A stretch of DNA of 64,000 nucleotides from the NCBI RefSeq assembly GCF_000377905.1, contig NZ_KB898875.1:124001-188000 (forward strand). The letters are read 5' to 3'. Source of the DNA: Thioalkalivibrio sp. ALMg11. GTDB lineage: Bacteria > Pseudomonadota > Gammaproteobacteria > Ectothiorhodospirales > Ectothiorhodospiraceae. The stretch's first letter is position 1. Each line of letters opens with the position of its first letter. Position numbers and translations under genes: made by a program. The notes under the pieces were generated by a model. That model searched no databases and was not told the origin of the DNA. It saw nothing but the letters and a program-made list of their open reading frames with translations. Below are positions 1 through 64,000 of the stretch, piece by piece.

Positions 1-2
1 AG

Positions 3-1121
3 CCGCCCGACCTCGAAGAGATGATGCGCAAGCTGTCGCGGCAGCTGAGCGGGATCTTTGGCGGGGGTGACAGTGGTGGCTCCGGCGGTTCCGGGAGTGG
101 CGGCATGGGGCGTGGCACGCAGGCCCTGGTCAGCCTGGGTCTGATCATTGCCGTGGTCGTCTGGCTGGCCTCTGGGTTCCATATCATCTCGGAAGGCGAG
201 CGCGGCGTCGTGTTGCGCTTCGGCGAGTTCCAGCAAGTGAAGAACCCGGGTCCGGGCTGGCACCTGCCGTACCCGATCGAGCGCGTCGAGATCGAGAATG
301 TCGACAACGTGCGAACCCTCTCCCATCGCGCCCTGATCGTGACCGGCGATGAAAACATCATCGACGTCGATATCGCGGTGCAGTACCGCGTCCTCGATCT
401 GGTCGATTATCTGTTCAATGTGCGCGACCCCGACACCACCGTGAACCAGGTGATGGAGTCGGCGATACGCGAGCGCATCGGCAAGAACAACCTCGACTTC
501 ATTCTCGGCGAGGGGCGTGGCGAGATCGCATCCTCCTCGCGGGTAGTGATGCAGGAAAACCTCGATTCATATGGCGCGGGCATTATCGTGACTGCCGTGT
601 CCATGCAGCAGGCGCAGCCGCCGGAGCCGGTACAGGAATCCTTTGCCGACGCCATCCGCGCCCGCGAGGACGAGGTGCGCTTCCGCAACGAGGCCGAGGC
701 CTACGCCAATGGCGTGATCCCGCGGGCCCGCGGTCAGGCCGCCCGCGTCATCGAGGAGGCCGAGGGTTACCAGGATCAGGTGATTGCGCGCGCCGAAGGT
801 GACGCCTCTCGCTTCGATCAGTTGCTGGCCGAATACCAGCAGGCGCCGGAGGTGACCCGCGATCGTCTGTACCTCGAGGCCGTCGAGGCCGTGCTGCAGG
901 ATTCCCGCAAGGTGATGCTGGATGTCGGCAGCAGCAACAACCTGATGATGCTGCCGCTGGATCAACTGTTCCAGGGGCAGCGCTCCACCACTAATTCCGG
1001 TGACACGCCAACACCGCGGCCGCTGGATACCAGCCGCAGCACGTTCGGCAACAGTGGCACGGGCACGAACCGACTGGGCGATCGCAGCCCGGCCGCCCAG
1101 CGTTCGCGGGAGGTTCGCTAA
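3..1121 (+). CDS. hflK: HflK, membrane protease regulatory subunit (5' end cut off)
   Basis: SPFH/prohibitin-family protein that with HflC forms a large periplasm-facing cage around the FtsH protease in the inner membrane. The reading frame is open from base 3 (PPDLEEMMRKL, typical HflK N-terminal region), so the true start lies outside the window; the ATG at 21 is probably internal. A Gly/Ser-rich linker is followed by one membrane segment (about residues 37-56 counted from that ATG), then the SPFH domain and an Ala/Glu-rich coiled region. The C-terminal tail is Ser/Thr/Pro-rich. The stop overlaps the hflC start (TAATG), so the two are translationally coupled. Confidence 0.95.
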   Translation, partial: PPDLEEMMRKLSRQLSGIFGGGDSGGSGGSGSGGMGRGTQALVSLGLIIAVVVWLASGFHIISEGERGVVLRFGEFQQVKNPGPGWHLPYPIERVEIENVDNVRTLSHRALIVTGDENIIDVDIAVQYRVLDLVDYLFNVRDPDTTVNQVMESAIRERIGKNNLDFILGEGRGEIASSSRVVMQENLDSYGAGIIVTAVSMQQAQPPEPVQESFADAIRAREDEVRFRNEAEAYANGVIPRARGQAARVIEEAEGYQDQVIARAEGDASRFDQLLAEYQQAPEVTRDRLYLEAVEAVLQDSRKVMLDVGSSNNLMMLPLDQLFQGQRSTTNSGDTPTPRPLDTSRSTFGNSGTGTNRLGDRSPAAQRSREVR

Positions 1122-2005
1122 TGTTACGCATCGTCGGTATTGCCGTAGTCGTGCTCGGGATCGTGGTCGCGTTGTCGACCTACACCGTCGACGAGCGCGA
1201 TCGCGTGATCAAGTTCGCCCTTGGGGAGATTCGCGAGGTCGACCCGGCCCCTGGGCTGCACTTCAAGTTCCCGTTGATCCAGAACGTCGAGAAGTTCGAC
1301 GCCCGGATCATGACGCTGAACATCCCGCCGGATCGGTTCCTGACCTCCGAGGCGAAGAACATCATTGTCGATTTCTACGCCAAGTGGCGGATCGACGATG
1401 TCGGCCAGTTCTATCGTGCCACTCGTGGTGACGAGCGCCTGGCCGAGGAGCGCCTGGCGCAGATCCTGCGCGACGGGATGCGTAACGAGTTTGCGCGCTT
1501 CGAGTTGCAGGACGTGGTCGCTGGCGAACGCCTGACGATCATGGGTGCGGTGCGCCAGACCGCGCTGGAGACCGCGCAGGAGCTGGGGATCGACCTGGTC
1601 GATGTCCGCATCCGCCGCATGGACCTCCCGGAGGAGGTGTCCGAGTCGGTGTACGAGCGTATGCGCGCCGAACGTCAGCGGGTCGCCCAGGATTTCCGCG
1701 CCCGCGGTCAGGAAGAGGCCGAACGCATCCGCTCGCGCGCCGACCGTGAACGCACGGTCATCCTGGCGAATGCCTATCGTGACTCGGAAGAGATCCGCGG
1801 TGCGGGTGATGCCATCGCCACCGAGACGCTGGGACGTTCGTTTGGCGAGGATCAGGAGTTCTTCCGCTTCTATCGGAGCCTGATTGCCTACCGCAACAGC
1901 ATGAGCGGCGAAAACAGCACCTTTATCCTGGAGCCGAACTCCGAGTTCTTCCAGTTCTTCAACGCCCCTGGTGGCGAACGCCCGGCGCCGCTGCCGACCC
2001 GGTAA
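1121..2005 (+). CDS. hflC: HflC, membrane protease regulatory subunit
   Basis: Partner of HflK in the HflKC-FtsH complex of the inner membrane. The 294-residue protein begins with a single N-terminal membrane anchor (about residues 4-20), followed by the SPFH domain and a long charged helix rich in Arg, Glu and Ala, as in the family. Length matches usual HflC. The ATG overlaps the hflK stop by one base, and a GC-rich hairpin with a short T run follows at 2057-2086, closing the hflKC transcript. Confidence 0.96.
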   Translation: MLRIVGIAVVVLGIVVALSTYTVDERDRVIKFALGEIREVDPAPGLHFKFPLIQNVEKFDARIMTLNIPPDRFLTSEAKNIIVDFYAKWRIDDVGQFYRATRGDERLAEERLAQILRDGMRNEFARFELQDVVAGERLTIMGAVRQTALETAQELGIDLVDVRIRRMDLPEEVSESVYERMRAERQRVAQDFRARGQEEAERIRSRADRERTVILANAYRDSEEIRGAGDAIATETLGRSFGEDQEFFRFYRSLIAYRNSMSGENSTFILEPNSEFFQFFNAPGGERPAPLPTR

Positions 2006-2056
2006 CGGGGTTCGGTTGCGGGCAGCCGTGGCTGCCTTGAAGGTGGCCGTTTGCAA

Positions 2057-2086
2057 CGGGCCCGGAAGATTCCGGGCCCGACTTTT
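2057..2086 (+). terminator. Rho-independent terminator after hflC
   Basis: An 11-bp perfect stem (2057-2067 with 2070-2080) and a 2-base loop are followed by ACTTTTG. It lies between hflC and hisZ, which argues against the longer upstream TTG start for hisZ at 2051. Confidence 0.7.
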
Positions 2087-2137
2087 GCCGGGCCGCCAAG
2101 CGGGCGTGGTGGATCACAGCACAAGGGCAGGGACGAG

Positions 2138-4623
<2,486 letters not shown>

Positions 4624-4631
4624 TTCAGATA

Positions 4632-4670
4632 GACACGTCGGGGCTCCCATCTTGCGAGCCCCGACGTGTC
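4632..4670 (+). terminator. Terminator-like hairpin after purA
   Basis: Perfect 15-bp stem (4632-4646 with 4656-4670) and a 9-base loop directly after the purA stop. It has no T run, so it may act as an RNA stabiliser or a bidirectional barrier against the minus-strand tRNA-Leu gene. Confidence 0.55.
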
Positions 4671-4766
4671 CGGTGGCGAAGCAGGTGGGATGTACCACGC
4701 GCAAAGATACGCCACCCTCACGGGTGTCGCTTCGCGTATAACAGGGATTCGGGTACAGCTAAAAAA

Positions 4767-4853
4767 TGGTGCCGAGGAGAGGACTTGAACCTCCACGGGG
4801 TTACCCCCACTAGCACCTGAAGCTAGCGCGTCTACCAATTCCGCCACCTCGGC
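4767..4853 (-). tRNA. tRNA-Leu (anticodon CAG)
   Basis: The minus strand reads GCCGAGG...CCTCGGC as acceptor stem, with an 87-nt body, a long variable arm (class II tRNA) and an anticodon loop TTCAGGT, giving CAG. The 3' CCA is genome-encoded (4767-4769) and is followed at once by six T on the transcribed strand, a likely terminator. Confidence 0.96.
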
Positions 4854-4905
4854 ACGAGGGACGACACACTGGGAAAACCGTGTGTCCTGCGCTTCAGGAG
4901 CGCGC

Positions 4906-4934
4906 AATATAGAGCGCGCCCGGGAGGCTGTCAA
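4906..4934 (-). promoter_or_regulatory. Sigma-70 promoter of tRNA-Leu
   Basis: On the minus strand a perfect -35 TTGACA (4929-4934) and a -10 TATATT (4906-4911) are separated by exactly 17 bases. A GC-rich discriminator (GCGCGC) follows, as expected for a stringently controlled stable-RNA promoter. It starts transcription about 45 bases upstream of the mature tRNA 5' end. Confidence 0.75.
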
Positions 4935-5096
4935 CGTCCCGGAGCGGGAATGTGCCCCTCCGGTGTGGTCGGCAGGGGGCGCGCAAACGCGTCCCCTGCG
5001 CAACAAAATTCCGCATGCCTCATAATGGGCGCTTTGCGCGCCCAGCCGGATTCCCGGCGAGGGGCTGCCCATTGCAACATCCACAGAGTTCACTGA

Positions 5097-8009
5097 ATGC
5101 CAAGACAACGTCGCAAGACCCCCGCCGATCCCAATTTCGAGCGCGAGGCGCAGAAATACGACAACCCCATCCCCAGTCGCGAGTTCATCCTCGGGCTTCT
5201 GCAGGAAGCCGACAATCCGTTGTCCTACGACGAGATCGCGGAACGTCTGAAGATCGACGACGAGGATCGCCTCGAGGCCCTGCGCCGCCGCCTGAAGGCG
5301 ATGGAGCGCGATGGGCAGGCCCTTTGCAACCGTCGCGGTGCCTATCTGCCAGTCAACCAGGAAGACCTGATCCGCGGGCGCGTGATCGGTCATCCCGACG
5401 GCTTCGGTTTCCTGGTGCCGGACGAGCAGGACGACGACCTGTTCCTGTCGCCCAAGCAGATGCGCGGGATCTTCCACGGTGACCGGGTCCTCGCTCGGGT
5501 CATGGGCGTGGACCGCCGTGGGCGCCGCGAGGGCGGGATCGTCGAGGTCCTGGAGCACAACACCACCCAGGTGGTCGGGCGCCTGAAGATCGAGGACGGT
5601 GTCGGCATCCTGACCCCGGACAACAAGCGCATCACCCACGACATCCTGGTGCCGCCGGATGGCCTGGGCGATGCCGTCGACGACCAGATCGTGGTCGTGC
5701 GCATCCGTCAATCTGCTTCGCGCACGGCGCGCCTGCGCGGGGATGTACAGGAAGTCCTGGGCGAGCATATGGCGCCGGGTATGGAGATCGACATCGCGAT
5801 CCGTGCCCACGCCCTGCCGCACGAGTGGCCGGACGAGGTCACGGCGGCGGCCGACGAGCTGGGCGCCGATGTGGCCGAGGCGGACAAGAAGGACCGCCTG
5901 GACCTGCGCGAGAAGCCGTTCGTCACGATCGATGGCGACGATGCCCGCGACTTCGACGACGCCCTGTACTGCGAGCCGGAAGGCAAGGGCTGGCGGTTGT
6001 GGGTTGCGATTGCCGACGTGTCGCATTACGTGCAGCGCGACGCCGCGCTGGATCGCGAGGCGCGCACCCGTGGCACGTCGGTATACTTCCCGAACAACGT
6101 GATTCCGATGTTGCCGGAGGCCCTGTCCAACGGTCTGTGCTCGCTGAATCCGAACGTCGATCGCCTGAGCATGATCTGCGAGATGGAGATCGGTGCGCGC
6201 GGGGCGCTGAAGAGCTATCGCTTCCACGAGGGACTGATCCGTTCGCACGCCCGCCTGATCTACGAGGACGTGGCCGCGATGCTCGACGGCGACGCGGCGC
6301 AGCGCGAGCAGAACGCGCACGTGATGCCGAACCTGGAAACGCTGCAGCAGGCCTTCAAGGCCCTGCACGCGGCCCGCAATCGCCGCGGCGCGATTGACTT
6401 CGACACCACCGAGACCAAGATCGTCTTCGGCGAGGACCGCAAGATCGAAAAGATCGTGCCGACCGTACGCAACGATGCGCATCGCCTGGTCGAGGAATGC
6501 ATGATCATGGCCAACGTGGCCGCCGCACGCTTCCTCAAGAAGCACAAGGTGCCGGCCCTGTACCGCATCCATGATCAGCCGCCGTCGGACAAGATCGACG
6601 ACCTGCGAGATTTCCTCAATGGCGCGGGCCTGAGCCTGGGCGGTGGTGACGAGCCGAGCCCCGCCGACTACACCGAAGTCCTGAAGGCAGCGCGCCAGCG
6701 CACCGACCAGCAGCTGATCCAGACCGTGCTGCTGCGTTCGCTGAGCCAGGCTGTGTATGCCCCGGAACTCGACGGCCACTTTGGCCTGGCGCTGGACGAC
6801 TACGCGCACTTCACCTCGCCGATCCGCCGCTATCCGGACCTGCTGGTGCATCGCGGTATTCGCCATGTGCTGCGCAAGGGCAGTGGCAAGGCCTTCCCGT
6901 ACTCGCATGGCGACATGGAGCAGCTGGGCGAGCATTGTTCGATGGCCGAGCGACGCGCCGACGACGCGACCCGCGACGCGGTGGCCTGGCTGAAGGCCGA
7001 GTATATGCAGGACAAGGTCGGCGAGACCTTCCCCGGCGTGGTGTCCGGTGTGACCGGCTTCGGTCTGTTCGTGGAGATCAAGGACGTCTACATCGAGGGC
7101 CTGGTCCATGTGACCAGCCTCGACAACGATTTCTACCACTTCGATCCGGCACGCCACAGCCTGACCGGCGAGCGCGGTGGCCGGGTGTTCCGTATCGGCG
7201 ACGAACTCCAGGTGCAGGTGGCCCGAGTGAGCCTGGATGATCGCAAGATCGACCTGGCCTTGGCTCAGGAAGCGGGTCAGCCGAGCCCCGCCGATCCGCC
7301 GCCAAAAAAGCGCAGCCGTCGTAGCAAGCGCCGCAAGGATGCCGATACGGCCCCGGTCGAGGCCGACGCCGAGCCGACCGCAGCAGCGCCCGAGCCGGAG
7401 GCAAAACCCACAGCAGCTGAGTCGGAAGCGCCCGCGGCCGATGATGACGGCCCGGCGCCGAAGAAGAAGCGCCGCCGTCGTGGTGGTCGCCGCCGTGGGG
7501 CCGCCGGTGGCGAGACGAGCCCGTCTGCCGAGCCGAGCCCGGGGAAAGAACCGGGCTCGGGGAAAGAGCCGAAACCGGGGAAAGAACCGAAACCGGGGAA
7601 AGAACCGAAACCGGGGAAAGAGCCGAGCTCGGGGAAAGAGCCGAGCCCAGGCAATGAAGCAAGCCCGGGCAATGAGGCAAGCCCGGGCAATGAGGCAAAC
7701 CCAGGCAATGAGGCAAGCCCAGGCAATGAGGCAAGCCCAGGCAATGAAGCGAGCCCGGGCAATGAACGCCGCCGGGGTAGCGGACGTGGCCGGGGCAACG
7801 AACGCAGCCCGCGGAACGCGCTGGATGAAGGTAACAGCGATGCCCCGGAACCGGGCAACGAGGCGGTTCCGCCGCCGCGACCCGAGGCCGACAAGGACGG
7901 AAATACCATTGTCGAGCCGAGTGCGGATCGGCCGGCCAAGGCCAAGGCCAAGGAATCGTCTGGGTCCGGACGTGGCCGCGGCCGCCGTCGACGTCCGTCC
8001 TCGTCCTGA
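5097..8009 (+). CDS. rnr: RNase R, 3'-5' exoribonuclease with repetitive C-terminal tail
   Basis: Processive exoribonuclease that degrades structured RNA and matures or decays stable RNAs. The 970-residue protein begins with the family start region ('NPIPSREFILGLL'), then cold-shock domains, the RNB catalytic domain (IDGDDARDFDDALY Asp cluster around residues 277-290) and an S1 domain (about 640-725). The long C-terminal tail is Lys/Arg-rich and includes an array of hexapeptide repeats at 7532-7766 (six or so EPxPGK, then about seven EAxPGN), well beyond the usual 800-residue length. rlmB follows, as in many Gammaproteobacteria. ATG 5097 fits the family N-terminus. Confidence 0.96.
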   Translation: MPRQRRKTPADPNFEREAQKYDNPIPSREFILGLLQEADNPLSYDEIAERLKIDDEDRLEALRRRLKAMERDGQALCNRRGAYLPVNQEDLIRGRVIGHPDGFGFLVPDEQDDDLFLSPKQMRGIFHGDRVLARVMGVDRRGRREGGIVEVLEHNTTQVVGRLKIEDGVGILTPDNKRITHDILVPPDGLGDAVDDQIVVVRIRQSASRTARLRGDVQEVLGEHMAPGMEIDIAIRAHALPHEWPDEVTAAADELGADVAEADKKDRLDLREKPFVTIDGDDARDFDDALYCEPEGKGWRLWVAIADVSHYVQRDAALDREARTRGTSVYFPNNVIPMLPEALSNGLCSLNPNVDRLSMICEMEIGARGALKSYRFHEGLIRSHARLIYEDVAAMLDGDAAQREQNAHVMPNLETLQQAFKALHAARNRRGAIDFDTTETKIVFGEDRKIEKIVPTVRNDAHRLVEECMIMANVAAARFLKKHKVPALYRIHDQPPSDKIDDLRDFLNGAGLSLGGGDEPSPADYTEVLKAARQRTDQQLIQTVLLRSLSQAVYAPELDGHFGLALDDYAHFTSPIRRYPDLLVHRGIRHVLRKGSGKAFPYSHGDMEQLGEHCSMAERRADDATRDAVAWLKAEYMQDKVGETFPGVVSGVTGFGLFVEIKDVYIEGLVHVTSLDNDFYHFDPARHSLTGERGGRVFRIGDELQVQVARVSLDDRKIDLALAQEAGQPSPADPPPKKRSRRSKRRKDADTAPVEADAEPTAAAPEPEAKPTAAESEAPAADDDGPAPKKKRRRRGGRRRGAAGGETSPSAEPSPGKEPGSGKEPKPGKEPKPGKEPKPGKEPSSGKEPSPGNEASPGNEASPGNEANPGNEASPGNEASPGNEASPGNERRRGSGRGRGNERSPRNALDEGNSDAPEPGNEAVPPPRPEADKDGNTIVEPSADRPAKAKAKESSGSGRGRGRRRRPSSS
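7532..7766 (+). repeat. In-frame 18-bp tandem repeat array in rnr
   Basis: About 13 consecutive 18-bp units encode hexapeptides of the form EPxPGK and then EAxPGN. Several units are identical at DNA level (for example gaaaccggggaaagaacc repeated three times), so copy number could change by slippage without breaking the frame. Confidence 0.9.
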
Positions 8010-8115
8010 GGCGCCGGGTGAGCCCGCGTCCGTTCCCCCGCTTGCTCGGGGGCCGCTCAGGCGATACCGGCCGGGACCTTGACCCGTGGCGGGATCGCCG
8101 CGCCGGAGGTCCACG

Positions 8116-8892
8116 ATGAGCAAGGGGGGCAAGGGCAGTCGCGCCGAGACCTTTGGTGGCATCCACGCGGTGGCCGCCGTGTTGCAGCGGGCCCCGGAGC
8201 GGGTCAAGCGGTTGCAGCTGGCGACTGACCCCATCGAGCCCGCCCTGGAGCGCCTGCGAGAGCTGGCGCAGGCGCGGGACATCTCGATCGAGCGGGTAGG
8301 CCGCGAGCGGCTGGATCAGCAGCTTCCGGGGTTCCAGAACCAGGGCGTGGTCGTGCACTGCACGCCGCGTCCGCTGCTGGACGAAAAGGCCCTGATCACC
8401 CGGGTGCGCGATGGCCTGGATCTGCTGCTGGTGCTCGACGGGGTGACCGACCCGCACAATCTCGGGGCCTGCCTGCGGACCGCCGATGCGGCCGGGGCCG
8501 GGGCGGTGGTCATGCCGCGCCATCACAGCGCCGCATTGACCCCCGCCGCCGTCAAGGTGGCGTCCGGGGCCGCCGAGACCGTGCCGGTGGTGACGGTCGG
8601 CAATCTCGCGCGGACCCTGGCGGCCCTGAAGGATGCCGGGATGTGGACCGTAGGCCTGGCCGGGGAGGGGGGGGAGAGCCTCTATGACCTGGACCTGCGC
8701 CCGCCGACCGCGATCGTCATGGGGGCCGAGGGCGAGGGCCTGCGGCGTCTGACCCGGGAGGCCTGTGACCACCTCGCGGCCCTGCCGATGCAGGGCGCCG
8801 TGGAGAGTCTCAACGTCTCTGTCGCCACGGGCGTCACCTTGTTCGAGGCCGTCCGTCAGCGCCGCGAAAGTCCGCCGTCTGGTTCTGCGTAG
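8116..8892 (+). CDS. rlmB: RlmB, 23S rRNA (guanosine-2'-O-)-methyltransferase
   Basis: SPOUT-family enzyme that methylates G2251 in the 23S rRNA P loop using S-adenosylmethionine. The N-terminal rRNA/ribosomal-protein-L30-like substrate domain starts at 'FGGIHAVAAVL'; the knotted SpoU domain carries 'DGVTDPHNLGACLRTADAAG' and the C-terminal motif 'SLNVSVATGVTLFE'. The product is 258 residues. ATG 8116 is preceded by GGAGG at good spacing, better than the in-frame ATG 30 bases upstream. It follows rnr. Confidence 0.96.
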   Translation: MSKGGKGSRAETFGGIHAVAAVLQRAPERVKRLQLATDPIEPALERLRELAQARDISIERVGRERLDQQLPGFQNQGVVVHCTPRPLLDEKALITRVRDGLDLLLVLDGVTDPHNLGACLRTADAAGAGAVVMPRHHSAALTPAAVKVASGAAETVPVVTVGNLARTLAALKDAGMWTVGLAGEGGESLYDLDLRPPTAIVMGAEGEGLRRLTREACDHLAALPMQGAVESLNVSVATGVTLFEAVRQRRESPPSGSA

Positions 8893-9064
8893 CCGGTAGC
8901 CTTCCGGGGGGTGGTGCAAACCCCTGTTTCGTCGGCTCCCTGCTTGTTGTTGGCGCCCGCTTCGGTTATCGTGTCGCGCCTTTCTGCCCTGCGGCTGCGT
9001 CCGCTGGGTCGAACCCTTGCCTCACCGCATTTGACGGGAGGCTGATACCCGCAAGGAGTTCCCG

Positions 9065-9469
9065 ATGCGTCACTACGAAGTAGTATTCCTGGTCCATCCG
9101 GACCAGAGCGAGCAGGTCCCGGCGATGATCGAGCGCTACAAGGGCCTGGTCGAAGGTCATGAAGGCAAGATCCACCGCCTGGAAGACTGGGGCCGCCGTC
9201 AGCTGGCCTACCCGATCCAGAAACTGGTGAAGGCCCACTACGTGCTCATGAACATCGAGGCCTCGGAAGAGGCGATGGAAGAACTCGCCAGTGCCTTCCG
9301 GTTCAACGATGCCGTGCTGCGCCACCTGGCGATGCGCATGGAAGAGGCCGTGACCGAGATCTCCCCGCTGGCCAAGGGCCAGGAAGAGGAGAGTGGCAAG
9401 GGCCGTCGCCGCGAGCGTGACGACGAGGGTGGCGAAGGCGCCTCCGACGACTCGGCTTCCGCCGAGTAA
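9065..9469 (+). CDS. rpsF: Ribosomal protein S6
   Basis: Small-subunit ribosomal protein, binding 16S rRNA together with S18. The 134-residue product begins [18 protein letters not shown], the standard S6 start, and ends in an acidic/basic low-complexity tail longer than the structured domain. An AAGGAG ribosome site lies just upstream. It heads the rpsF-rpsR-DUF2232-rplI group. Confidence 0.98.
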
Positions 9470-9511
9470 ATCTCGCCCGTTCGTTGACCGAATCATTGAA
9501 GGAGATCTGAC

Positions 9512-9736
9512 ATGGCCCGTTTTCCGCGTCGCCGCAAGTATTGCAAGTTCACCGCCGAAGGCATCGAGTACATCGATTACAAGGACCTGAATCTATTGAA
9601 GGGTTTTGTGACCGAGACCGGCAAGATCGTGCCCAGCCGCGTCACCGGCACCAGCGCGAAGTATCAGCGCCAGCTGGCCACCGCGGTGAAGCGTGCACGC
9701 TTCCTCGCCCTGCTGCCGTACAGCGACAACCACTAA
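9512..9736 (+). CDS. rpsR: Ribosomal protein S18
   Basis: Small-subunit ribosomal protein S18, 74 residues, basic, with the family pattern '[20 protein letters not shown]' and C-terminal '[10 protein letters not shown]'. AAGGAGAT lies 5-12 bases upstream of the ATG. It sits between rpsF and a membrane protein gene, a common gammaproteobacterial order. Confidence 0.98.
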
Positions 9737-9766
9737 GTCCCGCACCGGTTCGCCGGGGCCGTCGCC

Positions 9767-10702
9767 ATGCGCGTGCTGGCCGAATTTGCGATGAAAAGCC
9801 GGAGCCGCGCCGTGGGCGCGGTTTCCGGCTTTGGCGTGGCGGGCTTGTTCCTGCCTCCGGTGGCGCTGCTCAGCAGTGCGCTGATCGCGCTGGTGGGGCT
9901 GCGCGTCGGCCTGGGGCAGGCGCTCTTGGTGATGGCGCTGTCCGCTGTGCTGCTCGGGGTGGCGATGTTTGTCCTGATCCCGGAGGCCCCGCTGTTCGCG
10001 GGGGTGGTCGCCGGGGTTGTGCAGTGGGCGCCAGTGGCGCTGCTCGCCGAGCTGCTGCGGCGCACGGTCTCGTGGCGCATGACGCTGCAGGTCGCCGCCG
10101 CGGTCGCCGGGATCGGCGTGCTGGCCGCGCACCTGCTGGTGCCGGATCTCGAGTCCACCTGGGCCGAGGCTGGCATGGCGCTGCTGGGGCCTCTGGTCGA
10201 GGGCAGCGAGACCGGACCGCAGGAGCTGGAGGCGGGGCTGCGCCGCGCGGCGCCATACCTGACCGGGTTGTTGGCCGGGATCCTGCTGCTGAGCCTGACC
10301 CTTGCGGTGCTTCTGGGTCGCTACTGGCAGGCGCTGCTGTACAACCCGGGGGCCTTCGGCGAGGAGTTCCGGGGCCTGCAGTTCGGGCGGGTGCTGAGTG
10401 CCGTCACGCTGCTGCTGGCCGGTATCGGGCATCTGGGCCCGGTCCCGGTGGCCACGGAGCTGGCGTTCATCCTGGCGGTACTGTTCTTCCTGCAGGGGAT
10501 CGCGTTGATGCACGCGCTGACCGTCCGCCAGGGGATGAGCAGTTTCTGGCTGGTGGGGATGTACGTGCTCCTGGCCCTGGCCATGCCGCAGATGTTTCTG
10601 CTGCTGGCCACCATCGGGGTCATCGACGCCTGGGCGGATATCCGCGCGCGGCTGGGCCCCGGTTCCGCGCAGGGCGGGCAGGACAGTGACAACAATCCGT
10701 GA
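9767..10702 (+). CDS. DUF2232-type polytopic membrane protein
   Basis: A 311-residue, strongly hydrophobic protein with about eight predicted membrane segments spread over the whole length. Its place between rpsR and rplI matches the DUF2232 (YybS-like) inner-membrane proteins found at this locus in many Gammaproteobacteria. Function is unknown. The family assignment rests on position, length and hydropathy rather than a recognised motif. The first ATG (9767) is used; an internal ATG nine codons later is possible. Confidence 0.8.
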   Translation: MRVLAEFAMKSRSRAVGAVSGFGVAGLFLPPVALLSSALIALVGLRVGLGQALLVMALSAVLLGVAMFVLIPEAPLFAGVVAGVVQWAPVALLAELLRRTVSWRMTLQVAAAVAGIGVLAAHLLVPDLESTWAEAGMALLGPLVEGSETGPQELEAGLRRAAPYLTGLLAGILLLSLTLAVLLGRYWQALLYNPGAFGEEFRGLQFGRVLSAVTLLLAGIGHLGPVPVATELAFILAVLFFLQGIALMHALTVRQGMSSFWLVGMYVLLALAMPQMFLLLATIGVIDAWADIRARLGPGSAQGGQDSDNNP

Positions 10703-10770
10703 GACCGGTCCGAGACCGGTGTAGAATGCGCCCCTTCGGGGGCTGATCAAACGTTACAGGAATACCAAAG

Positions 10771-11220
10771 ATGGAAGTCATTCTGCTGGAAAAGATCGAT
10801 AACCTGGGCACCCTGGGCGACCGCGTCAAAGTGCGTCCGGGCTTTGCGCGCAACTTCCTGCTGCCGCAGGGCAAGGCCAAGTTCGCCACCGCCGAGAACA
10901 TCGCCGAATTCGAGGCGCGTCGCGCCGAACTGGAAAAGGCGGCCGCCGAGTCCCTGGCCGAGGCCGAGGCCCGCAAGGAAAAGCTGGACGCAACCGTGCT
11001 CGAGATCACCGCGAAGTCCGGTGGCGAAGGAAAGCTGTTCGGCTCCATCGGCCCGGCGGACATCGCCGATGCCCTGACCGCCAAGGGCACCGAAGTCGAA
11101 AAGCGCGAAGTGCGCATGCCGGAAGGTCCGCTGCGTACCACCGGTGAGTTCGAGATCGCCCTGCACCTGCACTCGGACGTGGACATCGACATCCGCGTCG
11201 TCGTGATCGGCGAAGAGTGA
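10771..11220 (+). CDS. rplI: Ribosomal protein L9
   Basis: Large-subunit protein with two RNA-binding domains joined by a long helix. The 149-residue product begins [17 protein letters not shown], has the N-domain signature '[14 protein letters not shown]', the Ala/Glu-rich linker helix (about residues 44-75) and the C-domain '[15 protein letters not shown]'. Length is standard. dnaB follows after 67 bases. Confidence 0.98.
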
Positions 11221-11287
11221 TCCGAAGGACGTCGGGAAGGTGGCCCCACCGGGTCGCTGATGCCCGGCACATGGGCGGGTTCGTCGA

Positions 11288-12658
11288 ATGAACTCGCCCA
11301 TGATCCCGAATCCGCGGGTCCCCCCGCATTCCGAGGAGGCCGAGCAGGCTGTCCTCGGAGGGCTGATGCTGGATAACGCTGCCTGGGACCGGGTGGCGGA
11401 CCGCATCACTGCAGACGACTTCTACCGCCATGATCACCGCCTGATCTTCCGGGCGGTGTCCGCGTTGGCGGATCGTAATGCTCCGTTCGACATGGTCACC
11501 GTGTCCGAGCAGCTGGATCGCACGACCGAGCTGGAATCGGCCGGGGGCATGGCCTATCTCGGACGGCTGGCCGCCGAGACGCCGAGTGCCGCGAACATCG
11601 TGGCCTATGCGGATATCGTCCGCGAGCGCTCTATCCTGCGTTCGCTGATCTCGGTAGGTACCGAGATCGCTGATTCCGCCTACACCCCGGAAGGCCGCGG
11701 CTCCAAGGAATTGCTGGACGTGGCGGAGCAGAAGGTGTTCCGCATTGCCGAGCAGGGCGCGCGCGGGGCCCAGGGCTTTCGCGGGATGAAACCGTTGCTG
11801 ACCGCAGCGGTGGACCAGATCGAGTATCTCTACGAGAGCCAGAATCCGATCACCGGGATTGCGACCGGTTATCAGGACCTGGATGCCCTGACCTCGGGGC
11901 TCAATCCGGGCGACTTGGTGATCGTGGCCGGGCGACCTTCGATGGGGAAGACCTCGTTCGCGATGAACATTGCCGAGTACGTGGCGATGAAGAACTCCGA
12001 GCCGGTCGCGATCTTCTCCATGGAGATGCCGGGTGAGCAGCTGGCCATTCGCCTGCTATCCTCGATGGGCCGCATCAACCAGCAGAAGCTGCGTTCCGGA
12101 CGGCTGGAGGACGGGGACTGGCCGCGTCTGACCAGTGCGGTGCAGATGCTCTCCGAGGCCCCGCTGTATATCGACGATACGCCGGCGCTCTCGCCCACTG
12201 AGCTGCGGGCACGGACCCGTCGGTTGATGCGTGAACACAAGGGCCTGGGCCTGATCGTGGTCGATTACTTGCAGCTGATGCAGTCCCCCGGTAGCAGCGA
12301 GAATCGCGCGAACGAGATCTCGGATATTTCGCGCAGCCTGAAGGCGCTAGCGAAGGAGCTGAGCGTGCCGATGATTGCATTGTCGCAGCTCAATCGTTCG
12401 CTGGAGCAGCGTCCGAACAAGCGCCCGGTGATGTCCGACCTGCGCGAGTCTGGCGCTATCGAGCAGGACGCGGACATCATCGCCTTCGTCTATCGCGACG
12501 AGGTCTACAATGAAGAGTCGCCCGACAAGGGCACGGCCGAGATCATCATCGCCAAGCAGCGTAATGGACCCATCGGCACCGTGCGCCTGACCTTCCACGG
12601 GCAGTTCACCCGCTTCGAGAACTACGCCCCCGACGTCTACGGCGAGATGGGCCACTAG
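11288..12658 (+). CDS. dnaB: DnaB, replicative DNA helicase
   Basis: Hexameric 5'-3' helicase of the replication fork. The 456-residue protein has the N-terminal collar domain ('PPHSEEAEQAVLGGLMLD') and the RecA-like ATPase domain with Walker A 'AGRPSMGKTSFA', Walker B 'LIVVDYLQLM' and the downstream 'LSQLNRSLEQR' and 'LRESGAIEQDAD' motifs. No intein or insertion is visible. The ATG lies downstream of rplI; alr follows 14 bases after the stop, as in E. coli. Confidence 0.98.
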   Translation: MNSPMIPNPRVPPHSEEAEQAVLGGLMLDNAAWDRVADRITADDFYRHDHRLIFRAVSALADRNAPFDMVTVSEQLDRTTELESAGGMAYLGRLAAETPSAANIVAYADIVRERSILRSLISVGTEIADSAYTPEGRGSKELLDVAEQKVFRIAEQGARGAQGFRGMKPLLTAAVDQIEYLYESQNPITGIATGYQDLDALTSGLNPGDLVIVAGRPSMGKTSFAMNIAEYVAMKNSEPVAIFSMEMPGEQLAIRLLSSMGRINQQKLRSGRLEDGDWPRLTSAVQMLSEAPLYIDDTPALSPTELRARTRRLMREHKGLGLIVVDYLQLMQSPGSSENRANEISDISRSLKALAKELSVPMIALSQLNRSLEQRPNKRPVMSDLRESGAIEQDADIIAFVYRDEVYNEESPDKGTAEIIIAKQRNGPIGTVRLTFHGQFTRFENYAPDVYGEMGH

Positions 12659-12672
12659 GCCTGAGGTGCGGC

Positions 12673-13782
12673 GTGAGACGCGCGGCAAGTATCCAGCTCC
12701 ATCCCGAGGCCCTCCGGCATAATCTGGGCGTGGCGCGCCGCTTGGCGCCCGGCGTTCCGATGTGGTCGGTGATCAAGGCCGAGGGTTATGGCCATGGCCT
12801 GCTGTGGGCGGCCGAGGCGCTGGCCGAGGCGAGCGACGGCCTGGCCGTCTCCCAGATCGGCGAGGCCCGCGCCCTGCGCGCTGCCGGCTTCGGCGGCCCA
12901 CTGCTCGTGTTGCAGGGCCCGCGCGACGTGGCCGAGGCGCGCGCCTGCGCGGAGTTCGCCTTGCAGGCCGTGCTGCATGATGCGGCGCAGCTCGATTACC
13001 TGGATACCGCGAGCATCACCTTGCCCGAGGTCTGGGTCAAACTGAACACTGGCATGAACCGGCTGGGCTTCGCCCCGCAGGTGGCGATGGATGTCGATGC
13101 GCGTTTGCGGGCCGCCGGGCACGGGCATGACGGATTGCACTGGATGACCCACCTAGCCTGCGCTGATGAGCCCGGTCACCCCCAGAATGCCCGCCAGCTA
13201 GAACGCTTCGCCATGACGGTGGCGGAGCTTCCGGGGCAGCGCAGCGTGGCCAACTCGGCGGCCCTGTTCGCCGGCTGGGGCCAGGGTGGGGCGTCGGCGG
13301 CGCCCGGCGACTACTGGGCCCGTCCCGGCATCATGCTCTACGGCGCGCATCCGGCCTCGCTACCCGCCGGGCGTCTGCCGGAGGGCCCGGACGGCGATCT
13401 GCGGCCGGCGATGACCGTGCGCGCCCCGATCATCGCCACCCAGCCGCTCGAGCCCGGCAGTACGGTGGGCTATGGCGCGACCTGGACCGCCGCCGATCCG
13501 GGCCGTGCCGGGATCGTGGCGATGGGCTATGCCGATGGCTACCCGCGCCATGCCCCGTCGGACACGCCGATCCTGGTGCAGGACCGGCTCTGCCCGCTGA
13601 TCGGACGTGTCTCCATGGACATGCTGGCGGTGGACCTGTCCGGGTTGCCGGAGGTGCAGGTCGGTGACATGGCGACGTTGTGGGGCGAGGGCCTGCCGGT
13701 GGAGCGGGTCGCCCGCGCGGCGGGTACGATCAGCTACGACTTGCTCACGCGCGTGGCCGACCGGCTGCAGCCCGGAAACTGA
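12673..13782 (+). CDS. alr: Alanine racemase
   Basis: PLP enzyme interconverting L- and D-alanine for peptidoglycan. The PLP lysine is K35 in 'VIKAEGYGHG', and the second catalytic tyrosine is in 'GSTVGYGATW'. At 369 residues it has the normal two-domain length (TIM barrel plus C-terminal beta domain with 'GRVSMDMLAVDL'). The start is a GTG at 12673, 14 bases after the dnaB stop, giving an N-terminus (AASIQLHPEALRHN) that matches the family. Confidence 0.95.
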   Translation: MRRAASIQLHPEALRHNLGVARRLAPGVPMWSVIKAEGYGHGLLWAAEALAEASDGLAVSQIGEARALRAAGFGGPLLVLQGPRDVAEARACAEFALQAVLHDAAQLDYLDTASITLPEVWVKLNTGMNRLGFAPQVAMDVDARLRAAGHGHDGLHWMTHLACADEPGHPQNARQLERFAMTVAELPGQRSVANSAALFAGWGQGGASAAPGDYWARPGIMLYGAHPASLPAGRLPEGPDGDLRPAMTVRAPIIATQPLEPGSTVGYGATWTAADPGRAGIVAMGYADGYPRHAPSDTPILVQDRLCPLIGRVSMDMLAVDLSGLPEVQVGDMATLWGEGLPVERVARAAGTISYDLLTRVADRLQPGN

Positions 13783-13835
13783 CGGAAACGCCGGGTACAC
13801 TGTCCGGTCAGCAATCCGTGGCCCGAGAGACCCCA

Positions 13836-15029
13836 ATGACCGATTTCGATCCCAGCGAATACGACCCGCAGACCGTTGCCATCCGCTATGGCTATCAGCG
13901 CACGCCCGAGGGCGAGCACTCCGAGGCGATCTTCCCGACCTCGAGCTTCGTGTTCGGCAGTGCGGCGGAGGCCGCGGCGCGCTTCGGTGGCGAGGTCCCG
14001 GGCAATATCTATTCGCGCTTCACCAACCCCACCGTGCGCACCTTCCAGGACCGCCTGGCGGCGCTGGAAGGGGGCGAGGCCTGTGTGGCGACTGCCTCCG
14101 GCATGTCGGCGATCCTCGCGACCATGATGGGGCTGTTGAAGGCGGGCGATCACGTGGTCTGCTCGCGATCGGTGTTCGGAACCACCACCGTGCTGTTCAA
14201 CAACTACCTGGCGCGTTTCGGCGTCGAGGTGACCTACGTCGAGCTGTCGAACCTCGATGCCTGGGACCAGGCCACGCAGTCGAACACGCGGCTGTACTTT
14301 TGCGAGACGCCATCCAACCCGCTGGGCGAGGTGGTGGACATCCGCGCCCTGGCCGACATCGCGCATCGCCACGACGTGCTGCTCGCGGTGGACAACTGCT
14401 TCTGCACGCCGATCCTGCAGCGCCCGCTGGATCTGGGCGCTGATATCATCATCCACTCGGCGACCAAGTTCCTCGACGGCCAGGGTCGCTGCCTGGGTGG
14501 TGCCGTGGTGGGGGATGCCGAGCGGGTGGGCAAGGACGTCTACGGCTTCCTGCGTACCGCCGGGCCGACGCTGTCGCCGTTCAATGCCTGGGTATTCCTG
14601 AAGGGGCTGGAGACGCTGGCCCTGCGCATGCGTGCGCACAGCGAGAACGCGCTTAATCTGGCGCAGTGGCTGCAGTCCCACCCCGCGGTCACCGCCGTGC
14701 ACTACCCAGGCCTCGAGGATCACCCGCAGCACGCAATCGCGAAGCAGCAGCAAAGCGGCTTCGGCGGGGTGCTCAGCTTCGAGGTTGCCGGCGGGCGCGA
14801 GGCGGCCTGGTCGGTGATCGACGCCACGCAGTTCCTGTCGATCACCGCGAACCTGGGGGATGCCAAGACCACCATCACCCATCCAGCCACCACCACCCAC
14901 GGCCGCGTGGATCCGGAAAAGCGCCAGGCCCAGGGCATTACCGAGGCCCTGGTACGCGTCGCGGTCGGTCTCGAGTCGGTCGCCGATATCCAGCGCGACC
15001 TGGCCCGCGGCCTCGACGCCCTGGGCTGA
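13836..15029 (+). CDS. metZ: MetZ, O-succinylhomoserine sulfhydrylase
   Basis: PLP-dependent enzyme of the Cys/Met-metabolism family that makes homocysteine from O-succinylhomoserine and sulfide. The 397-residue protein carries 'YSRFTNPTVRTFQDRLAALE', the phosphate-cup 'ATASGMSAI' and the PLP lysine in 'HSATKFLDGQGR'. The GQGR context after the lysine fits MetZ better than MetB or MetC. ATG 13836 opens just after the alr stop; the longer upstream frame overlaps alr and is rejected. Direct sulfhydrylation fits a sulfide-rich lifestyle. Confidence 0.9.
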   Translation: MTDFDPSEYDPQTVAIRYGYQRTPEGEHSEAIFPTSSFVFGSAAEAAARFGGEVPGNIYSRFTNPTVRTFQDRLAALEGGEACVATASGMSAILATMMGLLKAGDHVVCSRSVFGTTTVLFNNYLARFGVEVTYVELSNLDAWDQATQSNTRLYFCETPSNPLGEVVDIRALADIAHRHDVLLAVDNCFCTPILQRPLDLGADIIIHSATKFLDGQGRCLGGAVVGDAERVGKDVYGFLRTAGPTLSPFNAWVFLKGLETLALRMRAHSENALNLAQWLQSHPAVTAVHYPGLEDHPQHAIAKQQQSGFGGVLSFEVAGGREAAWSVIDATQFLSITANLGDAKTTITHPATTTHGRVDPEKRQAQGITEALVRVAVGLESVADIQRDLARGLDALG

Positions 15030-15036
15030 GGCGGCG

Positions 15037-16506
15037 ATGTCGGCTCCCGCCGGGGAGGCCCGTTCGCAGCCGCGTCGGCGTCCGCGCTGGCGCGTCCTGC
15101 TGACCGTGGTGATTGGGTTTCACCTGCTGGGCTTCCTGTCGTCGCTGGACGCGCTGATGTCCACCCGCACGTCACAGGGGGCGGTGGCGTGGATCGTCTC
15201 GCTGAATACCGTCCCCTATGTGGCCGTGCCGGCCTACTGGGTGTTCGGCGCCAGCGAGTTTCGCGGTTACGTGGTCGCGCGCCGTGACGTGGATTCCAGC
15301 CTGGCCCGGGCCCTGCAGCCGAAGACCGAGGAGCTGTGGTCGCACCAGTACTTCGCGGCCGAACCCAGCAAGCACCTGGATGGGGTGCAGCAACTCGCCC
15401 GTTGGCCGTTTCTCGACGGTAACCAGGTCGAGCTGCTGGTGGATGGCGAGGCGACCTTCGACAGCATCTTCCAGGGGATCGAGCAGGCCGAGCGCTACCT
15501 GCTGGTGCAGTTCTACATCGTGCGCGACGACGAGGTGGGGCGCGAACTCCAGCGCCGGCTGGTGGAGCGGGCGCGGGACGGGCTCGAGGTCTATTTCCTG
15601 TATGACGAGATCGGCAGCTACCGCCTGCCCGGTTCCTATCTGGACACCCTGCGCGAGGCCGGCGTGCACGTGCACCACTTCCATTCCACCCGCGGGCGCG
15701 GCAACCGCTTCCAGCTCAATTTCCGCAATCACCGCAAGATCGTGGTCGCCGACGGCGAGCAGGCCTGGGTCGGCGGGCTGAACGTGGCGGACGAATACCT
15801 GGGCCGCGACCCCGGGATCGGCCCGTGGCGGGATACCCACCTGCGCATCGAGGGCCCGTCGGCCCTCGCGCTGCAGTCGGTGTTCCTGGAGGACTGGCAC
15901 TGGGCCACCGAGGAGATTCCCGAACTGGAATGGCAGCCGGCGACCGTGGCCGACGACGGCGTCCCGGTGCTGATCCTGCCCTCGGGTCCGGCCGACGAAT
16001 TCGAGACCGCCAGCCTGATGATGCAGCAGGCGATCCACGCGGCGGACCGCCGCATCTGGATCGCCAGCCCGTACTTCGTCCCCGACGAGGGCGTGCAGGG
16101 CATGCTCAAGCTGGCCGCCTTGAGCGGCGTCGACGTGCGCGTACTGATTCCCGAGGTCACCGACAACCCGCTGACCACGCATGCGGCCTACGCCTTCCTG
16201 GGACCGCTGCTGGACGCCGGCGTGCGTGTCTATCGTTACGAGGAAGGCTTCCTGCACGGCAAGGCGTTCGTGGTGGACGACATGGGCGCGGCCGTGGGCA
16301 CCGTGAACCTGGACAACCGGTCGTTTCGTCTGAACTTCGAGGTCACTGCGCTGGTGATGGACCCCGCGTTCGCGCGCGAGACGGCGCGCATGTTCGAGGC
16401 CGACTTCGCCCGCTCGCGCGAGATGACCCCGCAGGACGTGGATGACCTGCCGCTCTGGCGCCGTGTGGCGGCGCGTGCAGCCTATCTGCTGGCGCCGGTA
16501 TTGTAG
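15037..16506 (+). CDS. cls: Cardiolipin synthase (phospholipase D family)
   Basis: Makes cardiolipin from two phosphatidylglycerol molecules at the inner membrane. The 489-residue protein has an N-terminal membrane segment (about residues 18-36), a second hydrophobic stretch (about 48-68), and two HKD motifs: 'NHRKIVVADG' (x-H-x-K form in the first, preceded by FRN) and 'LHGKAFVVDDMGAAVGT'. ATG 15037 starts 7 bases after metZ; the in-frame upstream region lies inside metZ. Length and architecture match ClsA-type enzymes. Confidence 0.93.
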   Translation: MSAPAGEARSQPRRRPRWRVLLTVVIGFHLLGFLSSLDALMSTRTSQGAVAWIVSLNTVPYVAVPAYWVFGASEFRGYVVARRDVDSSLARALQPKTEELWSHQYFAAEPSKHLDGVQQLARWPFLDGNQVELLVDGEATFDSIFQGIEQAERYLLVQFYIVRDDEVGRELQRRLVERARDGLEVYFLYDEIGSYRLPGSYLDTLREAGVHVHHFHSTRGRGNRFQLNFRNHRKIVVADGEQAWVGGLNVADEYLGRDPGIGPWRDTHLRIEGPSALALQSVFLEDWHWATEEIPELEWQPATVADDGVPVLILPSGPADEFETASLMMQQAIHAADRRIWIASPYFVPDEGVQGMLKLAALSGVDVRVLIPEVTDNPLTTHAAYAFLGPLLDAGVRVYRYEEGFLHGKAFVVDDMGAAVGTVNLDNRSFRLNFEVTALVMDPAFARETARMFEADFARSREMTPQDVDDLPLWRRVAARAAYLLAPVL

Positions 16507-16562
16507 CGGCGCGGCAAGCGTTCCCGCTGTTTTGTGTCCCCGCAATAGGGTCTTCACGGCCT

Positions 16563-16576
16563 TTGATCTGGATCAT
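16563..16576 (+). promoter_or_regulatory. FNR/Anr-like box upstream of the copper cluster
   Basis: TTGATCTGGATCAT matches the FNR/Anr consensus TTGAT-N4-ATCAA at all but the last base. A -10-like TAGACT lies at 16598-16603, which places the box centre near -41, the class II activator position. It would make the copper cluster respond to low oxygen. Confidence 0.6.
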
Positions 16577-16634
16577 GTGAAAGGCAGCCCTCGCTGCTAG
16601 ACTTGTACTCCATATGTGTTTTCGAGGCCTGCCC

Positions 16635-16991
16635 GTGCCGCGCGCCCTGTCCCACCTGCTGACTCTGCTGATCGCAGCTGCGCTGTTGCTGGCGCCGATC
16701 GCCGGTGCGGGGATGATGCATGGGGGTCACGGGGCGCAAGTGGCGACGCCGGGCCATTGCCCGGATCAAGGTGCCACAGTGCATTCGGACCTCATGCCTT
16801 CGGACCCCGCGGTTCAGGCCGGCCTTTCGGCCTGCGAGATGCCGTGCGCGGTCTGTGGCACCTGCGGGGTCTCGGCCCTGCCTTCCTCCGTGACCATGCC
16901 GGTCACCGCTTCGCTGTCCCGCCCCGTTCCGGGGGCCGTGGCCATGGGTCCCGGCGCCCGTGCGGGTCCGGATCTGCGGCCCCCTCTCTGA
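16635..16991 (+). CDS. Small exported Cys/Met/His-rich protein, first gene of copper cluster
   Basis: A short protein (118 residues from GTG 16635) with a clear signal peptide ending near 'LAPIAGAG', followed by 'MMHGGHG' and a cysteine cluster C-x-x-x-x-C-x-x-C-x-x-C. It resembles the small DUF2946-like proteins often found in copper loci, but I do not recognise a specific family. GTG 16635 is preferred over ATG 16614 because GAGG lies at suitable spacing and the predicted transcript start is close to 16610. Probable periplasmic metal binding is inferred from composition and neighbours. Confidence 0.6.
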   Translation: MPRALSHLLTLLIAAALLLAPIAGAGMMHGGHGAQVATPGHCPDQGATVHSDLMPSDPAVQAGLSACEMPCAVCGTCGVSALPSSVTMPVTASLSRPVPGAVAMGPGARAGPDLRPPL

Positions 16992-17099
16992 GTCCTCCCC
17001 GGCCGGGCATCCGCCTGGCCCCGGGCGATTGTTGATCGCCCCCTCGGTGCGCGGTTTCGCGTATCGCCGTTGCATTTAGGTCCCTGGGAGGACTACATC

Positions 17100-17231
17100 A
17101 TGATGAATGAACAAGGTTTTGGCTGGATGGGCGGTATGGGTCTCGGCGGAGGCCTGATCGGGCTTCTGGTGTTGGTGTTGCTGATCCTCGGGATCGCCGC
17201 GCTGATCAAGTATCTGTTCGGTGGCCGCTAA
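17100..17231 (+). CDS. 43-residue single-pass membrane protein
   Basis: A tiny gene with a strong GGGAGGA site before ATG 17100. The product has a Gly/Met-rich N-terminus ([13 protein letters not shown]), one hydrophobic helix of about 20 residues and a short basic end (KYLFGGR). It lies 11 bases before the copper ATPase gene and must be co-transcribed with it. Small Gly/Met-rich membrane peptides are common in copper clusters; a role as an accessory subunit of the ATPase is inference only. Confidence 0.65.
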
Positions 17232-17242
17232 GGAGTCACGCG

Positions 17243-19759
17243 ATGACGACGTCAGAAACCAAGCCAGCGAACGCGCGCGAGGCGGTGGTGATCGTCCCCG
17301 GCATGGGGTCGGACCACTGCGGGGGCATCGTGCGCTCGGCGCTGGAGAAGACCCCGGGGGTGACCTCGGTGGGGACCAATATCGCCCGCCACCGGGTGAC
17401 GGTGGGGTATGACCCCGACCAGGTGGACCCGCAGGGTCTGCGCGAGGCGGTGGAGGGTGCCGGCTACGATGTTGCGCAGGTCGAGGGCGAGGCCGGGGGT
17501 TCGGGTGCGGTGCGCCTGGTGGTGCCGGGCATGGGCTCGGATCACTGTGCGGGCATCGTGCGTGCGGCGATCGAAAAGCTCGATGGGATCGAGACGGTGC
17601 GCACCAACATCTCCGACCATCGGGTGACGGTGGAGGTGACACCGAATGGGCCCGATGGTGAGGCCCTGCGCGCCGCGGTGGAAGGGGCTGGCTACGACGT
17701 GGCGGCGGTGGAGACCGACGACGCCGCGAGCGAGGCGGACGACGCGGCGATCGATGCGGCCTACGTGAAGCAGGCCTGGAACCGTCTGTGGTTCGCGATG
17801 GTGCCGACCATCGCGATCATGGTCCTGATGATGCCGCACATGTTCTGGCAGCCGATCCCGGGCTATCTGCTGATCATCGCGCTGCTGGCCTTCCCGGTGG
17901 TGTTCCTCGCGGGGGGCGCGGCCACGCATCGTTCCGCCTGGCGTTCGCTGAAGAGCGGGAACCTGAACATGGACGTGCTGATCTCCATGGGCTCGCTGCC
18001 GCCCTACCTGATCGGACTGGTCGGTTTCGTCTATCCGATGACCTCGTTCATCGAGATGGCCGCGACCATCATGGCCTTCCACATGCTCGGGCGGTATCTG
18101 GAGTACCGCGCCAAGGGCGAGGCCTCCTCGGCGATCCGCAAGCTGCTGGACCTGGGTGCGAAGACCGCCCGGGTCGAACGCGATGGCGAGGAGGTCGAGG
18201 TGTCGGTCAAGTCGCTCCAGGTGGGCGACGTGATGATCGTGCGCCCGGGCGAGAAGGTGCCGACCGATGGCGAGGTGGTGGCGGGCGAGAGCACCGTGGA
18301 CGAGTCCATCGCGACCGGCGAGTCGGTCCCGGTGGACAAGGGTGAGGGCGACACCGTCCTCGGTGCCACCCTGAACCAGCAGGGGCGGCTGAAGGTGCGC
18401 GCCACTCGGGTGGGGGCTGACACCTTCCTGTCGCAGGTGATCCGCCTGGTGAACGAGGCGCAGGGATCGCGCGTGCCAGTGCAGGAGCTGGCGGACCGGA
18501 TCACCGCGCGTTTCGTCCCGGCCGTGCTGGTGATCGCGCTGGCGTCGTTCGCGGCCTGGCTGGCGTTCTCCGGGGCGTTGCAGCCGATCCTGATCTGGGG
18601 CGAGGCCTTCCTGCCCTGGGTCGATTCCGAGCGTCCGCCCCTGGTGCTGGCGATCCTGGCGGCGATCGCCGTGCTGGTGATCGCCTGTCCCTGTGCGCTG
18701 GGGCTGGCCACGCCCACCGCGCTGATGGTCGGCTCCGGCATGGGGGCCGAGCGCGGCGTGCTGATCCGCTCGGGCTCCGCGATCCAGACGCTGAAGGACA
18801 TTGCGGTGATCGTGCTCGACAAGACCGGCACCATCACCCGGGGGAAGCCGGCATTGACCGACGTGATCCCGGCCGAGGGCTTCGACGAGTCCCGGGTGCT
18901 GCGGGCGGCCGCGGCCGTCGAGGCCGGTTCCGCGCACCCGCTGGCCGAGGCCATCGTGCAGGGCGCGCGTGACCGGGAGCTGGAAGTTGCCGATGTCGAG
19001 CAATTCCAGTCGCATACTGCCCGCGGTGTGGAGGCGCACCTCGACGGTGAACGGGTGCTGGTGGGCAGCCAGCGGCTGCTGGAGGAGCAGGGCCTGGATC
19101 CGTCGGCCCTGCTGGATTCCCTGCGGGAACTGGAGGATGCCGGCAAGACCGCAATGCTGGTGGCCATTGGCGACCAGCCGGCCGGCATTGTCGCGGTGGC
19201 CGACACGCTCAAGGAAGAGTCGCAGGCCGCGATCGAACAACTGCATGCCCTCGGTATCCGCTGCGTGATGGTCACCGGCGACAACGAGCGCACCGCGAAC
19301 GCCGTGGCCGCCCAGGTGGGGATCGACGAGGTCCGCGCCGGGGTGCTGCCGGAGGGCAAGGTCGAGGCCATCCGCGAGTTGCAACAACAGTACGGCGATC
19401 ACGTGGCGATGGTCGGCGACGGCATCAACGATGCCCCGGCCCTGCAACAGGCGAATGTCGGCATTGCGATCGGGGCCGGTGCGGATGTCGCGATCGAGGC
19501 GGCGGATGTGACCCTGGTGCGCGGTGAACTGACCAAGGTCGTCGAGGCCGTGCGCCTGTCGCGGCTGACCTTTCGCAAGATCGTGCAGAACCTGTTCTGG
19601 GCCTGGGCCTACAACAGCGCCGCGATCCCGATCGCCGCGGCCGGCCTGTTGCACCCGATGATCGGTGTGGTCGCGATGACCGCCAGCTCGCTCTCGGTTA
19701 TCGGAAATTCCATTCTGCTGCGCCGGAGCATGCCGGCATCCCGTACTGGAGAAAAATAA
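17243..19759 (+). CDS. copA: Copper-translocating P1B-type ATPase with degenerate metal-binding domains
   Basis: Exports Cu(+) across the inner membrane using ATP. The 838-residue protein has two N-terminal heavy-metal-associated domains, eight expected membrane helices, the transport motif '[11 protein letters not shown]', the phosphorylation motif 'DKTGTITRG', 'SAHPLAEA', '[12 protein letters not shown]', and C-terminal helices with 'AYNSAAIP' and '[12 protein letters not shown]', which fit the Cu(+) P1B-1 class. Both N-terminal domains read GMGSDHC (S23/C26 and S99/C102) instead of GMxCxxC, so the first cysteine of each metal site is serine. AAGGAG precedes the ATG. Its stop overlaps the oxidase start. 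Confidence 0.93.
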
Positions 19760-21330
19760 TGATGAAACGACGTCAGTTTCTTGGGCTGGCCGCGGCGCTT
19801 CCCGTGATCACCACATTCGGCGGCTGGAGCCTGTTCAACCACGCGGTGTCCGCCCCCCGTTTCGACAACACGCTGTTTCTGCCTGGCGCCGACGGACCGT
19901 TTGCGGTGCTTGAGCCCAATGAGCCGCTGACCCTGGTGGCGGAACAGGGGTGGTTGTCGGTGCCGGGGCGCGGTGAGACGCCATTCCTCTGGTATCGAAC
20001 GAAGATGAACGGCCATGAGTATCAGAACCCGATCCTGTTGCTGCGCACCGGGGACGAGCTGGATGTGACACTGGATAACCAGCTGGACGAGGGCACGATC
20101 ATCCATTGGCATGGCCTGCATGTGCCGGGCCGGGAGGACGGACATCCGATCCAGACCGTCAATCCCGGTAGCCAGTATGAATACCGGTTCCGGGTGACCA
20201 ATCGCGGGGGCACCTACTGGTACCACACGCACGCCCACCATCGGACGGCGCGCCAGGCCCACCAGGGGCTGGCGAGCTTCCTGCTGGTGAGCGATGACGA
20301 CAATGAGGCGCTGAACGACGCGCTGGGGCTGGAACTCGGCAATACCGACCTGCCGCTGGTGCTGCAGGACAAGCGCTTCGACCGGCTCGGCCATCTGGTG
20401 TACCAGCCGAACCCGATGCAAAGGATGATGGGCTATCTCGGGGACGAGGTGCTGGTGAACATGACGCCGTCGGCGACCCATGAAGTGCAGCGGCGCCTGC
20501 ATCGCCTGCGCCTGCTGAACGGCTCCACCGCCCGGATCTATCGCCTGGCACTGCGGGCGGACGGCGAGGCGGTTCCGTTCCAGGTGATCGGCACGGACGC
20601 GGGTCTGCTGGAATCACCCCGGGAGGCCCACGAGGCCTTCCTGTCTCCTGGAGAACGCCTGGAGCTGCTGGTCGACTTTGCCGCGTTTGCCGGAGGCGAC
20701 CGGGTCGAGCTGCACAGCCTGGAATTCGAGCCGATGGCCGGCGGCGGCATGATGGGTGGCGGCATGGGCGGTGGTATGGGTCGCATGATGGGTGGCGGCA
20801 TGCACGATGGCGATCCGCTCGCGCTGCTCGAGTTCGTGGTCCGAGAGGGCGAGGCGGTCACCGCCGAGGTGCCCGAGCGCTTGTCGCGGATCGAGCCCAT
20901 CGACGTGACCAACGCAGCCGAACGCGACATCCGCCTGGATATGGCGCGGATGCAGTGGCGCATCAATGGCGAGGTCTATGACCCGGACCGGGTGCCGATC
21001 GAGGTGGATGCCAACACCCAAGAGGTGTGGGTGATCCGCAATGCGGACCGCAGCATGCCGCATCCGATGCATATTCATGGCTTTTCGTTCCAGGTGCTGT
21101 CGCGGTCCGGTGGCCCGGATTTCGTGCGCGAGCAGGCCGTGAACGAAGAAGGGCTGACCGTCGCCGACCTGGGCTGGAAGGACACGGTCCTGCTGTGGCC
21201 GGGCGAGACGGTGCGCATCGCGATCGATTTCACCCATAACTATGAAGGCGATCAGCTCTACGTGTTTCACTGCCACAATCTGGAACACGAAGACAACGAC
21301 ATGATGGTGAACGTGCGCGTCCGGGCCTGA
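19759..21330 (+). CDS. Tat-exported multicopper oxidase (CueO/CopA type)
   Basis: Periplasmic blue-copper oxidase, probably oxidising Cu(+) or another metal. The 523-residue protein starts with a Tat signal (KRRQFLGL), which exports it folded. Copper ligand motifs are 'IIHWHGLHV', 'YWYHTHAHH', 'HPMHIHGFSF' and the C-terminal 'FHCHNLEHEDNDMM' with the type 1 Cys. A Met/Gly-rich insert at about residues 328-351 resembles the methionine-rich cuprous-oxidase loop of CueO. The ATG overlaps the ATPase stop (TAATG), so the pair is coupled; ATG 19762 is an equal alternative. Confidence 0.93.
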   Translation: MMKRRQFLGLAAALPVITTFGGWSLFNHAVSAPRFDNTLFLPGADGPFAVLEPNEPLTLVAEQGWLSVPGRGETPFLWYRTKMNGHEYQNPILLLRTGDELDVTLDNQLDEGTIIHWHGLHVPGREDGHPIQTVNPGSQYEYRFRVTNRGGTYWYHTHAHHRTARQAHQGLASFLLVSDDDNEALNDALGLELGNTDLPLVLQDKRFDRLGHLVYQPNPMQRMMGYLGDEVLVNMTPSATHEVQRRLHRLRLLNGSTARIYRLALRADGEAVPFQVIGTDAGLLESPREAHEAFLSPGERLELLVDFAAFAGGDRVELHSLEFEPMAGGGMMGGGMGGGMGRMMGGGMHDGDPLALLEFVVREGEAVTAEVPERLSRIEPIDVTNAAERDIRLDMARMQWRINGEVYDPDRVPIEVDANTQEVWVIRNADRSMPHPMHIHGFSFQVLSRSGGPDFVREQAVNEEGLTVADLGWKDTVLLWPGETVRIAIDFTHNYEGDQLYVFHCHNLEHEDNDMMVNVRVRA

Positions 21331-21360
21331 CGGGTCGCGACGACAAGGGAAAGGAACGGC

Positions 21361-22197
21361 ATGACCGAAAGACCGCGGCCGCATCCGGCCGTCTACCCTG
21401 CGGCCGAGGTCGCGCTGCGCGAGTGTGATCCGGAGGCCAAGTGCGAGCGCGTGCTGGAGCTGATGCACGCTTGGTGGGCGGATGACTTGGAGGGTGCGAA
21501 TGCCCCCGCGCCGGCACGCATGGAGGTGCCGGGGCGGCCGGAGCGGCCGGAGTTGGTACATCCGAAAGAGTTGCCGCGGCGTGGGTTGCACACCACCGCC
21601 GGGCGGGTTGCGCTGGTGCATGCGGTGGCGCATATCGAGTTCAATGCGATCAACCTGGCACTGGATGCCGTGTATCGTTTCCGCGACATGCCGGCACCGT
21701 TCGTCAGCGACTGGTTGCAGGTGGCAGCGGAAGAGGCACGGCACTTCCGGTTGCTTCGGGCGCGGCTCGTTGAGCTGGGTGCGGACTACGGCGATCTGCC
21801 GGCTCACAACGGGTTGTGGGAGGCGGCGCTGGTCACCGACCACGACGTGATGGTGCGCATGGCGCTGGTGCCACGGGTGCTGGAGGCGCGCGGGCTGGAC
21901 GTGACCCCGGGCATGATCCAGCGGCTGGAGGCGGCGGGCGATGCCGACACCGTGGCGCTGCTGGAGATCATCCAGCGCGAAGAGGTCGCGCACGTGGCGA
22001 TCGGCACCCACTGGTTCCGCGAACTGGCCCGGGCGCGCGGTCTCGATCCCGAACCGTTGTTCCTCGACCTGCTCGCCGAGTACATGCCCGGCCGCGTGCG
22101 TCCGCCGTTCGCCCACGCGGCGCGCCGCGCCGCCGGCTTCACGGAATCGGAGATGGAGCAGCTGGAGGCCCAGGCCGCCACCGGGAACTCCCCGTAG
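21361..22197 (+). CDS. DUF455 ferritin-like protein
   Basis: A 278-residue protein of the DUF455 family with a ferritin-like four-helix core. Visible putative di-metal ligands are the E and H residues in 'VAHIEFNAINLAL', 'AAEEARHFRLLRARL' and 'IIQREEVAHVAIG'. Function is not established; a di-iron or dimetal hydroxylase/oxidase is a family-level guess. It lies 30 bases after the multicopper oxidase with a GGAA site, so it probably belongs to the same transcript. Its stop codon lies inside a 38-bp dispersed repeat (22191-22228). Confidence 0.85.
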   Translation: MTERPRPHPAVYPAAEVALRECDPEAKCERVLELMHAWWADDLEGANAPAPARMEVPGRPERPELVHPKELPRRGLHTTAGRVALVHAVAHIEFNAINLALDAVYRFRDMPAPFVSDWLQVAAEEARHFRLLRARLVELGADYGDLPAHNGLWEAALVTDHDVMVRMALVPRVLEARGLDVTPGMIQRLEAAGDADTVALLEIIQREEVAHVAIGTHWFRELARARGLDPEPLFLDLLAEYMPGRVRPPFAHAARRAAGFTESEMEQLEAQAATGNSP

Positions 22198-22228
22198 GGT
22201 GCGGTTGAGCGCAGCGAAACGCACCGAC
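22191..22228 (+). repeat. 38-bp repeat, left copy of a perfect inverted pair
   Basis: This stretch (cccgtagggtgcggttgagc...) is the exact reverse complement of 22746-22783. It contains the DUF455 stop codon. Similar 'GTAGGGTGCGGTT...' repeats are widespread intergenic elements in Gammaproteobacteria. Confidence 0.9.
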
Positions 22229-22265
22229 ATTGCGTTTGTCTTCGCGATCCGAGGCTGGTCCTGGT

Positions 22266-22519
22266 TCGGGATCCGGTGTTTACGTGCCTTCGGTCCGCCG
22301 CCTGCCGAGCGCTTTCTCGCGAGCGCACCGCGCCCGTTTTTGATCAACAACGGACTTCTTTGCTCGTGCAAAGAAGTCCCCAAGAAACACGCCCGACTGC
22401 CGCGACCCCGGCCCGCTGCGCGGGCCGGGGGTTCCCTCGCTCCGAGGGTTTTCGCGGGCGGCGCTGAACTCGCTACGCCTGCGGCTCCACTCAGACATCC
22501 AGCGCCCCCGTGTCTATTT
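22266..22519 (+). repeat. Dispersed repeat module, copy A
   Basis: About 250 bases that recur, with small changes, in reverse orientation at 22856-23085. Shared blocks include 'cggtgtttacgtgccttcgg', 'cgcccgtttttgatcaacaa' and 'cgctcagacatccagcgc' (t/g variants). No ORF is conserved between the copies, so this is a non-coding element. Its 22360-22385 part forms an internal hairpin (tttctttg-type). Confidence 0.85.
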
Positions 22520-22745
22520 AGAATCGTCCCGCGAAAAGCCTCTCCACTCGGCGCGACGACAACGGGGGGAAGATCAAGACAACGGCTGTCCCAGCCATAG
22601 TGCCAATGGATAGAGGCTGGGCCCTTCACACATCCTGGGCACGCGCGGCCTGCGGCCATGGCGTGCCGCGCCCGCGAAGCGGGCGCCGGGGGGCGTAGGA
22701 TGTGATGAGCGAAGCGAATCGCATCAGGGTTTCGCACGGCGTGGG

Positions 22746-22783
22746 GTCGGTGCGTTTCGCTGCGCTCAACCGCACCCTACGGG
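22746..22783 (-). repeat. 38-bp repeat, right copy of a perfect inverted pair
   Basis: Exact reverse complement of 22191-22228. A related but diverged repeat (gtaggatgtgatgagcgaag) lies just upstream at about 22695. Confidence 0.9.
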
Positions 22784-22855
22784 ATACCATCTGTTTTGAC
22801 CTTCGCTTCCCGTATGGAGCCCCTTGTGGAAGGGTCCTCCGGCTGGCCAGTTAAC

Positions 22856-23085
22856 AATAGATACGGGGCGCTGGATGTCTGAGCGGAGCCGCAGGCGCAG
22901 CGAGTTCAGCGCCGCCGGCCCGAGGACCCTGGAGCAAGGTTTCCGGGCGGAATCCGGCAGCCTTTCTTTGGGCACTTTCTTGGGCAAGCAAGAAAGCCAG
23001 TTGTTGATCAAAAACGGGCGCGGCGCGCTGGCGAGTCAGCGCATGGCAGGCGGCGGACCGAAGGCACGTAAACACCGGATGCCGA
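22856..23085 (-). repeat. Dispersed repeat module, copy B
   Basis: Reverse-orientation copy of the module at 22266-22519, with high identity at both ends and a more variable middle (the part around 'ctttgggcactttcttgggc'). The stretch 22197-23265 between the DUF455 gene and lpxH holds only these repeats and a REP half-site. Confidence 0.85.
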
Positions 23086-23169
23086 ACGAGGCCTAGCCTC
23101 GACCTAAAAGGCTATCTTCGTACCGATGCGATTCGGGACCCTGTGGGCTTTCTGTCAGGGCTTGGCGGG

Positions 23170-23201
23170 GGCTTTCGCGGGCAAGCCCGCTCCCACAAAG
23201 C
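23170..23201 (+). repeat. REP-like element
   Basis: The sequence gcgggcaagcccgctcccac is a short imperfect palindrome of the Pseudomonas-type REP form. The same type occurs as an inverted pair at 61958-62040. Confidence 0.7.
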
Positions 23202-23264
23202 CTGTCACCACAAAGTCTGCTTTCACAGAATGCGATCCGGCAATGTGCGCTGGGGCGGATTCGA

Positions 23265-24020
23265 TCAGGGGCAGAGCAGGCGCTCGGGGTAGGGTGTGCC
23301 GTCGAGTTGGCACAGGATGGGGCCTGTCGCGCTGATCTCCAGGTACCCCGGGTGTTCGTCCCAGGCGGGCAGGACGCAGCGCTGGCGCGGTTGGCCGTCG
23401 ACGGTCAGCTCGTGGATCGCCGGGCGGTGGGTGTGGCCGTGGATCATCAGCGGGACGTCGGTGTCGCGGAAGGTGTCGGCGACTGTCTCCGCATTGACGT
23501 CCATGATCGCGGCGGCCTTCATCTGACCCTTGTCGCGGCTGGCGGCGCGCATGGCCTCGGCCTGGCGGATGCGTTCTTCCAGCGGATGGGCCAGAAACGC
23601 ACGTTGCCATTCGCCACTGCGTACCTGCTGGCGAAACGCCATGTGCTCGGTGTCGTCGGTGCATAGGGAGTCGCCGTGCAATAGCACGGCGGGTCCGCAG
23701 GGCAGGGCCGCATGCAGGGGGTCGGGAGCGAGCTGCATCCCCGCGCGTGCGGCATAGGCCGGGCCCACGAGAAAATCCCGGTTGCCATGGATGAAGGCCA
23801 CCGGGCATTCGAGTGCGTGCAGTTCCTGGGCGAGCCGTTCGGCAGCGGGAAAGCCGGCGTCGTCGCCGACCCAGTACTCGAACAGGTCGCCGAGGATGTA
23901 CAGAGAGGAGGCCGTGCGCGCCGGCCCTTCAAGGAAGGCGAGCGTGGCATCCAGCAGGGGGCCGGGCTCGCGATCCAGATGCAGGTCGGAGATGACCAGG
24001 GCCGGCGCGCGGGCACTCAC
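23265..24020 (-). CDS. lpxH: LpxH, UDP-2,3-diacylglucosamine diphosphatase
   Basis: Hydrolyses UDP-2,3-diacylglucosamine to lipid X in lipid A synthesis. The 251-residue protein shows the calcineurin-like metallophosphatase motifs: 'ISDLHLD' (DxH), 'LGDLFEYW' (GDxxE variant), 'HGNRDFL' and 'MIHGHTHRPA'. Length fits LpxH. The gene follows the cyclophilin gene on the same strand with a 7-base gap, as in E. coli where ppiB and lpxH are adjacent. Confidence 0.95.
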   Translation of the reverse strand: MSARAPALVISDLHLDREPGPLLDATLAFLEGPARTASSLYILGDLFEYWVGDDAGFPAAERLAQELHALECPVAFIHGNRDFLVGPAYAARAGMQLAPDPLHAALPCGPAVLLHGDSLCTDDTEHMAFRQQVRSGEWQRAFLAHPLEERIRQAEAMRAASRDKGQMKAAAIMDVNAETVADTFRDTDVPLMIHGHTHRPAIHELTVDGQPRQRCVLPAWDEHPGYLEISATGPILCQLDGTPYPERLLCP

Positions 24021-24027
24021 GAAGGGG

Positions 24028-24618
24028 TTAGTCCTCGACGCGCTTGACGCTTTCCATCACGACCGGCTCCTGGGGCACGTCCTGGTGCATGCCGGCGCGG
24101 CCGGTGGGAAGGGCCTCGATCTTGCGCACCACGTCCATGCCCTCGGCGACCTTGCCGAACACGGCATAACCCCAGCCCTGCGCGTTCGGGGCGGTGTGGT
24201 TGAGGAAGTCGTTGTCGTTCACGTTGATGAAGAACTGTGCGGTGGCCGAATGCGGGTCCTGGGTGCGCGCCATGGAGATCGCGCCGACCTCGTTCTTCAG
24301 GCCGTTGTCCGCCTCGTTGCGGATCGGCTCACCGGAGGACTTCTGGTTCATGTCCTTGTCGAAGCCGCCGCCCTGGACCATGAAGCCCGGGATCACGCGG
24401 TGAAAGATCGTGCCGTCGAAGAAGCCGTCATCCACATAGGAGAGGAAGTTGGCGACCGTCTCCGGCGCGGCCTCGGCGTTGAGTTCCAGCACGATGCGGC
24501 CGTGGTTGGTTTCGATTGCGACCTGCGGATGGGTATCGGCCATGAGGGCTCCTGATGTAAAGAGGGTGATCAGCAGGGTGGCCAGCACGACGCCGAGCCG
24601 GGTACGGATGCGTTGCAT
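24028..24618 (-). CDS. Periplasmic cyclophilin-type peptidyl-prolyl isomerase
   Basis: Cyclophilin that speeds proline isomerisation in protein folding. From ATG 24618 the product is 196 residues with a signal peptide ending near 'GALMADTH' and the full cyclophilin core ('GTIFHRVIPGFMVQGGG', 'SATAQFFINVNDN', 'GWGYAVFGKV'). The signal peptide points to the periplasm (PpiA-like), though the neighbouring lpxH is the usual companion of cytoplasmic ppiB. A longer upstream frame to 24891 would overlap the divergent gltX and lacks a better start. Confidence 0.9.
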   Translation of the reverse strand: MQRIRTRLGVVLATLLITLFTSGALMADTHPQVAIETNHGRIVLELNAEAAPETVANFLSYVDDGFFDGTIFHRVIPGFMVQGGGFDKDMNQKSSGEPIRNEADNGLKNEVGAISMARTQDPHSATAQFFINVNDNDFLNHTAPNAQGWGYAVFGKVAEGMDVVRKIEALPTGRAGMHQDVPQEPVVMESVKRVED

Positions 24619-24742
24619 TGGACTGACCTCCGGAAGATAAGACCGGCAATGGTACCCGCCACTGGCAAGGCCTGCCAGCATGCCGGAAGTGTGTGTGGGC
24701 GTGAGGGCGAAGCGCTGGTGAGCCGGTGGGCGCTCCGCTACC

Positions 24743-26173
24743 ATGCGCGCGATGACGAACTCGATAACCCGCACCCGCTTCGCCCCCAGCCCCACCGGTC
24801 TGTTGCACCTGGGCAATGTACGCACCGCGCTGTTCAGCGCGCTGCTGGCTCGCTCGCGCGGGGGGCGTTTCCTGCTGCGCATCGAGGACACCGACGCCGA
24901 GCGCTCGCGCCCGGAGTTCGTCGACGCGCTGCAGCGCGATCTGCGCTGGCTCGGGCTGGACTGGGACGAAGGCTTCGGCGCCGGGGGCGATGCCGGCCCC
25001 TACGCGCAGTCCGAACGCGGCGACCTCTATGCCGATTATTACCGGCAGCTGATCGATCAGGGGCTCGCCTATCCCTGCTTCTGTTCGTCGGCCGAACTGG
25101 AGCGTGGCCGCAAGCGTATGCGCGCCCAGGGCAAGCCGCCGCGTTATCCCGGGACCTGTGCTCATCTGAATGCGGAGGAGGCCGCCCGGCGCGAGGCCGA
25201 GGGGCAAAAGCCCACGCTGCGTTTTCACGTGCCGCTGGGCCGGACCATTCGCTTCGAGGACGGGGTGCGCGGGCCGGTCAGTTTTCGGACCGACGAGATC
25301 GGGGACTTCGTGATCCGCCGCTCCGATGGCACGCCGGCCTTCTTCTTCTCCAACGCGATCGACGATGCCCTGATGGGCGTGACCGACGTGGTGCGTGGCG
25401 AGGACCATATCGCCAACACCCCGCGGCAGATGATGCTGCTGGAGGCCCTCGGCCTGGGCGCGCCGGCCTATCACCACCTGCCGCTGGTGATGGGGCAGGA
25501 CGGGGCGCCGCTGTCCAAGCGCAACGGTTCCGCGAGTGTCGAGGAGTTGCGGACGAAGGGCTATCTCCCGGTCGCGATCCTGAACCACCTGGCGCGCCTG
25601 GGGCATCGCTACGAGAGCGACGCCCTGCTGTCGCCTGCGGAGCTGGCGGGCGGATTCAGCCCCGAGCGCATTGGCCACAGTGCCGCGCGGCACGATTCGC
25701 AGCAGCTGGATCACTGGCAGTCGGAGGCCCTGCGCAGCCTTTCGGATGCCGAGATGCAGGCCTATCTGGAGGCGGCGGGGGTGCTGGAGACGGTCGCCGC
25801 CGAGCAGCGCCCGACCCTGGCGCGGCTGCTGCGCGACAACATCACCCGCGCCGAGGAGGCGCCGCTGTGGGTGGCGGCGTTCGCCACGGATCCGGCGCCG
25901 TACAGCGAGGCCGCGCACGAGGAACTGACCGCCGCAGGTCCGGATTTCTTTAACGCTGGGCTGGAGGCGCTGGATGCGGCCGAGGATTTCCCCGCCCTGG
26001 CCAAGGCGGTGGGGCAGGCCACCGAACGCAAGGGGCGCAAGCTGTTCATGCCGTTGCGGGCGGCGTTGTCCGGGCAGACCTTTGGGCCGGAGTTGCCGCG
26101 TATCTGGGAGTATCTGGGGCGCGAACGCGTGCGTCTGCGCCTGGAAGCCGCGCGTAGTCACGCAGCGGGCTGA
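24743..26173 (+). CDS. gltX: Glutamyl-tRNA synthetase
   Basis: Class I synthetase charging tRNA with glutamate. The 476-residue protein has the HIGH-region motif 'PSPTGLLHLGNVRTAL', 'RIEDTDAERS', and the KMSKS-region 'APLSKRNGSASVEEL', with a C-terminal anticodon-binding helix bundle. The start may be ATG 24743 or ATG 24752. Sequence style (FCSSAELERGRKRM) is like the second-type GluRS found in some Gammaproteobacteria; whether it also mischarges tRNA-Gln cannot be told without finding gatCAB or glnS. Confidence 0.93.
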   Translation: MRAMTNSITRTRFAPSPTGLLHLGNVRTALFSALLARSRGGRFLLRIEDTDAERSRPEFVDALQRDLRWLGLDWDEGFGAGGDAGPYAQSERGDLYADYYRQLIDQGLAYPCFCSSAELERGRKRMRAQGKPPRYPGTCAHLNAEEAARREAEGQKPTLRFHVPLGRTIRFEDGVRGPVSFRTDEIGDFVIRRSDGTPAFFFSNAIDDALMGVTDVVRGEDHIANTPRQMMLLEALGLGAPAYHHLPLVMGQDGAPLSKRNGSASVEELRTKGYLPVAILNHLARLGHRYESDALLSPAELAGGFSPERIGHSAARHDSQQLDHWQSEALRSLSDAEMQAYLEAAGVLETVAAEQRPTLARLLRDNITRAEEAPLWVAAFATDPAPYSEAAHEELTAAGPDFFNAGLEALDAAEDFPALAKAVGQATERKGRKLFMPLRAALSGQTFGPELPRIWEYLGRERVRLRLEAARSHAAG

Positions 26174-26189
26174 ATCCGCGCAAAGCAAG

Positions 26190-26210
26190 CGCCCGCCTGC
26201 GGGCGGGCGA
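26190..26210. terminator. Shared terminator hairpin between convergent gltX and folD
   Basis: GCCCGCC-TGC-GGGCGGGC forms a short strong hairpin between the gltX stop (26173) and the folD stop (26224). No clear T run is present on either side. Confidence 0.45.
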
Positions 26211-26223
26211 TGGACGCCATCGT

Positions 26224-27087
26224 TCAGGCTGCTTCGTGGGTCCCGAAGGCGCGGGCGCGCAGGGTGTTGTCCAGCAGCATTGCGACGGTCATCGGGCCGA
26301 CCCCGCCCGGCACGGGCGTGATCCAGGCGGCCTTCTCGGCGGCGGCGTCGAACTCCACGTCACCGGTCAGGGTGCCGTCGTCGCGGCGGTTGATGCCGAT
26401 GTCGATCACCGTGGCGCCGGGCTTGATCCAGTCGCCCTTCACCAGGCCGGGTTTGCCGACTGCGGCTACGACGATGTCGGATTGCCGCGCAATGGCGGCG
26501 GTATCCGGGGTGAAGCGATGGCAGATGGTCGGGGTCGCACCGGCCAGTAGCAGTTCCAGTGCCATCGGGCGGCCGACGATATTGGAGGCACCGATCACGC
26601 AGGCCGTGCGGCCCTTGAACGGTTCCTCGATGTGTCGCAGCAGCTGGATGACACCCCAGGGGGTGCACGGGCGCAGGCGCGGCACGCGCGCCACCAGGCG
26701 GCCGACGTTGTACGGGTGGAAACCGTCCACGTCCTTGGACGGGGAGATGCGCTCGATCACCGTCTCGGGGTCGATGTGATCCGGCAGTGGCAGCTGGACC
26801 AGGATGCCGTCAATGGTGCGGTCGGCATTGAGCTGGTCGATCAGCGCCAGCAGGTCGGTCTGCGGCGTGCCCGCGGGCAGGTCGTAGGAGTGGGAGACCA
26901 CGCCGACCTGTTCGCAGGCCTTGCGCTTGTTGCGCACGTAGACCTCGGAGGCCGGGTGGGTCCCGACCAGCACCACGGCGAGGCCCGGCGGACGCAGGTC
27001 GCGCGCGGTCATGGATTCGATCTCGGTCGCGATTCTTGCGCGGTGGGTCTGGCCAATCGCGCGTCCGTCGATGATCTGGGCCGTCAT
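26224..27087 (-). CDS. folD: FolD, methylenetetrahydrofolate dehydrogenase/cyclohydrolase
   Basis: Bifunctional NADP-dependent enzyme interconverting 5,10-methylene-THF and 10-formyl-THF. The 287-residue product carries the catalytic '[13 protein letters not shown]' (with the active lysine), '[13 protein letters not shown]', and the signature '[11 protein letters not shown]'-like '[14 protein letters not shown]'. ATG 27087 ([12 protein letters not shown]) matches the family start; the longer frame begins in a poorly conserved stretch. Confidence 0.96.
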
Positions 27088-27226
27088 GGGGTCTCGCCTC
27101 CGGGGGAACGCCCGCGATCTTCCCATGGCGGGCGCGGGGGCTCAAGCGATTTGCCGGGCGGAAGGTGCACGGGGGGCGAGGCGGGTGTCTCGACCCGGGC
27201 CCGTTCGGCCAGTCGGGGCTACTTGG

Positions 27227-28102
27227 CTACAGGGCCGCCGACAGGCCGCTTGCGGGCGCGCTGGCCTCGCAGCGGTTGCGCCCGTCCTGTTTGGCGCGAT
27301 AGAGCGCGTCGTCGGCGCGGGCAATCAGGGTCTCGGCGGTGTCCCTGGATTTCGGGTTCGTGTCGAGGCTTGCGATGCCGACGCTGACCGTGACCGTCAG
27401 GGTATCCGGCGCGCAGGGCGGGGCGGCCTGGTGGCCGGTCAGGGTGACCGGGGTGCCGGATATGGTGTCGCGCAGTTTCTCGCCCAGCGCCATGGCCGCC
27501 TCGAGGTCGGTATGCGGGGCGATGACGACGAACTCTTCCCCGCCGAAGCGTGCGGCGAGGTCAGAGCGTCGCAGCACCAACTGCATGCGTTCGGCGAGGA
27601 CGGTCAGGATGTAGTCACCCATCAGGTGGCCCAGGCGGTCATTGATCGGCTTGAACTGGTCGACATCCAGCATCACTGCCGACAACGGCTGGCCGTAGCG
27701 CCGCGCGCGGGATACCTCCTCGTCCAGCCGGCGATCCATGTGCCGGCGGTTGAACAGGCCGGTCAGCGGGTCGGTGATGGATTCGTGTTCCAGCCGCGTA
27801 ATGTGGCGGATCTTCTCCACCGAGCTATGGGTCAGGCCGACCACGGTGCAGACGAAACAGCCCCCGAGGAGGAAGATGGCCGGCACCAGCAGGTCGGGCA
27901 GGCCATCGTAGAGCCCCCAGTTCAGCGGGATGTAGCCGAAGTAGCCGAGGGTAAAGATCGGAACCAGAAAGAACATCATTTTCCAGCCGGTGCGGACCCG
28001 GCTCTCGGGGAGTTCGCGCAGCAGCTGGACGAGTGTCCACTGGGCATACAGGAGGCCGCTTGCCCCCAATACAATGGCCGTGTTGGCTACCCAGTTGAGC
28101 AT
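27227..28102 (-). CDS. Diguanylate cyclase (GGDEF) with membrane segments
   Basis: Makes cyclic di-GMP from two GTP. The 291-residue protein has about three N-terminal membrane helices (residues 5-100), then a GGDEF domain beginning 'DPLTGLFNRRHMD', with active site GGEEF. An RRSD just five residues before GGEEF fits the allosteric I-site (RxxD), so product inhibition is likely. The N-terminal part matches no sensor domain I know. It stands alone next to a tRNA group. Confidence 0.9.
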   Translation of the reverse strand: MLNWVANTAIVLGASGLLYAQWTLVQLLRELPESRVRTGWKMMFFLVPIFTLGYFGYIPLNWGLYDGLPDLLVPAIFLLGGCFVCTVVGLTHSSVEKIRHITRLEHESITDPLTGLFNRRHMDRRLDEEVSRARRYGQPLSAVMLDVDQFKPINDRLGHLMGDYILTVLAERMQLVLRRSDLAARFGGEEFVVIAPHTDLEAAMALGEKLRDTISGTPVTLTGHQAAPPCAPDTLTVTVSVGIASLDTNPKSRDTAETLIARADDALYRAKQDGRNRCEASAPASGLSAAL

Positions 28103-28204
28103 CCGTCCCCTCCGCGCTCGCGACCGTGCGACCGTCCCGGGCCGACGTTAGCATGGGGCCGCGTCCGAGGGGAGTGCATTGCGTGCGAAATCTGTTGATG
28201 AATG

Positions 28205-28234
28205 TTGACCGCGAGCCCCCCGCGGGGCTACCAT
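28205..28234 (+). promoter_or_regulatory. Likely promoter of the tRNA Pro-Arg-His-Lys group
   Basis: TTGACC (28205-28210), an 18-base spacer and TACCAT (28229-28234) are followed by a GC-rich discriminator, 42 bases before tRNA-Pro. Confidence 0.55.
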
Positions 28235-28275
28235 CCTGCGCTCGCTGTGTAGGCCCTTTAGCGGGGACGGCTCGA

Positions 28276-28352
28276 CGGGGTATAGCGCAGTCTGGTAGCG
28301 CGCCTGCTTTGGGAGCAGGATGTCGGGGGTTCGAATCCCTCTACCCCGACCA
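28276..28352 (+). tRNA. tRNA-Pro (anticodon TGG)
   Basis: A 77-nt cloverleaf with acceptor CGGGGTA/TACCCCG, anticodon loop TTTGGGA, T-loop TTCGAAT and encoded CCA. First of four tandem tRNAs. Confidence 0.97.
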
Positions 28353-28419
28353 TGGCTCCCGGCCACGGTTTTCCGGCTGGCTCGGATCAGGCGCCATGGC
28401 CTCAATGCTCGGCGGTAAC

Positions 28420-28496
28420 GCGCTCGTAGCTCAACCGGATAGAGCATCGGCCTTCTAAGCCGACGGTTGCAGGTTCGAGTCCTGCCGGGCGCGCCA
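28420..28496 (+). tRNA. tRNA-Arg (anticodon TCT)
   Basis: Acceptor GCGCTCG pairs with CGGGCGC; anticodon stem TCGGC/GCCGA holds the loop CTTCTAA, giving TCT. CCA is encoded. Confidence 0.97.
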
Positions 28497-28535
28497 GGGC
28501 CGCCCTTCGCGCAAGTAGCTGTACAGTGACACGGT

Positions 28536-28612
28536 GGTGACCGTAGCTCAGTTGGTAGAGTCCCGGATTGTGACTCCGGTTGTCGTGGGTTCGAGTCCCA
28601 TCGGTCACCCCA
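28536..28612 (+). tRNA. tRNA-His (anticodon GTG)
   Basis: Acceptor GTGACCG/CGGTCAC with an extra 5' G (position -1, 28536) facing C73, the tRNA-His identity feature. Anticodon loop TTGTGAC gives GTG. CCA is encoded. Confidence 0.97.
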
Positions 28613-28630
28613 CCCCCTTTTTTGTTCCGG

Positions 28631-28706
28631 GGGCCGTTAGCTCAATTGGTAGAGCAGTGGACTCTTAATCCATTGGTTGTAGGTTCGATTCCTACACGGC
28701 CCACCA
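28631..28706 (+). tRNA. tRNA-Lys (anticodon CTT)
   Basis: Acceptor GGGCCGT/ACGGCCC; anticodon stem GTGGA/TCCAT holds the loop CTCTTAA, giving CTT. CCA is encoded. Last of the four-tRNA group. Confidence 0.96.
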
Positions 28707-28894
28707 TTGCTTTTCCCTTCCGTTCCCCTGTCTTCTCGCAAAGCGCCGCTGGCGTGGGCGGGCCCCTTTGTTGTGTCTGGCACGAACGTGCACCGTGACG
28801 TGGGCGATGCTTTCACCTTCCGTTCAGATGCGCGGACGTAGTCTGTCTGCGTGTTGCGGATCACGGCGGTTTTTGCCGTCGGGAGGCTGGAAAG

Positions 28895-29350
28895 ATGACA
28901 GGCAGAATTCTGACGATACTGGGGCTGGTGGTTTCCATGACCCTGCTGGCGGGCTGCCAGACGATCAGCAAGCAGCAGACCGGGGCCCTGATCGGGGGCG
29001 CGGCGGGCGGTGTTATCGGCAGTCAGATCGGTGGCGGGCGCGGGCGCACTGCGGCGATTATTGCCGGGACCCTGGCGGGTGCGGCGGTTGGCGGTTCGGT
29101 GGGCCGGAGCATGGATGACGTGGACCGGATGCGCGTGTCGCGCACGCTGGAGACGGTGCCGGATCGCCAGAGCTCGACCTGGCGCAACCCGAATACCGGG
29201 CATCAGTACCACGCTACACCGACCCGGACCTACCGCTCCTCGGGGCAGGACTGCCGCGAGTACCAAGTGCAGGCCACCATGGACGGTTACCCGGAAACGA
29301 TCAACGGCACGGCCTGCCGTGATGCCAGCGGGCGCTGGGTGAACGTGTAG
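28895..29350 (+). CDS. Glycine-zipper lipoprotein (17-kDa antigen-like)
   Basis: A 151-residue outer-membrane lipoprotein candidate. The signal peptide ends in the lipobox LLAGC (Cys about residue 21). It is followed by a glycine zipper ('GALIGGAAGGVIGSQIGGG' with a second GTLAGAAVGGSVG) and a C-terminal domain with two Cys (C117-like in 'QDCREYQ' and 'TACRDASG') as in rickettsial 17-kDa antigen and similar envelope proteins. GGGAGG precedes the ATG. The role is structural or envelope-related; the exact function is unknown. Confidence 0.85.
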   Translation: MTGRILTILGLVVSMTLLAGCQTISKQQTGALIGGAAGGVIGSQIGGGRGRTAAIIAGTLAGAAVGGSVGRSMDDVDRMRVSRTLETVPDRQSSTWRNPNTGHQYHATPTRTYRSSGQDCREYQVQATMDGYPETINGTACRDASGRWVNV

Positions 29351-29421
29351 AGGTGATGCAGGCTCATAAGCCGCCTTCTCGGATTGCACCCCGAAGCCGG
29401 TGACTTGCAAGGCAGCCACAA

Positions 29422-29445
29422 AAAAGCCCCGCATCGCGGGGCTTT
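29422..29445 (-). terminator. Bidirectional terminator between lipoprotein gene and soxB
   Basis: AAAAGCCCCGC-ATC-GCGGGGCTTTA: a GC-rich stem flanked by A and T runs. On the minus strand it ends in six T, ideal for terminating soxB; it can also serve the plus-strand lipoprotein gene. Confidence 0.85.
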
Positions 29446-29483
29446 ATCGTTCCGGGAGGACCCGGAGGGTTACTGCAAACCGA

Positions 29484-31292
29484 TCAGGACTTGCGGTACA
29501 TGTCCTCCGTGGTCGGGATGTAGCCGAGGTTGTCCTCGCCGATGCCCTTGACCTTCGGTTCGTTCAGATCGCTGATGCGCACATTGCCGTCCTGGCTGCG
29601 CAAGTAGTCGGCGATCCCGTCCCAGACGTCGACCCCGACACCACCGGGTACGCTCTCCTGCACGCTGGCCCAGCCTGCGACGACGTATTCCTTGTCGGCG
29701 TCCAGCTTCCTGCCCCCCAGTTCCATCTCGGAGATGCGGTTGCCGATCTCGGCGGTCGGGTCGATCGCATACTTCAGACCGCCGACACGCACCATGTCGC
29801 CACCCTGCTGGTAGAACGGGTCAACGTTGTACAGGTTGTCCGCCACGTCTTCCAGAATGTCCTTGATCTGGGCACCGGTGAAGGTGTTGCGCGTCATCTC
29901 CGGGTACGTCAGACCGGTCTGGTCCATCACGTGCTCGAAGGTGATCGGCATGCCCGGCAGCACGGTGGTACCCCAGCGGAAGCCGGGCGAGAACGAGATC
30001 TGAGCGTCGTTGTATTCGATCAGGCCGTCGCAGATCAGCTGGTCGAAGGTGCCGTTGAAGTTGCCGCGGCGATAGAGCAGGTCGTCGGTGACCGCCAGTT
30101 CCTCGGAAAGCTTCTCCTCCATGTTGAAGGTGTCGCCCTTCCAGGTGACCTCGCTGTTGCGCATGTTGTGGATGTAGGTCGCCATGCCCGGGTCTTCCCG
30201 CAGCATCTCGGAAAACACCGGCACCAGACGGTATTCCCAATCCTTGATCGCGCCGTCCCGGAAGTCGAAGTCCAGCACGCCGACGAATTTGGCATTGGAA
30301 CCGGCATTGGTAACCAGACAGGTGCCGCCGTCCGGGCGCTCGACTGGCAGAGGCTGTGGTACGGCGTCGTGGGTATGACCGCCCATGATGGCGTCCAGGC
30401 CTTCAACCATCCCGGCCATCTTGATGTCCACGTCCATGCCGTTGTGCGACAGGGCGACGACGATCTCCGCACCTTCGGCACGGGCGGCGTTGACCGTTTC
30501 CTGCATGTCGTCCGGACGGATGCCGAAGGACCACTGTTCGACCATCCAGCGCGGATTGGCAATCGGGGTATAGGGGAATGCCTGCCCCACGACGGCCACG
30601 TTGACGCCGTTCATCTCGCGGATCACATAGGGCTTGAAGATACGGTCGCCCCAGTCCACATCGCGGATATTCTGGGCGACGAAGTCGATGCCGGCATTGG
30701 CGAAGTCGCCGTTCACGATCTCCTCGACGCGGTCGGAACCGTAGGTGAACTCCCAGTGGCCGGTCATGACGTCGATGCCCAGCAGTTTCTGCGCATCCAC
30801 CATGTCCTGCGCGTTGGTCCACAGCGCGGAGCCGGAGCCACCACCCCAGGTGTCGCCGCCGTCCAGCAGGAGGGAGTTGGGCCGGGAGTCACGCAGCTTG
30901 TTGATCAGCGTCTTCAGGTGCGCGAAGCCGCCCACGCGTCCGTACTGTTCGGCCGCTTCCATGAAGTTCAGGTTGGTATAGGCGTGCGCGTAGATGCTGT
31001 TGCGATCGATGTCGTAGTGCTGCAGAAAGTGCTCACCGGTAATGTGAGGCGGACGATTGCGCATGCCCGCGATACCGAGGTTCATGTTCGGCTCGCGGAA
31101 GTACACCGGCTTCAGCTGGGCGTGGCAGTCGGTGTAGTGCAGCAGGTGCACGTTGCCGAAGCGATCCAGGGTGTCGTAGGGATCACCCGCAGTGCCGCCC
31201 TTGTTGTTGCTGCAGGCGGCGGCGCCCAGGGGGAAACCGGCGGCGCTGGCGGCGGCCAGTAACTGCATGAATTCTCGGCGTGAGATGTGCAT
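29484..31292 (-). CDS. soxB: SoxB, thiosulfohydrolase of the Sox system
   Basis: Periplasmic di-manganese hydrolase releasing sulfate from the sulfonate bound on SoxYZ. The 602-residue protein starts with a Tat signal (SRREFMQLL) and has the SoxB hallmarks 'LHYTDCHAQLKPVYFREP', 'GGDTWGGGSGSALWT', 'TGHWEFTYG', 'LSHNGMDVDIKMA' and 'GGHTHDAVPQPL'. The 5'-nucleotidase-like C-domain follows. No soxXYZA or soxCD lies in the window, so the Sox genes are dispersed. It ends at a strong terminator. Confidence 0.97.
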   Translation of the reverse strand: MHISRREFMQLLAAASAAGFPLGAAACSNNKGGTAGDPYDTLDRFGNVHLLHYTDCHAQLKPVYFREPNMNLGIAGMRNRPPHITGEHFLQHYDIDRNSIYAHAYTNLNFMEAAEQYGRVGGFAHLKTLINKLRDSRPNSLLLDGGDTWGGGSGSALWTNAQDMVDAQKLLGIDVMTGHWEFTYGSDRVEEIVNGDFANAGIDFVAQNIRDVDWGDRIFKPYVIREMNGVNVAVVGQAFPYTPIANPRWMVEQWSFGIRPDDMQETVNAARAEGAEIVVALSHNGMDVDIKMAGMVEGLDAIMGGHTHDAVPQPLPVERPDGGTCLVTNAGSNAKFVGVLDFDFRDGAIKDWEYRLVPVFSEMLREDPGMATYIHNMRNSEVTWKGDTFNMEEKLSEELAVTDDLLYRRGNFNGTFDQLICDGLIEYNDAQISFSPGFRWGTTVLPGMPITFEHVMDQTGLTYPEMTRNTFTGAQIKDILEDVADNLYNVDPFYQQGGDMVRVGGLKYAIDPTAEIGNRISEMELGGRKLDADKEYVVAGWASVQESVPGGVGVDVWDGIADYLRSQDGNVRISDLNEPKVKGIGEDNLGYIPTTEDMYRKS

Positions 31293-31402
31293 GAGGAGTT
31301 CTACCTCTCTTGTCCGGGTGTATTGGTGGTGGGTTTTCGGGCAGTTCTATGGCTGTCGGTAGACGAATGGTCCTGCGGGAACATTCCCCGCGTACGAGGT
31401 TT

Positions 31403-32845
31403 CTATCGCCTTTCTTCGCGAGCCTCGCGCGCGGTCTCGCGGGCCATGTCGCGCTTGTCCTCGATGCGTTGACGGTCGCGCTCGCTGGCATCCGAGGCGT
31501 CCATGCCCGCCTCGAACTGGCGCACGGCCTCCTTGTACTGCGCGCGATGGAAGAAGTATTCGGCCATGGCCTCGCGGCTGATTGCAATATACCCGGCCGC
31601 GTCCGCGATGTCCGCCTGCAGGCGCAGGATCTCCGGATTGGGGGCAGCCTCCCGGCGGATCATGTCGGACAGGATGCGGATGGCGCGGTCGGGCTGTCCG
31701 AGGTCGCGGTGGACGCGGGCCAGGCGCTCGCGGATCACCGGGTGACCCGGGTACACCGCGTCCAGATCCTCCAGTCGTTCCAGCGCCGCTCCGTGGTCGC
31801 CTTCCTCGCGCAGCAGTGCTGCGAACGCGAGTTCGAGGGTGAGTCCGGGGGCGTCCGCCGCATCGAGGCGTTCGAGCTGCTCGCGTGCGCGGCCGGGTTC
31901 TCCGCGCTCAAGATACGCGACCGCCGCGCCGTAGCGCTGCTGTGGCGAAGGGGTGTCCGTCGCGCGGAAGCGTTCCAGGGTCCGCCGTGGATCCTTCAGC
32001 GCCTGCATGCGCGCCTGCATCCACTGGAATTCGGGGCCACGGTTGCGGGTGTCGCTGGCGGCCATCTGGTTTGCGCGGTTGCGAGCGTCGGTGATCCTGT
32101 CGAGGGTGACCGGGTGCGTGCGCAGGTACTCCGGCACCTGGTCGCCAACCCCGCGCGACAGCTCTTGCAGGCGTTCGAAGAAGTCAGCCATCGCGTTGGG
32201 GTCGAAGCCGGTGCCTTGCAGGATCTGCATCCCGGCACGGTCCGCCTCGGCCTCGTTTGCGCGGGTGAAATTGATCTGTTGCTGGATGCCGCCGGCCACG
32301 CCCCCGGTAATGATGGCCGAGCCCAGGGTGGGGTCCACTGCCGAGGCAAGGATGCCCGCCAGGATGGCGAGGCCGGTGGTGAAATTGATGTCGCGCCCGC
32401 GTGCGAACATGCGTGCGAGGTGACGTTGGGTAACATGCGCGATCTCGTGTGCGACCACGGCGGCCAGTTCGGCCTCGTCGCGGACCTCCAGCATGAGCCC
32501 GGCATGGATGCCGATGATGCCCCCGGGCATCGCGAAGGCGTTCACCTGACTGTTGTCGATGGTCAGGAAGTAGAACGGCCCATCGGCACTGGGTGTGTTG
32601 GCCAGCAACTGGCGTCCGAGGGAGTCGACATAAAAGACGATCTCCGGATCGGTTACCAGGGGAGCGCTGCGGCGGACCTCGCGCAGCAGGGAGCGGCCGA
32701 GTTCGCGTTCTTCCGCCGGGGTCAGTACGCCGCCGGAGGCCTCGCCCAGGTCGGGCAGGGAAACGCCACTGGAGTGGGCGGGTGGTACCGCCAGGCTCGC
32801 GACCACCAGAAGGGCGGCGAGCAGGAAATGGACTATAAGAGGCAT
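31403..32845 (-). CDS. bepA: BepA-like M48 metalloprotease with TPR domain
   Basis: Periplasmic zinc protease/chaperone of outer-membrane biogenesis. The 480-residue product has a signal peptide, the zinc motif HEIAH (H133, H137) with the third ligand in 'RANEAEADRAG', and a tetratricopeptide-rich C-terminal half (about residues 290-460). ATG 32845 gives the signal peptide directly; the longer frame has no sense as protein. No Shine-Dalgarno is visible: a strong hairpin (32851-32874) ends five bases before the start codon. Confidence 0.92.
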   Translation of the reverse strand: MPLIVHFLLAALLVVASLAVPPAHSSGVSLPDLGEASGGVLTPAEERELGRSLLREVRRSAPLVTDPEIVFYVDSLGRQLLANTPSADGPFYFLTIDNSQVNAFAMPGGIIGIHAGLMLEVRDEAELAAVVAHEIAHVTQRHLARMFARGRDINFTTGLAILAGILASAVDPTLGSAIITGGVAGGIQQQINFTRANEAEADRAGMQILQGTGFDPNAMADFFERLQELSRGVGDQVPEYLRTHPVTLDRITDARNRANQMAASDTRNRGPEFQWMQARMQALKDPRRTLERFRATDTPSPQQRYGAAVAYLERGEPGRAREQLERLDAADAPGLTLELAFAALLREEGDHGAALERLEDLDAVYPGHPVIRERLARVHRDLGQPDRAIRILSDMIRREAAPNPEILRLQADIADAAGYIAISREAMAEYFFHRAQYKEAVRQFEAGMDASDASERDRQRIEDKRDMARETAREAREERR

Positions 32846-32850
32846 GCCGC

Positions 32851-32874
32851 GAGGGCCGGCGGGCGCCGGCCCTC
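32851..32874 (-). terminator. Hairpin between the 103-residue unknown gene and bepA
   Basis: A 10-bp perfect stem (32851-32860 with 32865-32874) with a 4-base loop. It has no T run and abuts the bepA start, so it may block readthrough or mask bepA translation. Confidence 0.5.
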
Positions 32875-32900
32875 TTGTGTGGGCATACCGGGGGCTGTCG

Positions 32901-33212
32901 TTACTTGCCAAGCCCCGGGGCCGACGAATAGGTGCGCATGCTGTCGCGGGTTTCCCACAGCTTCGGCTTGAGCATCGCCGCAGGCACCATGAACTTCTTG
33001 CGGTCCAGCACCTTGTGGGTGCGGACGAGCTTGATGACGTCGTCATAGTCCATCTTGAACAGCAGGCCCACATCACCGCCGGAGGTACGACGCGCGATCA
33101 TGTAGCCGTCCTGCATGTCGTGCACGTAGATGTTGGCTGGGCGCAGCTTGCCGTTTTCGTCTTTCAGCGTGACGGCGTAGTGGCCGTCGACCTGGAATTC
33201 GCTCTTGTCCAC
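32901..33212 (-). CDS. Conserved-looking unknown protein, 103 residues
   Basis: I do not recognise this gene. The product has no signal peptide or membrane segment, is mixed charged, and contains 'NIYVHDMQDGYMIARRTSGG' and 'HKVLDRKKFMVPAAML'. The GTG at 33212 is preferred as start because GGAGG (33221-33225 complement) lies eight bases upstream and gives MDKSEFQVDG; the ATG at 33254 lacks a site. It precedes bepA and soxB on the minus strand and is divergent from the rhodanese gene, so a link to sulfur metabolism is possible but unproven. Confidence 0.65.
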   Translation of the reverse strand: MDKSEFQVDGHYAVTLKDENGKLRPANIYVHDMQDGYMIARRTSGGDVGLLFKMDYDDVIKLVRTHKVLDRKKFMVPAAMLKPKLWETRDSMRTYSSAPGLGK

Positions 33213-33452
33213 CGGGATATCCTCCGCGAAGCAATGAAGCTGACCATTATGCATCAGCGTTTTCTAAAGCGTGGGCGACGATAGCAGAACTTTTCCCGGC
33301 GGGCGACCATGCACCCGCCGGCACGCGGACTTGTTTGCATTTCCGGATGGTTTCGCTATGCTCCGCGCCCACTCCTCAACGCAAGGCGCCCCGAAAGGCT
33401 GGCCTTGCGTGGCGAGTTCGGCTTTCAAGCAAGTGATGACGCGGAGCGCAGC

Positions 33453-33782
33453 GTGTACGGATTTACCGAGATCACCCCGGACGAACTGGAACAGTGGCGC
33501 AACGAAGGCAAGACCTTTCGTCTGCTGGACGTGCGCTCCCCCGGCGAGACCGGTCGCGGTGTCATCCCGGGGGCGGAGCTCATCCCGCTGGCCACCTTGC
33601 CGCTGCGCAAGGACGAGTTCACGGGCGGCGATACGCCACTGGTCATCTATTGCCAAAGCGGGGCACGTTCCGCCCAGGCCTGCGCCTTTCTCGCCCAGCA
33701 GGGTGTGGACGGTGCGAGCAGCCTGCGCGGCGGGATTGTCGGGTGGGCCCAGACCGGCAAACCGGTGGTAAGCCCGGATTAG
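33453..33782 (+). CDS. Single-domain rhodanese, sulfane-sulfur transferase
   Basis: Carries sulfane sulfur on an active-site cysteine. The 109-residue product has the rhodanese pattern 'LLDVRSPGETGRGVIPGA' and the active loop CQSGARS (Cys67). Start GTG 33453 follows GGAG at 6-base spacing; it begins at YGFTEITPDELEQW, a usual rhodanese domain start. It lies directly before tusA and the sHdr genes; Rhd-TusA pairs feed such clusters in other sulfur oxidisers, so it probably supplies sulfur to TusA. Confidence 0.9.
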   Translation: MYGFTEITPDELEQWRNEGKTFRLLDVRSPGETGRGVIPGAELIPLATLPLRKDEFTGGDTPLVIYCQSGARSAQACAFLAQQGVDGASSLRGGIVGWAQTGKPVVSPD

Positions 33783-33789
33783 AATTCGG

Positions 33790-33818
33790 TTGTATTCCGA
33801 TGCCGATTCGCCTATAAG
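33790..33818 (+). promoter_or_regulatory. Candidate sigma-70 promoter of tusA
   Basis: TTGTAT (33790-33795), a 17-base spacer and TATAAG (33813-33818) lie upstream of tusA. Transcription would begin near 33825, just before the operator candidate at 33832-33848. An 11-bp direct repeat (gaattcggttg) occurs at 33782 and 33822, 40 bases apart. Confidence 0.5.
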
Positions 33819-33831
33819 GGGGAATTCGGTT

Positions 33832-33848
33832 GGTAACCGTTCGGTAAC
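33832..33848 (+). promoter_or_regulatory. Operator candidate, tusA copy
   Basis: GGTAACCGTTCGGTAAC matches the element at 34219-34235 upstream of sHdrC1 at 14 of 17 positions. It starts about 7 bases after the predicted transcription start of tusA, a position suited to repression. Confidence 0.5.
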
Positions 33849-33919
33849 GGTCGCAGCGTTCAGGGCCCGATCCGGACCGCAGTACACGACTGATAAAACG
33901 CACTCAAAGGAGAGAAACG

Positions 33920-34150
33920 ATGGCCAACTTTGACCAAGAACTCGATGCTTCCGGCCTGAACTGCCCGCTGCCGATCCTGCGCGCCAAGAAGGCGCTGGCT
34001 GCGATGGACGCCGGCCAGGTCCTGCACATCATCGCCACCGATCCGGGCGCCGTGAAGGACTTCCAGGCCTTCGCCAAGCAGACCGGCAACGAGCTGATGG
34101 AGCACAAGGAAGAAGGCGGCAAGTTCTACTTCCTTATGAAGAAGGGCTGA
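33920..34150 (+). CDS. tusA: TusA, sulfur carrier protein
   Basis: Small cytoplasmic carrier holding sulfur as a persulfide on a conserved cysteine. The 76-residue protein has the CPxP motif (C15-P-L-P18) after 'ELDASGLN', then the basic helix 'ILRAKKALAAM'. AAGGAG lies before the ATG. In sHdr organisms TusA passes sulfur from rhodanese and DsrE-type proteins toward the sHdr complex. It has its own upstream promoter/operator candidates and is followed by a large hairpin. Confidence 0.96.
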   Translation: MANFDQELDASGLNCPLPILRAKKALAAMDAGQVLHIIATDPGAVKDFQAFAKQTGNELMEHKEEGGKFYFLMKKG

Positions 34151-34166
34151 AGCGTTTCAAGCGCTT

Positions 34167-34206
34167 GATTCGGGGCGGCAATTCGCAAGGGTTGCCGCCC
34201 CGAATC
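34167..34206 (+). terminator. 15-bp hairpin between tusA and sHdrC1
   Basis: A perfect 15-bp stem (34167-34181 with 34192-34206) with a 10-base loop and no T run. A 12-bp palindrome (tcaagcgcttga) precedes it at 34157-34168. It may partly end the tusA transcript or protect its 3' end. Confidence 0.55.
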
Positions 34207-34218
34207 CTGAATAACGAT

Positions 34219-34235
34219 GGTTACCATGCGGTAAC
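34219..34235 (+). promoter_or_regulatory. Operator candidate, sHdrC1 copy
   Basis: GGTTACCATGCGGTAAC contains a perfect inverted repeat GTTACC-N4-GGTAAC. It lies 84 bases upstream of the first sHdr gene and matches the tusA copy at 14 of 17 bases. Confidence 0.5.
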
Positions 34236-34319
34236 TGGATTGGTGCCTGGACGAGGTCTAGGCTGGCTGCGCAAGGTTCACAAGAAACCTGCATCGCCTA
34301 AAGCGAAGAGGTGTGAGAT

Positions 34320-35012
34320 ATGGCGACATACGCTGAGATGCAGCAAATCTTCGACGATATTCGTGGAGATTTTCGCTACGACCACGAGCTCAACGGCTGC
34401 CTGAACTGCGGCATCTGCACGGCCACGTGTCCGTCCGCCCAGTTCTACGATTACTCGCCGCGCGAGATCGTGCAGCTGCTCTGGACCGAGAACGTCGAGC
34501 AGATCTACGACGCGATGCAGGAAAAGATCTGGGCCTGCGCCCAGTGCATGACCTGTGCGGCGCGCTGCCCGTTCAAGAACTCCCCCGGTGGCCTGGTCGC
34601 GATCATGCGCGAAGTGGCTATCAAGCACGAGATGCAGTCCGCCAAGGACGTGCTTCGTCCGTTCGGCCGCGTCATGCTCAAGCTGATCACCACGGGGAAC
34701 CAGCTGTCTCCCGATATGATCCAGCCCGATCACTTCCCTGACTGGGGCCCCAACATCCAGAAGGTGGAAGGTGATCTGCGCATCCTGCGCAAGGCGATTC
34801 CGGTGAAGACGCTGCAGACGGTCGAGACCGCCTGGGAAGTGTCCCTGAAGACCTCGGTGGAGATGTACACCATCTGGGAAATGACCGGAGTCCTGAAGTC
34901 CCTCGAGCTGATGGACGAGAATCTCTTCGACGTGATCGAAGACTTCATCGACGAGAAGCGCGAGGACTACGAAGACTGGCTCGAGGAGCAGGAAGAGGAA
35001 GACGACGAGTAA
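34320..35012 (+). CDS. shdrC1: sHdrC1, iron-sulfur subunit of sulfur-oxidising heterodisulfide reductase-like complex
   Basis: Electron-transfer subunit of the cytoplasmic sHdr complex. The 230-residue protein has two classical 4Fe-4S motifs, C27xxC30xxC33xxxC37P and C73xxC76xxC79xxxC83P, like HdrC of methanogens, followed by a helical C-terminal half and a very acidic tail. It opens the order C1-B1-A-hyp-C2-B2 typical of sulfur oxidisers with the LbpA pathway. A GGTGTGAGAT site precedes the ATG. Confidence 0.94.
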   Translation: MATYAEMQQIFDDIRGDFRYDHELNGCLNCGICTATCPSAQFYDYSPREIVQLLWTENVEQIYDAMQEKIWACAQCMTCAARCPFKNSPGGLVAIMREVAIKHEMQSAKDVLRPFGRVMLKLITTGNQLSPDMIQPDHFPDWGPNIQKVEGDLRILRKAIPVKTLQTVETAWEVSLKTSVEMYTIWEMTGVLKSLELMDENLFDVIEDFIDEKREDYEDWLEEQEEEDDE

Positions 35013-35055
35013 GTCGTCCACCGATTCCCGCATCCAAGACATCAGGAGAAGCGTT

Positions 35056-36462
35056 ATGAGTGAACAGACCCCAGGCAACCACAACCAGAATGGTGAAGGC
35101 GCTGGCGCCGGCACCATGAAGCCCGGTTCCCACAATACCGACGGGCAGGGCATCGCCGGTCACGGTTCCTTCTTCCAGTCGACCGACCTGTCGAAGGAAG
35201 ACGCAGTCAAGGCCACCGACTGGGTGCGCAAGCACGTCGACCGCCGCACCGTCGACCTTGGCGACCGCATGGACGACGTCCGCGAGCATATGTACGAGCT
35301 CGAGAAGGACGGCCAGATCATCATTCATCGCATTAACGATGAACACGAGCCGATGTCGGTGAAGACCCTGTTCGGCTGGGACAAGAAGATCCCGACCAAG
35401 CAGCTTTGGCACCACAAGTCCTGTGGCCAGTGCGGGAACATCCCTGGCTACCCGACCTCGCTGCTGTGGTTCATGAACAAGTTCGACTTCGAGCCGGGCA
35501 AGGACTACCTCGACGAAACCGACCAGACCTCCTGCACCGCGTGGAACTACCACGGCTCCGGTATCGGGAACGTCGAGTCGCTCGCTGCGGTGTTCCTGCG
35601 CAACTTCCACCAGGCCTATGTCTCCGGCAAGCAGCACGGCCACGAGCTGGGTCACTTCTACCCGCTGGTGCATTGCGGCACCTCCTTCGGTAACTACAAG
35701 GAGATCCGCAAGTACCTGATCGAGTCCGCCGAGCTGCGCGAGAAGGTCACCAAGATCCTCGGCAAGCTGGGTCGCCTGGTCGACGGCAAGCTGGTCATCC
35801 CGGAAGAGATCATCCACTACTCCGAGTGGGTGCACGTGATGCGTAACCGTATCGCTTCCGAGCTGCAGACCATCGACGTCTCCCACATCCGCACCACCGC
35901 TCACGTGGCCTGCCATTACTACAAGATGGTCCACGAGGACGCGGTGTACGATCCGACCGTGCTGGGCGGCAACCGTACCGCGATCATTACCTCCACCGCC
36001 CAGGCCCTGGGTGCGCAGGTGATCGACTATTCGACCTGGTACGACTGCTGCGGCTTTGGCTTCCGCCATATCATCTCCGAGCGCGAATTCACTCGCTCGT
36101 TCACGATGGATCGCAAGATCCGCGTGGCCCGCGAGGAAGCCAACGCCGACGTGATGCTGGCCAACGATACCGGCTGTGTCACGACCATGGACAAGAACCA
36201 GTGGATCGGCAAGGCGCACAACCAGAACTTCCAGATCCCGATCATGGCGGAAGTCCAGTTCGCGGCCCTGGCCTGCGGTGCGGACCCGTTCAAGATCGTC
36301 CAGCTGCAGTGGCACGCTTCGCCCTGCGAGGATTTGGTCGAGAAGATGGGTATGTCCTGGTCCGAGGCCAAGAAGACCTTCCAGGAATACCTGAAGGAAG
36401 TCGAAGCCGGCAATATCGAATACCTCTACAATCCTGAACTCGCTTACGGGGGCAAGGTCTGA
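35056..36462 (+). CDS. shdrB1: sHdrB1, CCG-domain subunit of the sHdr complex
   Basis: HdrB-like subunit, expected to carry a catalytic non-cubane cluster. The 468-residue protein has a polar Asn/Gly/His-rich N-terminus (residues 1-50), an N-terminal cysteine pair 'SCGQCGNIPG', and one CCG-type domain with 'ACHYYKM', 'WYDCCGFGF' and 'DTGCVTTMD'. The last element keeps only one of the two cysteines expected in CxxC. AGGAG precedes the ATG, and the stop overlaps the sHdrA start (TGATG). Confidence 0.93.
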   Translation: MSEQTPGNHNQNGEGAGAGTMKPGSHNTDGQGIAGHGSFFQSTDLSKEDAVKATDWVRKHVDRRTVDLGDRMDDVREHMYELEKDGQIIIHRINDEHEPMSVKTLFGWDKKIPTKQLWHHKSCGQCGNIPGYPTSLLWFMNKFDFEPGKDYLDETDQTSCTAWNYHGSGIGNVESLAAVFLRNFHQAYVSGKQHGHELGHFYPLVHCGTSFGNYKEIRKYLIESAELREKVTKILGKLGRLVDGKLVIPEEIIHYSEWVHVMRNRIASELQTIDVSHIRTTAHVACHYYKMVHEDAVYDPTVLGGNRTAIITSTAQALGAQVIDYSTWYDCCGFGFRHIISEREFTRSFTMDRKIRVAREEANADVMLANDTGCVTTMDKNQWIGKAHNQNFQIPIMAEVQFAALACGADPFKIVQLQWHASPCEDLVEKMGMSWSEAKKTFQEYLKEVEAGNIEYLYNPELAYGGKV

Positions 36463-37514
36463 TGCAGCAAGATACCGTTCTAGTAGTGGGTGGTGGGCCG
36501 GCCGGTCTGGCCGCTGCCGCCAATGTCAACTCGGCCGGCTACAAGGCCGTGGTCGTCGAGAAGGAAGACGTCCTGGGCGGCGCCCCGATCCTGTCGGGTT
36601 ACGCCAAGCTGGTGCCCTCCGGCGAGTGGGCCAAGGACGCCATTGGCCGCATGGTCAAGCGCGTCGAAGACGATGCCAACTCGACCGTGCACAAGGGTGC
36701 CAAGGTCGAGAAGCTGGAAGGCGAGGCCGGTAACTTCACCGCCACGCTGACCAACGGCGAATCCGTCCAGGCGGGTGCCGTGGTCCTGGCCACCGGCTTT
36801 ACCCATTTCGACTCCATCAACAAGCCGGAGTGGGGCTTTGGCACGTATGAAGACGTGCTGACCACCACCCAGATGGAACAGATGGTGGGCAGCGGCAAGA
36901 TCGCCTGCCCGTCCGATGGGCGCGTGCCGGAGCGGGTCTGCATCCTGCTGTGCGTTGGTTCCCGTGACCGTCAGATTGGCCGCGAGTGGTGCTCCAAGAT
37001 CTGCTGCACTGTCTCTGCGAACCTGGCCATGGAGATCAAGGAGATCTCGCCGGAAACGGACGTGTTCATCTACTACATGGACATTCGTACCTACGGCCTG
37101 TACGAAGACAAGTTCTACTGGAAGTCGCAGGAAGAGTTCAAGACCAAGTTCGTCAAGGCGCGTATCGCGGAAGTGACGGCCTCGGGCGATGGTCGCCTGC
37201 TGGTCAAGGGTGAAGACACCCTGGTCAAGCGCCCGATCATCATCCCGTTCGACATCGTCGTGCATGCCATCGGCATGGATCCGAACGCCGATAATCCGGA
37301 GCTTTCTCAGGTCTTCGGTATCGGTCTCGAGAAGCACGGCTTTATCGAGAAGGCCGAGCAGTACACCAACACCTGTGGCACCACCCGCAAGGGGGTCTAC
37401 TCCTGCGGCGCGGCCTACGGCCCCGAGACGATCGACGATTCGATCACCCAGGGTGCCGCCGCTGGTGGCCGCGCGGTTGCGGATCTGCATGCGCTGGTTC
37501 AGAAAGCCGGCTGA
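36462..37514 (+). CDS. shdrA: sHdrA, FAD-binding subunit of the sHdr complex
   Basis: Flavoprotein core of the complex. The 350-residue protein begins with a Rossmann motif ('VVGGGPAGLAAAANVNSAGY' with acidic EK after the second strand) and has a cysteine-rich 'LLCVGSRDRQIGREWC' followed by SKICC, fitting the 4Fe-4S site of short HdrA-like proteins. It lacks the N-terminal and ferredoxin extensions of methanogen HdrA. It is coupled to sHdrB1 by a one-base overlap, and the next gene begins inside its 3' end. Confidence 0.94.
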   Translation: MQQDTVLVVGGGPAGLAAAANVNSAGYKAVVVEKEDVLGGAPILSGYAKLVPSGEWAKDAIGRMVKRVEDDANSTVHKGAKVEKLEGEAGNFTATLTNGESVQAGAVVLATGFTHFDSINKPEWGFGTYEDVLTTTQMEQMVGSGKIACPSDGRVPERVCILLCVGSRDRQIGREWCSKICCTVSANLAMEIKEISPETDVFIYYMDIRTYGLYEDKFYWKSQEEFKTKFVKARIAEVTASGDGRLLVKGEDTLVKRPIIIPFDIVVHAIGMDPNADNPELSQVFGIGLEKHGFIEKAEQYTNTCGTTRKGVYSCGAAYGPETIDDSITQGAAAGGRAVADLHALVQKAG

Positions 37515-38325
37515 GGTCGTCAGCGACGACGCGGCTTCGGGGCTGGTCCCGGAGCCGCTTGAGGTTACCTTTGACAAGGATATCCTCGCGTCCAAGCTCT
37601 CCGCTCTGAGAGGGGCCATCGCCGAAGCGGGCGGGGTCGAAGGGCTGGAGACGTTCATTGAGGCGTTGCGTTCCAAGCACGAGGTCTTTGCGGCGATTGT
37701 TGCCAAGGGCGACGAGATCGACGCGGAAGATGTGCGAGCCCTTGGGGGGCTGGTTTTTTCGGTTCGCCGGAAGCTGGTTACCCTGATGGCGGAACGGCAA
37801 GGGGCCCTGGTGGACGGGGTGCGTGCCTTGGTTCGTCCGGAAGTAGATGTCGACTCTCGCCTGGCCGCGTTCGCGGATCTGGCGGCAGACGACAAGAAAC
37901 TACGGCGGGCGATCTGGGACTTCGGTGCCGAGATCCTGCATTTCGCGGATCCCGACGCCATGCCATTGGCCTGTCGCTGGGTCTGGGACACATCGACCAC
38001 GACCGGGGCGTTGCGCGAATTCATCCGTGCGAACGACACGCTTCGATCCATTCCCATCGGGGATTCGGTGGGTGCGATCGAGGGGGCGCGGCGCTGGTTT
38101 AACGAAGCGCTGGCCGAAGAGGGCTTTTACCGGGACCTGCCGTTTGTGACGGATCTGGTCTGGGTGCAGGCTTATTCGGATTACGCCCGTGCCCTGTCGA
38201 TGAGTTTCGGCATGATCGACAACCAGTTTGGTGGCAAACAGGACCCGCTGGAGCTGGCCGTGAAGCTGCTGGGGATCGATTCCCCGGAAGGTCGCCTGAA
38301 AGGAACCGATGCGTCGCTGCATTGA
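37489..38325 (+). CDS. sHdr-associated conserved protein (the 'hyp' gene of the cluster)
   Basis: The 278-residue product has no cysteine cluster and no membrane segment; it is mostly helical, with 'GVEGLETFIEAL' and 'EDVRALGGLVFSVRRKL'. A gene of this kind sits between shdrA and shdrC2 in most sHdr clusters, and its role is not established. ATG 37489 lies inside shdrA and overlaps it by 26 bases; no later ATG is close, so the overlap is likely real and implies coupled translation. Confidence 0.85.
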   Translation: MRWFRKPAEVVSDDAASGLVPEPLEVTFDKDILASKLSALRGAIAEAGGVEGLETFIEALRSKHEVFAAIVAKGDEIDAEDVRALGGLVFSVRRKLVTLMAERQGALVDGVRALVRPEVDVDSRLAAFADLAADDKKLRRAIWDFGAEILHFADPDAMPLACRWVWDTSTTTGALREFIRANDTLRSIPIGDSVGAIEGARRWFNEALAEEGFYRDLPFVTDLVWVQAYSDYARALSMSFGMIDNQFGGKQDPLELAVKLLGIDSPEGRLKGTDASLH

Positions 38326-38373
38326 ATAACGGAACGAACTTGAGCCTGCTATACAGGTTTTCGGAGAGACGTC

Positions 38374-39090
38374 ATGGCAATACATGAAAAAGCACTGATC
38401 GAGGACGAACGACTCCAGCAGCACGATGAGCTGGTGGTCGACGGGGTGGATGTTTCCGGTCACTGGAACACCATGATTGCCCCGCGCACGGTTCGCGATT
38501 ACGACGACGATTTCGAGGCGAAGATCCAGACCTACACGGGTGCGGAGAACGTTCACCGCTGCTGGCAGTGTGGGTCCTGCACCAACTCCTGCACGATGTA
38601 TGCGCAGAATGTTCAGTTCAATCCGCGCTACTGGATCTACCTGACCCGCCTGGGCATGAAGGAAGAGCTGGTCAAGGACAAGGACATCATCTGGCAGTGC
38701 GTCTCCTGCAACAAGTGCACGAACATCTGCCCGAAGGATGTGAAGCCGGAAGGCGTGATGAAGGCGCTGGCGCACTGGATGGAAGAGGAAGGGATCACCG
38801 AAAAGACCCCGTCCAGCATCTTCGATGAAGAGTTTGCCGATCAGATTTACAAGACCGGCCGCATTGAAGACTCCAAGGTGATGCAGAACTTCTTCAAGAA
38901 GACCGGGCAGCCGCTGGTGCAGGATTGGATCAAGATATTTGTCTTCCGCATGATGAAGCACCTGCCGGTGAAGCACCTGATGATGATGGGCTTCAACACG
39001 ATTCATACGCCGCGTACGAAGTCCTGGGGCAAGACCGGGGACGTGCTGAAGAGTTACGTGCGCGAACAGAAGGAGGCCGCTCATGGCTAA
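38374..39090 (+). CDS. shdrC2: sHdrC2, iron-sulfur subunit of the sHdr complex
   Basis: Second HdrC-like subunit, 238 residues, with 4Fe-4S motifs C63xxC66xxC69xxxC73 and C109xxC112xxC115xxxC119P. About 60 residues precede the first motif, longer than in sHdrC1. GGAGAG precedes the ATG. The stop overlaps sHdrB2 by 8 bases, so C2 and B2 are made together, consistent with a C2-B2 unit within the complex. Confidence 0.94.
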   Translation: MAIHEKALIEDERLQQHDELVVDGVDVSGHWNTMIAPRTVRDYDDDFEAKIQTYTGAENVHRCWQCGSCTNSCTMYAQNVQFNPRYWIYLTRLGMKEELVKDKDIIWQCVSCNKCTNICPKDVKPEGVMKALAHWMEEEGITEKTPSSIFDEEFADQIYKTGRIEDSKVMQNFFKKTGQPLVQDWIKIFVFRMMKHLPVKHLMMMGFNTIHTPRTKSWGKTGDVLKSYVREQKEAAHG

Positions 39091-39994
39091 GGTTGCTTAC
39101 TATCCGGGTTGCGCGCTTGAGGGCTCCGGTGGGCCGTACGATCGCTCCACCCGCGTGCTGGTGAAGGCGCTGGGGCTCGAGATGGAAAACCTGCGCGACT
39201 GGAACTGCTGCGGCGCGATGGAGGTGAAGAACGTTCATCCCATGCTGCAGACCTACCTGTCCGCACGGAACATGGCGATCGCCTCCGAGCAGATGGGCAT
39301 GGACACTGTGATGGCGCCGTGCAACGGCTGCTATCACAACCTGAAGAAGGCCGAGTTCGAGACCGCCACGTCCGAAGACGCGATGAACACCGTCCAGGAT
39401 CTTGCGCGCCAGTCTGACGACCCGGTCTACAGCGGCGACGTTCGCACCCTGCACCTGCTCGAATGGCTGATGGAGGAACTCGGCCCGGAAGGCATCAAGC
39501 AGAAGATGACCAAGAGCCTGAACGGCATCAAGGTTGCGAACTACTACGGCTGCATGTACACCCGCCCGCGCCAGATCTTCCCGGAGAAGGACAACGGCCC
39601 GGGCTCGGACTCCAGCTATCAGCCGCACTTCATGGATGACCTGCTCGGTGCCGCCGGCGCCGTGAATGTCGAGTATCCGCTGAAGACCTCCTGCTGCGGT
39701 GGTGCGCACACGTTGTCCGATTCCGACACCTCGACCCAGCTGGTGCTGAACCTGCTGCAGTCGGCGGAGGACTCCGGTGCGGAAGTGATCGCCACCGAGT
39801 GCCCGACCTGCCACTCCGGTCTGGAGATGCACCAGGTTCGTGCCGAGACCGAGTTTGGCATCAAGACCGACGTGAAGGTGTTGTACTTCACCCAGCTGCT
39901 CGGGCTGGCCATGGGCCTGTCTGCGCGGAAACTGGGCATTCACGAGAACGTGAGTGACTCGATTGGCCTGTTGAAGGAGAAGGGGGTCATTTGA
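39083..39994 (+). CDS. shdrB2: sHdrB2, two-CCG-domain subunit of the sHdr complex
   Basis: HdrB-like catalytic subunit. The 303-residue protein shows two complete CCG motifs: 'YYPGCALEG', 'WNCCGAM', 'APCNGC' and then 'YYGCMYT', 'SCCGGAH', 'ECPTC'. Each can bind a non-cubane 4Fe-4S cluster. AAGGAGG sits before the ATG, inside sHdrC2. A strong terminator follows, separating it from the lbpA genes. Confidence 0.95.
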   Translation: MAKVAYYPGCALEGSGGPYDRSTRVLVKALGLEMENLRDWNCCGAMEVKNVHPMLQTYLSARNMAIASEQMGMDTVMAPCNGCYHNLKKAEFETATSEDAMNTVQDLARQSDDPVYSGDVRTLHLLEWLMEELGPEGIKQKMTKSLNGIKVANYYGCMYTRPRQIFPEKDNGPGSDSSYQPHFMDDLLGAAGAVNVEYPLKTSCCGGAHTLSDSDTSTQLVLNLLQSAEDSGAEVIATECPTCHSGLEMHQVRAETEFGIKTDVKVLYFTQLLGLAMGLSARKLGIHENVSDSIGLLKEKGVI

Positions 39995-40039
39995 TCCCCC
40001 GACCCATGCCCGGCATGGCCCATCGATGAGTTTGGAAGA

Positions 40040-40064
40040 CGGGCGCCTGGCGCCCGTTTTTTTG
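40040..40064 (+). terminator. Rho-independent terminator after sHdrB2
   Basis: GGGCGCC-TG-GCGCCC stem followed by seven T. It ends the sHdr operon. Confidence 0.85.
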
Positions 40065-40105
40065 TGGAGGCACGGGTCCCCGCGGTCCCGGGAATGAGGC
40101 GAAAC

Positions 40106-40552
40106 ATGGATTGCAACGGCTGCGAGTTTCACCCTGAACTGTTCTACGACGACGAATTCCAGATTTGGCTTCGCCGCGAGGATGACGACACCCTGACCGT
40201 GGGGATGACCGATCTGTCGCAGACGATTGCGGGCAAGATCATCCATGTGCGGGTGCGGCGGCCGGGTACGCGGCGACCGCCGGGCAAGCCGGTCGCCACG
40301 ATCGAAAGTGGAAAATGGGCGGGTCCGATCCCCAATTTCATCGATTGCAAGATCGTCGAGGGGAACGAGGAGGTGCTGGAGAACCCGGTGCTGCTGAATT
40401 CCGACCCCTACAATGCCTGGATCGCCCGAGTCGAGCCCACCAATGGGATCGAGGCCGCGCTGGAGGTGTTCCTGACCGGCGACAAGGCCGAGGAAGGCTA
40501 CTGCAAGCGGGCCAAGGACGATGACATTCAGTGCCAGCGCAAGCTGCGGTGA
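40106..40552 (+). CDS. lbpA: LbpA, lipoate-binding protein (upstream copy)
   Basis: GcvH-like protein whose lipoyl-lysine arm serves the sHdr complex in sulfur oxidation. The 148-residue product carries the lipoylation site ESGKW (K70) and an N-terminal Cys pair (CNGC). It keeps the GcvH core ('VGMTDLSQTIAGKIIHV'). ATG 40106 is preferred over 40064 and 40094 because GAGG lies at good spacing and the product then starts as MDCNGCEFH. It differs strongly from the second copy at 41005. No glycine-cleavage genes are nearby. Confidence 0.9.
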   Translation: MDCNGCEFHPELFYDDEFQIWLRREDDDTLTVGMTDLSQTIAGKIIHVRVRRPGTRRPPGKPVATIESGKWAGPIPNFIDCKIVEGNEEVLENPVLLNSDPYNAWIARVEPTNGIEAALEVFLTGDKAEEGYCKRAKDDDIQCQRKLR

Positions 40553-40560
40553 GCGGAACC

Positions 40561-40968
40561 ATGGCTGATCTCGAAAACGACTATTACCTGGACAACGACG
40601 AGCAGACGGTCGTGATCATCATGACCTCGGGCCCGTCGACGCCTGGCCGTTGTGCTACGCCGTTCTATCTTGGCGCGGTGATGGCCTCGATGGATGTTGA
40701 CGTCCATATCTTCTTCACCATGGAGGGCGTGCGCCTGATGGAGCAGGGTGTAGCGGATGATCTGCGGGCCATGGAAGGCGGCAAGCTGATCAAGGACTTT
40801 ATCCAGGACGCAAAACGCGCCGGCGTGCGCTTGCACGTTTGCCAGCCCGCTCTGCCGGGGTATAGAATCGACGCGTCTTCGGATCTCATCGACGAAGTCG
40901 ATGAAGTGAATCGGGCGAGCGAACTAGCCGACCTGATACTACGCAGTGATAAAACGATAACGTTTTAA
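40561..40968 (+). CDS. DsrE3-like sulfur transferase
   Basis: DsrE/DsrF-family cytoplasmic protein, probably handling protein-bound persulfide. The 135-residue product has the DsrE fold start ('VVIIMTSGPSTPGRCATPF'), 'VHIFFTMEGVRLM' and a conserved C94 in 'LHVCQPA', with a second C31. It fits the DsrE3-type proteins encoded in sHdr clusters that exchange sulfur with TusA. The gene lies 8 bases after lbpA and before a second lbpA, so it is probably co-transcribed. Confidence 0.85.
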   Translation: MADLENDYYLDNDEQTVVIIMTSGPSTPGRCATPFYLGAVMASMDVDVHIFFTMEGVRLMEQGVADDLRAMEGGKLIKDFIQDAKRAGVRLHVCQPALPGYRIDASSDLIDEVDEVNRASELADLILRSDKTITF

Positions 40969-41004
40969 TTTTCCCGCTTTATTTGAATATTCCTGGAGGA
41001 AGAC

Positions 41005-41442
41005 ATGGGTGCAGTTCGGGGTTGTGATATTCCTGAAGATCTGATGTACAACGTTGAAAACAACGTTTGGGTGCGCAAGGAAAGCGACGGTACCGCGACC
41101 GTCGGTCTGACGTCCTACGCCTGTTCGCTGGCGGGCACGATTGTGTCCTACACCCCGAAGAAGGTCGGCAAGGCGGTCAAGAAGGACAAGTCCTGCACCA
41201 CCGTCGAATCCGGCAAGTGGGTGGGTCCGGCGAAGACCCCGGTCACCGGTGAAGTCACCGAGACCAACGACAAGGTTGCGGGTAACCCGGGTCTGATCAA
41301 CGAAGATCCCTATGGCGAAGGCTGGCTGATCAAGCTGAAGCCGGAAGACTGGGATGGCGAAATCGGCGATCTGAAAACCGGTTCCGATGCCCATGCGGCC
41401 TTTGAAGCCAAGATGGAAGCGGACGGTTTCGGCGGCTGCTAA
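41005..41442 (+). CDS. lbpA: LbpA, lipoate-binding protein (downstream copy)
   Basis: Second GcvH-like protein with ESGKW (K71) as lipoylation site. The 145-residue product contains C7, C40, C64 and a C-terminal Cys ('GFGGC'). The strong CTGGAGGAAG site and a following terminator suggest high expression. Two differing LbpA copies flanking a DsrE3 gene recall the LbpA1/LbpA2 arrangement described for Thioalkalivibrio; which copy is LbpA1 I cannot say. Confidence 0.93.
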   Translation: MGAVRGCDIPEDLMYNVENNVWVRKESDGTATVGLTSYACSLAGTIVSYTPKKVGKAVKKDKSCTTVESGKWVGPAKTPVTGEVTETNDKVAGNPGLINEDPYGEGWLIKLKPEDWDGEIGDLKTGSDAHAAFEAKMEADGFGGC

Positions 41443-41458
41443 GCCCCGATCCGGTCCG

Positions 41459-41495
41459 GGCCGCCGACCCGTTGAGGTTGGCGGCCTCTTTTTTT
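41459..41495 (+). terminator. Terminator between lbpA and lipS1
   Basis: An 11-bp stem (41459-41469 with 41476-41486, one G-U pair) followed by TCTTTTTTTTT-like tract. It separates the lbpA transcript from the lipoate-assembly genes. Confidence 0.85.
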
Positions 41496-41547
41496 CGGTA
41501 ATACCCGAGTAAAACCTTCAAGAAATGCGCCGACCCGGAGACCGCCG

Positions 41548-42729
41548 ATGACGAGCTGGAACGATGTAATCCAGCGGGTAGAGCCCCTCGAGGACGTCCC
41601 CGTCGATCCGTTGCTGGTTGATGACCTCCAGCATAGCCTGCAACACGCCGGGGATCCGGGTTCGGTGCACTTTTATACCCCGACCTTCAAGTCCTACCAA
41701 TCCAGCGAGCTGGCCGATTGTGGCAAGAGTGCTTGGCCTGCGATGTCCATTACCGGTGGCGATTGCAAGCTGGCCTGTGATCACTGCAAGGCCAAGATCC
41801 TGGATCCGATGATCCCCGTCCGCACCCCGGAGGATCTTTGGCGTCAGGTGAATGGCGTGATCGAGTCCGGTGCCCAGGGCATGCTCCTGACCGGTGGTTC
41901 GAATCATCGCAACGAGGTCGAATACGACCCGTATTACTCCACCATCCGGCGCATCAAGGACGAGTTCCCCGAATTCCGCATTGCCATGCATACCGCGCTG
42001 GTGGACGACGACATCGCGCTGTCCATGGAGCAGGCGGGAATCGACGCGGCGATGATGGACGTCATCGGTGCCCAGGACACCATCACGCAGGTCTATCACC
42101 TGCGTCGCAGCGTGGATGACTTCGAGCGCACGCTCGAGAGCCTGGTGAACACCAACATGAAGGTGGTCCCGCATATCGTCATCGGCCTGCACTACGGCAA
42201 GCTGCTGGGCGAGTGGAATGCGCTCGAGATGCTGGCGCGCCACCTGCCGGATGCCGTGGTGCTGGTGGTTGTCATGCCGTTCTACGCGCCGGCCAGTCGC
42301 CCGTTCGAGACCCCGGACGTGCATGCGGTGGGCCGCTTCTTCCACGACGCCCGCGCTCGCCTGGCTGATACCTCGCTGCTGCTGGGCTGCGCCCGTCCGC
42401 CGGGCGAGGCCAAGAGCCAGATCGACAGCTACGCCGTGATGGCGGGCCTGTCCGGGATTGCCCACCCGGCAGAAGGGGTGGTGGAACTCGCCGCTCGCCT
42501 GGGCAAGAAGGTGCGCGTGACTCCGGCCTGTTGCTCGATCGCTGTCGGTGACGAGGTGATGGCCGAAGACGCCGGCGCCGCCAGCGGCGTCGAACTGGAC
42601 CTGGACACCATCGTGGCCGAGGAAGCCCGCCGTCGCGAGCAGGAGCGCAAGGCGCGCCAGGGCCTGGGCGGCATCCGCATCGTCACCGAGGGGGGCGAGA
42701 TTGCAGCCGGGGGTGGCTGTCATGCCTGA
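41548..42729 (+). CDS. lipS1: LipS1, radical SAM lipoate synthase subunit
   Basis: Radical SAM protein that, with LipS2, inserts two sulfur atoms into octanoyl-LbpA. The 393-residue product has the SAM-cluster motif C73xxxC77xxC80 ('GDCKLACDHCKAK') and 'MLLTGGSNHR'. Further cysteines near the C-terminus ('TPACCSIA', 'GGGCHA') could bind a second cluster. It begins the lipS1-sLplA-lipT-lipS2 group; its stop overlaps the ligase start by 8 bases. It does not resemble LipA. Confidence 0.9.
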   Translation: MTSWNDVIQRVEPLEDVPVDPLLVDDLQHSLQHAGDPGSVHFYTPTFKSYQSSELADCGKSAWPAMSITGGDCKLACDHCKAKILDPMIPVRTPEDLWRQVNGVIESGAQGMLLTGGSNHRNEVEYDPYYSTIRRIKDEFPEFRIAMHTALVDDDIALSMEQAGIDAAMMDVIGAQDTITQVYHLRRSVDDFERTLESLVNTNMKVVPHIVIGLHYGKLLGEWNALEMLARHLPDAVVLVVVMPFYAPASRPFETPDVHAVGRFFHDARARLADTSLLLGCARPPGEAKSQIDSYAVMAGLSGIAHPAEGVVELAARLGKKVRVTPACCSIAVGDEVMAEDAGAASGVELDLDTIVAEEARRREQERKARQGLGGIRIVTEGGEIAAGGGCHA

Positions 42730-43816
42730 GCGCGATCAGAAGACCCTGCGCATCCTCGACACTGGGCTGCGCCCGGCTGCGGAAAACATGGCGTTCAACC
42801 GCGCCCTGCTGGAATGCCATCAGGAAGGTGTATCGCCGCATACCTTGCGCTTTTTGCAGTTTCAGCCCTGTGCCCTGGTGGGCTTCCACCAAAACGTGGA
42901 CCAGGAGATCAACACCGAGTACTGCAAGGAGAACGGAATCGCCATCCAGCGCCGTATCACCGGCGGTGGTGCGATCTATTTCGATGCCACCCAGCTCGGC
43001 TGGGAGCTGTATCTGGACAAGCGTTTCCTCGGTTCGGCCGACATGGGGCAGATCGCGGCGCGCATCTGCAACGCGGCGGCGGCAGGCATGCGTTCGCTGG
43101 GCGTGGACGCGCAGTTCCGCCCGCGCAACGATATCGAAGTGGATGGTCGCAAGATCTCCGGCACCGGCGGCGCCTTTGACGGCGAATCGATCATGTACCA
43201 GGGCACGTTGCTGATCGAGTTCGATGTCGAGGACATGCTGCGCATCCTGCGCATCCCGGCGGAGAAGCTCTCCAACAAGGCGATCGAGTCGGCGCGCGAC
43301 CGGGTGGTGAACCTCGCCACGCTGCTCGACGAGATGCCCGCACTGGACGTGGTCAAGGATGCCATTGCGCGCGCCTTCGCCGAGGAGTTCGGGGTGCGCA
43401 CTGAAGCCGCCAACCTGCTCCCGGAAGAGCGCCGCGCCTTCGACGAGGCGCTGGCCGACATCGATACCGAAGAGTGGGTCTATCAGCGCAACCGCCCGGC
43501 CACCGATGCCCCGATGTTCGAGAGTATCTCCAAGTCCGATGGCGGGTTGATGCGGGTTGGCGTGGCTCTGGATCCGGAGCGCAAGCGTCTGAAGCAGCTT
43601 TGGATTACCGGCGACATCTTCGTGAAACCGGCTCGCACCGTCGCCGATCTCGAGGCGGCCCTGCGCGATACGCCGCAGGACGAGATGGAGGAGCGCGTGC
43701 GCGCCTTCTTCGCCGAACGCGATGTCGAGCTGCTCCAGCTGACCGCGGACGACTTCATCGCCGCCATCCAGTCGGCCCTGGCACAGGCCGAGATCGAACC
43801 GGCCTCCGCGCAATGA
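42722..43816 (+). CDS. slplA: sLpl, lipoate:protein ligase of the sulfur-oxidation pathway
   Basis: Attaches lipoate or octanoate to LbpA. The 364-residue protein has the ligase motif RRITGGGA (77-84), 'RNDIEVDGRKISGTGG' with catalytic K144, and a C-terminal accessory domain. It starts at ATG 42722 inside lipS1 (ATGCCTGA overlap). Its place between lipS1 and lipT fits the sLpl(AB) ligase of the alternative lipoate pathway in sulfur oxidisers. The stop overlaps an 8-codon mini-ORF leading to lipT. Confidence 0.9.
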   Translation: MPERDQKTLRILDTGLRPAAENMAFNRALLECHQEGVSPHTLRFLQFQPCALVGFHQNVDQEINTEYCKENGIAIQRRITGGGAIYFDATQLGWELYLDKRFLGSADMGQIAARICNAAAAGMRSLGVDAQFRPRNDIEVDGRKISGTGGAFDGESIMYQGTLLIEFDVEDMLRILRIPAEKLSNKAIESARDRVVNLATLLDEMPALDVVKDAIARAFAEEFGVRTEAANLLPEERRAFDEALADIDTEEWVYQRNRPATDAPMFESISKSDGGLMRVGVALDPERKRLKQLWITGDIFVKPARTVADLEAALRDTPQDEMEERVRAFFAERDVELLQLTADDFIAAIQSALAQAEIEPASAQ

Positions 43817-43839
43817 GCCACGTTCGGGGTCTTTGCTAA
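43813..43839 (+). CDS. Eight-codon mini-ORF linking sLpl and lipT
   Basis: ATG 43813 overlaps the sLpl stop (ATGA) and its own TAA overlaps the lipT start (TAATG). It encodes MSHVRGLC. lipT has no good ribosome site, so this reading may carry ribosomes from sLpl to lipT. Whether it is translated is unknown. Confidence 0.35.
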   Translation: MSHVRGLC

Positions 43840-44921
43840 TGCTGCCCGCCGCGGTGGATGTGCTGGTTGTCGGTCTGGGCCCGGGCGGGGCCTCGGCCGC
43901 GCGCGTGTGTGCCGAGGCCGGATTGTCGGTGCTCGCGGTCGAGCGTAACAAGGCCTTCGGCGAGCCGGTGCAGTGCGCCGAGTTCATCCCCAACCCGATG
44001 GGCGCCTACGCGCAGCCCGACGGCGTGTTGCTGCAGCGGATCGATTCCATGCAGAGTTTCCTGCCCTCCGGGGCGGTGGAACATTCCGACTTTCCCGGCC
44101 TGATGGTGGATCGCGGCGAGTTCGACCGCGCCATCATCCGCGCCGCCGAGGCGAACGGGGCGCAACTGGTGACCTCGACTCCGCTGGTGGCGGTGGACGC
44201 CGAGCGTCACATCGCCCGGGTGAAACACGCCGGTGCAGAACACGAAGTCGGCTACCGCGTGCTGATCGCGGCCGATGGGCCGCATTCGCCGGTCGCCGAG
44301 GCCCTGGGCCTGCCGGCCCTGCCGACGGTGCAGACCCGCCAGTACACCGTGCCGCTGAACAAGCCCTACACCGCCACCGATGTCTGGCTGTCCGATGACT
44401 ACCCCGGCGGCTACGCCTGGCTGTTCCCCAAGGGCAAGTGGGCCAATCTCGGTCTGGGCGCCGACAAGCGCATCGCCGGCGACCTGAAGACCCCGCTGGA
44501 GTCCCTGCATGCCCAGCTTGTGGAGCAGGGCCTGCTCGGGGAAGAAATCCGCTACCGGACCGGCGGGGCGATCCCGGTCGGCGGCCTGCGTGATTCGCTG
44601 GTAACCGGCGACGTGCTGTTCGTCGGCGACGCGGGTGGCCTGACGCACCCGATTACCGGGGCCGGCATTGCCGCTGCGGTGGTTTCGGGCGAGGCTGCCG
44701 GCGAGGCTGCGATCGGCCACCTGGAAGGCGACGCCGAGGCCCTTGCCGACTATGACGAGGACATGCGCGACCAGTACGGGCCGGCGCTGGATCGCGCCTG
44801 CGAGCGGCGCGCCTTCCTCAATGAACACTGGCGAACCCCGCGGGCGCAGGAAGATGCCACCCAGCGCCGCGGATGGATTGCATTTTCCGAGTATTTCAAC
44901 GATGGTGACCGGGCCGCGTAA
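43839..44921 (+). CDS. lipT: LipT, FAD-dependent oxidoreductase of lipoate assembly
   Basis: Geranylgeranyl-reductase-like flavoprotein that probably supplies electrons to LipS1/LipS2. The 360-residue product has the FAD motif 'VVGLGPGGASAARV', the 'VQCAEFIPNP' region after the first Rossmann unit, and the second motif 'FVGDAGGLTHPITGAGI'. No strong Shine-Dalgarno; the start overlaps the mini-ORF stop. It sits between the ligase and LipS2 genes, which matches the described LipT position. Confidence 0.88.
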   Translation: MLPAAVDVLVVGLGPGGASAARVCAEAGLSVLAVERNKAFGEPVQCAEFIPNPMGAYAQPDGVLLQRIDSMQSFLPSGAVEHSDFPGLMVDRGEFDRAIIRAAEANGAQLVTSTPLVAVDAERHIARVKHAGAEHEVGYRVLIAADGPHSPVAEALGLPALPTVQTRQYTVPLNKPYTATDVWLSDDYPGGYAWLFPKGKWANLGLGADKRIAGDLKTPLESLHAQLVEQGLLGEEIRYRTGGAIPVGGLRDSLVTGDVLFVGDAGGLTHPITGAGIAAAVVSGEAAGEAAIGHLEGDAEALADYDEDMRDQYGPALDRACERRAFLNEHWRTPRAQEDATQRRGWIAFSEYFNDGDRAA

Positions 44922-44975
44922 TCGGCCCCGGTCGACGGATGCCTGGCATCCCCGAGACAACGCTGGAGGAATTCC

Positions 44976-46148
44976 ATGAGTGCAAGTGCAGAGGAGATGG
45001 TCGCGCCGATCAACTTTTACCGGCCCGACTATCACATCAAGACCCCGGACATGCGTTCGCCGGAGTACGTGCAGATGTCCACCGCGGCCGCGATCACGCT
45101 GGGCCTGGTGCCGGGCACCATGCATCGCACGTCCTGCACGCACTGCCTGAACCTCCTGGTCACGTACCCGGAAGGCTGTCGTGCCAACTGCTCCTACTGC
45201 GGCCTGGCCCGCCACCGCGAGGAATCGCGGGATTACGCCGACCGCAACTTCATCCGCGTCGACTGGCCGACCGCCAAGTACGACGAGGTGATCGAGCGCG
45301 TGAAGAAGCACGCCGACGCCGGCCAGTTCGAGCGCATGTGCATCTCCATGATCACCCACCCGAACTCCGACGCCGACACCGTCGAGCTGCTGGAGCGCTG
45401 GGTCGCCGAGGTCAACCATATCCCGGTGTCGATCCTGTCCAACCCGACCACCATGAGCTACGAGGATCTGCAGCTCCTGCGGGACAAGGGCGCGGACATC
45501 TTCACCGTCGCGCTGGACGCGGTGACCCCCGAGATCTTCGAGCGCACCCGCGGCAAGGCGGTCGAGAGCCCGCATAGCTGGGACAAGTACTGGCAGTCCA
45601 TCGAGTGGGCCGCCGAGATCTTCGGCCCGGAGAAGTTTGGCGCGCACCTGATCTGCGGCATGGGCGAGACCGAGGAAGAGATCCTGCAGGTCTGCCAGCG
45701 CATCCGCGACCTGGGCGGTCACAACCACATGTTCGCCTTCTTCCCGGAAGAGGGCTCGCTGATGGAAGACTGGAACCCGGTCCCGCGTGACCAGTGGCGT
45801 CGCGTGCAGCTGGGCCGCTTCGTGATCGACTACGCCGGTGGCCGCATCGACGACATGCAGTTCAACGCCGACGGCCAGGTGGTGGACTTCGGTCTGCCGC
45901 AGGCCGAGGTGGAAGAACTGATCGCCTCCGGCAAGCCGTTCCAGACCTCCGGCTGCCCCGGCAAGTCGGACGAGGAGGTCTCGGCCTGTAACCGCCCGTA
46001 TGGCGACTCCAGCCCGACGGACATCCTGTCCTTCCCGTTTGCGCTCAACTCGACCGACGTCGGGTTCGTCCAGCGGCAAATGGCCGGGGAGGATGTCGGC
46101 ACCTTCGACTTCGACGCCGACGAGGCGGACGACGAGAAGACGGCCTGA
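44976..46148 (+). CDS. lipS2: LipS2, radical SAM lipoate synthase subunit
   Basis: Partner of LipS1 in lipoate formation. The 390-residue protein has the radical SAM motif C68xxxC72xxC75 ('CRANCSYCGLARH'), 'SCTHC' upstream (C54, C57), and C-terminal 'SGCPGKSDEEVSACNRPYG', possible ligands of a sacrificial cluster. The C-terminus is acidic. GGAGGA precedes the ATG. A terminator follows, closing the lipoate-assembly operon. Confidence 0.92.
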   Translation: MSASAEEMVAPINFYRPDYHIKTPDMRSPEYVQMSTAAAITLGLVPGTMHRTSCTHCLNLLVTYPEGCRANCSYCGLARHREESRDYADRNFIRVDWPTAKYDEVIERVKKHADAGQFERMCISMITHPNSDADTVELLERWVAEVNHIPVSILSNPTTMSYEDLQLLRDKGADIFTVALDAVTPEIFERTRGKAVESPHSWDKYWQSIEWAAEIFGPEKFGAHLICGMGETEEEILQVCQRIRDLGGHNHMFAFFPEEGSLMEDWNPVPRDQWRRVQLGRFVIDYAGGRIDDMQFNADGQVVDFGLPQAEVEELIASGKPFQTSGCPGKSDEEVSACNRPYGDSSPTDILSFPFALNSTDVGFVQRQMAGEDVGTFDFDADEADDEKTA

Positions 46149-46163
46149 AATTAGTGGTAGTAT

Positions 46164-46197
46164 CGCGAAAGCCCCGGCACTCCCGGGGCTTTCGCAT
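46164..46197 (+). terminator. Terminator after lipS2
   Basis: GCGAAAGCCCCGG-cactc-CCGGGGCTTTCGC, a long hairpin with internal A/T-rich flanks that can act in both directions. Confidence 0.75.
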
Positions 46198-46426
46198 GTC
46201 AGGGGGTCGATAAGACATTTTGAATATTCAGGTTTCGAGCAGGGTTATCAAGGCCATTCTTCCGAGTGCCCTTGAACACACCTGCCGAAAGTACTCGCGG
46301 CACGGTCGGTCATCGTGACGCGAGTCGTGGGAACACCACAAGACCGGACGGGCGGCATACAAGGGGGCTGCGCGGAACCGGGGTGTTCGCACAACACAAC
46401 AAGAAGACCACCAAAGGAGATGTAAA

Positions 46427-47698
46427 ATGGAAGCACGCATCATTCGCCGCAGCCTGGTGACGATCGCGGTCGGCCTGGCCATGGGCTCCGCCGGCGTCGC
46501 GCACGCCACCAACGGCTACTTCGCCCACGGCTACGGCACCAAGGCCAAGGGCATGGGGGGCGTCGGCATGGCGATCTCCCAGGATGCCTACGCCCCGGGC
46601 ATCAACCCCGCCGGCATCGCCGGCATGGAAAGCCGCATCGACGGCTCCCTCGCCTACTTCCGTCCCGAACGTTCCGTGACGTTTAACGATATGGGCGATA
46701 TGACGATCGATTCCGACAGTGAAGACTTCTTCATCCCGTCGATTGGGTATGTCCAGCAGATCGACGAGAATCGATCCTGGGGTATTGCACTGCTGGGGAA
46801 CGGGGGGCTGAATACGGATTACCCTGCCTTTGATCGTCAATGCCAGAATCCGCAGGATCCGAACGGGCCACTGGTTCCGGGACAAGGCGTGTTCTGCGGT
46901 GGTTCGGCGGGGGTTGATCTTGAGCAACTCGCGATCATTCCGACCTACGCCCAGAAGTTCGCAGATGGTCGCGTTAGCGTGGGTTTTAGCCCGATCATCA
47001 GTTACCAACGTTTTAGTGCAAAGGGAATCGAGGCATTCAATCAGGCCAGCGCCGAAGGAGATACGGGAAGTGGTAGCGGTACCGATACCACGTGGGGCTA
47101 TGGCGCGCAGATCGGCTTTCAGGCCGAGTTGGCTGAAGGTGCCCGGGTCGGGGCCAGCTATCGCTCCAAGATCCGCAACGGGGACTTCGATGACTACAGC
47201 GGTCTCTTTGCCGATGGCGGGAGCTTTGATGTCCCGTCCACCTACGGTTTGGGTTTCTCGGTGGACGTAAGCCCGAGCGTCACTCTTTCCGCCGATTACC
47301 AGCGCATCAATTACACGGATGTCGCTGCGATCTCGAACCCAGGCGACTCTGGGCTTCTGGGGGCGCCGAACGGTGCCGGCTTTGGCTGGCAAGATATCGA
47401 TATCTTCAAGTTTGGCGCTCAGTATGAAGCCGGAAATGACTGGACCTGGCGAGTGGGCTACAACCGGGGGGAAAACCCGATTCCGTCTAGCGAAGTGGAA
47501 TTCAACATCCTGGCCCCGGCCGTGATGGAAGATCACTTCACCTTTGGGTTCACCAAGGGCTTTGGCAATCAGCATGAGCTGAATTTTGCGGCAATGTACG
47601 CGCCGCGGCAGAGCGTTCGTGGACCTACCCAGCAAGGTGAAGCGACCATCGAGATGCGTCAGTACGAGCTCGAGATCGGGTACGCGTACCGGTTCTGA
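46427..47698 (+). CDS. FadL/TodX-family outer-membrane protein
   Basis: Beta-barrel porin for hydrophobic compounds. The 423-residue product has a signal peptide ending 'GVAHATNG', and the mature start 'TNGYFAHGYGTKAKGMGGVG' is a typical FadL hatch region, followed by beta-rich repeats ending in an aromatic C-terminus (GYAYRF). AAAGGAG precedes the ATG. It lies right after the lipoate operon; a role in moving sulfur compounds or lipids across the outer membrane is only a guess. Confidence 0.9.
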   Translation: MEARIIRRSLVTIAVGLAMGSAGVAHATNGYFAHGYGTKAKGMGGVGMAISQDAYAPGINPAGIAGMESRIDGSLAYFRPERSVTFNDMGDMTIDSDSEDFFIPSIGYVQQIDENRSWGIALLGNGGLNTDYPAFDRQCQNPQDPNGPLVPGQGVFCGGSAGVDLEQLAIIPTYAQKFADGRVSVGFSPIISYQRFSAKGIEAFNQASAEGDTGSGSGTDTTWGYGAQIGFQAELAEGARVGASYRSKIRNGDFDDYSGLFADGGSFDVPSTYGLGFSVDVSPSVTLSADYQRINYTDVAAISNPGDSGLLGAPNGAGFGWQDIDIFKFGAQYEAGNDWTWRVGYNRGENPIPSSEVEFNILAPAVMEDHFTFGFTKGFGNQHELNFAAMYAPRQSVRGPTQQGEATIEMRQYELEIGYAYRF

Positions 47699-47702
47699 TC
47701 GG

Positions 47703-47738
47703 GAGGCCCGGGGCGGTCGCCTGACCGCTGCGGGCCTC
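47703..47738 (+). terminator. Hairpin after the FadL-like gene
   Basis: GAGGCCCG ... CGGGCCTC with an inner GCGGTC-gcct-GACCGC stem. The T run is weak, so the call is tentative. Confidence 0.45.
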
Positions 47739-47903
47739 GGTGTTATGCGCCCGGGAGGGGCGCCCGGCCTTGAGGGGAAGGCCGGATCCGCCAGGGAGGG
47801 CGGGTGACCCCGAGGTTCGTGACGCACTGGGGGGTGCGTTCCGGGCCCTTCTTCCTGTCGAGCGTTCCGCTCGAACTTATTTTTGAATACAAAGGAGGAT
47901 GCC

Positions 47904-48860
47904 ATGCGAGCAATCCACGCCTTGCGCGGGAGCGTCCGCGCGGTCGGTATGGTCGCGGCGGTTGCGCTGTTCGCGGCGAGCCAGACCGTGGCGGCCGATA
48001 CCTATCGTCCGTTGGTACTGGCCTACACGGAATCGGGGACCGATGTCTCTGCCGAAGTTGCCAGTGTGCGGGAGCGCCTGGAAGGGGCCGATTTCCGGTT
48101 CCTGGGCGAGTATCCGGTCAGCGATGATCGGCACGTGATCGTGGTCACCCACGATGATCTGCTGTCTGTGGCCGGTTCCGAGGAGCGGGGTGGCTATATC
48201 GCCCCGATCCGCGTGGCCGTAACCGCGGTCGATGGCGAGCTGCAGGTGAGCTACAACAACCTGGAGTACTTCCGCCACGCCTATCGCCTGGACGCTTCGG
48301 TGTCCGATGTGAGCGAGCGGCTGTCCGGTACCCTGGGGGCGGAACGCGAGTTCGGTTCCGAGGACGGGATGAGCGCGCGCGACCTCAACCGCTATCGCTA
48401 TACCTTCGGGATGGAACGCTTCGATGCCCCGTACGAGCTGGCCAGCCATGGCTCCACGCGTGCGGCGCTGAGCGAACTGGACGGCAATCTTGCGTCGCGG
48501 GTGGCGGGGGTCAGCGAGATCTATCGCGTCGACATCCCGGGCCAGGACGTGACGGTGATCGGCGTGGCCGTGCGTGAGGCGGACGGGGCCGATCAGGACT
48601 CTGCTGACCTGCATCAACTCGGGATCGTGGATGTGGGCGAGTTCCGCCATACCGCGACGGTTCCGCTCGAGATCATGGTTCGAGGGGGCGAGGTGGAGGC
48701 GCTGAACATGCGTTTCCGCAAGGCGCTGCATTTCCCGGATCTGCGGATGCTGGGGGACAACAGCTTCATGCGTCTGCGCAGCTCGCCCGGCGCGCTGGAA
48801 GAGACCCTGAAGGCGGTCGCCGGCTTTGAAGAAGAGGAAGACAGCGGGTTCTCGTGGTAA
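47904..48860 (+). CDS. Exported unknown protein, 318 residues
   Basis: I do not recognise this family. The product from ATG 47904 (after AAAGGAGG) has a signal peptide ending near 'SQTVAADT' and then two similar-looking alpha/beta halves, with no cysteines in the mature part and an acidic tail. It may be periplasmic. The gene stands alone between a hairpin and a strong terminator, next to the sulfur-oxidation cluster. Nothing in it indicates a substrate. Confidence 0.75.
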   Translation: MRAIHALRGSVRAVGMVAAVALFAASQTVAADTYRPLVLAYTESGTDVSAEVASVRERLEGADFRFLGEYPVSDDRHVIVVTHDDLLSVAGSEERGGYIAPIRVAVTAVDGELQVSYNNLEYFRHAYRLDASVSDVSERLSGTLGAEREFGSEDGMSARDLNRYRYTFGMERFDAPYELASHGSTRAALSELDGNLASRVAGVSEIYRVDIPGQDVTVIGVAVREADGADQDSADLHQLGIVDVGEFRHTATVPLEIMVRGGEVEALNMRFRKALHFPDLRMLGDNSFMRLRSSPGALEETLKAVAGFEEEEDSGFSW

Positions 48861-48930
48861 TTCCACGGTAATCTGCACGCGCCACGGAAGGGCGCAAGGG
48901 GTGGCGGAATTCCCGTGTGCCCCACTCAAG

Positions 48931-48956
48931 AACCCCGGTCTGCCGGGGTTTTTTTA
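48931..48956 (+). terminator. Terminator after the exported unknown gene
   Basis: AACCCCGG-tctg-CCGGGGTT followed by TTTTT. Confidence 0.85.
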
Positions 48957-49014
48957 CGTTCAAAGAACGGAGTTGTTTTATGCTCCCGCAACACTCGCGG
49001 CAGGATGCACATCC

Positions 49015-49443
49015 ATGAAATCGATGAAGATCGCCAATATTGGCGAGATCCGCAACGAACTCAACAAGTACAAGAAGGGCAAGAAGCTCGATATCCATCA
49101 GTTCAACCAGGTCGCGCGCCTGGCCTGGCTCGGCAAGATCGTGATGCAGCCGCTGGATCTGGAGGATGCCGAGTGCAAGTCCTTCCTGGTGTACATCCAG
49201 GAGCCGGAAGAGCTGGCCGCGCACTTCCTCGACACCGACCAGGAGCTGTCCGGCGGCATCCATATCATCGACGGCGAGCAGGCCATGGCCATGGTCGAGA
49301 TCATGCGCAGTGGGGTCGAGGAACGCGCCAAGCTGTACGGGGATCTCTCGCGCAGTGACTTCTATTTCCGCTACTTCTATCAGCCCGGCCAGGACGACAA
49401 GACGGACGATCCGGCTGCTGGCCAGGACAAGACCGAGGGCTGA
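49015..49443 (+). CDS. Unknown 142-residue cytoplasmic protein, module with second ligase
   Basis: I do not recognise it. The product starts MKSMKIANIGEIRNELNKYK, is helical and charged, has one cysteine (C54-like in 'DAECKSFL'), and ends in an acidic tail. AGGA lies nine bases before ATG 49015; ATG 49024 is an alternative. The stop is three bases before the lipoate-ligase-like gene, so the two are coupled. A role as partner or substrate adaptor of that ligase is inference. Confidence 0.75.
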   Translation: MKSMKIANIGEIRNELNKYKKGKKLDIHQFNQVARLAWLGKIVMQPLDLEDAECKSFLVYIQEPEELAAHFLDTDQELSGGIHIIDGEQAMAMVEIMRSGVEERAKLYGDLSRSDFYFRYFYQPGQDDKTDDPAAGQDKTEG

Positions 49444-49446
49444 CAC

Positions 49447-50490
49447 TTGGTCGCATCGACGGTGACCCCGGAGTGGATCGACGCCGGGGCTCGCTCCGCC
49501 GAGGAACTCCACGCGCTGTACGCCGGGCTGGCGAGCATGACCTCGCCGGACGCACCCCCGCGCGTGCTCTGGACGCATGCCCGCGAGCCACATATCTCGG
49601 TCGGCGCCAGCCAGGACGCTGCTTCCGATCTGGACCTTGCTGCCTGTGCGGAGCAGGGCGTCCCGGTGGTGCGGCGACCGCTGGGTGGTGGCTCGGTCTG
49701 GGTGGATGCCGATCAGGCCTGCTTCTTCCTGATCCAGCCGCGCCATGTCCTCGCTCGGGGGCATCGCCACTTGTTCGCCATGGGCCTGGGCATCGCGATG
49801 GATGTACTGCGTGAGCTTGGGCTGGAGGGCGTAGAGGCGCGGGGTCAGGATGTCTGGGTCCAGGGGCGCAAGATCATGGGGACCGGCGCGGCCACGCTCG
49901 ACGAGGGCTGCGTGTTCGGGGCCAGCTTCCTGCGGCACTTCCCGGTCGAGCGTTTTCTCGCCTGTGTCCACGCCCCTAGCGAGGGCTACCGCGACTGGCT
50001 GCGTCCGGCGTTGGAGACGGGCATGACCGACTGCGCCCGCCAGTGCCCGCAAACCCCCGAGCCCGCGCAGGTCGAGGCCGCCCTGCGCGCGGTCCTGGAA
50101 CGCCGTTTTGGCGTGCCGGTGCGGATGATCGAGCCGGACCGAGACACGATCGAACAGTGGTTGGCGGCCGGGCACGAGGAGCTCGAGGACCTGGCCGATG
50201 GCCAGGGTTCCCCGGCCGTGCGCGACGGGATCCGGGTGAACCGCGATAACCACGTGTTCGAGACCCACGGGGCCTGTGGGCGCCTGCGCCTGCACGTGGA
50301 GGGCTCGCACATCGCACGGGTCTGGTGCGAGGACCCGGCGACCACCGCGATCCTCGAGGAACACCTGATTGGCGAGTCCCCGGAGCGCCTGCGCGTGCGC
50401 TCGCGCCTGAGCGGTCAGCTCGACGCCCGCATGGTCGACGAGATCAGTGCCCGCATCGACGGGCTCTATCGCGGAATTGCGGCGGCCTGA
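49447..50490 (+). CDS. Second lipoate/octanoate protein-ligase-like enzyme
   Basis: BPL/LplA-family transferase, 347 residues. It keeps the ligase motif RRPLGGGS (76-83) and the catalytic-lysine region 'QDVWVQGRKIMGTGA' (K142), with a C-terminal domain of about 90 residues. It differs clearly from sLpl at 42722. The start is TTG 49447 or GTG 49462. It could serve the second LbpA, GcvH or the 2-oxoacid dehydrogenases. The short gap to the preceding gene indicates one operon. Confidence 0.82.
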   Translation: MVASTVTPEWIDAGARSAEELHALYAGLASMTSPDAPPRVLWTHAREPHISVGASQDAASDLDLAACAEQGVPVVRRPLGGGSVWVDADQACFFLIQPRHVLARGHRHLFAMGLGIAMDVLRELGLEGVEARGQDVWVQGRKIMGTGAATLDEGCVFGASFLRHFPVERFLACVHAPSEGYRDWLRPALETGMTDCARQCPQTPEPAQVEAALRAVLERRFGVPVRMIEPDRDTIEQWLAAGHEELEDLADGQGSPAVRDGIRVNRDNHVFETHGACGRLRLHVEGSHIARVWCEDPATTAILEEHLIGESPERLRVRSRLSGQLDARMVDEISARIDGLYRGIAAA

Positions 50491-50529
50491 CCCGCCCCTT
50501 CCGCTACCCACGAACGCCGGAGATGCCGT

Positions 50530-50913
50530 ATGTCCGAACCGACGATCGAACGCCGCCTGGAGAAGCGCGTCATCCTGATGACGCAGGACGCCGGGTTGAC
50601 CGAGCGCATGCAGGCCCAGCTGCCGCAGGACTGGCAGTTGCACCGGGTGACCGACCTGGATGAACTGGGCCCCTGGAATGAGATCCTACTGTACCGCTTC
50701 CTGCTGCTGGATCTGGACGAGATCGAGGCCTTCGACCCGCTGGACGTGATCCGGATGCTGCGCATGGAATACCAGATCAATCTTCCGGTATTCTGCTTCG
50801 GCGGCGATCAGGACATCCAGGACGAGATGCGCCTGGCCCGCGCCGATCGTTTCTTCGGGCGCGAAGAAATGATCGACAAGCTTCCCGAGTTTATTCGCCA
50901 GTACGACTGGTAA
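50530..50913 (+). CDS. Unknown 127-residue protein with receiver-like pattern
   Basis: The sequence has alternating strands and helices reminiscent of a response-regulator receiver ('RVILMTQDAGLTERM', 'YRFLLLDLDEIEAFDPLDVIRML', 'LPVFCFGG'), but the acidic pocket and the phosphoacceptor context are not clearly kept. I do not assign a function. GGAG precedes the ATG. It follows the ligase-like gene by 40 bases and may complete a three-gene module. Confidence 0.7.
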   Translation: MSEPTIERRLEKRVILMTQDAGLTERMQAQLPQDWQLHRVTDLDELGPWNEILLYRFLLLDLDEIEAFDPLDVIRMLRMEYQINLPVFCFGGDQDIQDEMRLARADRFFGREEMIDKLPEFIRQYDW

Positions 50914-50966
50914 CGGGCCCCGGTCCGGCCCGAGGGTCGGACGTAGCGTTACAGGGAGAACGTGGC

Positions 50967-52172
50967 ATGGAACCCATCATCCGGGTGCGCGAGCTGTACA
51001 AGGTCTTCGGGCCGAACCCGCAGGAAGGTCTGCGGCTGATCGAGGACGGCCTGGACAAGGACACGATCTTCGAGCGCACCGGCAACACGGTGGGCGTGAA
51101 GGACTGCAACCTCGATATCGCCGAGGGCGAGATCTTCGTGGTGATGGGGCTGTCCGGGTCGGGCAAGTCCACCCTGGTGCGTCTGCTCAACCGCCTGATC
51201 GAGCCCACTGCCGGCACGGTGGAGGTCCGTGGGCGCGACGTCACACGCATGAGCCAGCGCGATCTGATCCGGCTGCGCAGCGAGGATCTGGCGATGGTGT
51301 TCCAGTCTTTCGCCCTGATGCCGCACAAGACGGTGATCGACAACGCCGCCCTCGGCCTGGAGATCGCCGGCGTCGGCCGCGCCCGACGCCGTGAGCGCGC
51401 CCAGGAGGCCCTGGACCAGGTGGGTCTCAAGGCCCATGCCCGCAGCTATCCGGATGAGCTTTCCGGCGGGATGCAGCAGCGCGTGGGCCTGGCCCGTGCC
51501 CTGGCGACCGATCCCTCCATCATGCTGATGGACGAGGCCTTCTCGGCGCTGGACCCGTTGATCCGCACCGAGATGCAGGATCGCCTGCTGGACCTGCAGC
51601 GCGAGCACCGACGTACGGTCGTGTTCATCTCCCACGACCTTGACGAGGCGATCCGCATCGGAGATCGCATCGCCATCATGCAGGGCGGCGAGGTGGTGCA
51701 GGTGGGTACGCCGAAGGAAATCATCACGCACCCCGCCAATGAATACGTGCGCTCGTTCTTCCACGGCGTGGACATCACCCAGGTATTCCAGGCCCGCGAC
51801 ATCATGGACAGCGAGAACATCCCGGTACTGGATGCCGACACCACGGCCGGCGAGGCGCGTAACCGGATTGCCCACGTGCCGGGCAACGAGGCCGTGATTG
51901 TCGATGCCGGCGGGCGTTTCCAGTCCGTTGTCCAGGCCAAGCGTCTGGGCGAGCTCACCCTGGATCGCGCCGCCAGCGAGGTCGCGGTGGAGGTGGAGCC
52001 GGTCCCCGAGGATACCGCGCTGGCCGACCTGCCGCGGCGGGCTGCGCAGAGCCCGGTATCCATCCCGGTGGTGGATGGCGAGGGCCGTTTCCGCGGCCTG
52101 GTGACCCTGCAGCGCCTGGTCGAAGCCCTGGACCGCAGCCGGAACGCGGCCGCCGCGAACGGAGATTACTGA
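50967..52172 (+). CDS. proV: ProV-type ATPase of glycine betaine/proline ABC transporter
   Basis: Energises uptake of quaternary-ammonium osmolytes. The 401-residue protein has Walker A 'GLSGSGKSTLVRL', signature 'LSGGMQQRVGLARAL', Walker B 'IMLMDEAFSALD', and two C-terminal CBS-like regions (about residues 280-390) typical of ProV/OpuAA. It overlaps nothing; proW begins one base after its stop. The operon suits a salt-tolerant organism. Confidence 0.96.
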   Translation: MEPIIRVRELYKVFGPNPQEGLRLIEDGLDKDTIFERTGNTVGVKDCNLDIAEGEIFVVMGLSGSGKSTLVRLLNRLIEPTAGTVEVRGRDVTRMSQRDLIRLRSEDLAMVFQSFALMPHKTVIDNAALGLEIAGVGRARRRERAQEALDQVGLKAHARSYPDELSGGMQQRVGLARALATDPSIMLMDEAFSALDPLIRTEMQDRLLDLQREHRRTVVFISHDLDEAIRIGDRIAIMQGGEVVQVGTPKEIITHPANEYVRSFFHGVDITQVFQARDIMDSENIPVLDADTTAGEARNRIAHVPGNEAVIVDAGGRFQSVVQAKRLGELTLDRAASEVAVEVEPVPEDTALADLPRRAAQSPVSIPVVDGEGRFRGLVTLQRLVEALDRSRNAAAANGDY

Positions 52173-52173
52173 C

Positions 52174-53016
52174 ATGGAAGGGCGCATCAATATTCCCGTG
52201 GGCGACTGGATCGAGGCTGGAGTCGACTGGATCCTCGACAACCTGGAGCCGGCGCTAGATGGCATTGCCTGGTTCCTGGGGCTGCTGACCAATTCCTTCG
52301 AGGGGGCCTTGCTCGCGATCCCGGCCTGGCTGCTGGTGCTGGCCCTGGTGGGGCTCAGCTGGTGGCGGGTCAGCTGGCGCTTCGGCATCTTCGCCATCCT
52401 GGCCCTGGGCCTGATCCTCGGGATGGATCTGTGGGAGCCGACCATCAAGACCCTGTCGCTGGTGCTGGCAGCGACCGCCGTGGCGCTGGCGATCGGCATG
52501 CCGGTGGGAGTCGCGATGGCGCGCAGCGACTGGGTGGAGGCCTCCATCCGTCCGGTGCTGGATCTGATGCAGACCATGCCGCCCTTCGTCTACCTGATCC
52601 CGGCGGCGATCTTCTTCGGGCTGGGCACGGTGCCGGGCGCGATTGCCACGGTGGTGTTCTGTATGCCGCCGGTGGTGCGTCTGACCAACCTCGGCATCCG
52701 CCAGGTGAACCGTGAGCAGATCGAGGCCGGGCTGGCCTTCGGTTGCAATCGGCGCCAGCTCCTGACCAAGATTCAATTACCTCTGGCGATGCCGTCGATC
52801 ATGGCCGGCATCAACCAGACCATCATGCTGGCGCTTTCCATGGTGGTGATCGCGTCGATGATCGGCGCCGGCGGGCTTGGCAACACCGTGCTCACCGGTA
52901 TCCAGCGGCTCGATGTCGGGCTAGGGTTCGAGGGCGGCCTGGGGGTCGTGATCCTCGCCATCCTGCTCGACCGGATCACTCAAAGCGTAGGGCGGCGGCG
53001 CAAGGCGAGCAGCTGA
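52174..53016 (+). CDS. proW: ProW-type permease of glycine betaine/proline ABC transporter
   Basis: Membrane subunit of the osmolyte transporter. The 280-residue protein has an N-terminal periplasmic or amphipathic segment (residues 1-35), six to seven membrane helices, and the EAA-like loop 'EAGLAFGCNRRQLLTKIQLP'. It follows proV by one base and precedes proX by 53 bases. Confidence 0.95.
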   Translation: MEGRINIPVGDWIEAGVDWILDNLEPALDGIAWFLGLLTNSFEGALLAIPAWLLVLALVGLSWWRVSWRFGIFAILALGLILGMDLWEPTIKTLSLVLAATAVALAIGMPVGVAMARSDWVEASIRPVLDLMQTMPPFVYLIPAAIFFGLGTVPGAIATVVFCMPPVVRLTNLGIRQVNREQIEAGLAFGCNRRQLLTKIQLPLAMPSIMAGINQTIMLALSMVVIASMIGAGGLGNTVLTGIQRLDVGLGFEGGLGVVILAILLDRITQSVGRRRKASS

Positions 53017-53069
53017 GCCGGGCTCGTGCGCCGCCGCCATCCGTTTCACTCGAAGGAAGGAGTAGCACA

Positions 53070-53939
53070 ATGAACAAGACACTGACTTCAACCCTGCTGG
53101 GCGGGGTACTGGCCGCCTCCATGGGCCTTTCCACGGCCCAGGCCGACGACATCCAGATCGGCTGGACCGCCTGGTCCGATGCCGAGTTCGTGACCAGGCT
53201 GGCAGAGCGCGTCATCGAGGACGAAATGGGCTACTCGGTCGACTTGATCCAGACCGATATCGCCCCGCAATACCAGGGCCTGGCCTCCGGCGACATCGAC
53301 ATGATGCTGATGGCCTGGCTGCCAGGGACCCATGCCGACTACATGGATCGTGTGGGTCAGGACGTGGTGAACCTGGGTCCGCTGTATGGCAACGCCCGCC
53401 TCGGCTGGGTGGTGCCGGACTATATCCCCGAGGACGAGCTCGGCTCCATCGAAGACCTGAAGAAGGACTCCGTGCGGGACAAGCTGGATGGCCGCATCAC
53501 CGGGATCGACCCGGGCGCGGGCCTGACGCGGTTGTCGGAAGAGGCCATGGAGACCTACGGCCTGGACGGCTACAACCTGCAGATCTCCTCCGGGGCCGGC
53601 ATGACCTCCGCGCTGGAACGCGCGATCCGTCGTGACGAGTGGATCGTGGTGACCGGCTGGAGCCCGCACTGGAAATTCGGCGCCCATGACCTGCGTTACC
53701 TCGAAGACCCGGAGGGGGCCCTGGGCAGCTTCGAACGCATCCATGCCCTGGCTCGCGAAGGCTTCGCCGAGGAGTACCACGACGTGGCGATGATGATCTC
53801 GCGCATGCACCTGGATCTCGAGGTCCTGGAAGACGCGATGTTCTACGCCCAGGAAAACTCCTACGCGGAGGCCGTGGATCGCTTTATCGAGGACAACCCG
53901 AAGTACGTGCAGTACTGGGTGACCGGCGTGATCGACTGA
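53070..53939 (+). CDS. proX: ProX/OpuAC-type glycine betaine-binding protein
   Basis: Periplasmic binding protein of the proVWX system. From ATG 53070 (after GGAAGGAG) the product is 289 residues with a signal peptide ending 'STAQADD', and the family features 'GWTAWSDAEFVTRLAERV', 'MMLMAWLPGTH' and 'VVTGWSPHWKFGAHDL' with Trp residues that can form the aromatic cage for quaternary ammonium ligands. It ends the operon before two terminators. Confidence 0.95.
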   Translation: MNKTLTSTLLGGVLAASMGLSTAQADDIQIGWTAWSDAEFVTRLAERVIEDEMGYSVDLIQTDIAPQYQGLASGDIDMMLMAWLPGTHADYMDRVGQDVVNLGPLYGNARLGWVVPDYIPEDELGSIEDLKKDSVRDKLDGRITGIDPGAGLTRLSEEAMETYGLDGYNLQISSGAGMTSALERAIRRDEWIVVTGWSPHWKFGAHDLRYLEDPEGALGSFERIHALAREGFAEEYHDVAMMISRMHLDLEVLEDAMFYAQENSYAEAVDRFIEDNPKYVQYWVTGVID

Positions 53940-53963
53940 GCAACATCGTTCCGCCGCTGTGCC

Positions 53964-53993
53964 CGAAAGCCCCGCTCACGCGGGGCTTTCTTC
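53964..53993 (+). terminator. Terminator after proX
   Basis: GAAAGCCCCGC-tca-CGCGGGGCTTTC followed by TTCGTT. Stem and T-rich side are clear. Confidence 0.85.
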
Positions 53994-54054
53994 GTTCGGG
54001 TGTCACGTTCCGCGTTTGGCTCGGCTGGCGACGTGGATGGAGGCCGCCCCAAAC

Positions 54055-54092
54055 GCGAAAGGCCCCGGGCTATGCCGCGGGGCCTTTCGCTG
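54055..54092 (-). terminator. Terminator of the 105-residue unknown gene
   Basis: GCGAAAGGCCCCG...CGGGGCCTTTCGC palindrome 40 bases after the stop of the minus-strand gene at 54133; it can act on both strands. Confidence 0.75.
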
Positions 54093-54132
54093 CCGCCGCC
54101 AGGACAGGGCGGGCGGTGGTCGCTGAATCGGG

Positions 54133-54450
54133 TTAGCCGATCCAGGCGTGTTCCAGCACGTCGATGCGGATCTTCTCGTGGAAGGTCTCGCCATTGCCCT
54201 CGATCACCAGGTCGCCAATGCGGGTGCCGGCGGTGTCGTAGCTGAACTTGCAGTCGAAGGTGCCCGGCAGGGACACGCTGCCCTCGCACAGGGTTTCGCC
54301 TTCCACGGAGAACGAGCACTGGGCGCTGCCGGAGCCGTTCAGCACGGCCTGCAGCCGGAATTCCTCGTTGACCGGGCGACGGTAGAAGTCCGGGTCGCGG
54401 TTCGGGTTGTACTGCACGTTGTTCAGCTTGACGAGCTTGACGAGTTTCAT
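54133..54450 (-). CDS. Unknown 105-residue beta-rich protein, divergent from cbbQ
   Basis: I do not recognise it. From the ATG at 54450 the product is MKLVKLVKLNNVQYNP..., no signal peptide, beta-rich, with two cysteines ('SAQCSFSVEG', 'TLCEGSV') and 'LPGTFDCKFSYD'. The pattern suggests an immunoglobulin-like sandwich, somewhat like SoxZ, but I would not call it SoxZ. It is divergent from the cbbQ-type gene with 233 bases between starts and has its own terminator. Confidence 0.7.
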   Translation of the reverse strand: MKLVKLVKLNNVQYNPNRDPDFYRRPVNEEFRLQAVLNGSGSAQCSFSVEGETLCEGSVSLPGTFDCKFSYDTAGTRIGDLVIEGNGETFHEKIRIDVLEHAWIG

Positions 54451-54683
54451 ACCGGGTCCTCTATTGAAACGCTGAATCCGAGTGACGGGCGCATCCGCAA
54501 GCCCAACCCCGCAGCCGTGGGGCGTTTGGTTCATGCAAGTGCGCAGGTTGGTTAGAATATAAACGGCGAATGATACAACAAAGCCTGCGGGAACACGATT
54601 GGCGGCCCGCCCAACGCGCAGGAGGGTAACGTCGCCCCCGCGCATACACCAGTCCCGGCCCCGCGGTCGGCATCGGAGATCCC

Positions 54684-55544
54684 ATGAAGAACCTGATCAA
54701 CCGCATCCGCGGTGTGGAACGCGACGTCATCGACAAACCGGGGGACGCAGGCGACGCCCCGTTCTACAAGCCCCAGCGCGACGAGATCGAGATCTTCAAG
54801 GCGGCCTATTCGAAGCGCCTGCCGGTGATGCTCAAGGGGCCGACTGGTTGCGGCAAGACCCGCTTCCTGGAACACATCGCCCACGTCCTGGGCCAGCCGC
54901 TGGTGACCGTGTCCTGCCACGAGGACCTGACCAGCTCCGACCTGGTGGGTCGCTTCCTGCTGGAGGGCGAGGAAACCGTCTGGCAGGACGGCCCGTTGAC
55001 GCGCTCGGTCAAGGAGGGTGCGATCTGCTACCTCGACGAGATCGTCGAGGCGCGCACCGACACCACGGTGGTGATCCATCCGCTGACTGACCACCGCCGC
55101 CAGCTCCCGCTGGACAAGAAGTCGCAGATCATCGACGCGCACGAAGACTTCATGCTGGTGATCTCCTACAACCCGGGTTACCAGACCGTACTGAAGGACC
55201 TGAAGCCCTCCACCAAGCAGCGCTTCGTCGGCATCCACTTCGACTACCCGGAGGAGGACGTCGAACGCGAGATCGTCGCCAAGGAATCCGGTGGCCTGGA
55301 CGCCGACCGTGTGGAGAAGCTGGTGGCTGCCGGGCGCAAGGCGCGTGCGTTGAAGGACCACGGCCTGGAAGAGGCCACCTCCACCCGCGCGCTGGCCTAC
55401 GCCGGCGAACTGATGCAGGCCGGGTTGACCCCGCGCGTGGCCTGCCGCGCCGCGATGATCGCGCCCATCACCGATGACCCCGAGCTGATCCAGGCGCTGG
55501 AAGAGATCTTCGACGCCCACTTCCCCGAGTCCGAAGCCGCGTGA
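54684..55544 (+). CDS. cbbQ: CbbQ/NirQ/NorQ-type MoxR AAA+ ATPase
   Basis: AAA+ chaperone that remodels a target enzyme together with a VWA partner. The 286-residue protein has Walker A GPTGCGKT (52-59), Walker B '[11 protein letters not shown]', and sensor 'VISYNPGY'. CbbQ activates Rubisco; NirQ/NorQ serve nitric oxide reductase. Rubisco genes are absent here, so the client is open. Its stop overlaps the next gene by 4 bases. Confidence 0.88.
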
Positions 55545-58096
55545 GCGACCCCGCGACCCAAGGCGGCGCGAAACCGGAGGCGGAAGAACTCGTCGAGATC
55601 GAGGAGATCCTCCAGCACCTGGAGGACATCAGCTTCGTCGCGCACCGCGATACGAAGGAGGCCCTGCCGGCGATCCGCCCGTTCGGGGCCACCATCGCGC
55701 GGCGCTGGATCGAGACCGCGCGCGATCTGTTCTTCCATGACCGCGAGGCCGGCAAGAGCTTCATGCGCCACTCGGCGCGGCTCGCCGAGAACATGCAGAC
55801 GGTGGCGCTGTGGCTGGAGCAGGCCGCGCGCTTTCAGGAGTGGGTGAACTCCAACTATGCGCTGGAAGGCTTCATGGCCCAGGCCGACCGGGTACACGCG
55901 GAATGGGGCGAGGAGGGCGAGCGCGAGTGGGCCGAGATCGGCCTGCGCTGGTGCGCGCGCAGCCTGCCGGACGCCCGGGCCTACTTCGAGGCCCCGTTCG
56001 AGAAGCTTGCCGCCGAGCGCGGCATCGAGGGCCTGCGCGCCCTGATCGAGCCGGCCGAAAAGCTGTTCGACGAGCGCGGCCTGACGCTGGATGCCTACCT
56101 CGAGGGCGCCCCGATTGCCCGCAATCTGGTCGGCGACGCGGGGCTGCTCTCCTGGGCGCGGCGCGGGGCGGACCTGCTGAAGGCCGGGCGCTCGCGTGGC
56201 GAGGCCTATTTCCGCCTGGAGAGCGACGAGAGCCTGAAGCTCCTGCTGGAGGCGCTACCGGGCTTCCGCCCACGTATGAACGGGCGCTTTCTGCGCCTGG
56301 TGCTGATGGCCTGGCTGGACGCCGACATCCCGCTGGCGGATTCCAGCTGGAAGCCGGGCGAGGGCCGTCCGATGCTCGAGACCGATGGGCGCCGCCTGTT
56401 CATGCCGGCGGTGATGGACTCGCGCGAGGAGGCGATCGTCGCTACCCAGCACGCGGCCGCGCATCTCGCCTTCGATACCTACGCGCAATCCGACGTCGAG
56501 CGCCTGTTCGAGCGTGCAGGCGCCGAGCACCCGCCGCTGGACGACAAGTCGCGCATCACCTGGCGTCCGTTGTTCGCTCAATTCGACGCGCGCATGTTCA
56601 GCTTCCAGGTCCTGTTCGACCTGGCCGAGGACCTGCGCGTGAACGCGCGCCTGGCCCCGCGCATCCCGAATTTCCTGTCGCGCCTGGTCGAACTCGCCCG
56701 GGCCCACGAGCGCCCGGAGGGTGCGGCCGGAATCTACTACGACTTCGCCCTGCGCGCCCACGAGGCCCTGCTGCGCGGCGAGGCCCAGGACCCGCGCCTG
56801 GCGCGGATGCTGGAGCCGGACGCGGACATCGTCACCGCCTGGGCGGTGGGTGAGGATCTGTTCGCCGACGACGCGTTTCCCGAGATCACCATCGATGAGC
56901 GCGCCGAGGCCTACCTGCCGGGGCTGTCGCTGAACCAGTCGCTGCCGGTCTACCCGCAACGCAAGCGCGATGGCAGCCTGGCCGACTTCCGCGACCACGA
57001 GGCGCACGACGAGCACAAGCTCGAGCACCAGAAACAGGAAGAACAGCCCCAGCAGGCCCCGGAACAGGCGCAGAAGGACCCGGACGCGGATATCCAGACG
57101 CCGCAGCAGGAGACCTCCGGCACCGGCGGGCGTATCGGCACCGGTATCCCGCAGCCGGCCCAGGTGGCCAAGCGCGGCGTACCCTATACGCCGCGGAAAG
57201 ATGGCATCCCGTATCCCGAGTGGGACTACCGCGAACAGCGCTACATCTCCGACTGGGTGAACCTCTACGAGCGCGTGCTGGACGACGAGAACCCGGAGCT
57301 GGCGGCGACGATTCTCTCCGAGAACGCCGCCACCCTGAAGCGCCTGACCCGTGGCCTGGAGATGCAGCGCCCGATGCGCCTGGCGCCGCAGCGCAAACAG
57401 CTGGACGGTGACGAGCTGGATACCGAGGCGGTGATCGACTACATCGCGGACAAGAAGGCGGGGCTCTCGCCCAAGGCCTTCATCTACCGTCGCCGCGCGG
57501 TGCAGCACCGCGACACCTCGGTGCTGATGCTGGCGGACATGTCCACCTCCATCATGGCGCGCCACCCGAGCGGGCAGGGCAAGATCGTCGACCGCATACG
57601 CGAGGGGATGATGCTGTTCGCCGAGGCCATCGAAAAGGTCGGTGATCCCTATGCGCTTGCCGGCTTTGCCTCCAAGCAGCGCGACCAGGTCAACTACTAC
57701 TGGCTGAAGGATTTCAACGAGGATCTCAACGACACCGTGCGCGCCCGCATTGCCGGGGTGTCCGGGCGCCTGGCCTCGCGTATGGGCGCGGGCATTCGCC
57801 ACTCGCTGGAGGCGTTCAAGCGCAACTCCAGCCAGCGCCGCCTGCTGCTGATCCTCACCGACGGGCGCCCGGCCGACTACGACGACGGTGGTGACCAGCG
57901 TTATCTGCACGAGGACACGCGCATGGCCATGAAGGAGGCGGTGGACGCCGGCGTCCACCCCTTCTGCATCACCCTGGACCCGTCCGGTTCCGAGTACCTG
58001 CCGGCCATCTTCGGCCCGGGGCACTACACCATCATCGACCACGTGGACGAGCTGCCGCGCCGTCTGCCCGAGATCTACCTGAGGCTGCGCCAGTGA
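55541..58096 (+). CDS. cbbO: CbbO-type VWA-domain protein
   Basis: Adaptor partner of the CbbQ ATPase. The 851-residue protein has a long helical N-terminal region, a Glu/Gln/Pro-rich linker (about residues 490-545), and a C-terminal VWA domain with MIDAS 'DMSTSI' (DxSxS) and '[14 protein letters not shown]'. Length fits CbbO (about 770-870). GTG or ATG 55541 overlaps cbbQ (GTGA type); its stop TGA overlaps the GTG start of the deacetylase-family gene. Confidence 0.88.
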
Positions 58097-59301
58097 ATGC
58101 CACCCCCGAAGCTATCGACCCGGCGGTGGCCGCCGCGCCGGGTCCGGCCCGCCGCCATGCGACCCTGCTGCATGCGCCGCGCTATCGCGGGCACAGCTAT
58201 GGCGACAACCACCCGCTGGGCATCCCGCGCGTCTCTCTGACCCTGGACCTGATCGAGGCCTATGACGCGATCACCCCCGGGGAGATGGCCGTTACGCGCA
58301 AGGCGCAGCCGGCCGAGCTCGAGTGGTTCCACACCCGCGAGTACGTCTCCGCCATGCAGCGGGCCGAGGCCCTGGGCAAGGTCTTCCAGCGCTACCGCGA
58401 CCGCCACAACATCGGCAATTTCGAAAACCCGTTCTTCGCCGGCTTCTTCGCCACCCCGGCCACCGCGACCTTTGCCTCCATCCAGGGCGCCGAGGTCGTT
58501 CTGGGCGGGCAGATGGCCTTCAATCCGGCCGGTGGCATGCACCACGCGGCCCCGGACCAGGCGCGAGGATTTTGCTACTTCAACGACCCGGCGCTCGCGA
58601 TTCTGCGCCTGCGCCAGGCCGGTCAGCGTGTGCTCTATCTCGACATCGACGCCCACCACGGCGACGGCGTCGAGGCCGCATTCACCGACGATCCGGACGT
58701 CCTCACCGTCTCCCTGCACATGGACACCGAATACGGCTATCCCTTCCAGGGCGGGCGCATCGAGGATACGGGCCCGCTCGGCAATGCGGTGAATGTGCCG
58801 CTGCCGAAGGAGACCAACGACAGCGAATTCCGCGCCGCCTTCACCCGGGTGTGGGACGCGGTGCGTGATCGCTGGCAGCCGGACGTGATCGTCGTCCAGG
58901 CGGGCACCGATGCCCTGCTGCCGGATCCGCTGGGCAAGTTCGGCATCTCTACCCAGTGCTTCCTCGCCTGCATCGACGATGTGATCGAGACCAGCCCGCG
59001 CCATGAAGACGGCACGCCGAAGCTGCTGGTCCTCGGGGGTGGCGGCTATCACCCCCTCGCGCTCGCCCGCTGCTGGACCGGCGTCTGGGCCCTGCTCACC
59101 GGACGCGACCTGCCCGCCGAGATCCCCGCTGCCGGCCAGGCCTTGCTGCGCGAGGTCGACTGGGACATGGACGAGGAAGAGGACTGGTACGAGAACCTGT
59201 TCGTCTCCCGTCTCGACGCCGACCGTTCCGGCCCCGTGCGTCCCGAGCTCGAGGAACGCCTGGGGCGGCTTTTCCATGCACACCCGTTGTTGCGCGGTTA
59301 G
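58093..59301 (+). CDS. Histone-deacetylase-family hydrolase (AcuC/APAH-like)
   Basis: Zinc-dependent amidohydrolase of the arginase-deacetylase fold, removing acyl groups from acetyl-lysine or acetylpolyamines. The 402-residue protein keeps 'GGMHHAAPDQARGFCYFND', 'DIDAHHGDGVEAAF' (metal Asp/His), 'SLHMD', 'QAGTDALLPDPLG' (metal Asp) and 'LGGGGYHP' (Gly-Tyr). GTG 58093 overlaps the cbbO stop by 4 bases, so it is translated with the CbbQO chaperone; this pairing is unusual. Confidence 0.9.
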   Translation: MNATPEAIDPAVAAAPGPARRHATLLHAPRYRGHSYGDNHPLGIPRVSLTLDLIEAYDAITPGEMAVTRKAQPAELEWFHTREYVSAMQRAEALGKVFQRYRDRHNIGNFENPFFAGFFATPATATFASIQGAEVVLGGQMAFNPAGGMHHAAPDQARGFCYFNDPALAILRLRQAGQRVLYLDIDAHHGDGVEAAFTDDPDVLTVSLHMDTEYGYPFQGGRIEDTGPLGNAVNVPLPKETNDSEFRAAFTRVWDAVRDRWQPDVIVVQAGTDALLPDPLGKFGISTQCFLACIDDVIETSPRHEDGTPKLLVLGGGGYHPLALARCWTGVWALLTGRDLPAEIPAAGQALLREVDWDMDEEEDWYENLFVSRLDADRSGPVRPELEERLGRLFHAHPLLRG

Positions 59302-59424
59302 TGGAGAGGCGCTGATCAATCACCGGCCCGTGGCTGCGGGCATAGAAGATAGGAGATGCCGAGCCCGTGGGCTGTCGGGGTCCCGCCTGGATTATGGCTC
59401 CGTGCCTGCTGGGGCGCCGGTCGC

Positions 59425-59486
59425 GTGTAAAGCATTCCGACGGGGTTCGGCCCGATGTTCGGAAGAAGCGTCGGAATTTTTTACAC
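59425..59486 (+). promoter_or_regulatory. Upstream palindrome of the PEP-CTERM gene
   Basis: Two 18-base arms, GTGTAAAGCATTCCGACG (59425-59442) and CGTCGGAATTTTTTACAC (59469-59486), are inverted with two mismatches. They lie about 80-120 bases upstream of a sigma-54 promoter, the usual place for an enhancer-binding protein. TGTAA...CCGAC-type motifs are known upstream of PEP-CTERM genes. Confidence 0.65.
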
Positions 59487-59548
59487 GGCTTACTTTATGG
59501 TGAATCGGGTCTGGGAGAAACTCCTGTAAAACCATCCCATTGCGAATT

Positions 59549-59564
59549 TGGCGCGCGTCTTGCT
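59549..59564 (+). promoter_or_regulatory. Sigma-54 (RpoN) promoter
   Basis: TGGCGCGCGTCTTGCT has the -24 GG and -12 GC exactly 10 bases apart, fitting TGGCACG-N4-TTGCW. It lies about 70 bases upstream of the PEP-CTERM start. Confidence 0.7.
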
Positions 59565-59632
59565 TCGTAATTGCTCGAGAGGGCGAAAGGCGCCCTGAGC
59601 GGCCAACAGGCCGGGAGCCAGAGGTGAGTGTG

Positions 59633-60526
59633 ATGCGCAAGTTTTGGAGTAAGCAGGTGGCAGTACTGGCGGGCGTGATGCTTGCGGGCTCGGTGGCGAA
59701 CGCGGCCATCATCGAACTTCCGGACATCGACGCGACCTATGACGGGATCCCCGTCGCCATTCAGTACAACGATTTCTATTCCTACTCCGGCTCGTTGTTG
59801 AACCAGTGGGGCTTCCTGTCTCAGGCCAACTACACCGGGCAGGGCACGGGCACGCTGGATCTGATTGTGGGCACGGGTGCTGGTGGCGCGGATAACCAGG
59901 GTGTCGGGCCCGACGGCAGCTACAATTTCGAGAACCCCATGCCCTTCCCGGGTGGCAGCGTGACCACTTTCACCGGCGACTGGGGGCTGGGCACCCAGGC
60001 CAACGGGCCCGTGCTGGTGGACAACCTCCTGGCGTACCTGGATGCGATCAACCCGGGGGCCACCATCCCCACGTTCATCTTCGACCACAACCAGACAGGG
60101 GGATCCCCCGATCTGCTGGTCCAGGCCGAGGTCTTCATCTACGACCCCGTCACCGGGGAGCGCGTAGCCCGCTGGATCTTTGACGACGGCAACGGCGGCC
60201 CGGTTCTCTCGCCCGGCGAGATCCAAGTGGTCGGCGATTCGGGAGAGGTGTACGAGACCGATGCCAACAAGGGAAGCGGCAAACTGGACTACATCGCCTT
60301 TGCCCCGACCATGGATCTCGGCCTGTTCGCCGGCGAGGGCTATCTGTTCGGGATCGATTTCTTCATGGATGACCTGAACAATGGCTTCGAGGAGCTCTAT
60401 CTCAGCGGGCGGTTCACCACCACCGCCACTGAGGTCCCGCTGCCGGGGCCGGCCTGGTTGATCGGGCTTGGCCTCGTGATGCTGGGTGCCTTCCGCCGCT
60501 ATCGGCATTCGGCCCCGGGCCTGTAG
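59633..60526 (+). CDS. PEP-CTERM-type exported protein
   Basis: Secreted protein with a C-terminal sorting signal: 'VPLPGPAWLIGLGLVMLGA' then basic FRRYRHS, the form read and cut by an exosortase. The 297-residue product has an N-terminal signal peptide ending 'GSVANAAIIE', a Gly/Asp/Asn-rich beta-type body and no cysteines. The start is ATG 59633, or the in-frame GTG three codons earlier. No exosortase or exopolysaccharide genes are in the window; they must lie elsewhere. A sigma-54 promoter and a palindrome precede it. Confidence 0.85.
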   Translation: MRKFWSKQVAVLAGVMLAGSVANAAIIELPDIDATYDGIPVAIQYNDFYSYSGSLLNQWGFLSQANYTGQGTGTLDLIVGTGAGGADNQGVGPDGSYNFENPMPFPGGSVTTFTGDWGLGTQANGPVLVDNLLAYLDAINPGATIPTFIFDHNQTGGSPDLLVQAEVFIYDPVTGERVARWIFDDGNGGPVLSPGEIQVVGDSGEVYETDANKGSGKLDYIAFAPTMDLGLFAGEGYLFGIDFFMDDLNNGFEELYLSGRFTTTATEVPLPGPAWLIGLGLVMLGAFRRYRHSAPGL

Positions 60527-60579
60527 TCTCCGCTCATTTCCCCTGCCGCCCCCCACTTCCGGCCGGGGCGGCCTCTGCC

Positions 60580-60607
60580 CCGCGCCCCGGCACATGCCGG
60601 GGCGCGG
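60580..60607 (+). terminator. Terminator hairpin after the PEP-CTERM gene
   Basis: CCGCGCCCCGGC-acat-GCCGGGGCGCGG, a 12-bp GC-rich stem followed by CTGTTTGT. Confidence 0.6.
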
Positions 60608-60769
60608 CTGTTTGTGCGGCCGTCCGAGGCCACCGGTAGTTGCCCGCTCGCGTTGCGGGTTTTCGCAAATCCCGTCCGCTGACGTACGATTCCCCCCTCA
60701 CCGGGTGGGTGGGGGTTCGGGGCTTCCCGGAGCCCGCCCCCAGGGACCCGCGACCAATCGAGGAGACGC

Positions 60770-61936
60770 ATGGAGCCCGTGCAGAAACTGATACCCGGCT
60801 ATGCCAATGCCAAGGCGACGCGCCGTTACGCGGAGCAGTTCGTGTCCGAGGGCAAGGCCGTTGAGGGACATTACAGCGAGTTCTCGCGCGCGAAGATGCG
60901 CCTGTCGAGCCTCGGCATCGGCACCTTCGGCGGGGCGGCCACCACCGAGGTGGATGCGCAGATCTCCGCGATCGTCGCGCGCGGCCTGGCCGAGGGCGTC
61001 AACGTGATCGACACCGGGGCGCATTACCGCTACGGCCGTTCGCTGGCGGCGGTGGGGGCGGGGGTGCGCACCGCGCTGGAGGCCGGGGTCCCGCGCGAGG
61101 CGATGTTCCTGATCTCCAAGGGCGGGTTCCTGACCCTGCGCGGCGGGCCGCCGGAGGACATGGAGGCCTGGTTCCAGCGCGAGATCGAGGCCCAGGGCAT
61201 GGGTACGAAGGACGATCTGGCGAAGGGCGCGCATCTGCTGACGCCGGAGTACCTCCACTACCAGATGGAGCTGTCGCGCTCGCTGATGGGAGTGGAGACG
61301 CTGGATGCGTTCCTGATCGACCAGCCCGAGGTGCACATCCACGAGATCGGCAAGGAGCCGACTAACCGCAAGCTGGAGCCGGTATTCGAGATGCTGGAGC
61401 GGGCGGTGCGCGACAAGAAGATCCGCACCTACGGCATCTCCACCTTCGAGGGCTTCCGCGAGGAGACCGACGCGGCGGTGTTCCAGTCGCTCACCTCCAT
61501 GCAGGGACTGGCCGAGCGCGCGGCACAGACGGTGAGCGGAGACGACCATGCGCGGCATCACTTCAAGATCGCCATGCTCCCGTTCAACCAGGTGATGCTG
61601 GAAGGCTTTACCCGCTTCAACACCGCGACCGGGCAGGGCAACGTGGCCAGCCCGCTGCAGGCCGCGCACCAGCTGGAGGTGTACATGATCGCCTCGCACT
61701 CCATGCTGAAGGGGCACCTGGCGAAGCAGTCGGTGGAGGTGGTCGAGCAGCAATTGGCGAGCCTGCCCAACCCGGCGCAGCGCGCGTTGCAGTTCAACCG
61801 CTCCACGCCGGGGCTGGGCACCTCGCTGGTCGGCATGAGCACGCCGGCGCACCTGGACGACATGCTGGCGGTGATGCGCGAGCCGATGATCGACAAAAAG
61901 GCCTATCTCGGCATGTTCAAGAAGGCGGAGGAGTAG
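60770..61936 (+). CDS. Aldo/keto reductase family protein
   Basis: TIM-barrel oxidoreductase, probably NADPH-linked. The 388-residue product has 'LSSLGIGTFGGA', the catalytic Asp/Tyr region 'VIDTGAHYRYG', a lysine in 'LISKGGF', and 'IRTYGISTFEGF', so most of the Asp-Tyr-Lys-His set is there; the His equivalent is in 'DQPEVH'. It is longer than typical reductases and has insertions around 'PEDMEAWFQREIEAQG'. The substrate is unknown. AGGAG precedes the ATG. Confidence 0.85.
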   Translation: MEPVQKLIPGYANAKATRRYAEQFVSEGKAVEGHYSEFSRAKMRLSSLGIGTFGGAATTEVDAQISAIVARGLAEGVNVIDTGAHYRYGRSLAAVGAGVRTALEAGVPREAMFLISKGGFLTLRGGPPEDMEAWFQREIEAQGMGTKDDLAKGAHLLTPEYLHYQMELSRSLMGVETLDAFLIDQPEVHIHEIGKEPTNRKLEPVFEMLERAVRDKKIRTYGISTFEGFREETDAAVFQSLTSMQGLAERAAQTVSGDDHARHHFKIAMLPFNQVMLEGFTRFNTATGQGNVASPLQAAHQLEVYMIASHSMLKGHLAKQSVEVVEQQLASLPNPAQRALQFNRSTPGLGTSLVGMSTPAHLDDMLAVMREPMIDKKAYLGMFKKAEE

Positions 61937-61957
61937 GCCGAGCCCCCGGATCTCCAC

Positions 61958-62040
61958 CTGTGGGAGCGTGCCTGCACGCGAAGCCCCTGCTAAAGCCGGA
62001 TGCGGGCAGGGGCTTCGCCGGCAAGCCGGCTCCCACAAGG
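61958..62040 (+). repeat. Inverted pair of REP-like elements
   Basis: 'tgtgggagcgtgcctgcacg' and, in reverse, 'cggcaagccggctcccaca' flank GAAGCCCCTGC/GCAGGGGCTTC arms, forming a large hairpin between the reductase and the MutS2-like gene. It is the same REP family as 23170-23201. Confidence 0.8.
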
Positions 62041-62087
62041 TCTCGGGGCCCCGGCCACGGTAGAGAATTCATGCACAAGGGTATGTC

Positions 62088-63671
62088 ATGCAGGTAGATC
62101 TGAAGGCCCTCGAATTCCCCGCGATCCAGCGTCTGCTGGAGCGTCTGACTGCCACGCCTTATGGCGCCGACGCCGCGCGCGGGCTGGAGCCGGCACCGAA
62201 TCTGGATGCGGCGCGGGCGCTGCAAAAGGCGGTGACCGTCGCGCGCCAGCGCCTGGACGCGGGCACGCTGCCACGGCTGGGCCAGCTGCCGGATGTGCGT
62301 GCCGCGCTGCGTCAGGCTGCAAACCCCGGCGCGGCCCTGCCGGTACAGGCCCTGCACAATCTCCAGATCATCATGCGCCAGGCCCGCGAGCTGGCGGATC
62401 AGCTCGCCGATACCCCGGAGATCTATCCGGCGGACCTGAACAAGCTGTACCCACCCGAGGCGCTGGGACAGCGCCTGGCGGCCTGCCTGAACCCCGGCGG
62501 CTCGCTGCGCGAGGACGCCAGCGCCGCGCTGGTCGAGGCCTTCGGGCAGCGCGGGCGGCTGCGTGACGAGGTCGAGGCGGTAGTGAAAAAATGCCTGACG
62601 GACTCCGATGTGGCGCAGAAAGGGCAGGATGCGCTGAAGGTCCAGTGGCACCAGGAGCGCGCGGTGATGGTGCTGCGCAGCGATACGGCCAGCGCCGTCA
62701 AGGGCGTGCGCCGGGGCACCGCGATGGGCGGGCGTGACCAGATCGTGGAGCCGATCGAGGCGGTGCCGCTGAACAACCAGCTCGATACGGTCAACAACCA
62801 GATCAACACCGAGCAGCAGCGCCTGTTGCGCGAGCTGACCGATGGGGTGCGCCAGCATGGCGAGCCGTTGGACCTGATGCTGACCGCGCTGACCTGGATC
62901 GATCTGGCCTCGGCCGCCGCGCAGCTTTCGGCGCAGATGAATGCCCATGCCCCGAGGCTGGAGCCCGAGGCCGGCGTGGAGCTGATCGATGCCTACCACC
63001 CGCTGCTGCTGTTGCAGTTCGCCGAGGGCAACGGCCCGCAGCCGGTGCCCCTGTCGATCCGTCTGGATGGCGAGCAGCCGCTGTTGCTGATTACCGGCCC
63101 GAACACCGGCGGCAAGACGGTCGCGCTGAAGACCCTGGGCCTGCTGGTCACCATGGCCTGGTGCGGGCTGCATATCCCGGCCGAACAGGACTGTCGCATC
63201 GGTCGTTTTGATCGGGTCATGGTCGATGTCGGTGATCACCAGAGCCTGTTCCACCACCTGTCGACCTTTGCCGGGCATGTGGAGGTGCTCAAGCGCATCC
63301 TCGACCACGCCGGCTCCGAGAGCCTGATCCTGCTGGACGAGCTGGGAACCGGTACCGACCCGGACGAGGGCGCGGCCCTGGCCATGGCGATGCTCGACGA
63401 GCTGCGCGCCCGTGGTACTCGCGGGATCGTGAATACCCACCTGGCCCCGCTGAAGGACTACGCGGCACAGCATGCGGGCATCGTGAATGCCTCGATGCAG
63501 TTCGATGCGGAGACACTGTCGCCCACCTACCGGCTGCTGATCGGCGAGCCCGGGGTCTCCTTTGGCCTGACCATCGCCGAGAAGAACGGCCTGCCGCCAC
63601 AGCTGGTGGCCCGGGCCCGCGAGCATTTCGCCGAGCTGCCCACCGCGCAGGCCGGGGGCGAGCACAGCTGA
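62088..63671 (+). CDS. MutS2-like ATPase lacking the Smr nuclease domain
   Basis: Member of the MutS2 branch of MutS ATPases. The 527-residue protein has a helical lever/clamp region and the ABC-type ATPase with 'LITGPNTGGKTVALKTLG' (Walker A), 'VMVDVGDHQSLFHHLSTF' and 'SLILLDELGTGTDPDEGAAL' (Walker B/signature). It ends soon after the ATPase domain, while full MutS2 (about 780 residues) continues with a coiled linker and a Smr endonuclease. So it may bind DNA or ribosomes but lacks that nuclease. Confidence 0.85.
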   Translation: MQVDLKALEFPAIQRLLERLTATPYGADAARGLEPAPNLDAARALQKAVTVARQRLDAGTLPRLGQLPDVRAALRQAANPGAALPVQALHNLQIIMRQARELADQLADTPEIYPADLNKLYPPEALGQRLAACLNPGGSLREDASAALVEAFGQRGRLRDEVEAVVKKCLTDSDVAQKGQDALKVQWHQERAVMVLRSDTASAVKGVRRGTAMGGRDQIVEPIEAVPLNNQLDTVNNQINTEQQRLLRELTDGVRQHGEPLDLMLTALTWIDLASAAAQLSAQMNAHAPRLEPEAGVELIDAYHPLLLLQFAEGNGPQPVPLSIRLDGEQPLLLITGPNTGGKTVALKTLGLLVTMAWCGLHIPAEQDCRIGRFDRVMVDVGDHQSLFHHLSTFAGHVEVLKRILDHAGSESLILLDELGTGTDPDEGAALAMAMLDELRARGTRGIVNTHLAPLKDYAAQHAGIVNASMQFDAETLSPTYRLLIGEPGVSFGLTIAEKNGLPPQLVARAREHFAELPTAQAGGEHS

Positions 63672-63714
63672 CCTCCCCGCGTCCGTTCGGTTCGACGTCG
63701 GGGCCGCCCAAAAA

Positions 63715-63797
63715 GATCGCCACGTCGCTGCGCTCCTCGCAATGACGGTGCTCGCAACCCCGTCATCGCGAGGCCCCGCAGGGGCCGTGGCAATCTC
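63715..63797 (+). repeat. Imperfect inverted repeat (dispersed intergenic element)
   Basis: Left arm 63715-63747 (gatcgccacgtcgctgcgct...) and right arm 63761-63797 (cgtcatcgcgaggccccgca...) are near reverse complements. This 'cgtcattgcgaggc'-type element is a common intergenic repeat in Proteobacteria. The rest of 63672-64000 shows nothing I can support. Confidence 0.75.
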
Positions 63798-64000
63798 GCG
63801 GGAGCGGGCAGGGCGGCGGGGTCGGTTAGCCCCGTTTGCAGGTTGCTACGTCGCTGGCTCCCCGCGAGGACCGGCGCGTGCCCATCCGCTTTATGGCGTG
63901 AAATGGGGGCGATTTCATATTAGAATGGTGGGCTATTTTGATTTGTGGTGTGTGATCGTCCGACGATCGTGCGCAAGCCCCTGGTAAGGAAGTCGACCAC

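Follow-up and report, generated by a model that had tools for sequence, protein, structure and literature searches.

Sulfane sulfur oxidation by sHdr and lipoate-binding carrier proteins is still understood only in part. In a window of 64,000 nucleotides from Thioalkalivibrio sp. ALMg11 (contig NZ_KB898875.1), three tightly spaced genes, one of them coding for an enzyme similar to the lipoate ligase LplA, lie downstream of an sHdr-lipoate cluster that already has a ligase of its own. The locus raises the question of whether this trio is simply a spare lipoate ligase with two small companions or belongs to the sHdr machinery itself. The analysis presented here favors the second answer, namely that the three genes probably code for working parts of the sHdr machinery without prior description.

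Genomic context of the trio

The cluster in the source genome has the order tusA ... sHdr ... lbpA1-dsrE-lbpA2-lipS1-sLpl-lipT-lipS2, and all features of the window for which coordinates are given below lie on the forward strand. sHdrB2 (positions 39083-39994), which we chose as the marker for the sHdr system, is followed in conserved synteny by lbpA1 (40064-40552), lbpA2 (41005-41442), whose product is a lipoate-binding protein and likely acceptor, lipS1 (41548-42729), lipT (43833-44921) and lipS2 (44976-46148). The order lipS1-sLpl-lipT-lipS2 is also the one given in PMC10332631. The sLpl(AB) of the source genome (42701-43816) is of the characterized LbpA ligase type, with an LplA catalytic domain (PF21948, 169 bits) and an LplB domain (NF053749, E-value 3.4e-13).

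Two further genes stand between lipS2 and the trio in the source genome. They code for a FadL/Toluene_X-type outer-membrane protein (46427-47698; PF03349, E-value 1e-15) and for a secreted-looking protein of 325 amino acids with a weak match to DUF302 (47883-48860), the latter being the upstream neighbor of the trio in both Thioalkalivibrio and Acidihalobacter. According to PMC10332631, sHdr-lipoate clusters have the accessory genes lipX, coding for a glutamine amidotransferase, and lipY, coding for a putative fatty acid transporter, and the FadL-type gene is probably this lipY. The trio resembles lipX and lipY in being accessory to the same kind of cluster, but it codes for neither a glutamine amidotransferase nor a fatty acid transporter, and its genes were not found described in the passages of that paper that were consulted. 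FadL-type genes are also seen at the equivalent position in the betaproteobacterial loci L140, L146 and L152, as well as in L127.

The trio begins about 3 kb 3' of lipS2 and comprises c142 (49015-49443), coding for a protein of 142 amino acids from a family without prior description, the gene of the LplA-like enzyme, here called lig (49447-50490; 347 amino acids, TTG start), and rec (50530-50913; 127 amino acids). The preliminary description of this DNA had delineated the three open reading frames as closely spaced and codirectional, and our reading of the frames confirms this, with gaps of 3 bases between c142 and lig and of 39 bases between lig and rec. Homologues of all three share their start, order and spacing across dozens of genomes, and the dN/dS ratios of the trio genes are low (approximately 0.05-0.35); we therefore take c142, lig and rec to be real genes. 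Among the 47 genomes of the order, 35 have c142 and 36 have rec, and the starts and order of these genes are conserved.

Just 5' of c142 is a strong hairpin with a T run (48928-48955; fold of -17.1 kcal/mol, z -4.5), which is missing from the output of a simple sequence scan. Judged by its sequence, it is probably an intrinsic terminator, and this would probably make the trio a separate transcription unit in the source genome. The promoter scan yielded no match above chance and Rfam yielded no match. A survey of the genes 3' of rec across loci found mostly shadow ORFs and no additional universal partner. Farther 3' of rec, we note genes for a 286-amino-acid ATPase-like protein, for proteins of 851 and 402 amino acids and for a 388-amino-acid 'LIPGYANAKATRRYAEQF' protein, which are seen repeatedly in the vicinity of rec in genomes of the Tv. 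sulfidiphilus and Ectothiorhodospira types (window 54684-61936; L227:812-5801; L225:2321-3616).

Sequence and structure of the small proteins

Searches with c142 against Pfam and NCBIfam found no significant match. Its AlphaFold2 model has a confident core (pLDDT 85), and a Foldseek search against the PDB found no fold match for it (best E-value 0.17). Assignment to a known fold by way of weak profile matches to cyanobacterial PDB entries (Glr2806, Glr1262 and CpcN) was set aside, as these lacked a single significant stretch.

The profile of the rec family finds receivers in the PDB (3lte, E-value 1.6e-5), and the AlphaFold model of rec (pLDDT 93) matches the same structure in Foldseek (E-value 2.2e-5, TM-score 0.69); the earlier characterization of this 127-residue protein as receiver-like was thus right. 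Like the receivers of response regulators such as 3lte and CtrA, rec has the receiver fold and an aspartate, Asp61, that is invariant in an alignment of 33 members and aligned with the phospho-acceptor Asp of 3lte. Unlike them, it stands alone and does not retain the rest of a phosphorylation site, since the Thr/Ser is replaced by Gly (G91), the Lys is missing and the acidic pair is incomplete. By sequence and model, rec is a pseudo-receiver. Cys89, in the motif FCFGG, is likewise invariant in the 33 members; given the tie of this pseudo-receiver to sulfur oxidation, the residue could have a role in sulfur binding or redox sensing. The model also matches a mycobacterial complex I subunit chain (8e9g_O) in Foldseek, which provides a precedent for a receiver-fold subunit in a respiratory complex.

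The LplA-like enzyme forms a separate clade

The source genome carries four LplA-B_cat proteins, viz., sLpl, lig, LipB and a ligase encoded beside a TonB receptor, and not the two ligases counted in the preliminary description. The PF21948 score of lig (82.1 bits against a cut-off of 27) places it among proteins with the LplA catalytic domain. The RRxxGGGS and KxxGTGA motifs ascribed to it earlier are present (as RRPLGGGS and KIMGTGA), with invariance across the family limited to the second Arg, GGG and Lys; in an alignment of 15 diverse members, R77, G80-82, D135, K142 and G145 are invariant. Both lig (55 bits) and sLpl (173 bits) fall below the TIGR00545 equivalog cut-off of 280 bits.

With sLpl(AB), which is of the TK90_0642 type, lig shares the LplA catalytic fold, the R-GGG loop, the catalytic Lys and the genomic neighborhood, but the two are only about 26-28% identical. 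sLpl(AB) has an LplB domain and the RND and R-x-RV-x-NL motifs, whereas lig has none of these: the Asn of RND and the R-x-RV-x-N adenylate-loop motif of known ligases are lost, and trio members match neither PF10437 nor NF053749 in searches for the LplB domain, in which sLpl and the TonB-linked ligase do give matches. In a phylogenetic tree, the trio enzymes (14 rows) and sLpl (9 rows) form separate groups with support of 100/99, by which an origin of lig as a recent sLpl duplicate is rejected; the trio enzymes also stand apart from the TonB-linked ligase. The latter (C7:25851-26930) is the nearest paralogue of lig in the source genome, being about 30% identical and similar in the sequence following the catalytic Lys, but it has an LplB domain (PF10437, E-value 6e-6), lig having no recognizable one, and its relatives extend to genomes that have neither sHdr nor the trio. 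When the lig profile is scored across the class, every one of the top matches (at least 274 bits) is located in or at the c142-rec gap. TonB-linked relatives come next, at about 230-264 bits and including some from genomes without sHdr, and sLpl scores far lower. One trio member (G135) scores within the TonB-linked range. At C7:23656-26930 (L223:7656-10930), the gene of the complete LplA-LplB-type ligase comes 45 bases after that of the TonB-dependent receptor, and the two are possibly a lipoate/octanoate scavenging pair.

The acyl transferases LipB, LipM and LipL use a catalytic Cys. Like them, lig is a single LplA-like domain without LplB, but the alignment of its family contains no invariant or near-invariant Cys; lig is accordingly rejected as an octanoyltransferase, and the LipB/LipM-like octanoyl-transfer step once suggested for it is unlikely. 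A housekeeping LipB/LplA identity is rejected as well, since LipB and the TonB-linked ligase are encoded separately in the source genome, and lig is neither LipB nor of the housekeeping type. Thus, in the absence of LplB, the RND Asn, the adenylate-loop motif and a conserved Cys, lig fits neither the classical Lpl(AB) pattern nor that of the LipB/LipM-type transferases.

The likely target of the enzyme

The catalytic motifs of LplA in lig are what would be expected of an ordinary second lipoate-protein ligase that divides the labor with sLpl by serving LbpA2 (or LbpA1), and the preliminary description had proposed just such a ligase for the other LbpA copy. This proposal is weakened by the sLpl orthologue of Thioalkalivibrio K90mix, for which lipoylation of LbpA1 as well as of LbpA2 was shown in vitro (PMC6067878), and the missing LplB domain and altered adenylate loop and RND of lig also argue against an ordinary ligase, which we regard as unlikely. 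Further, lipS1-sLpl-lipT-lipS2 suffice for LbpA modification in E. coli (PMC10332631), so that the trio would be dispensable for basic lipoylation there. What does speak for the ordinary second ligase is the link to LbpA2. Genome G014, a single contig, is without sHdrB2, sLpl, LipS2, c142 and rec, and keeps together tusA, LbpA2 (81% identical), the DUF302 protein and the trio ligase (L222:3463-9934), which points to LbpA2 as the partner of lig. Both lig and lbpA2 are intact in G014, with pairwise dN/dS of 0.17 and 0.07, respectively, against L121, values in which selection before and after the loss is inseparable. From these sequences we infer that lig acts on LbpA2. The G014 segment looks like an sHdr cluster relic with an orphan LbpA2, and the genome appears to resemble that of Tv. 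paradoxus ARh1, which was reported to be without hdr (PMC6382920).

A catalytically lost lig could also serve as a sensor of lipoyl or lipoyl-AMP that works with rec and c142 to regulate or inspect the lipoylation of LbpA. The losses of the LplB domain, the Asn of RND and the Arg motif of the adenylate loop would suit such a role, as would the pairing with a pseudo-receiver that has neither the Thr/Ser nor the Lys of receivers. However, R77, GGG, D135 and Lys142 are invariant in beta- and gammaproteobacteria, and a dead enzyme need not keep them; we consider a sensor improbable.

Distribution of c142 and rec

The c142 profile, run over 84,980 species genomes, finds 54 loci in Thioalkalivibrio, Ectothiorhodospira, Acidihalobacter, Competibacteraceae and betaproteobacterial MAGs. 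Where contigs are sufficiently long, c142 mostly lies 3' of lipS2 in an sHdr-lbpA-lipS1-sLpl-lipT-lipS2 cluster, with rec downstream of it and lig between them or not; the trio is found immediately 3' of lipS2 in beta- and gammaproteobacteria. Within the class, c142 and rec are present in an identical set of 21 of 369 genomes. Scoring sHdr by sHdrB2 alone (at least 64% identity; 22 of the 369 positive), we find the pair in 20 of the 22 sHdr-positive genomes and in one of the 347 without detected sHdr, a 75%-complete MAG (Fisher p approximately 1e-29, uncorrected for relatedness). Co-occurrence with sHdr and lbpA, which the preliminary description had put forward as a check, is thus strongly positive for c142, for rec and for the trio arrangement, and equal frequency of the trio in genomes without sHdr is not what is seen. 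The pair co-occurs with sHdr across 17 genera, Alphaproteobacteria, Aquificota and archaea being outside the in-depth comparison, and is absent in a few sHdr genomes (G005, G006, G046 and G212).

Outside the class, G412 has c142 in an unrelated place (43% identity to the closest relative in the set of loci) and sHdrB2 (69%) elsewhere in the genome, unlinked to c142, so that the connection to sHdr rests on more than synteny. G007 has sHdrB2, c142 and rec, with no match for LipS2 and sLpl, whereas G003, G042 and G045 have LipS2 and sLpl and are devoid of sHdrB2, c142 and rec. These exceptions indicate that the pair tracks sHdr and rule out lipoate assembly as what it follows. In L121 (G015), lbpA2 and the trio are together, and the sLpl and lipS2 genes are on a separate contig. 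As regards lipoylation, that of LbpA in G007 (L094, L179, L194) must run another way, perhaps through a TonB-type ligase at C1:341970, and in G003, G042 and G045 (L235, L230, L229), which belong to the family of the source, LipS2 and sLpl without sHdrB2 would be a relic or have another lipoyl acceptor.

Of the 21 class genomes, 17 carry lig between c142 and rec and the other four have no lig; the enzyme is also missing in Ectothiorhodospira, where the pair persists. The c142 and rec genes overlap stop-to-start in several species, and stop-start overlaps occur also in some trio loci with lig between the two. An sHdr-linked accessory module made up of a constant c142-rec pair and an optional, separately derived and distinct lig is therefore well supported. 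The small proteins may still be adaptors, as was proposed earlier, but not simply those of the ligase, since the pair lives without lig in Ectothiorhodospira and others.

That the pair is found without lig, and also without sLpl and LipS2, would suit an arrangement with c142 and rec as parts of the sHdr complex, either assembly factor or bound subunit, and with lig as an unrelated LbpA-maturation gene in a shared operon; the likeness of rec to the complex I chain supplies a respiratory precedent. We hold this to be quite unlikely, given the exact placement of lig between c142 and rec in those 17 genomes and the stop-start overlaps in some of them. Hitch-hiking of a trio unrelated to sHdr that became its neighbor through chance, which would accord with the hairpin parting it from the upstream genes in the source, is very improbable in view of the co-occurrence in 17 genera and the unlinked case outside the class.

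A hypothesis for the function of the module

The explanation that we favor, and consider somewhat probable, is that c142, rec and lig constitute an accessory module of sHdr-LbpA sulfur oxidation. In this module, c142 and rec would be adaptor or regulatory subunits on the sHdr complex or on LbpA, with rec perhaps providing a non-phosphorylated receiver fold for protein binding. The R-GGG loop and Lys of lig would form the usual pocket for an activated lipoyl or octanoyl group, and the target of the enzyme would be LbpA, most likely LbpA2. Because sLpl and LipS1/S2 already cover primary assembly, the role of lig may rather be lipoylation salvage, repair or tuning, and without LplB it would either adenylate unaided or rely on a partner protein. 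The absence of lig in Ectothiorhodospira and others and its changed RND and adenylate-loop motifs are points against the proposal, as are the modification of LbpA in E. coli without the trio and the few sHdr genomes that lack the pair. More tentatively, and rather less likely than not, c142 and rec might be nearly obligate, unrecognized sHdr components. lig would then be a new functional class of the LplA fold, devoid of LplB and of the acyl-Cys, and would process the lipoyl group on LbpA together with c142 or rec.

The trio had been introduced as lacking any known description, and we likewise found none in the main text, as distinct from the supplementary tables, of the open-access literature. 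The c142 and rec families, which follow sHdr across genera even apart from lipoate assembly, are direct candidates for subunits, adaptors or regulators still absent from the picture of this system, and lig tests whether the lipoate-ligase fold works when it lacks both LplB and the catalytic cysteine.
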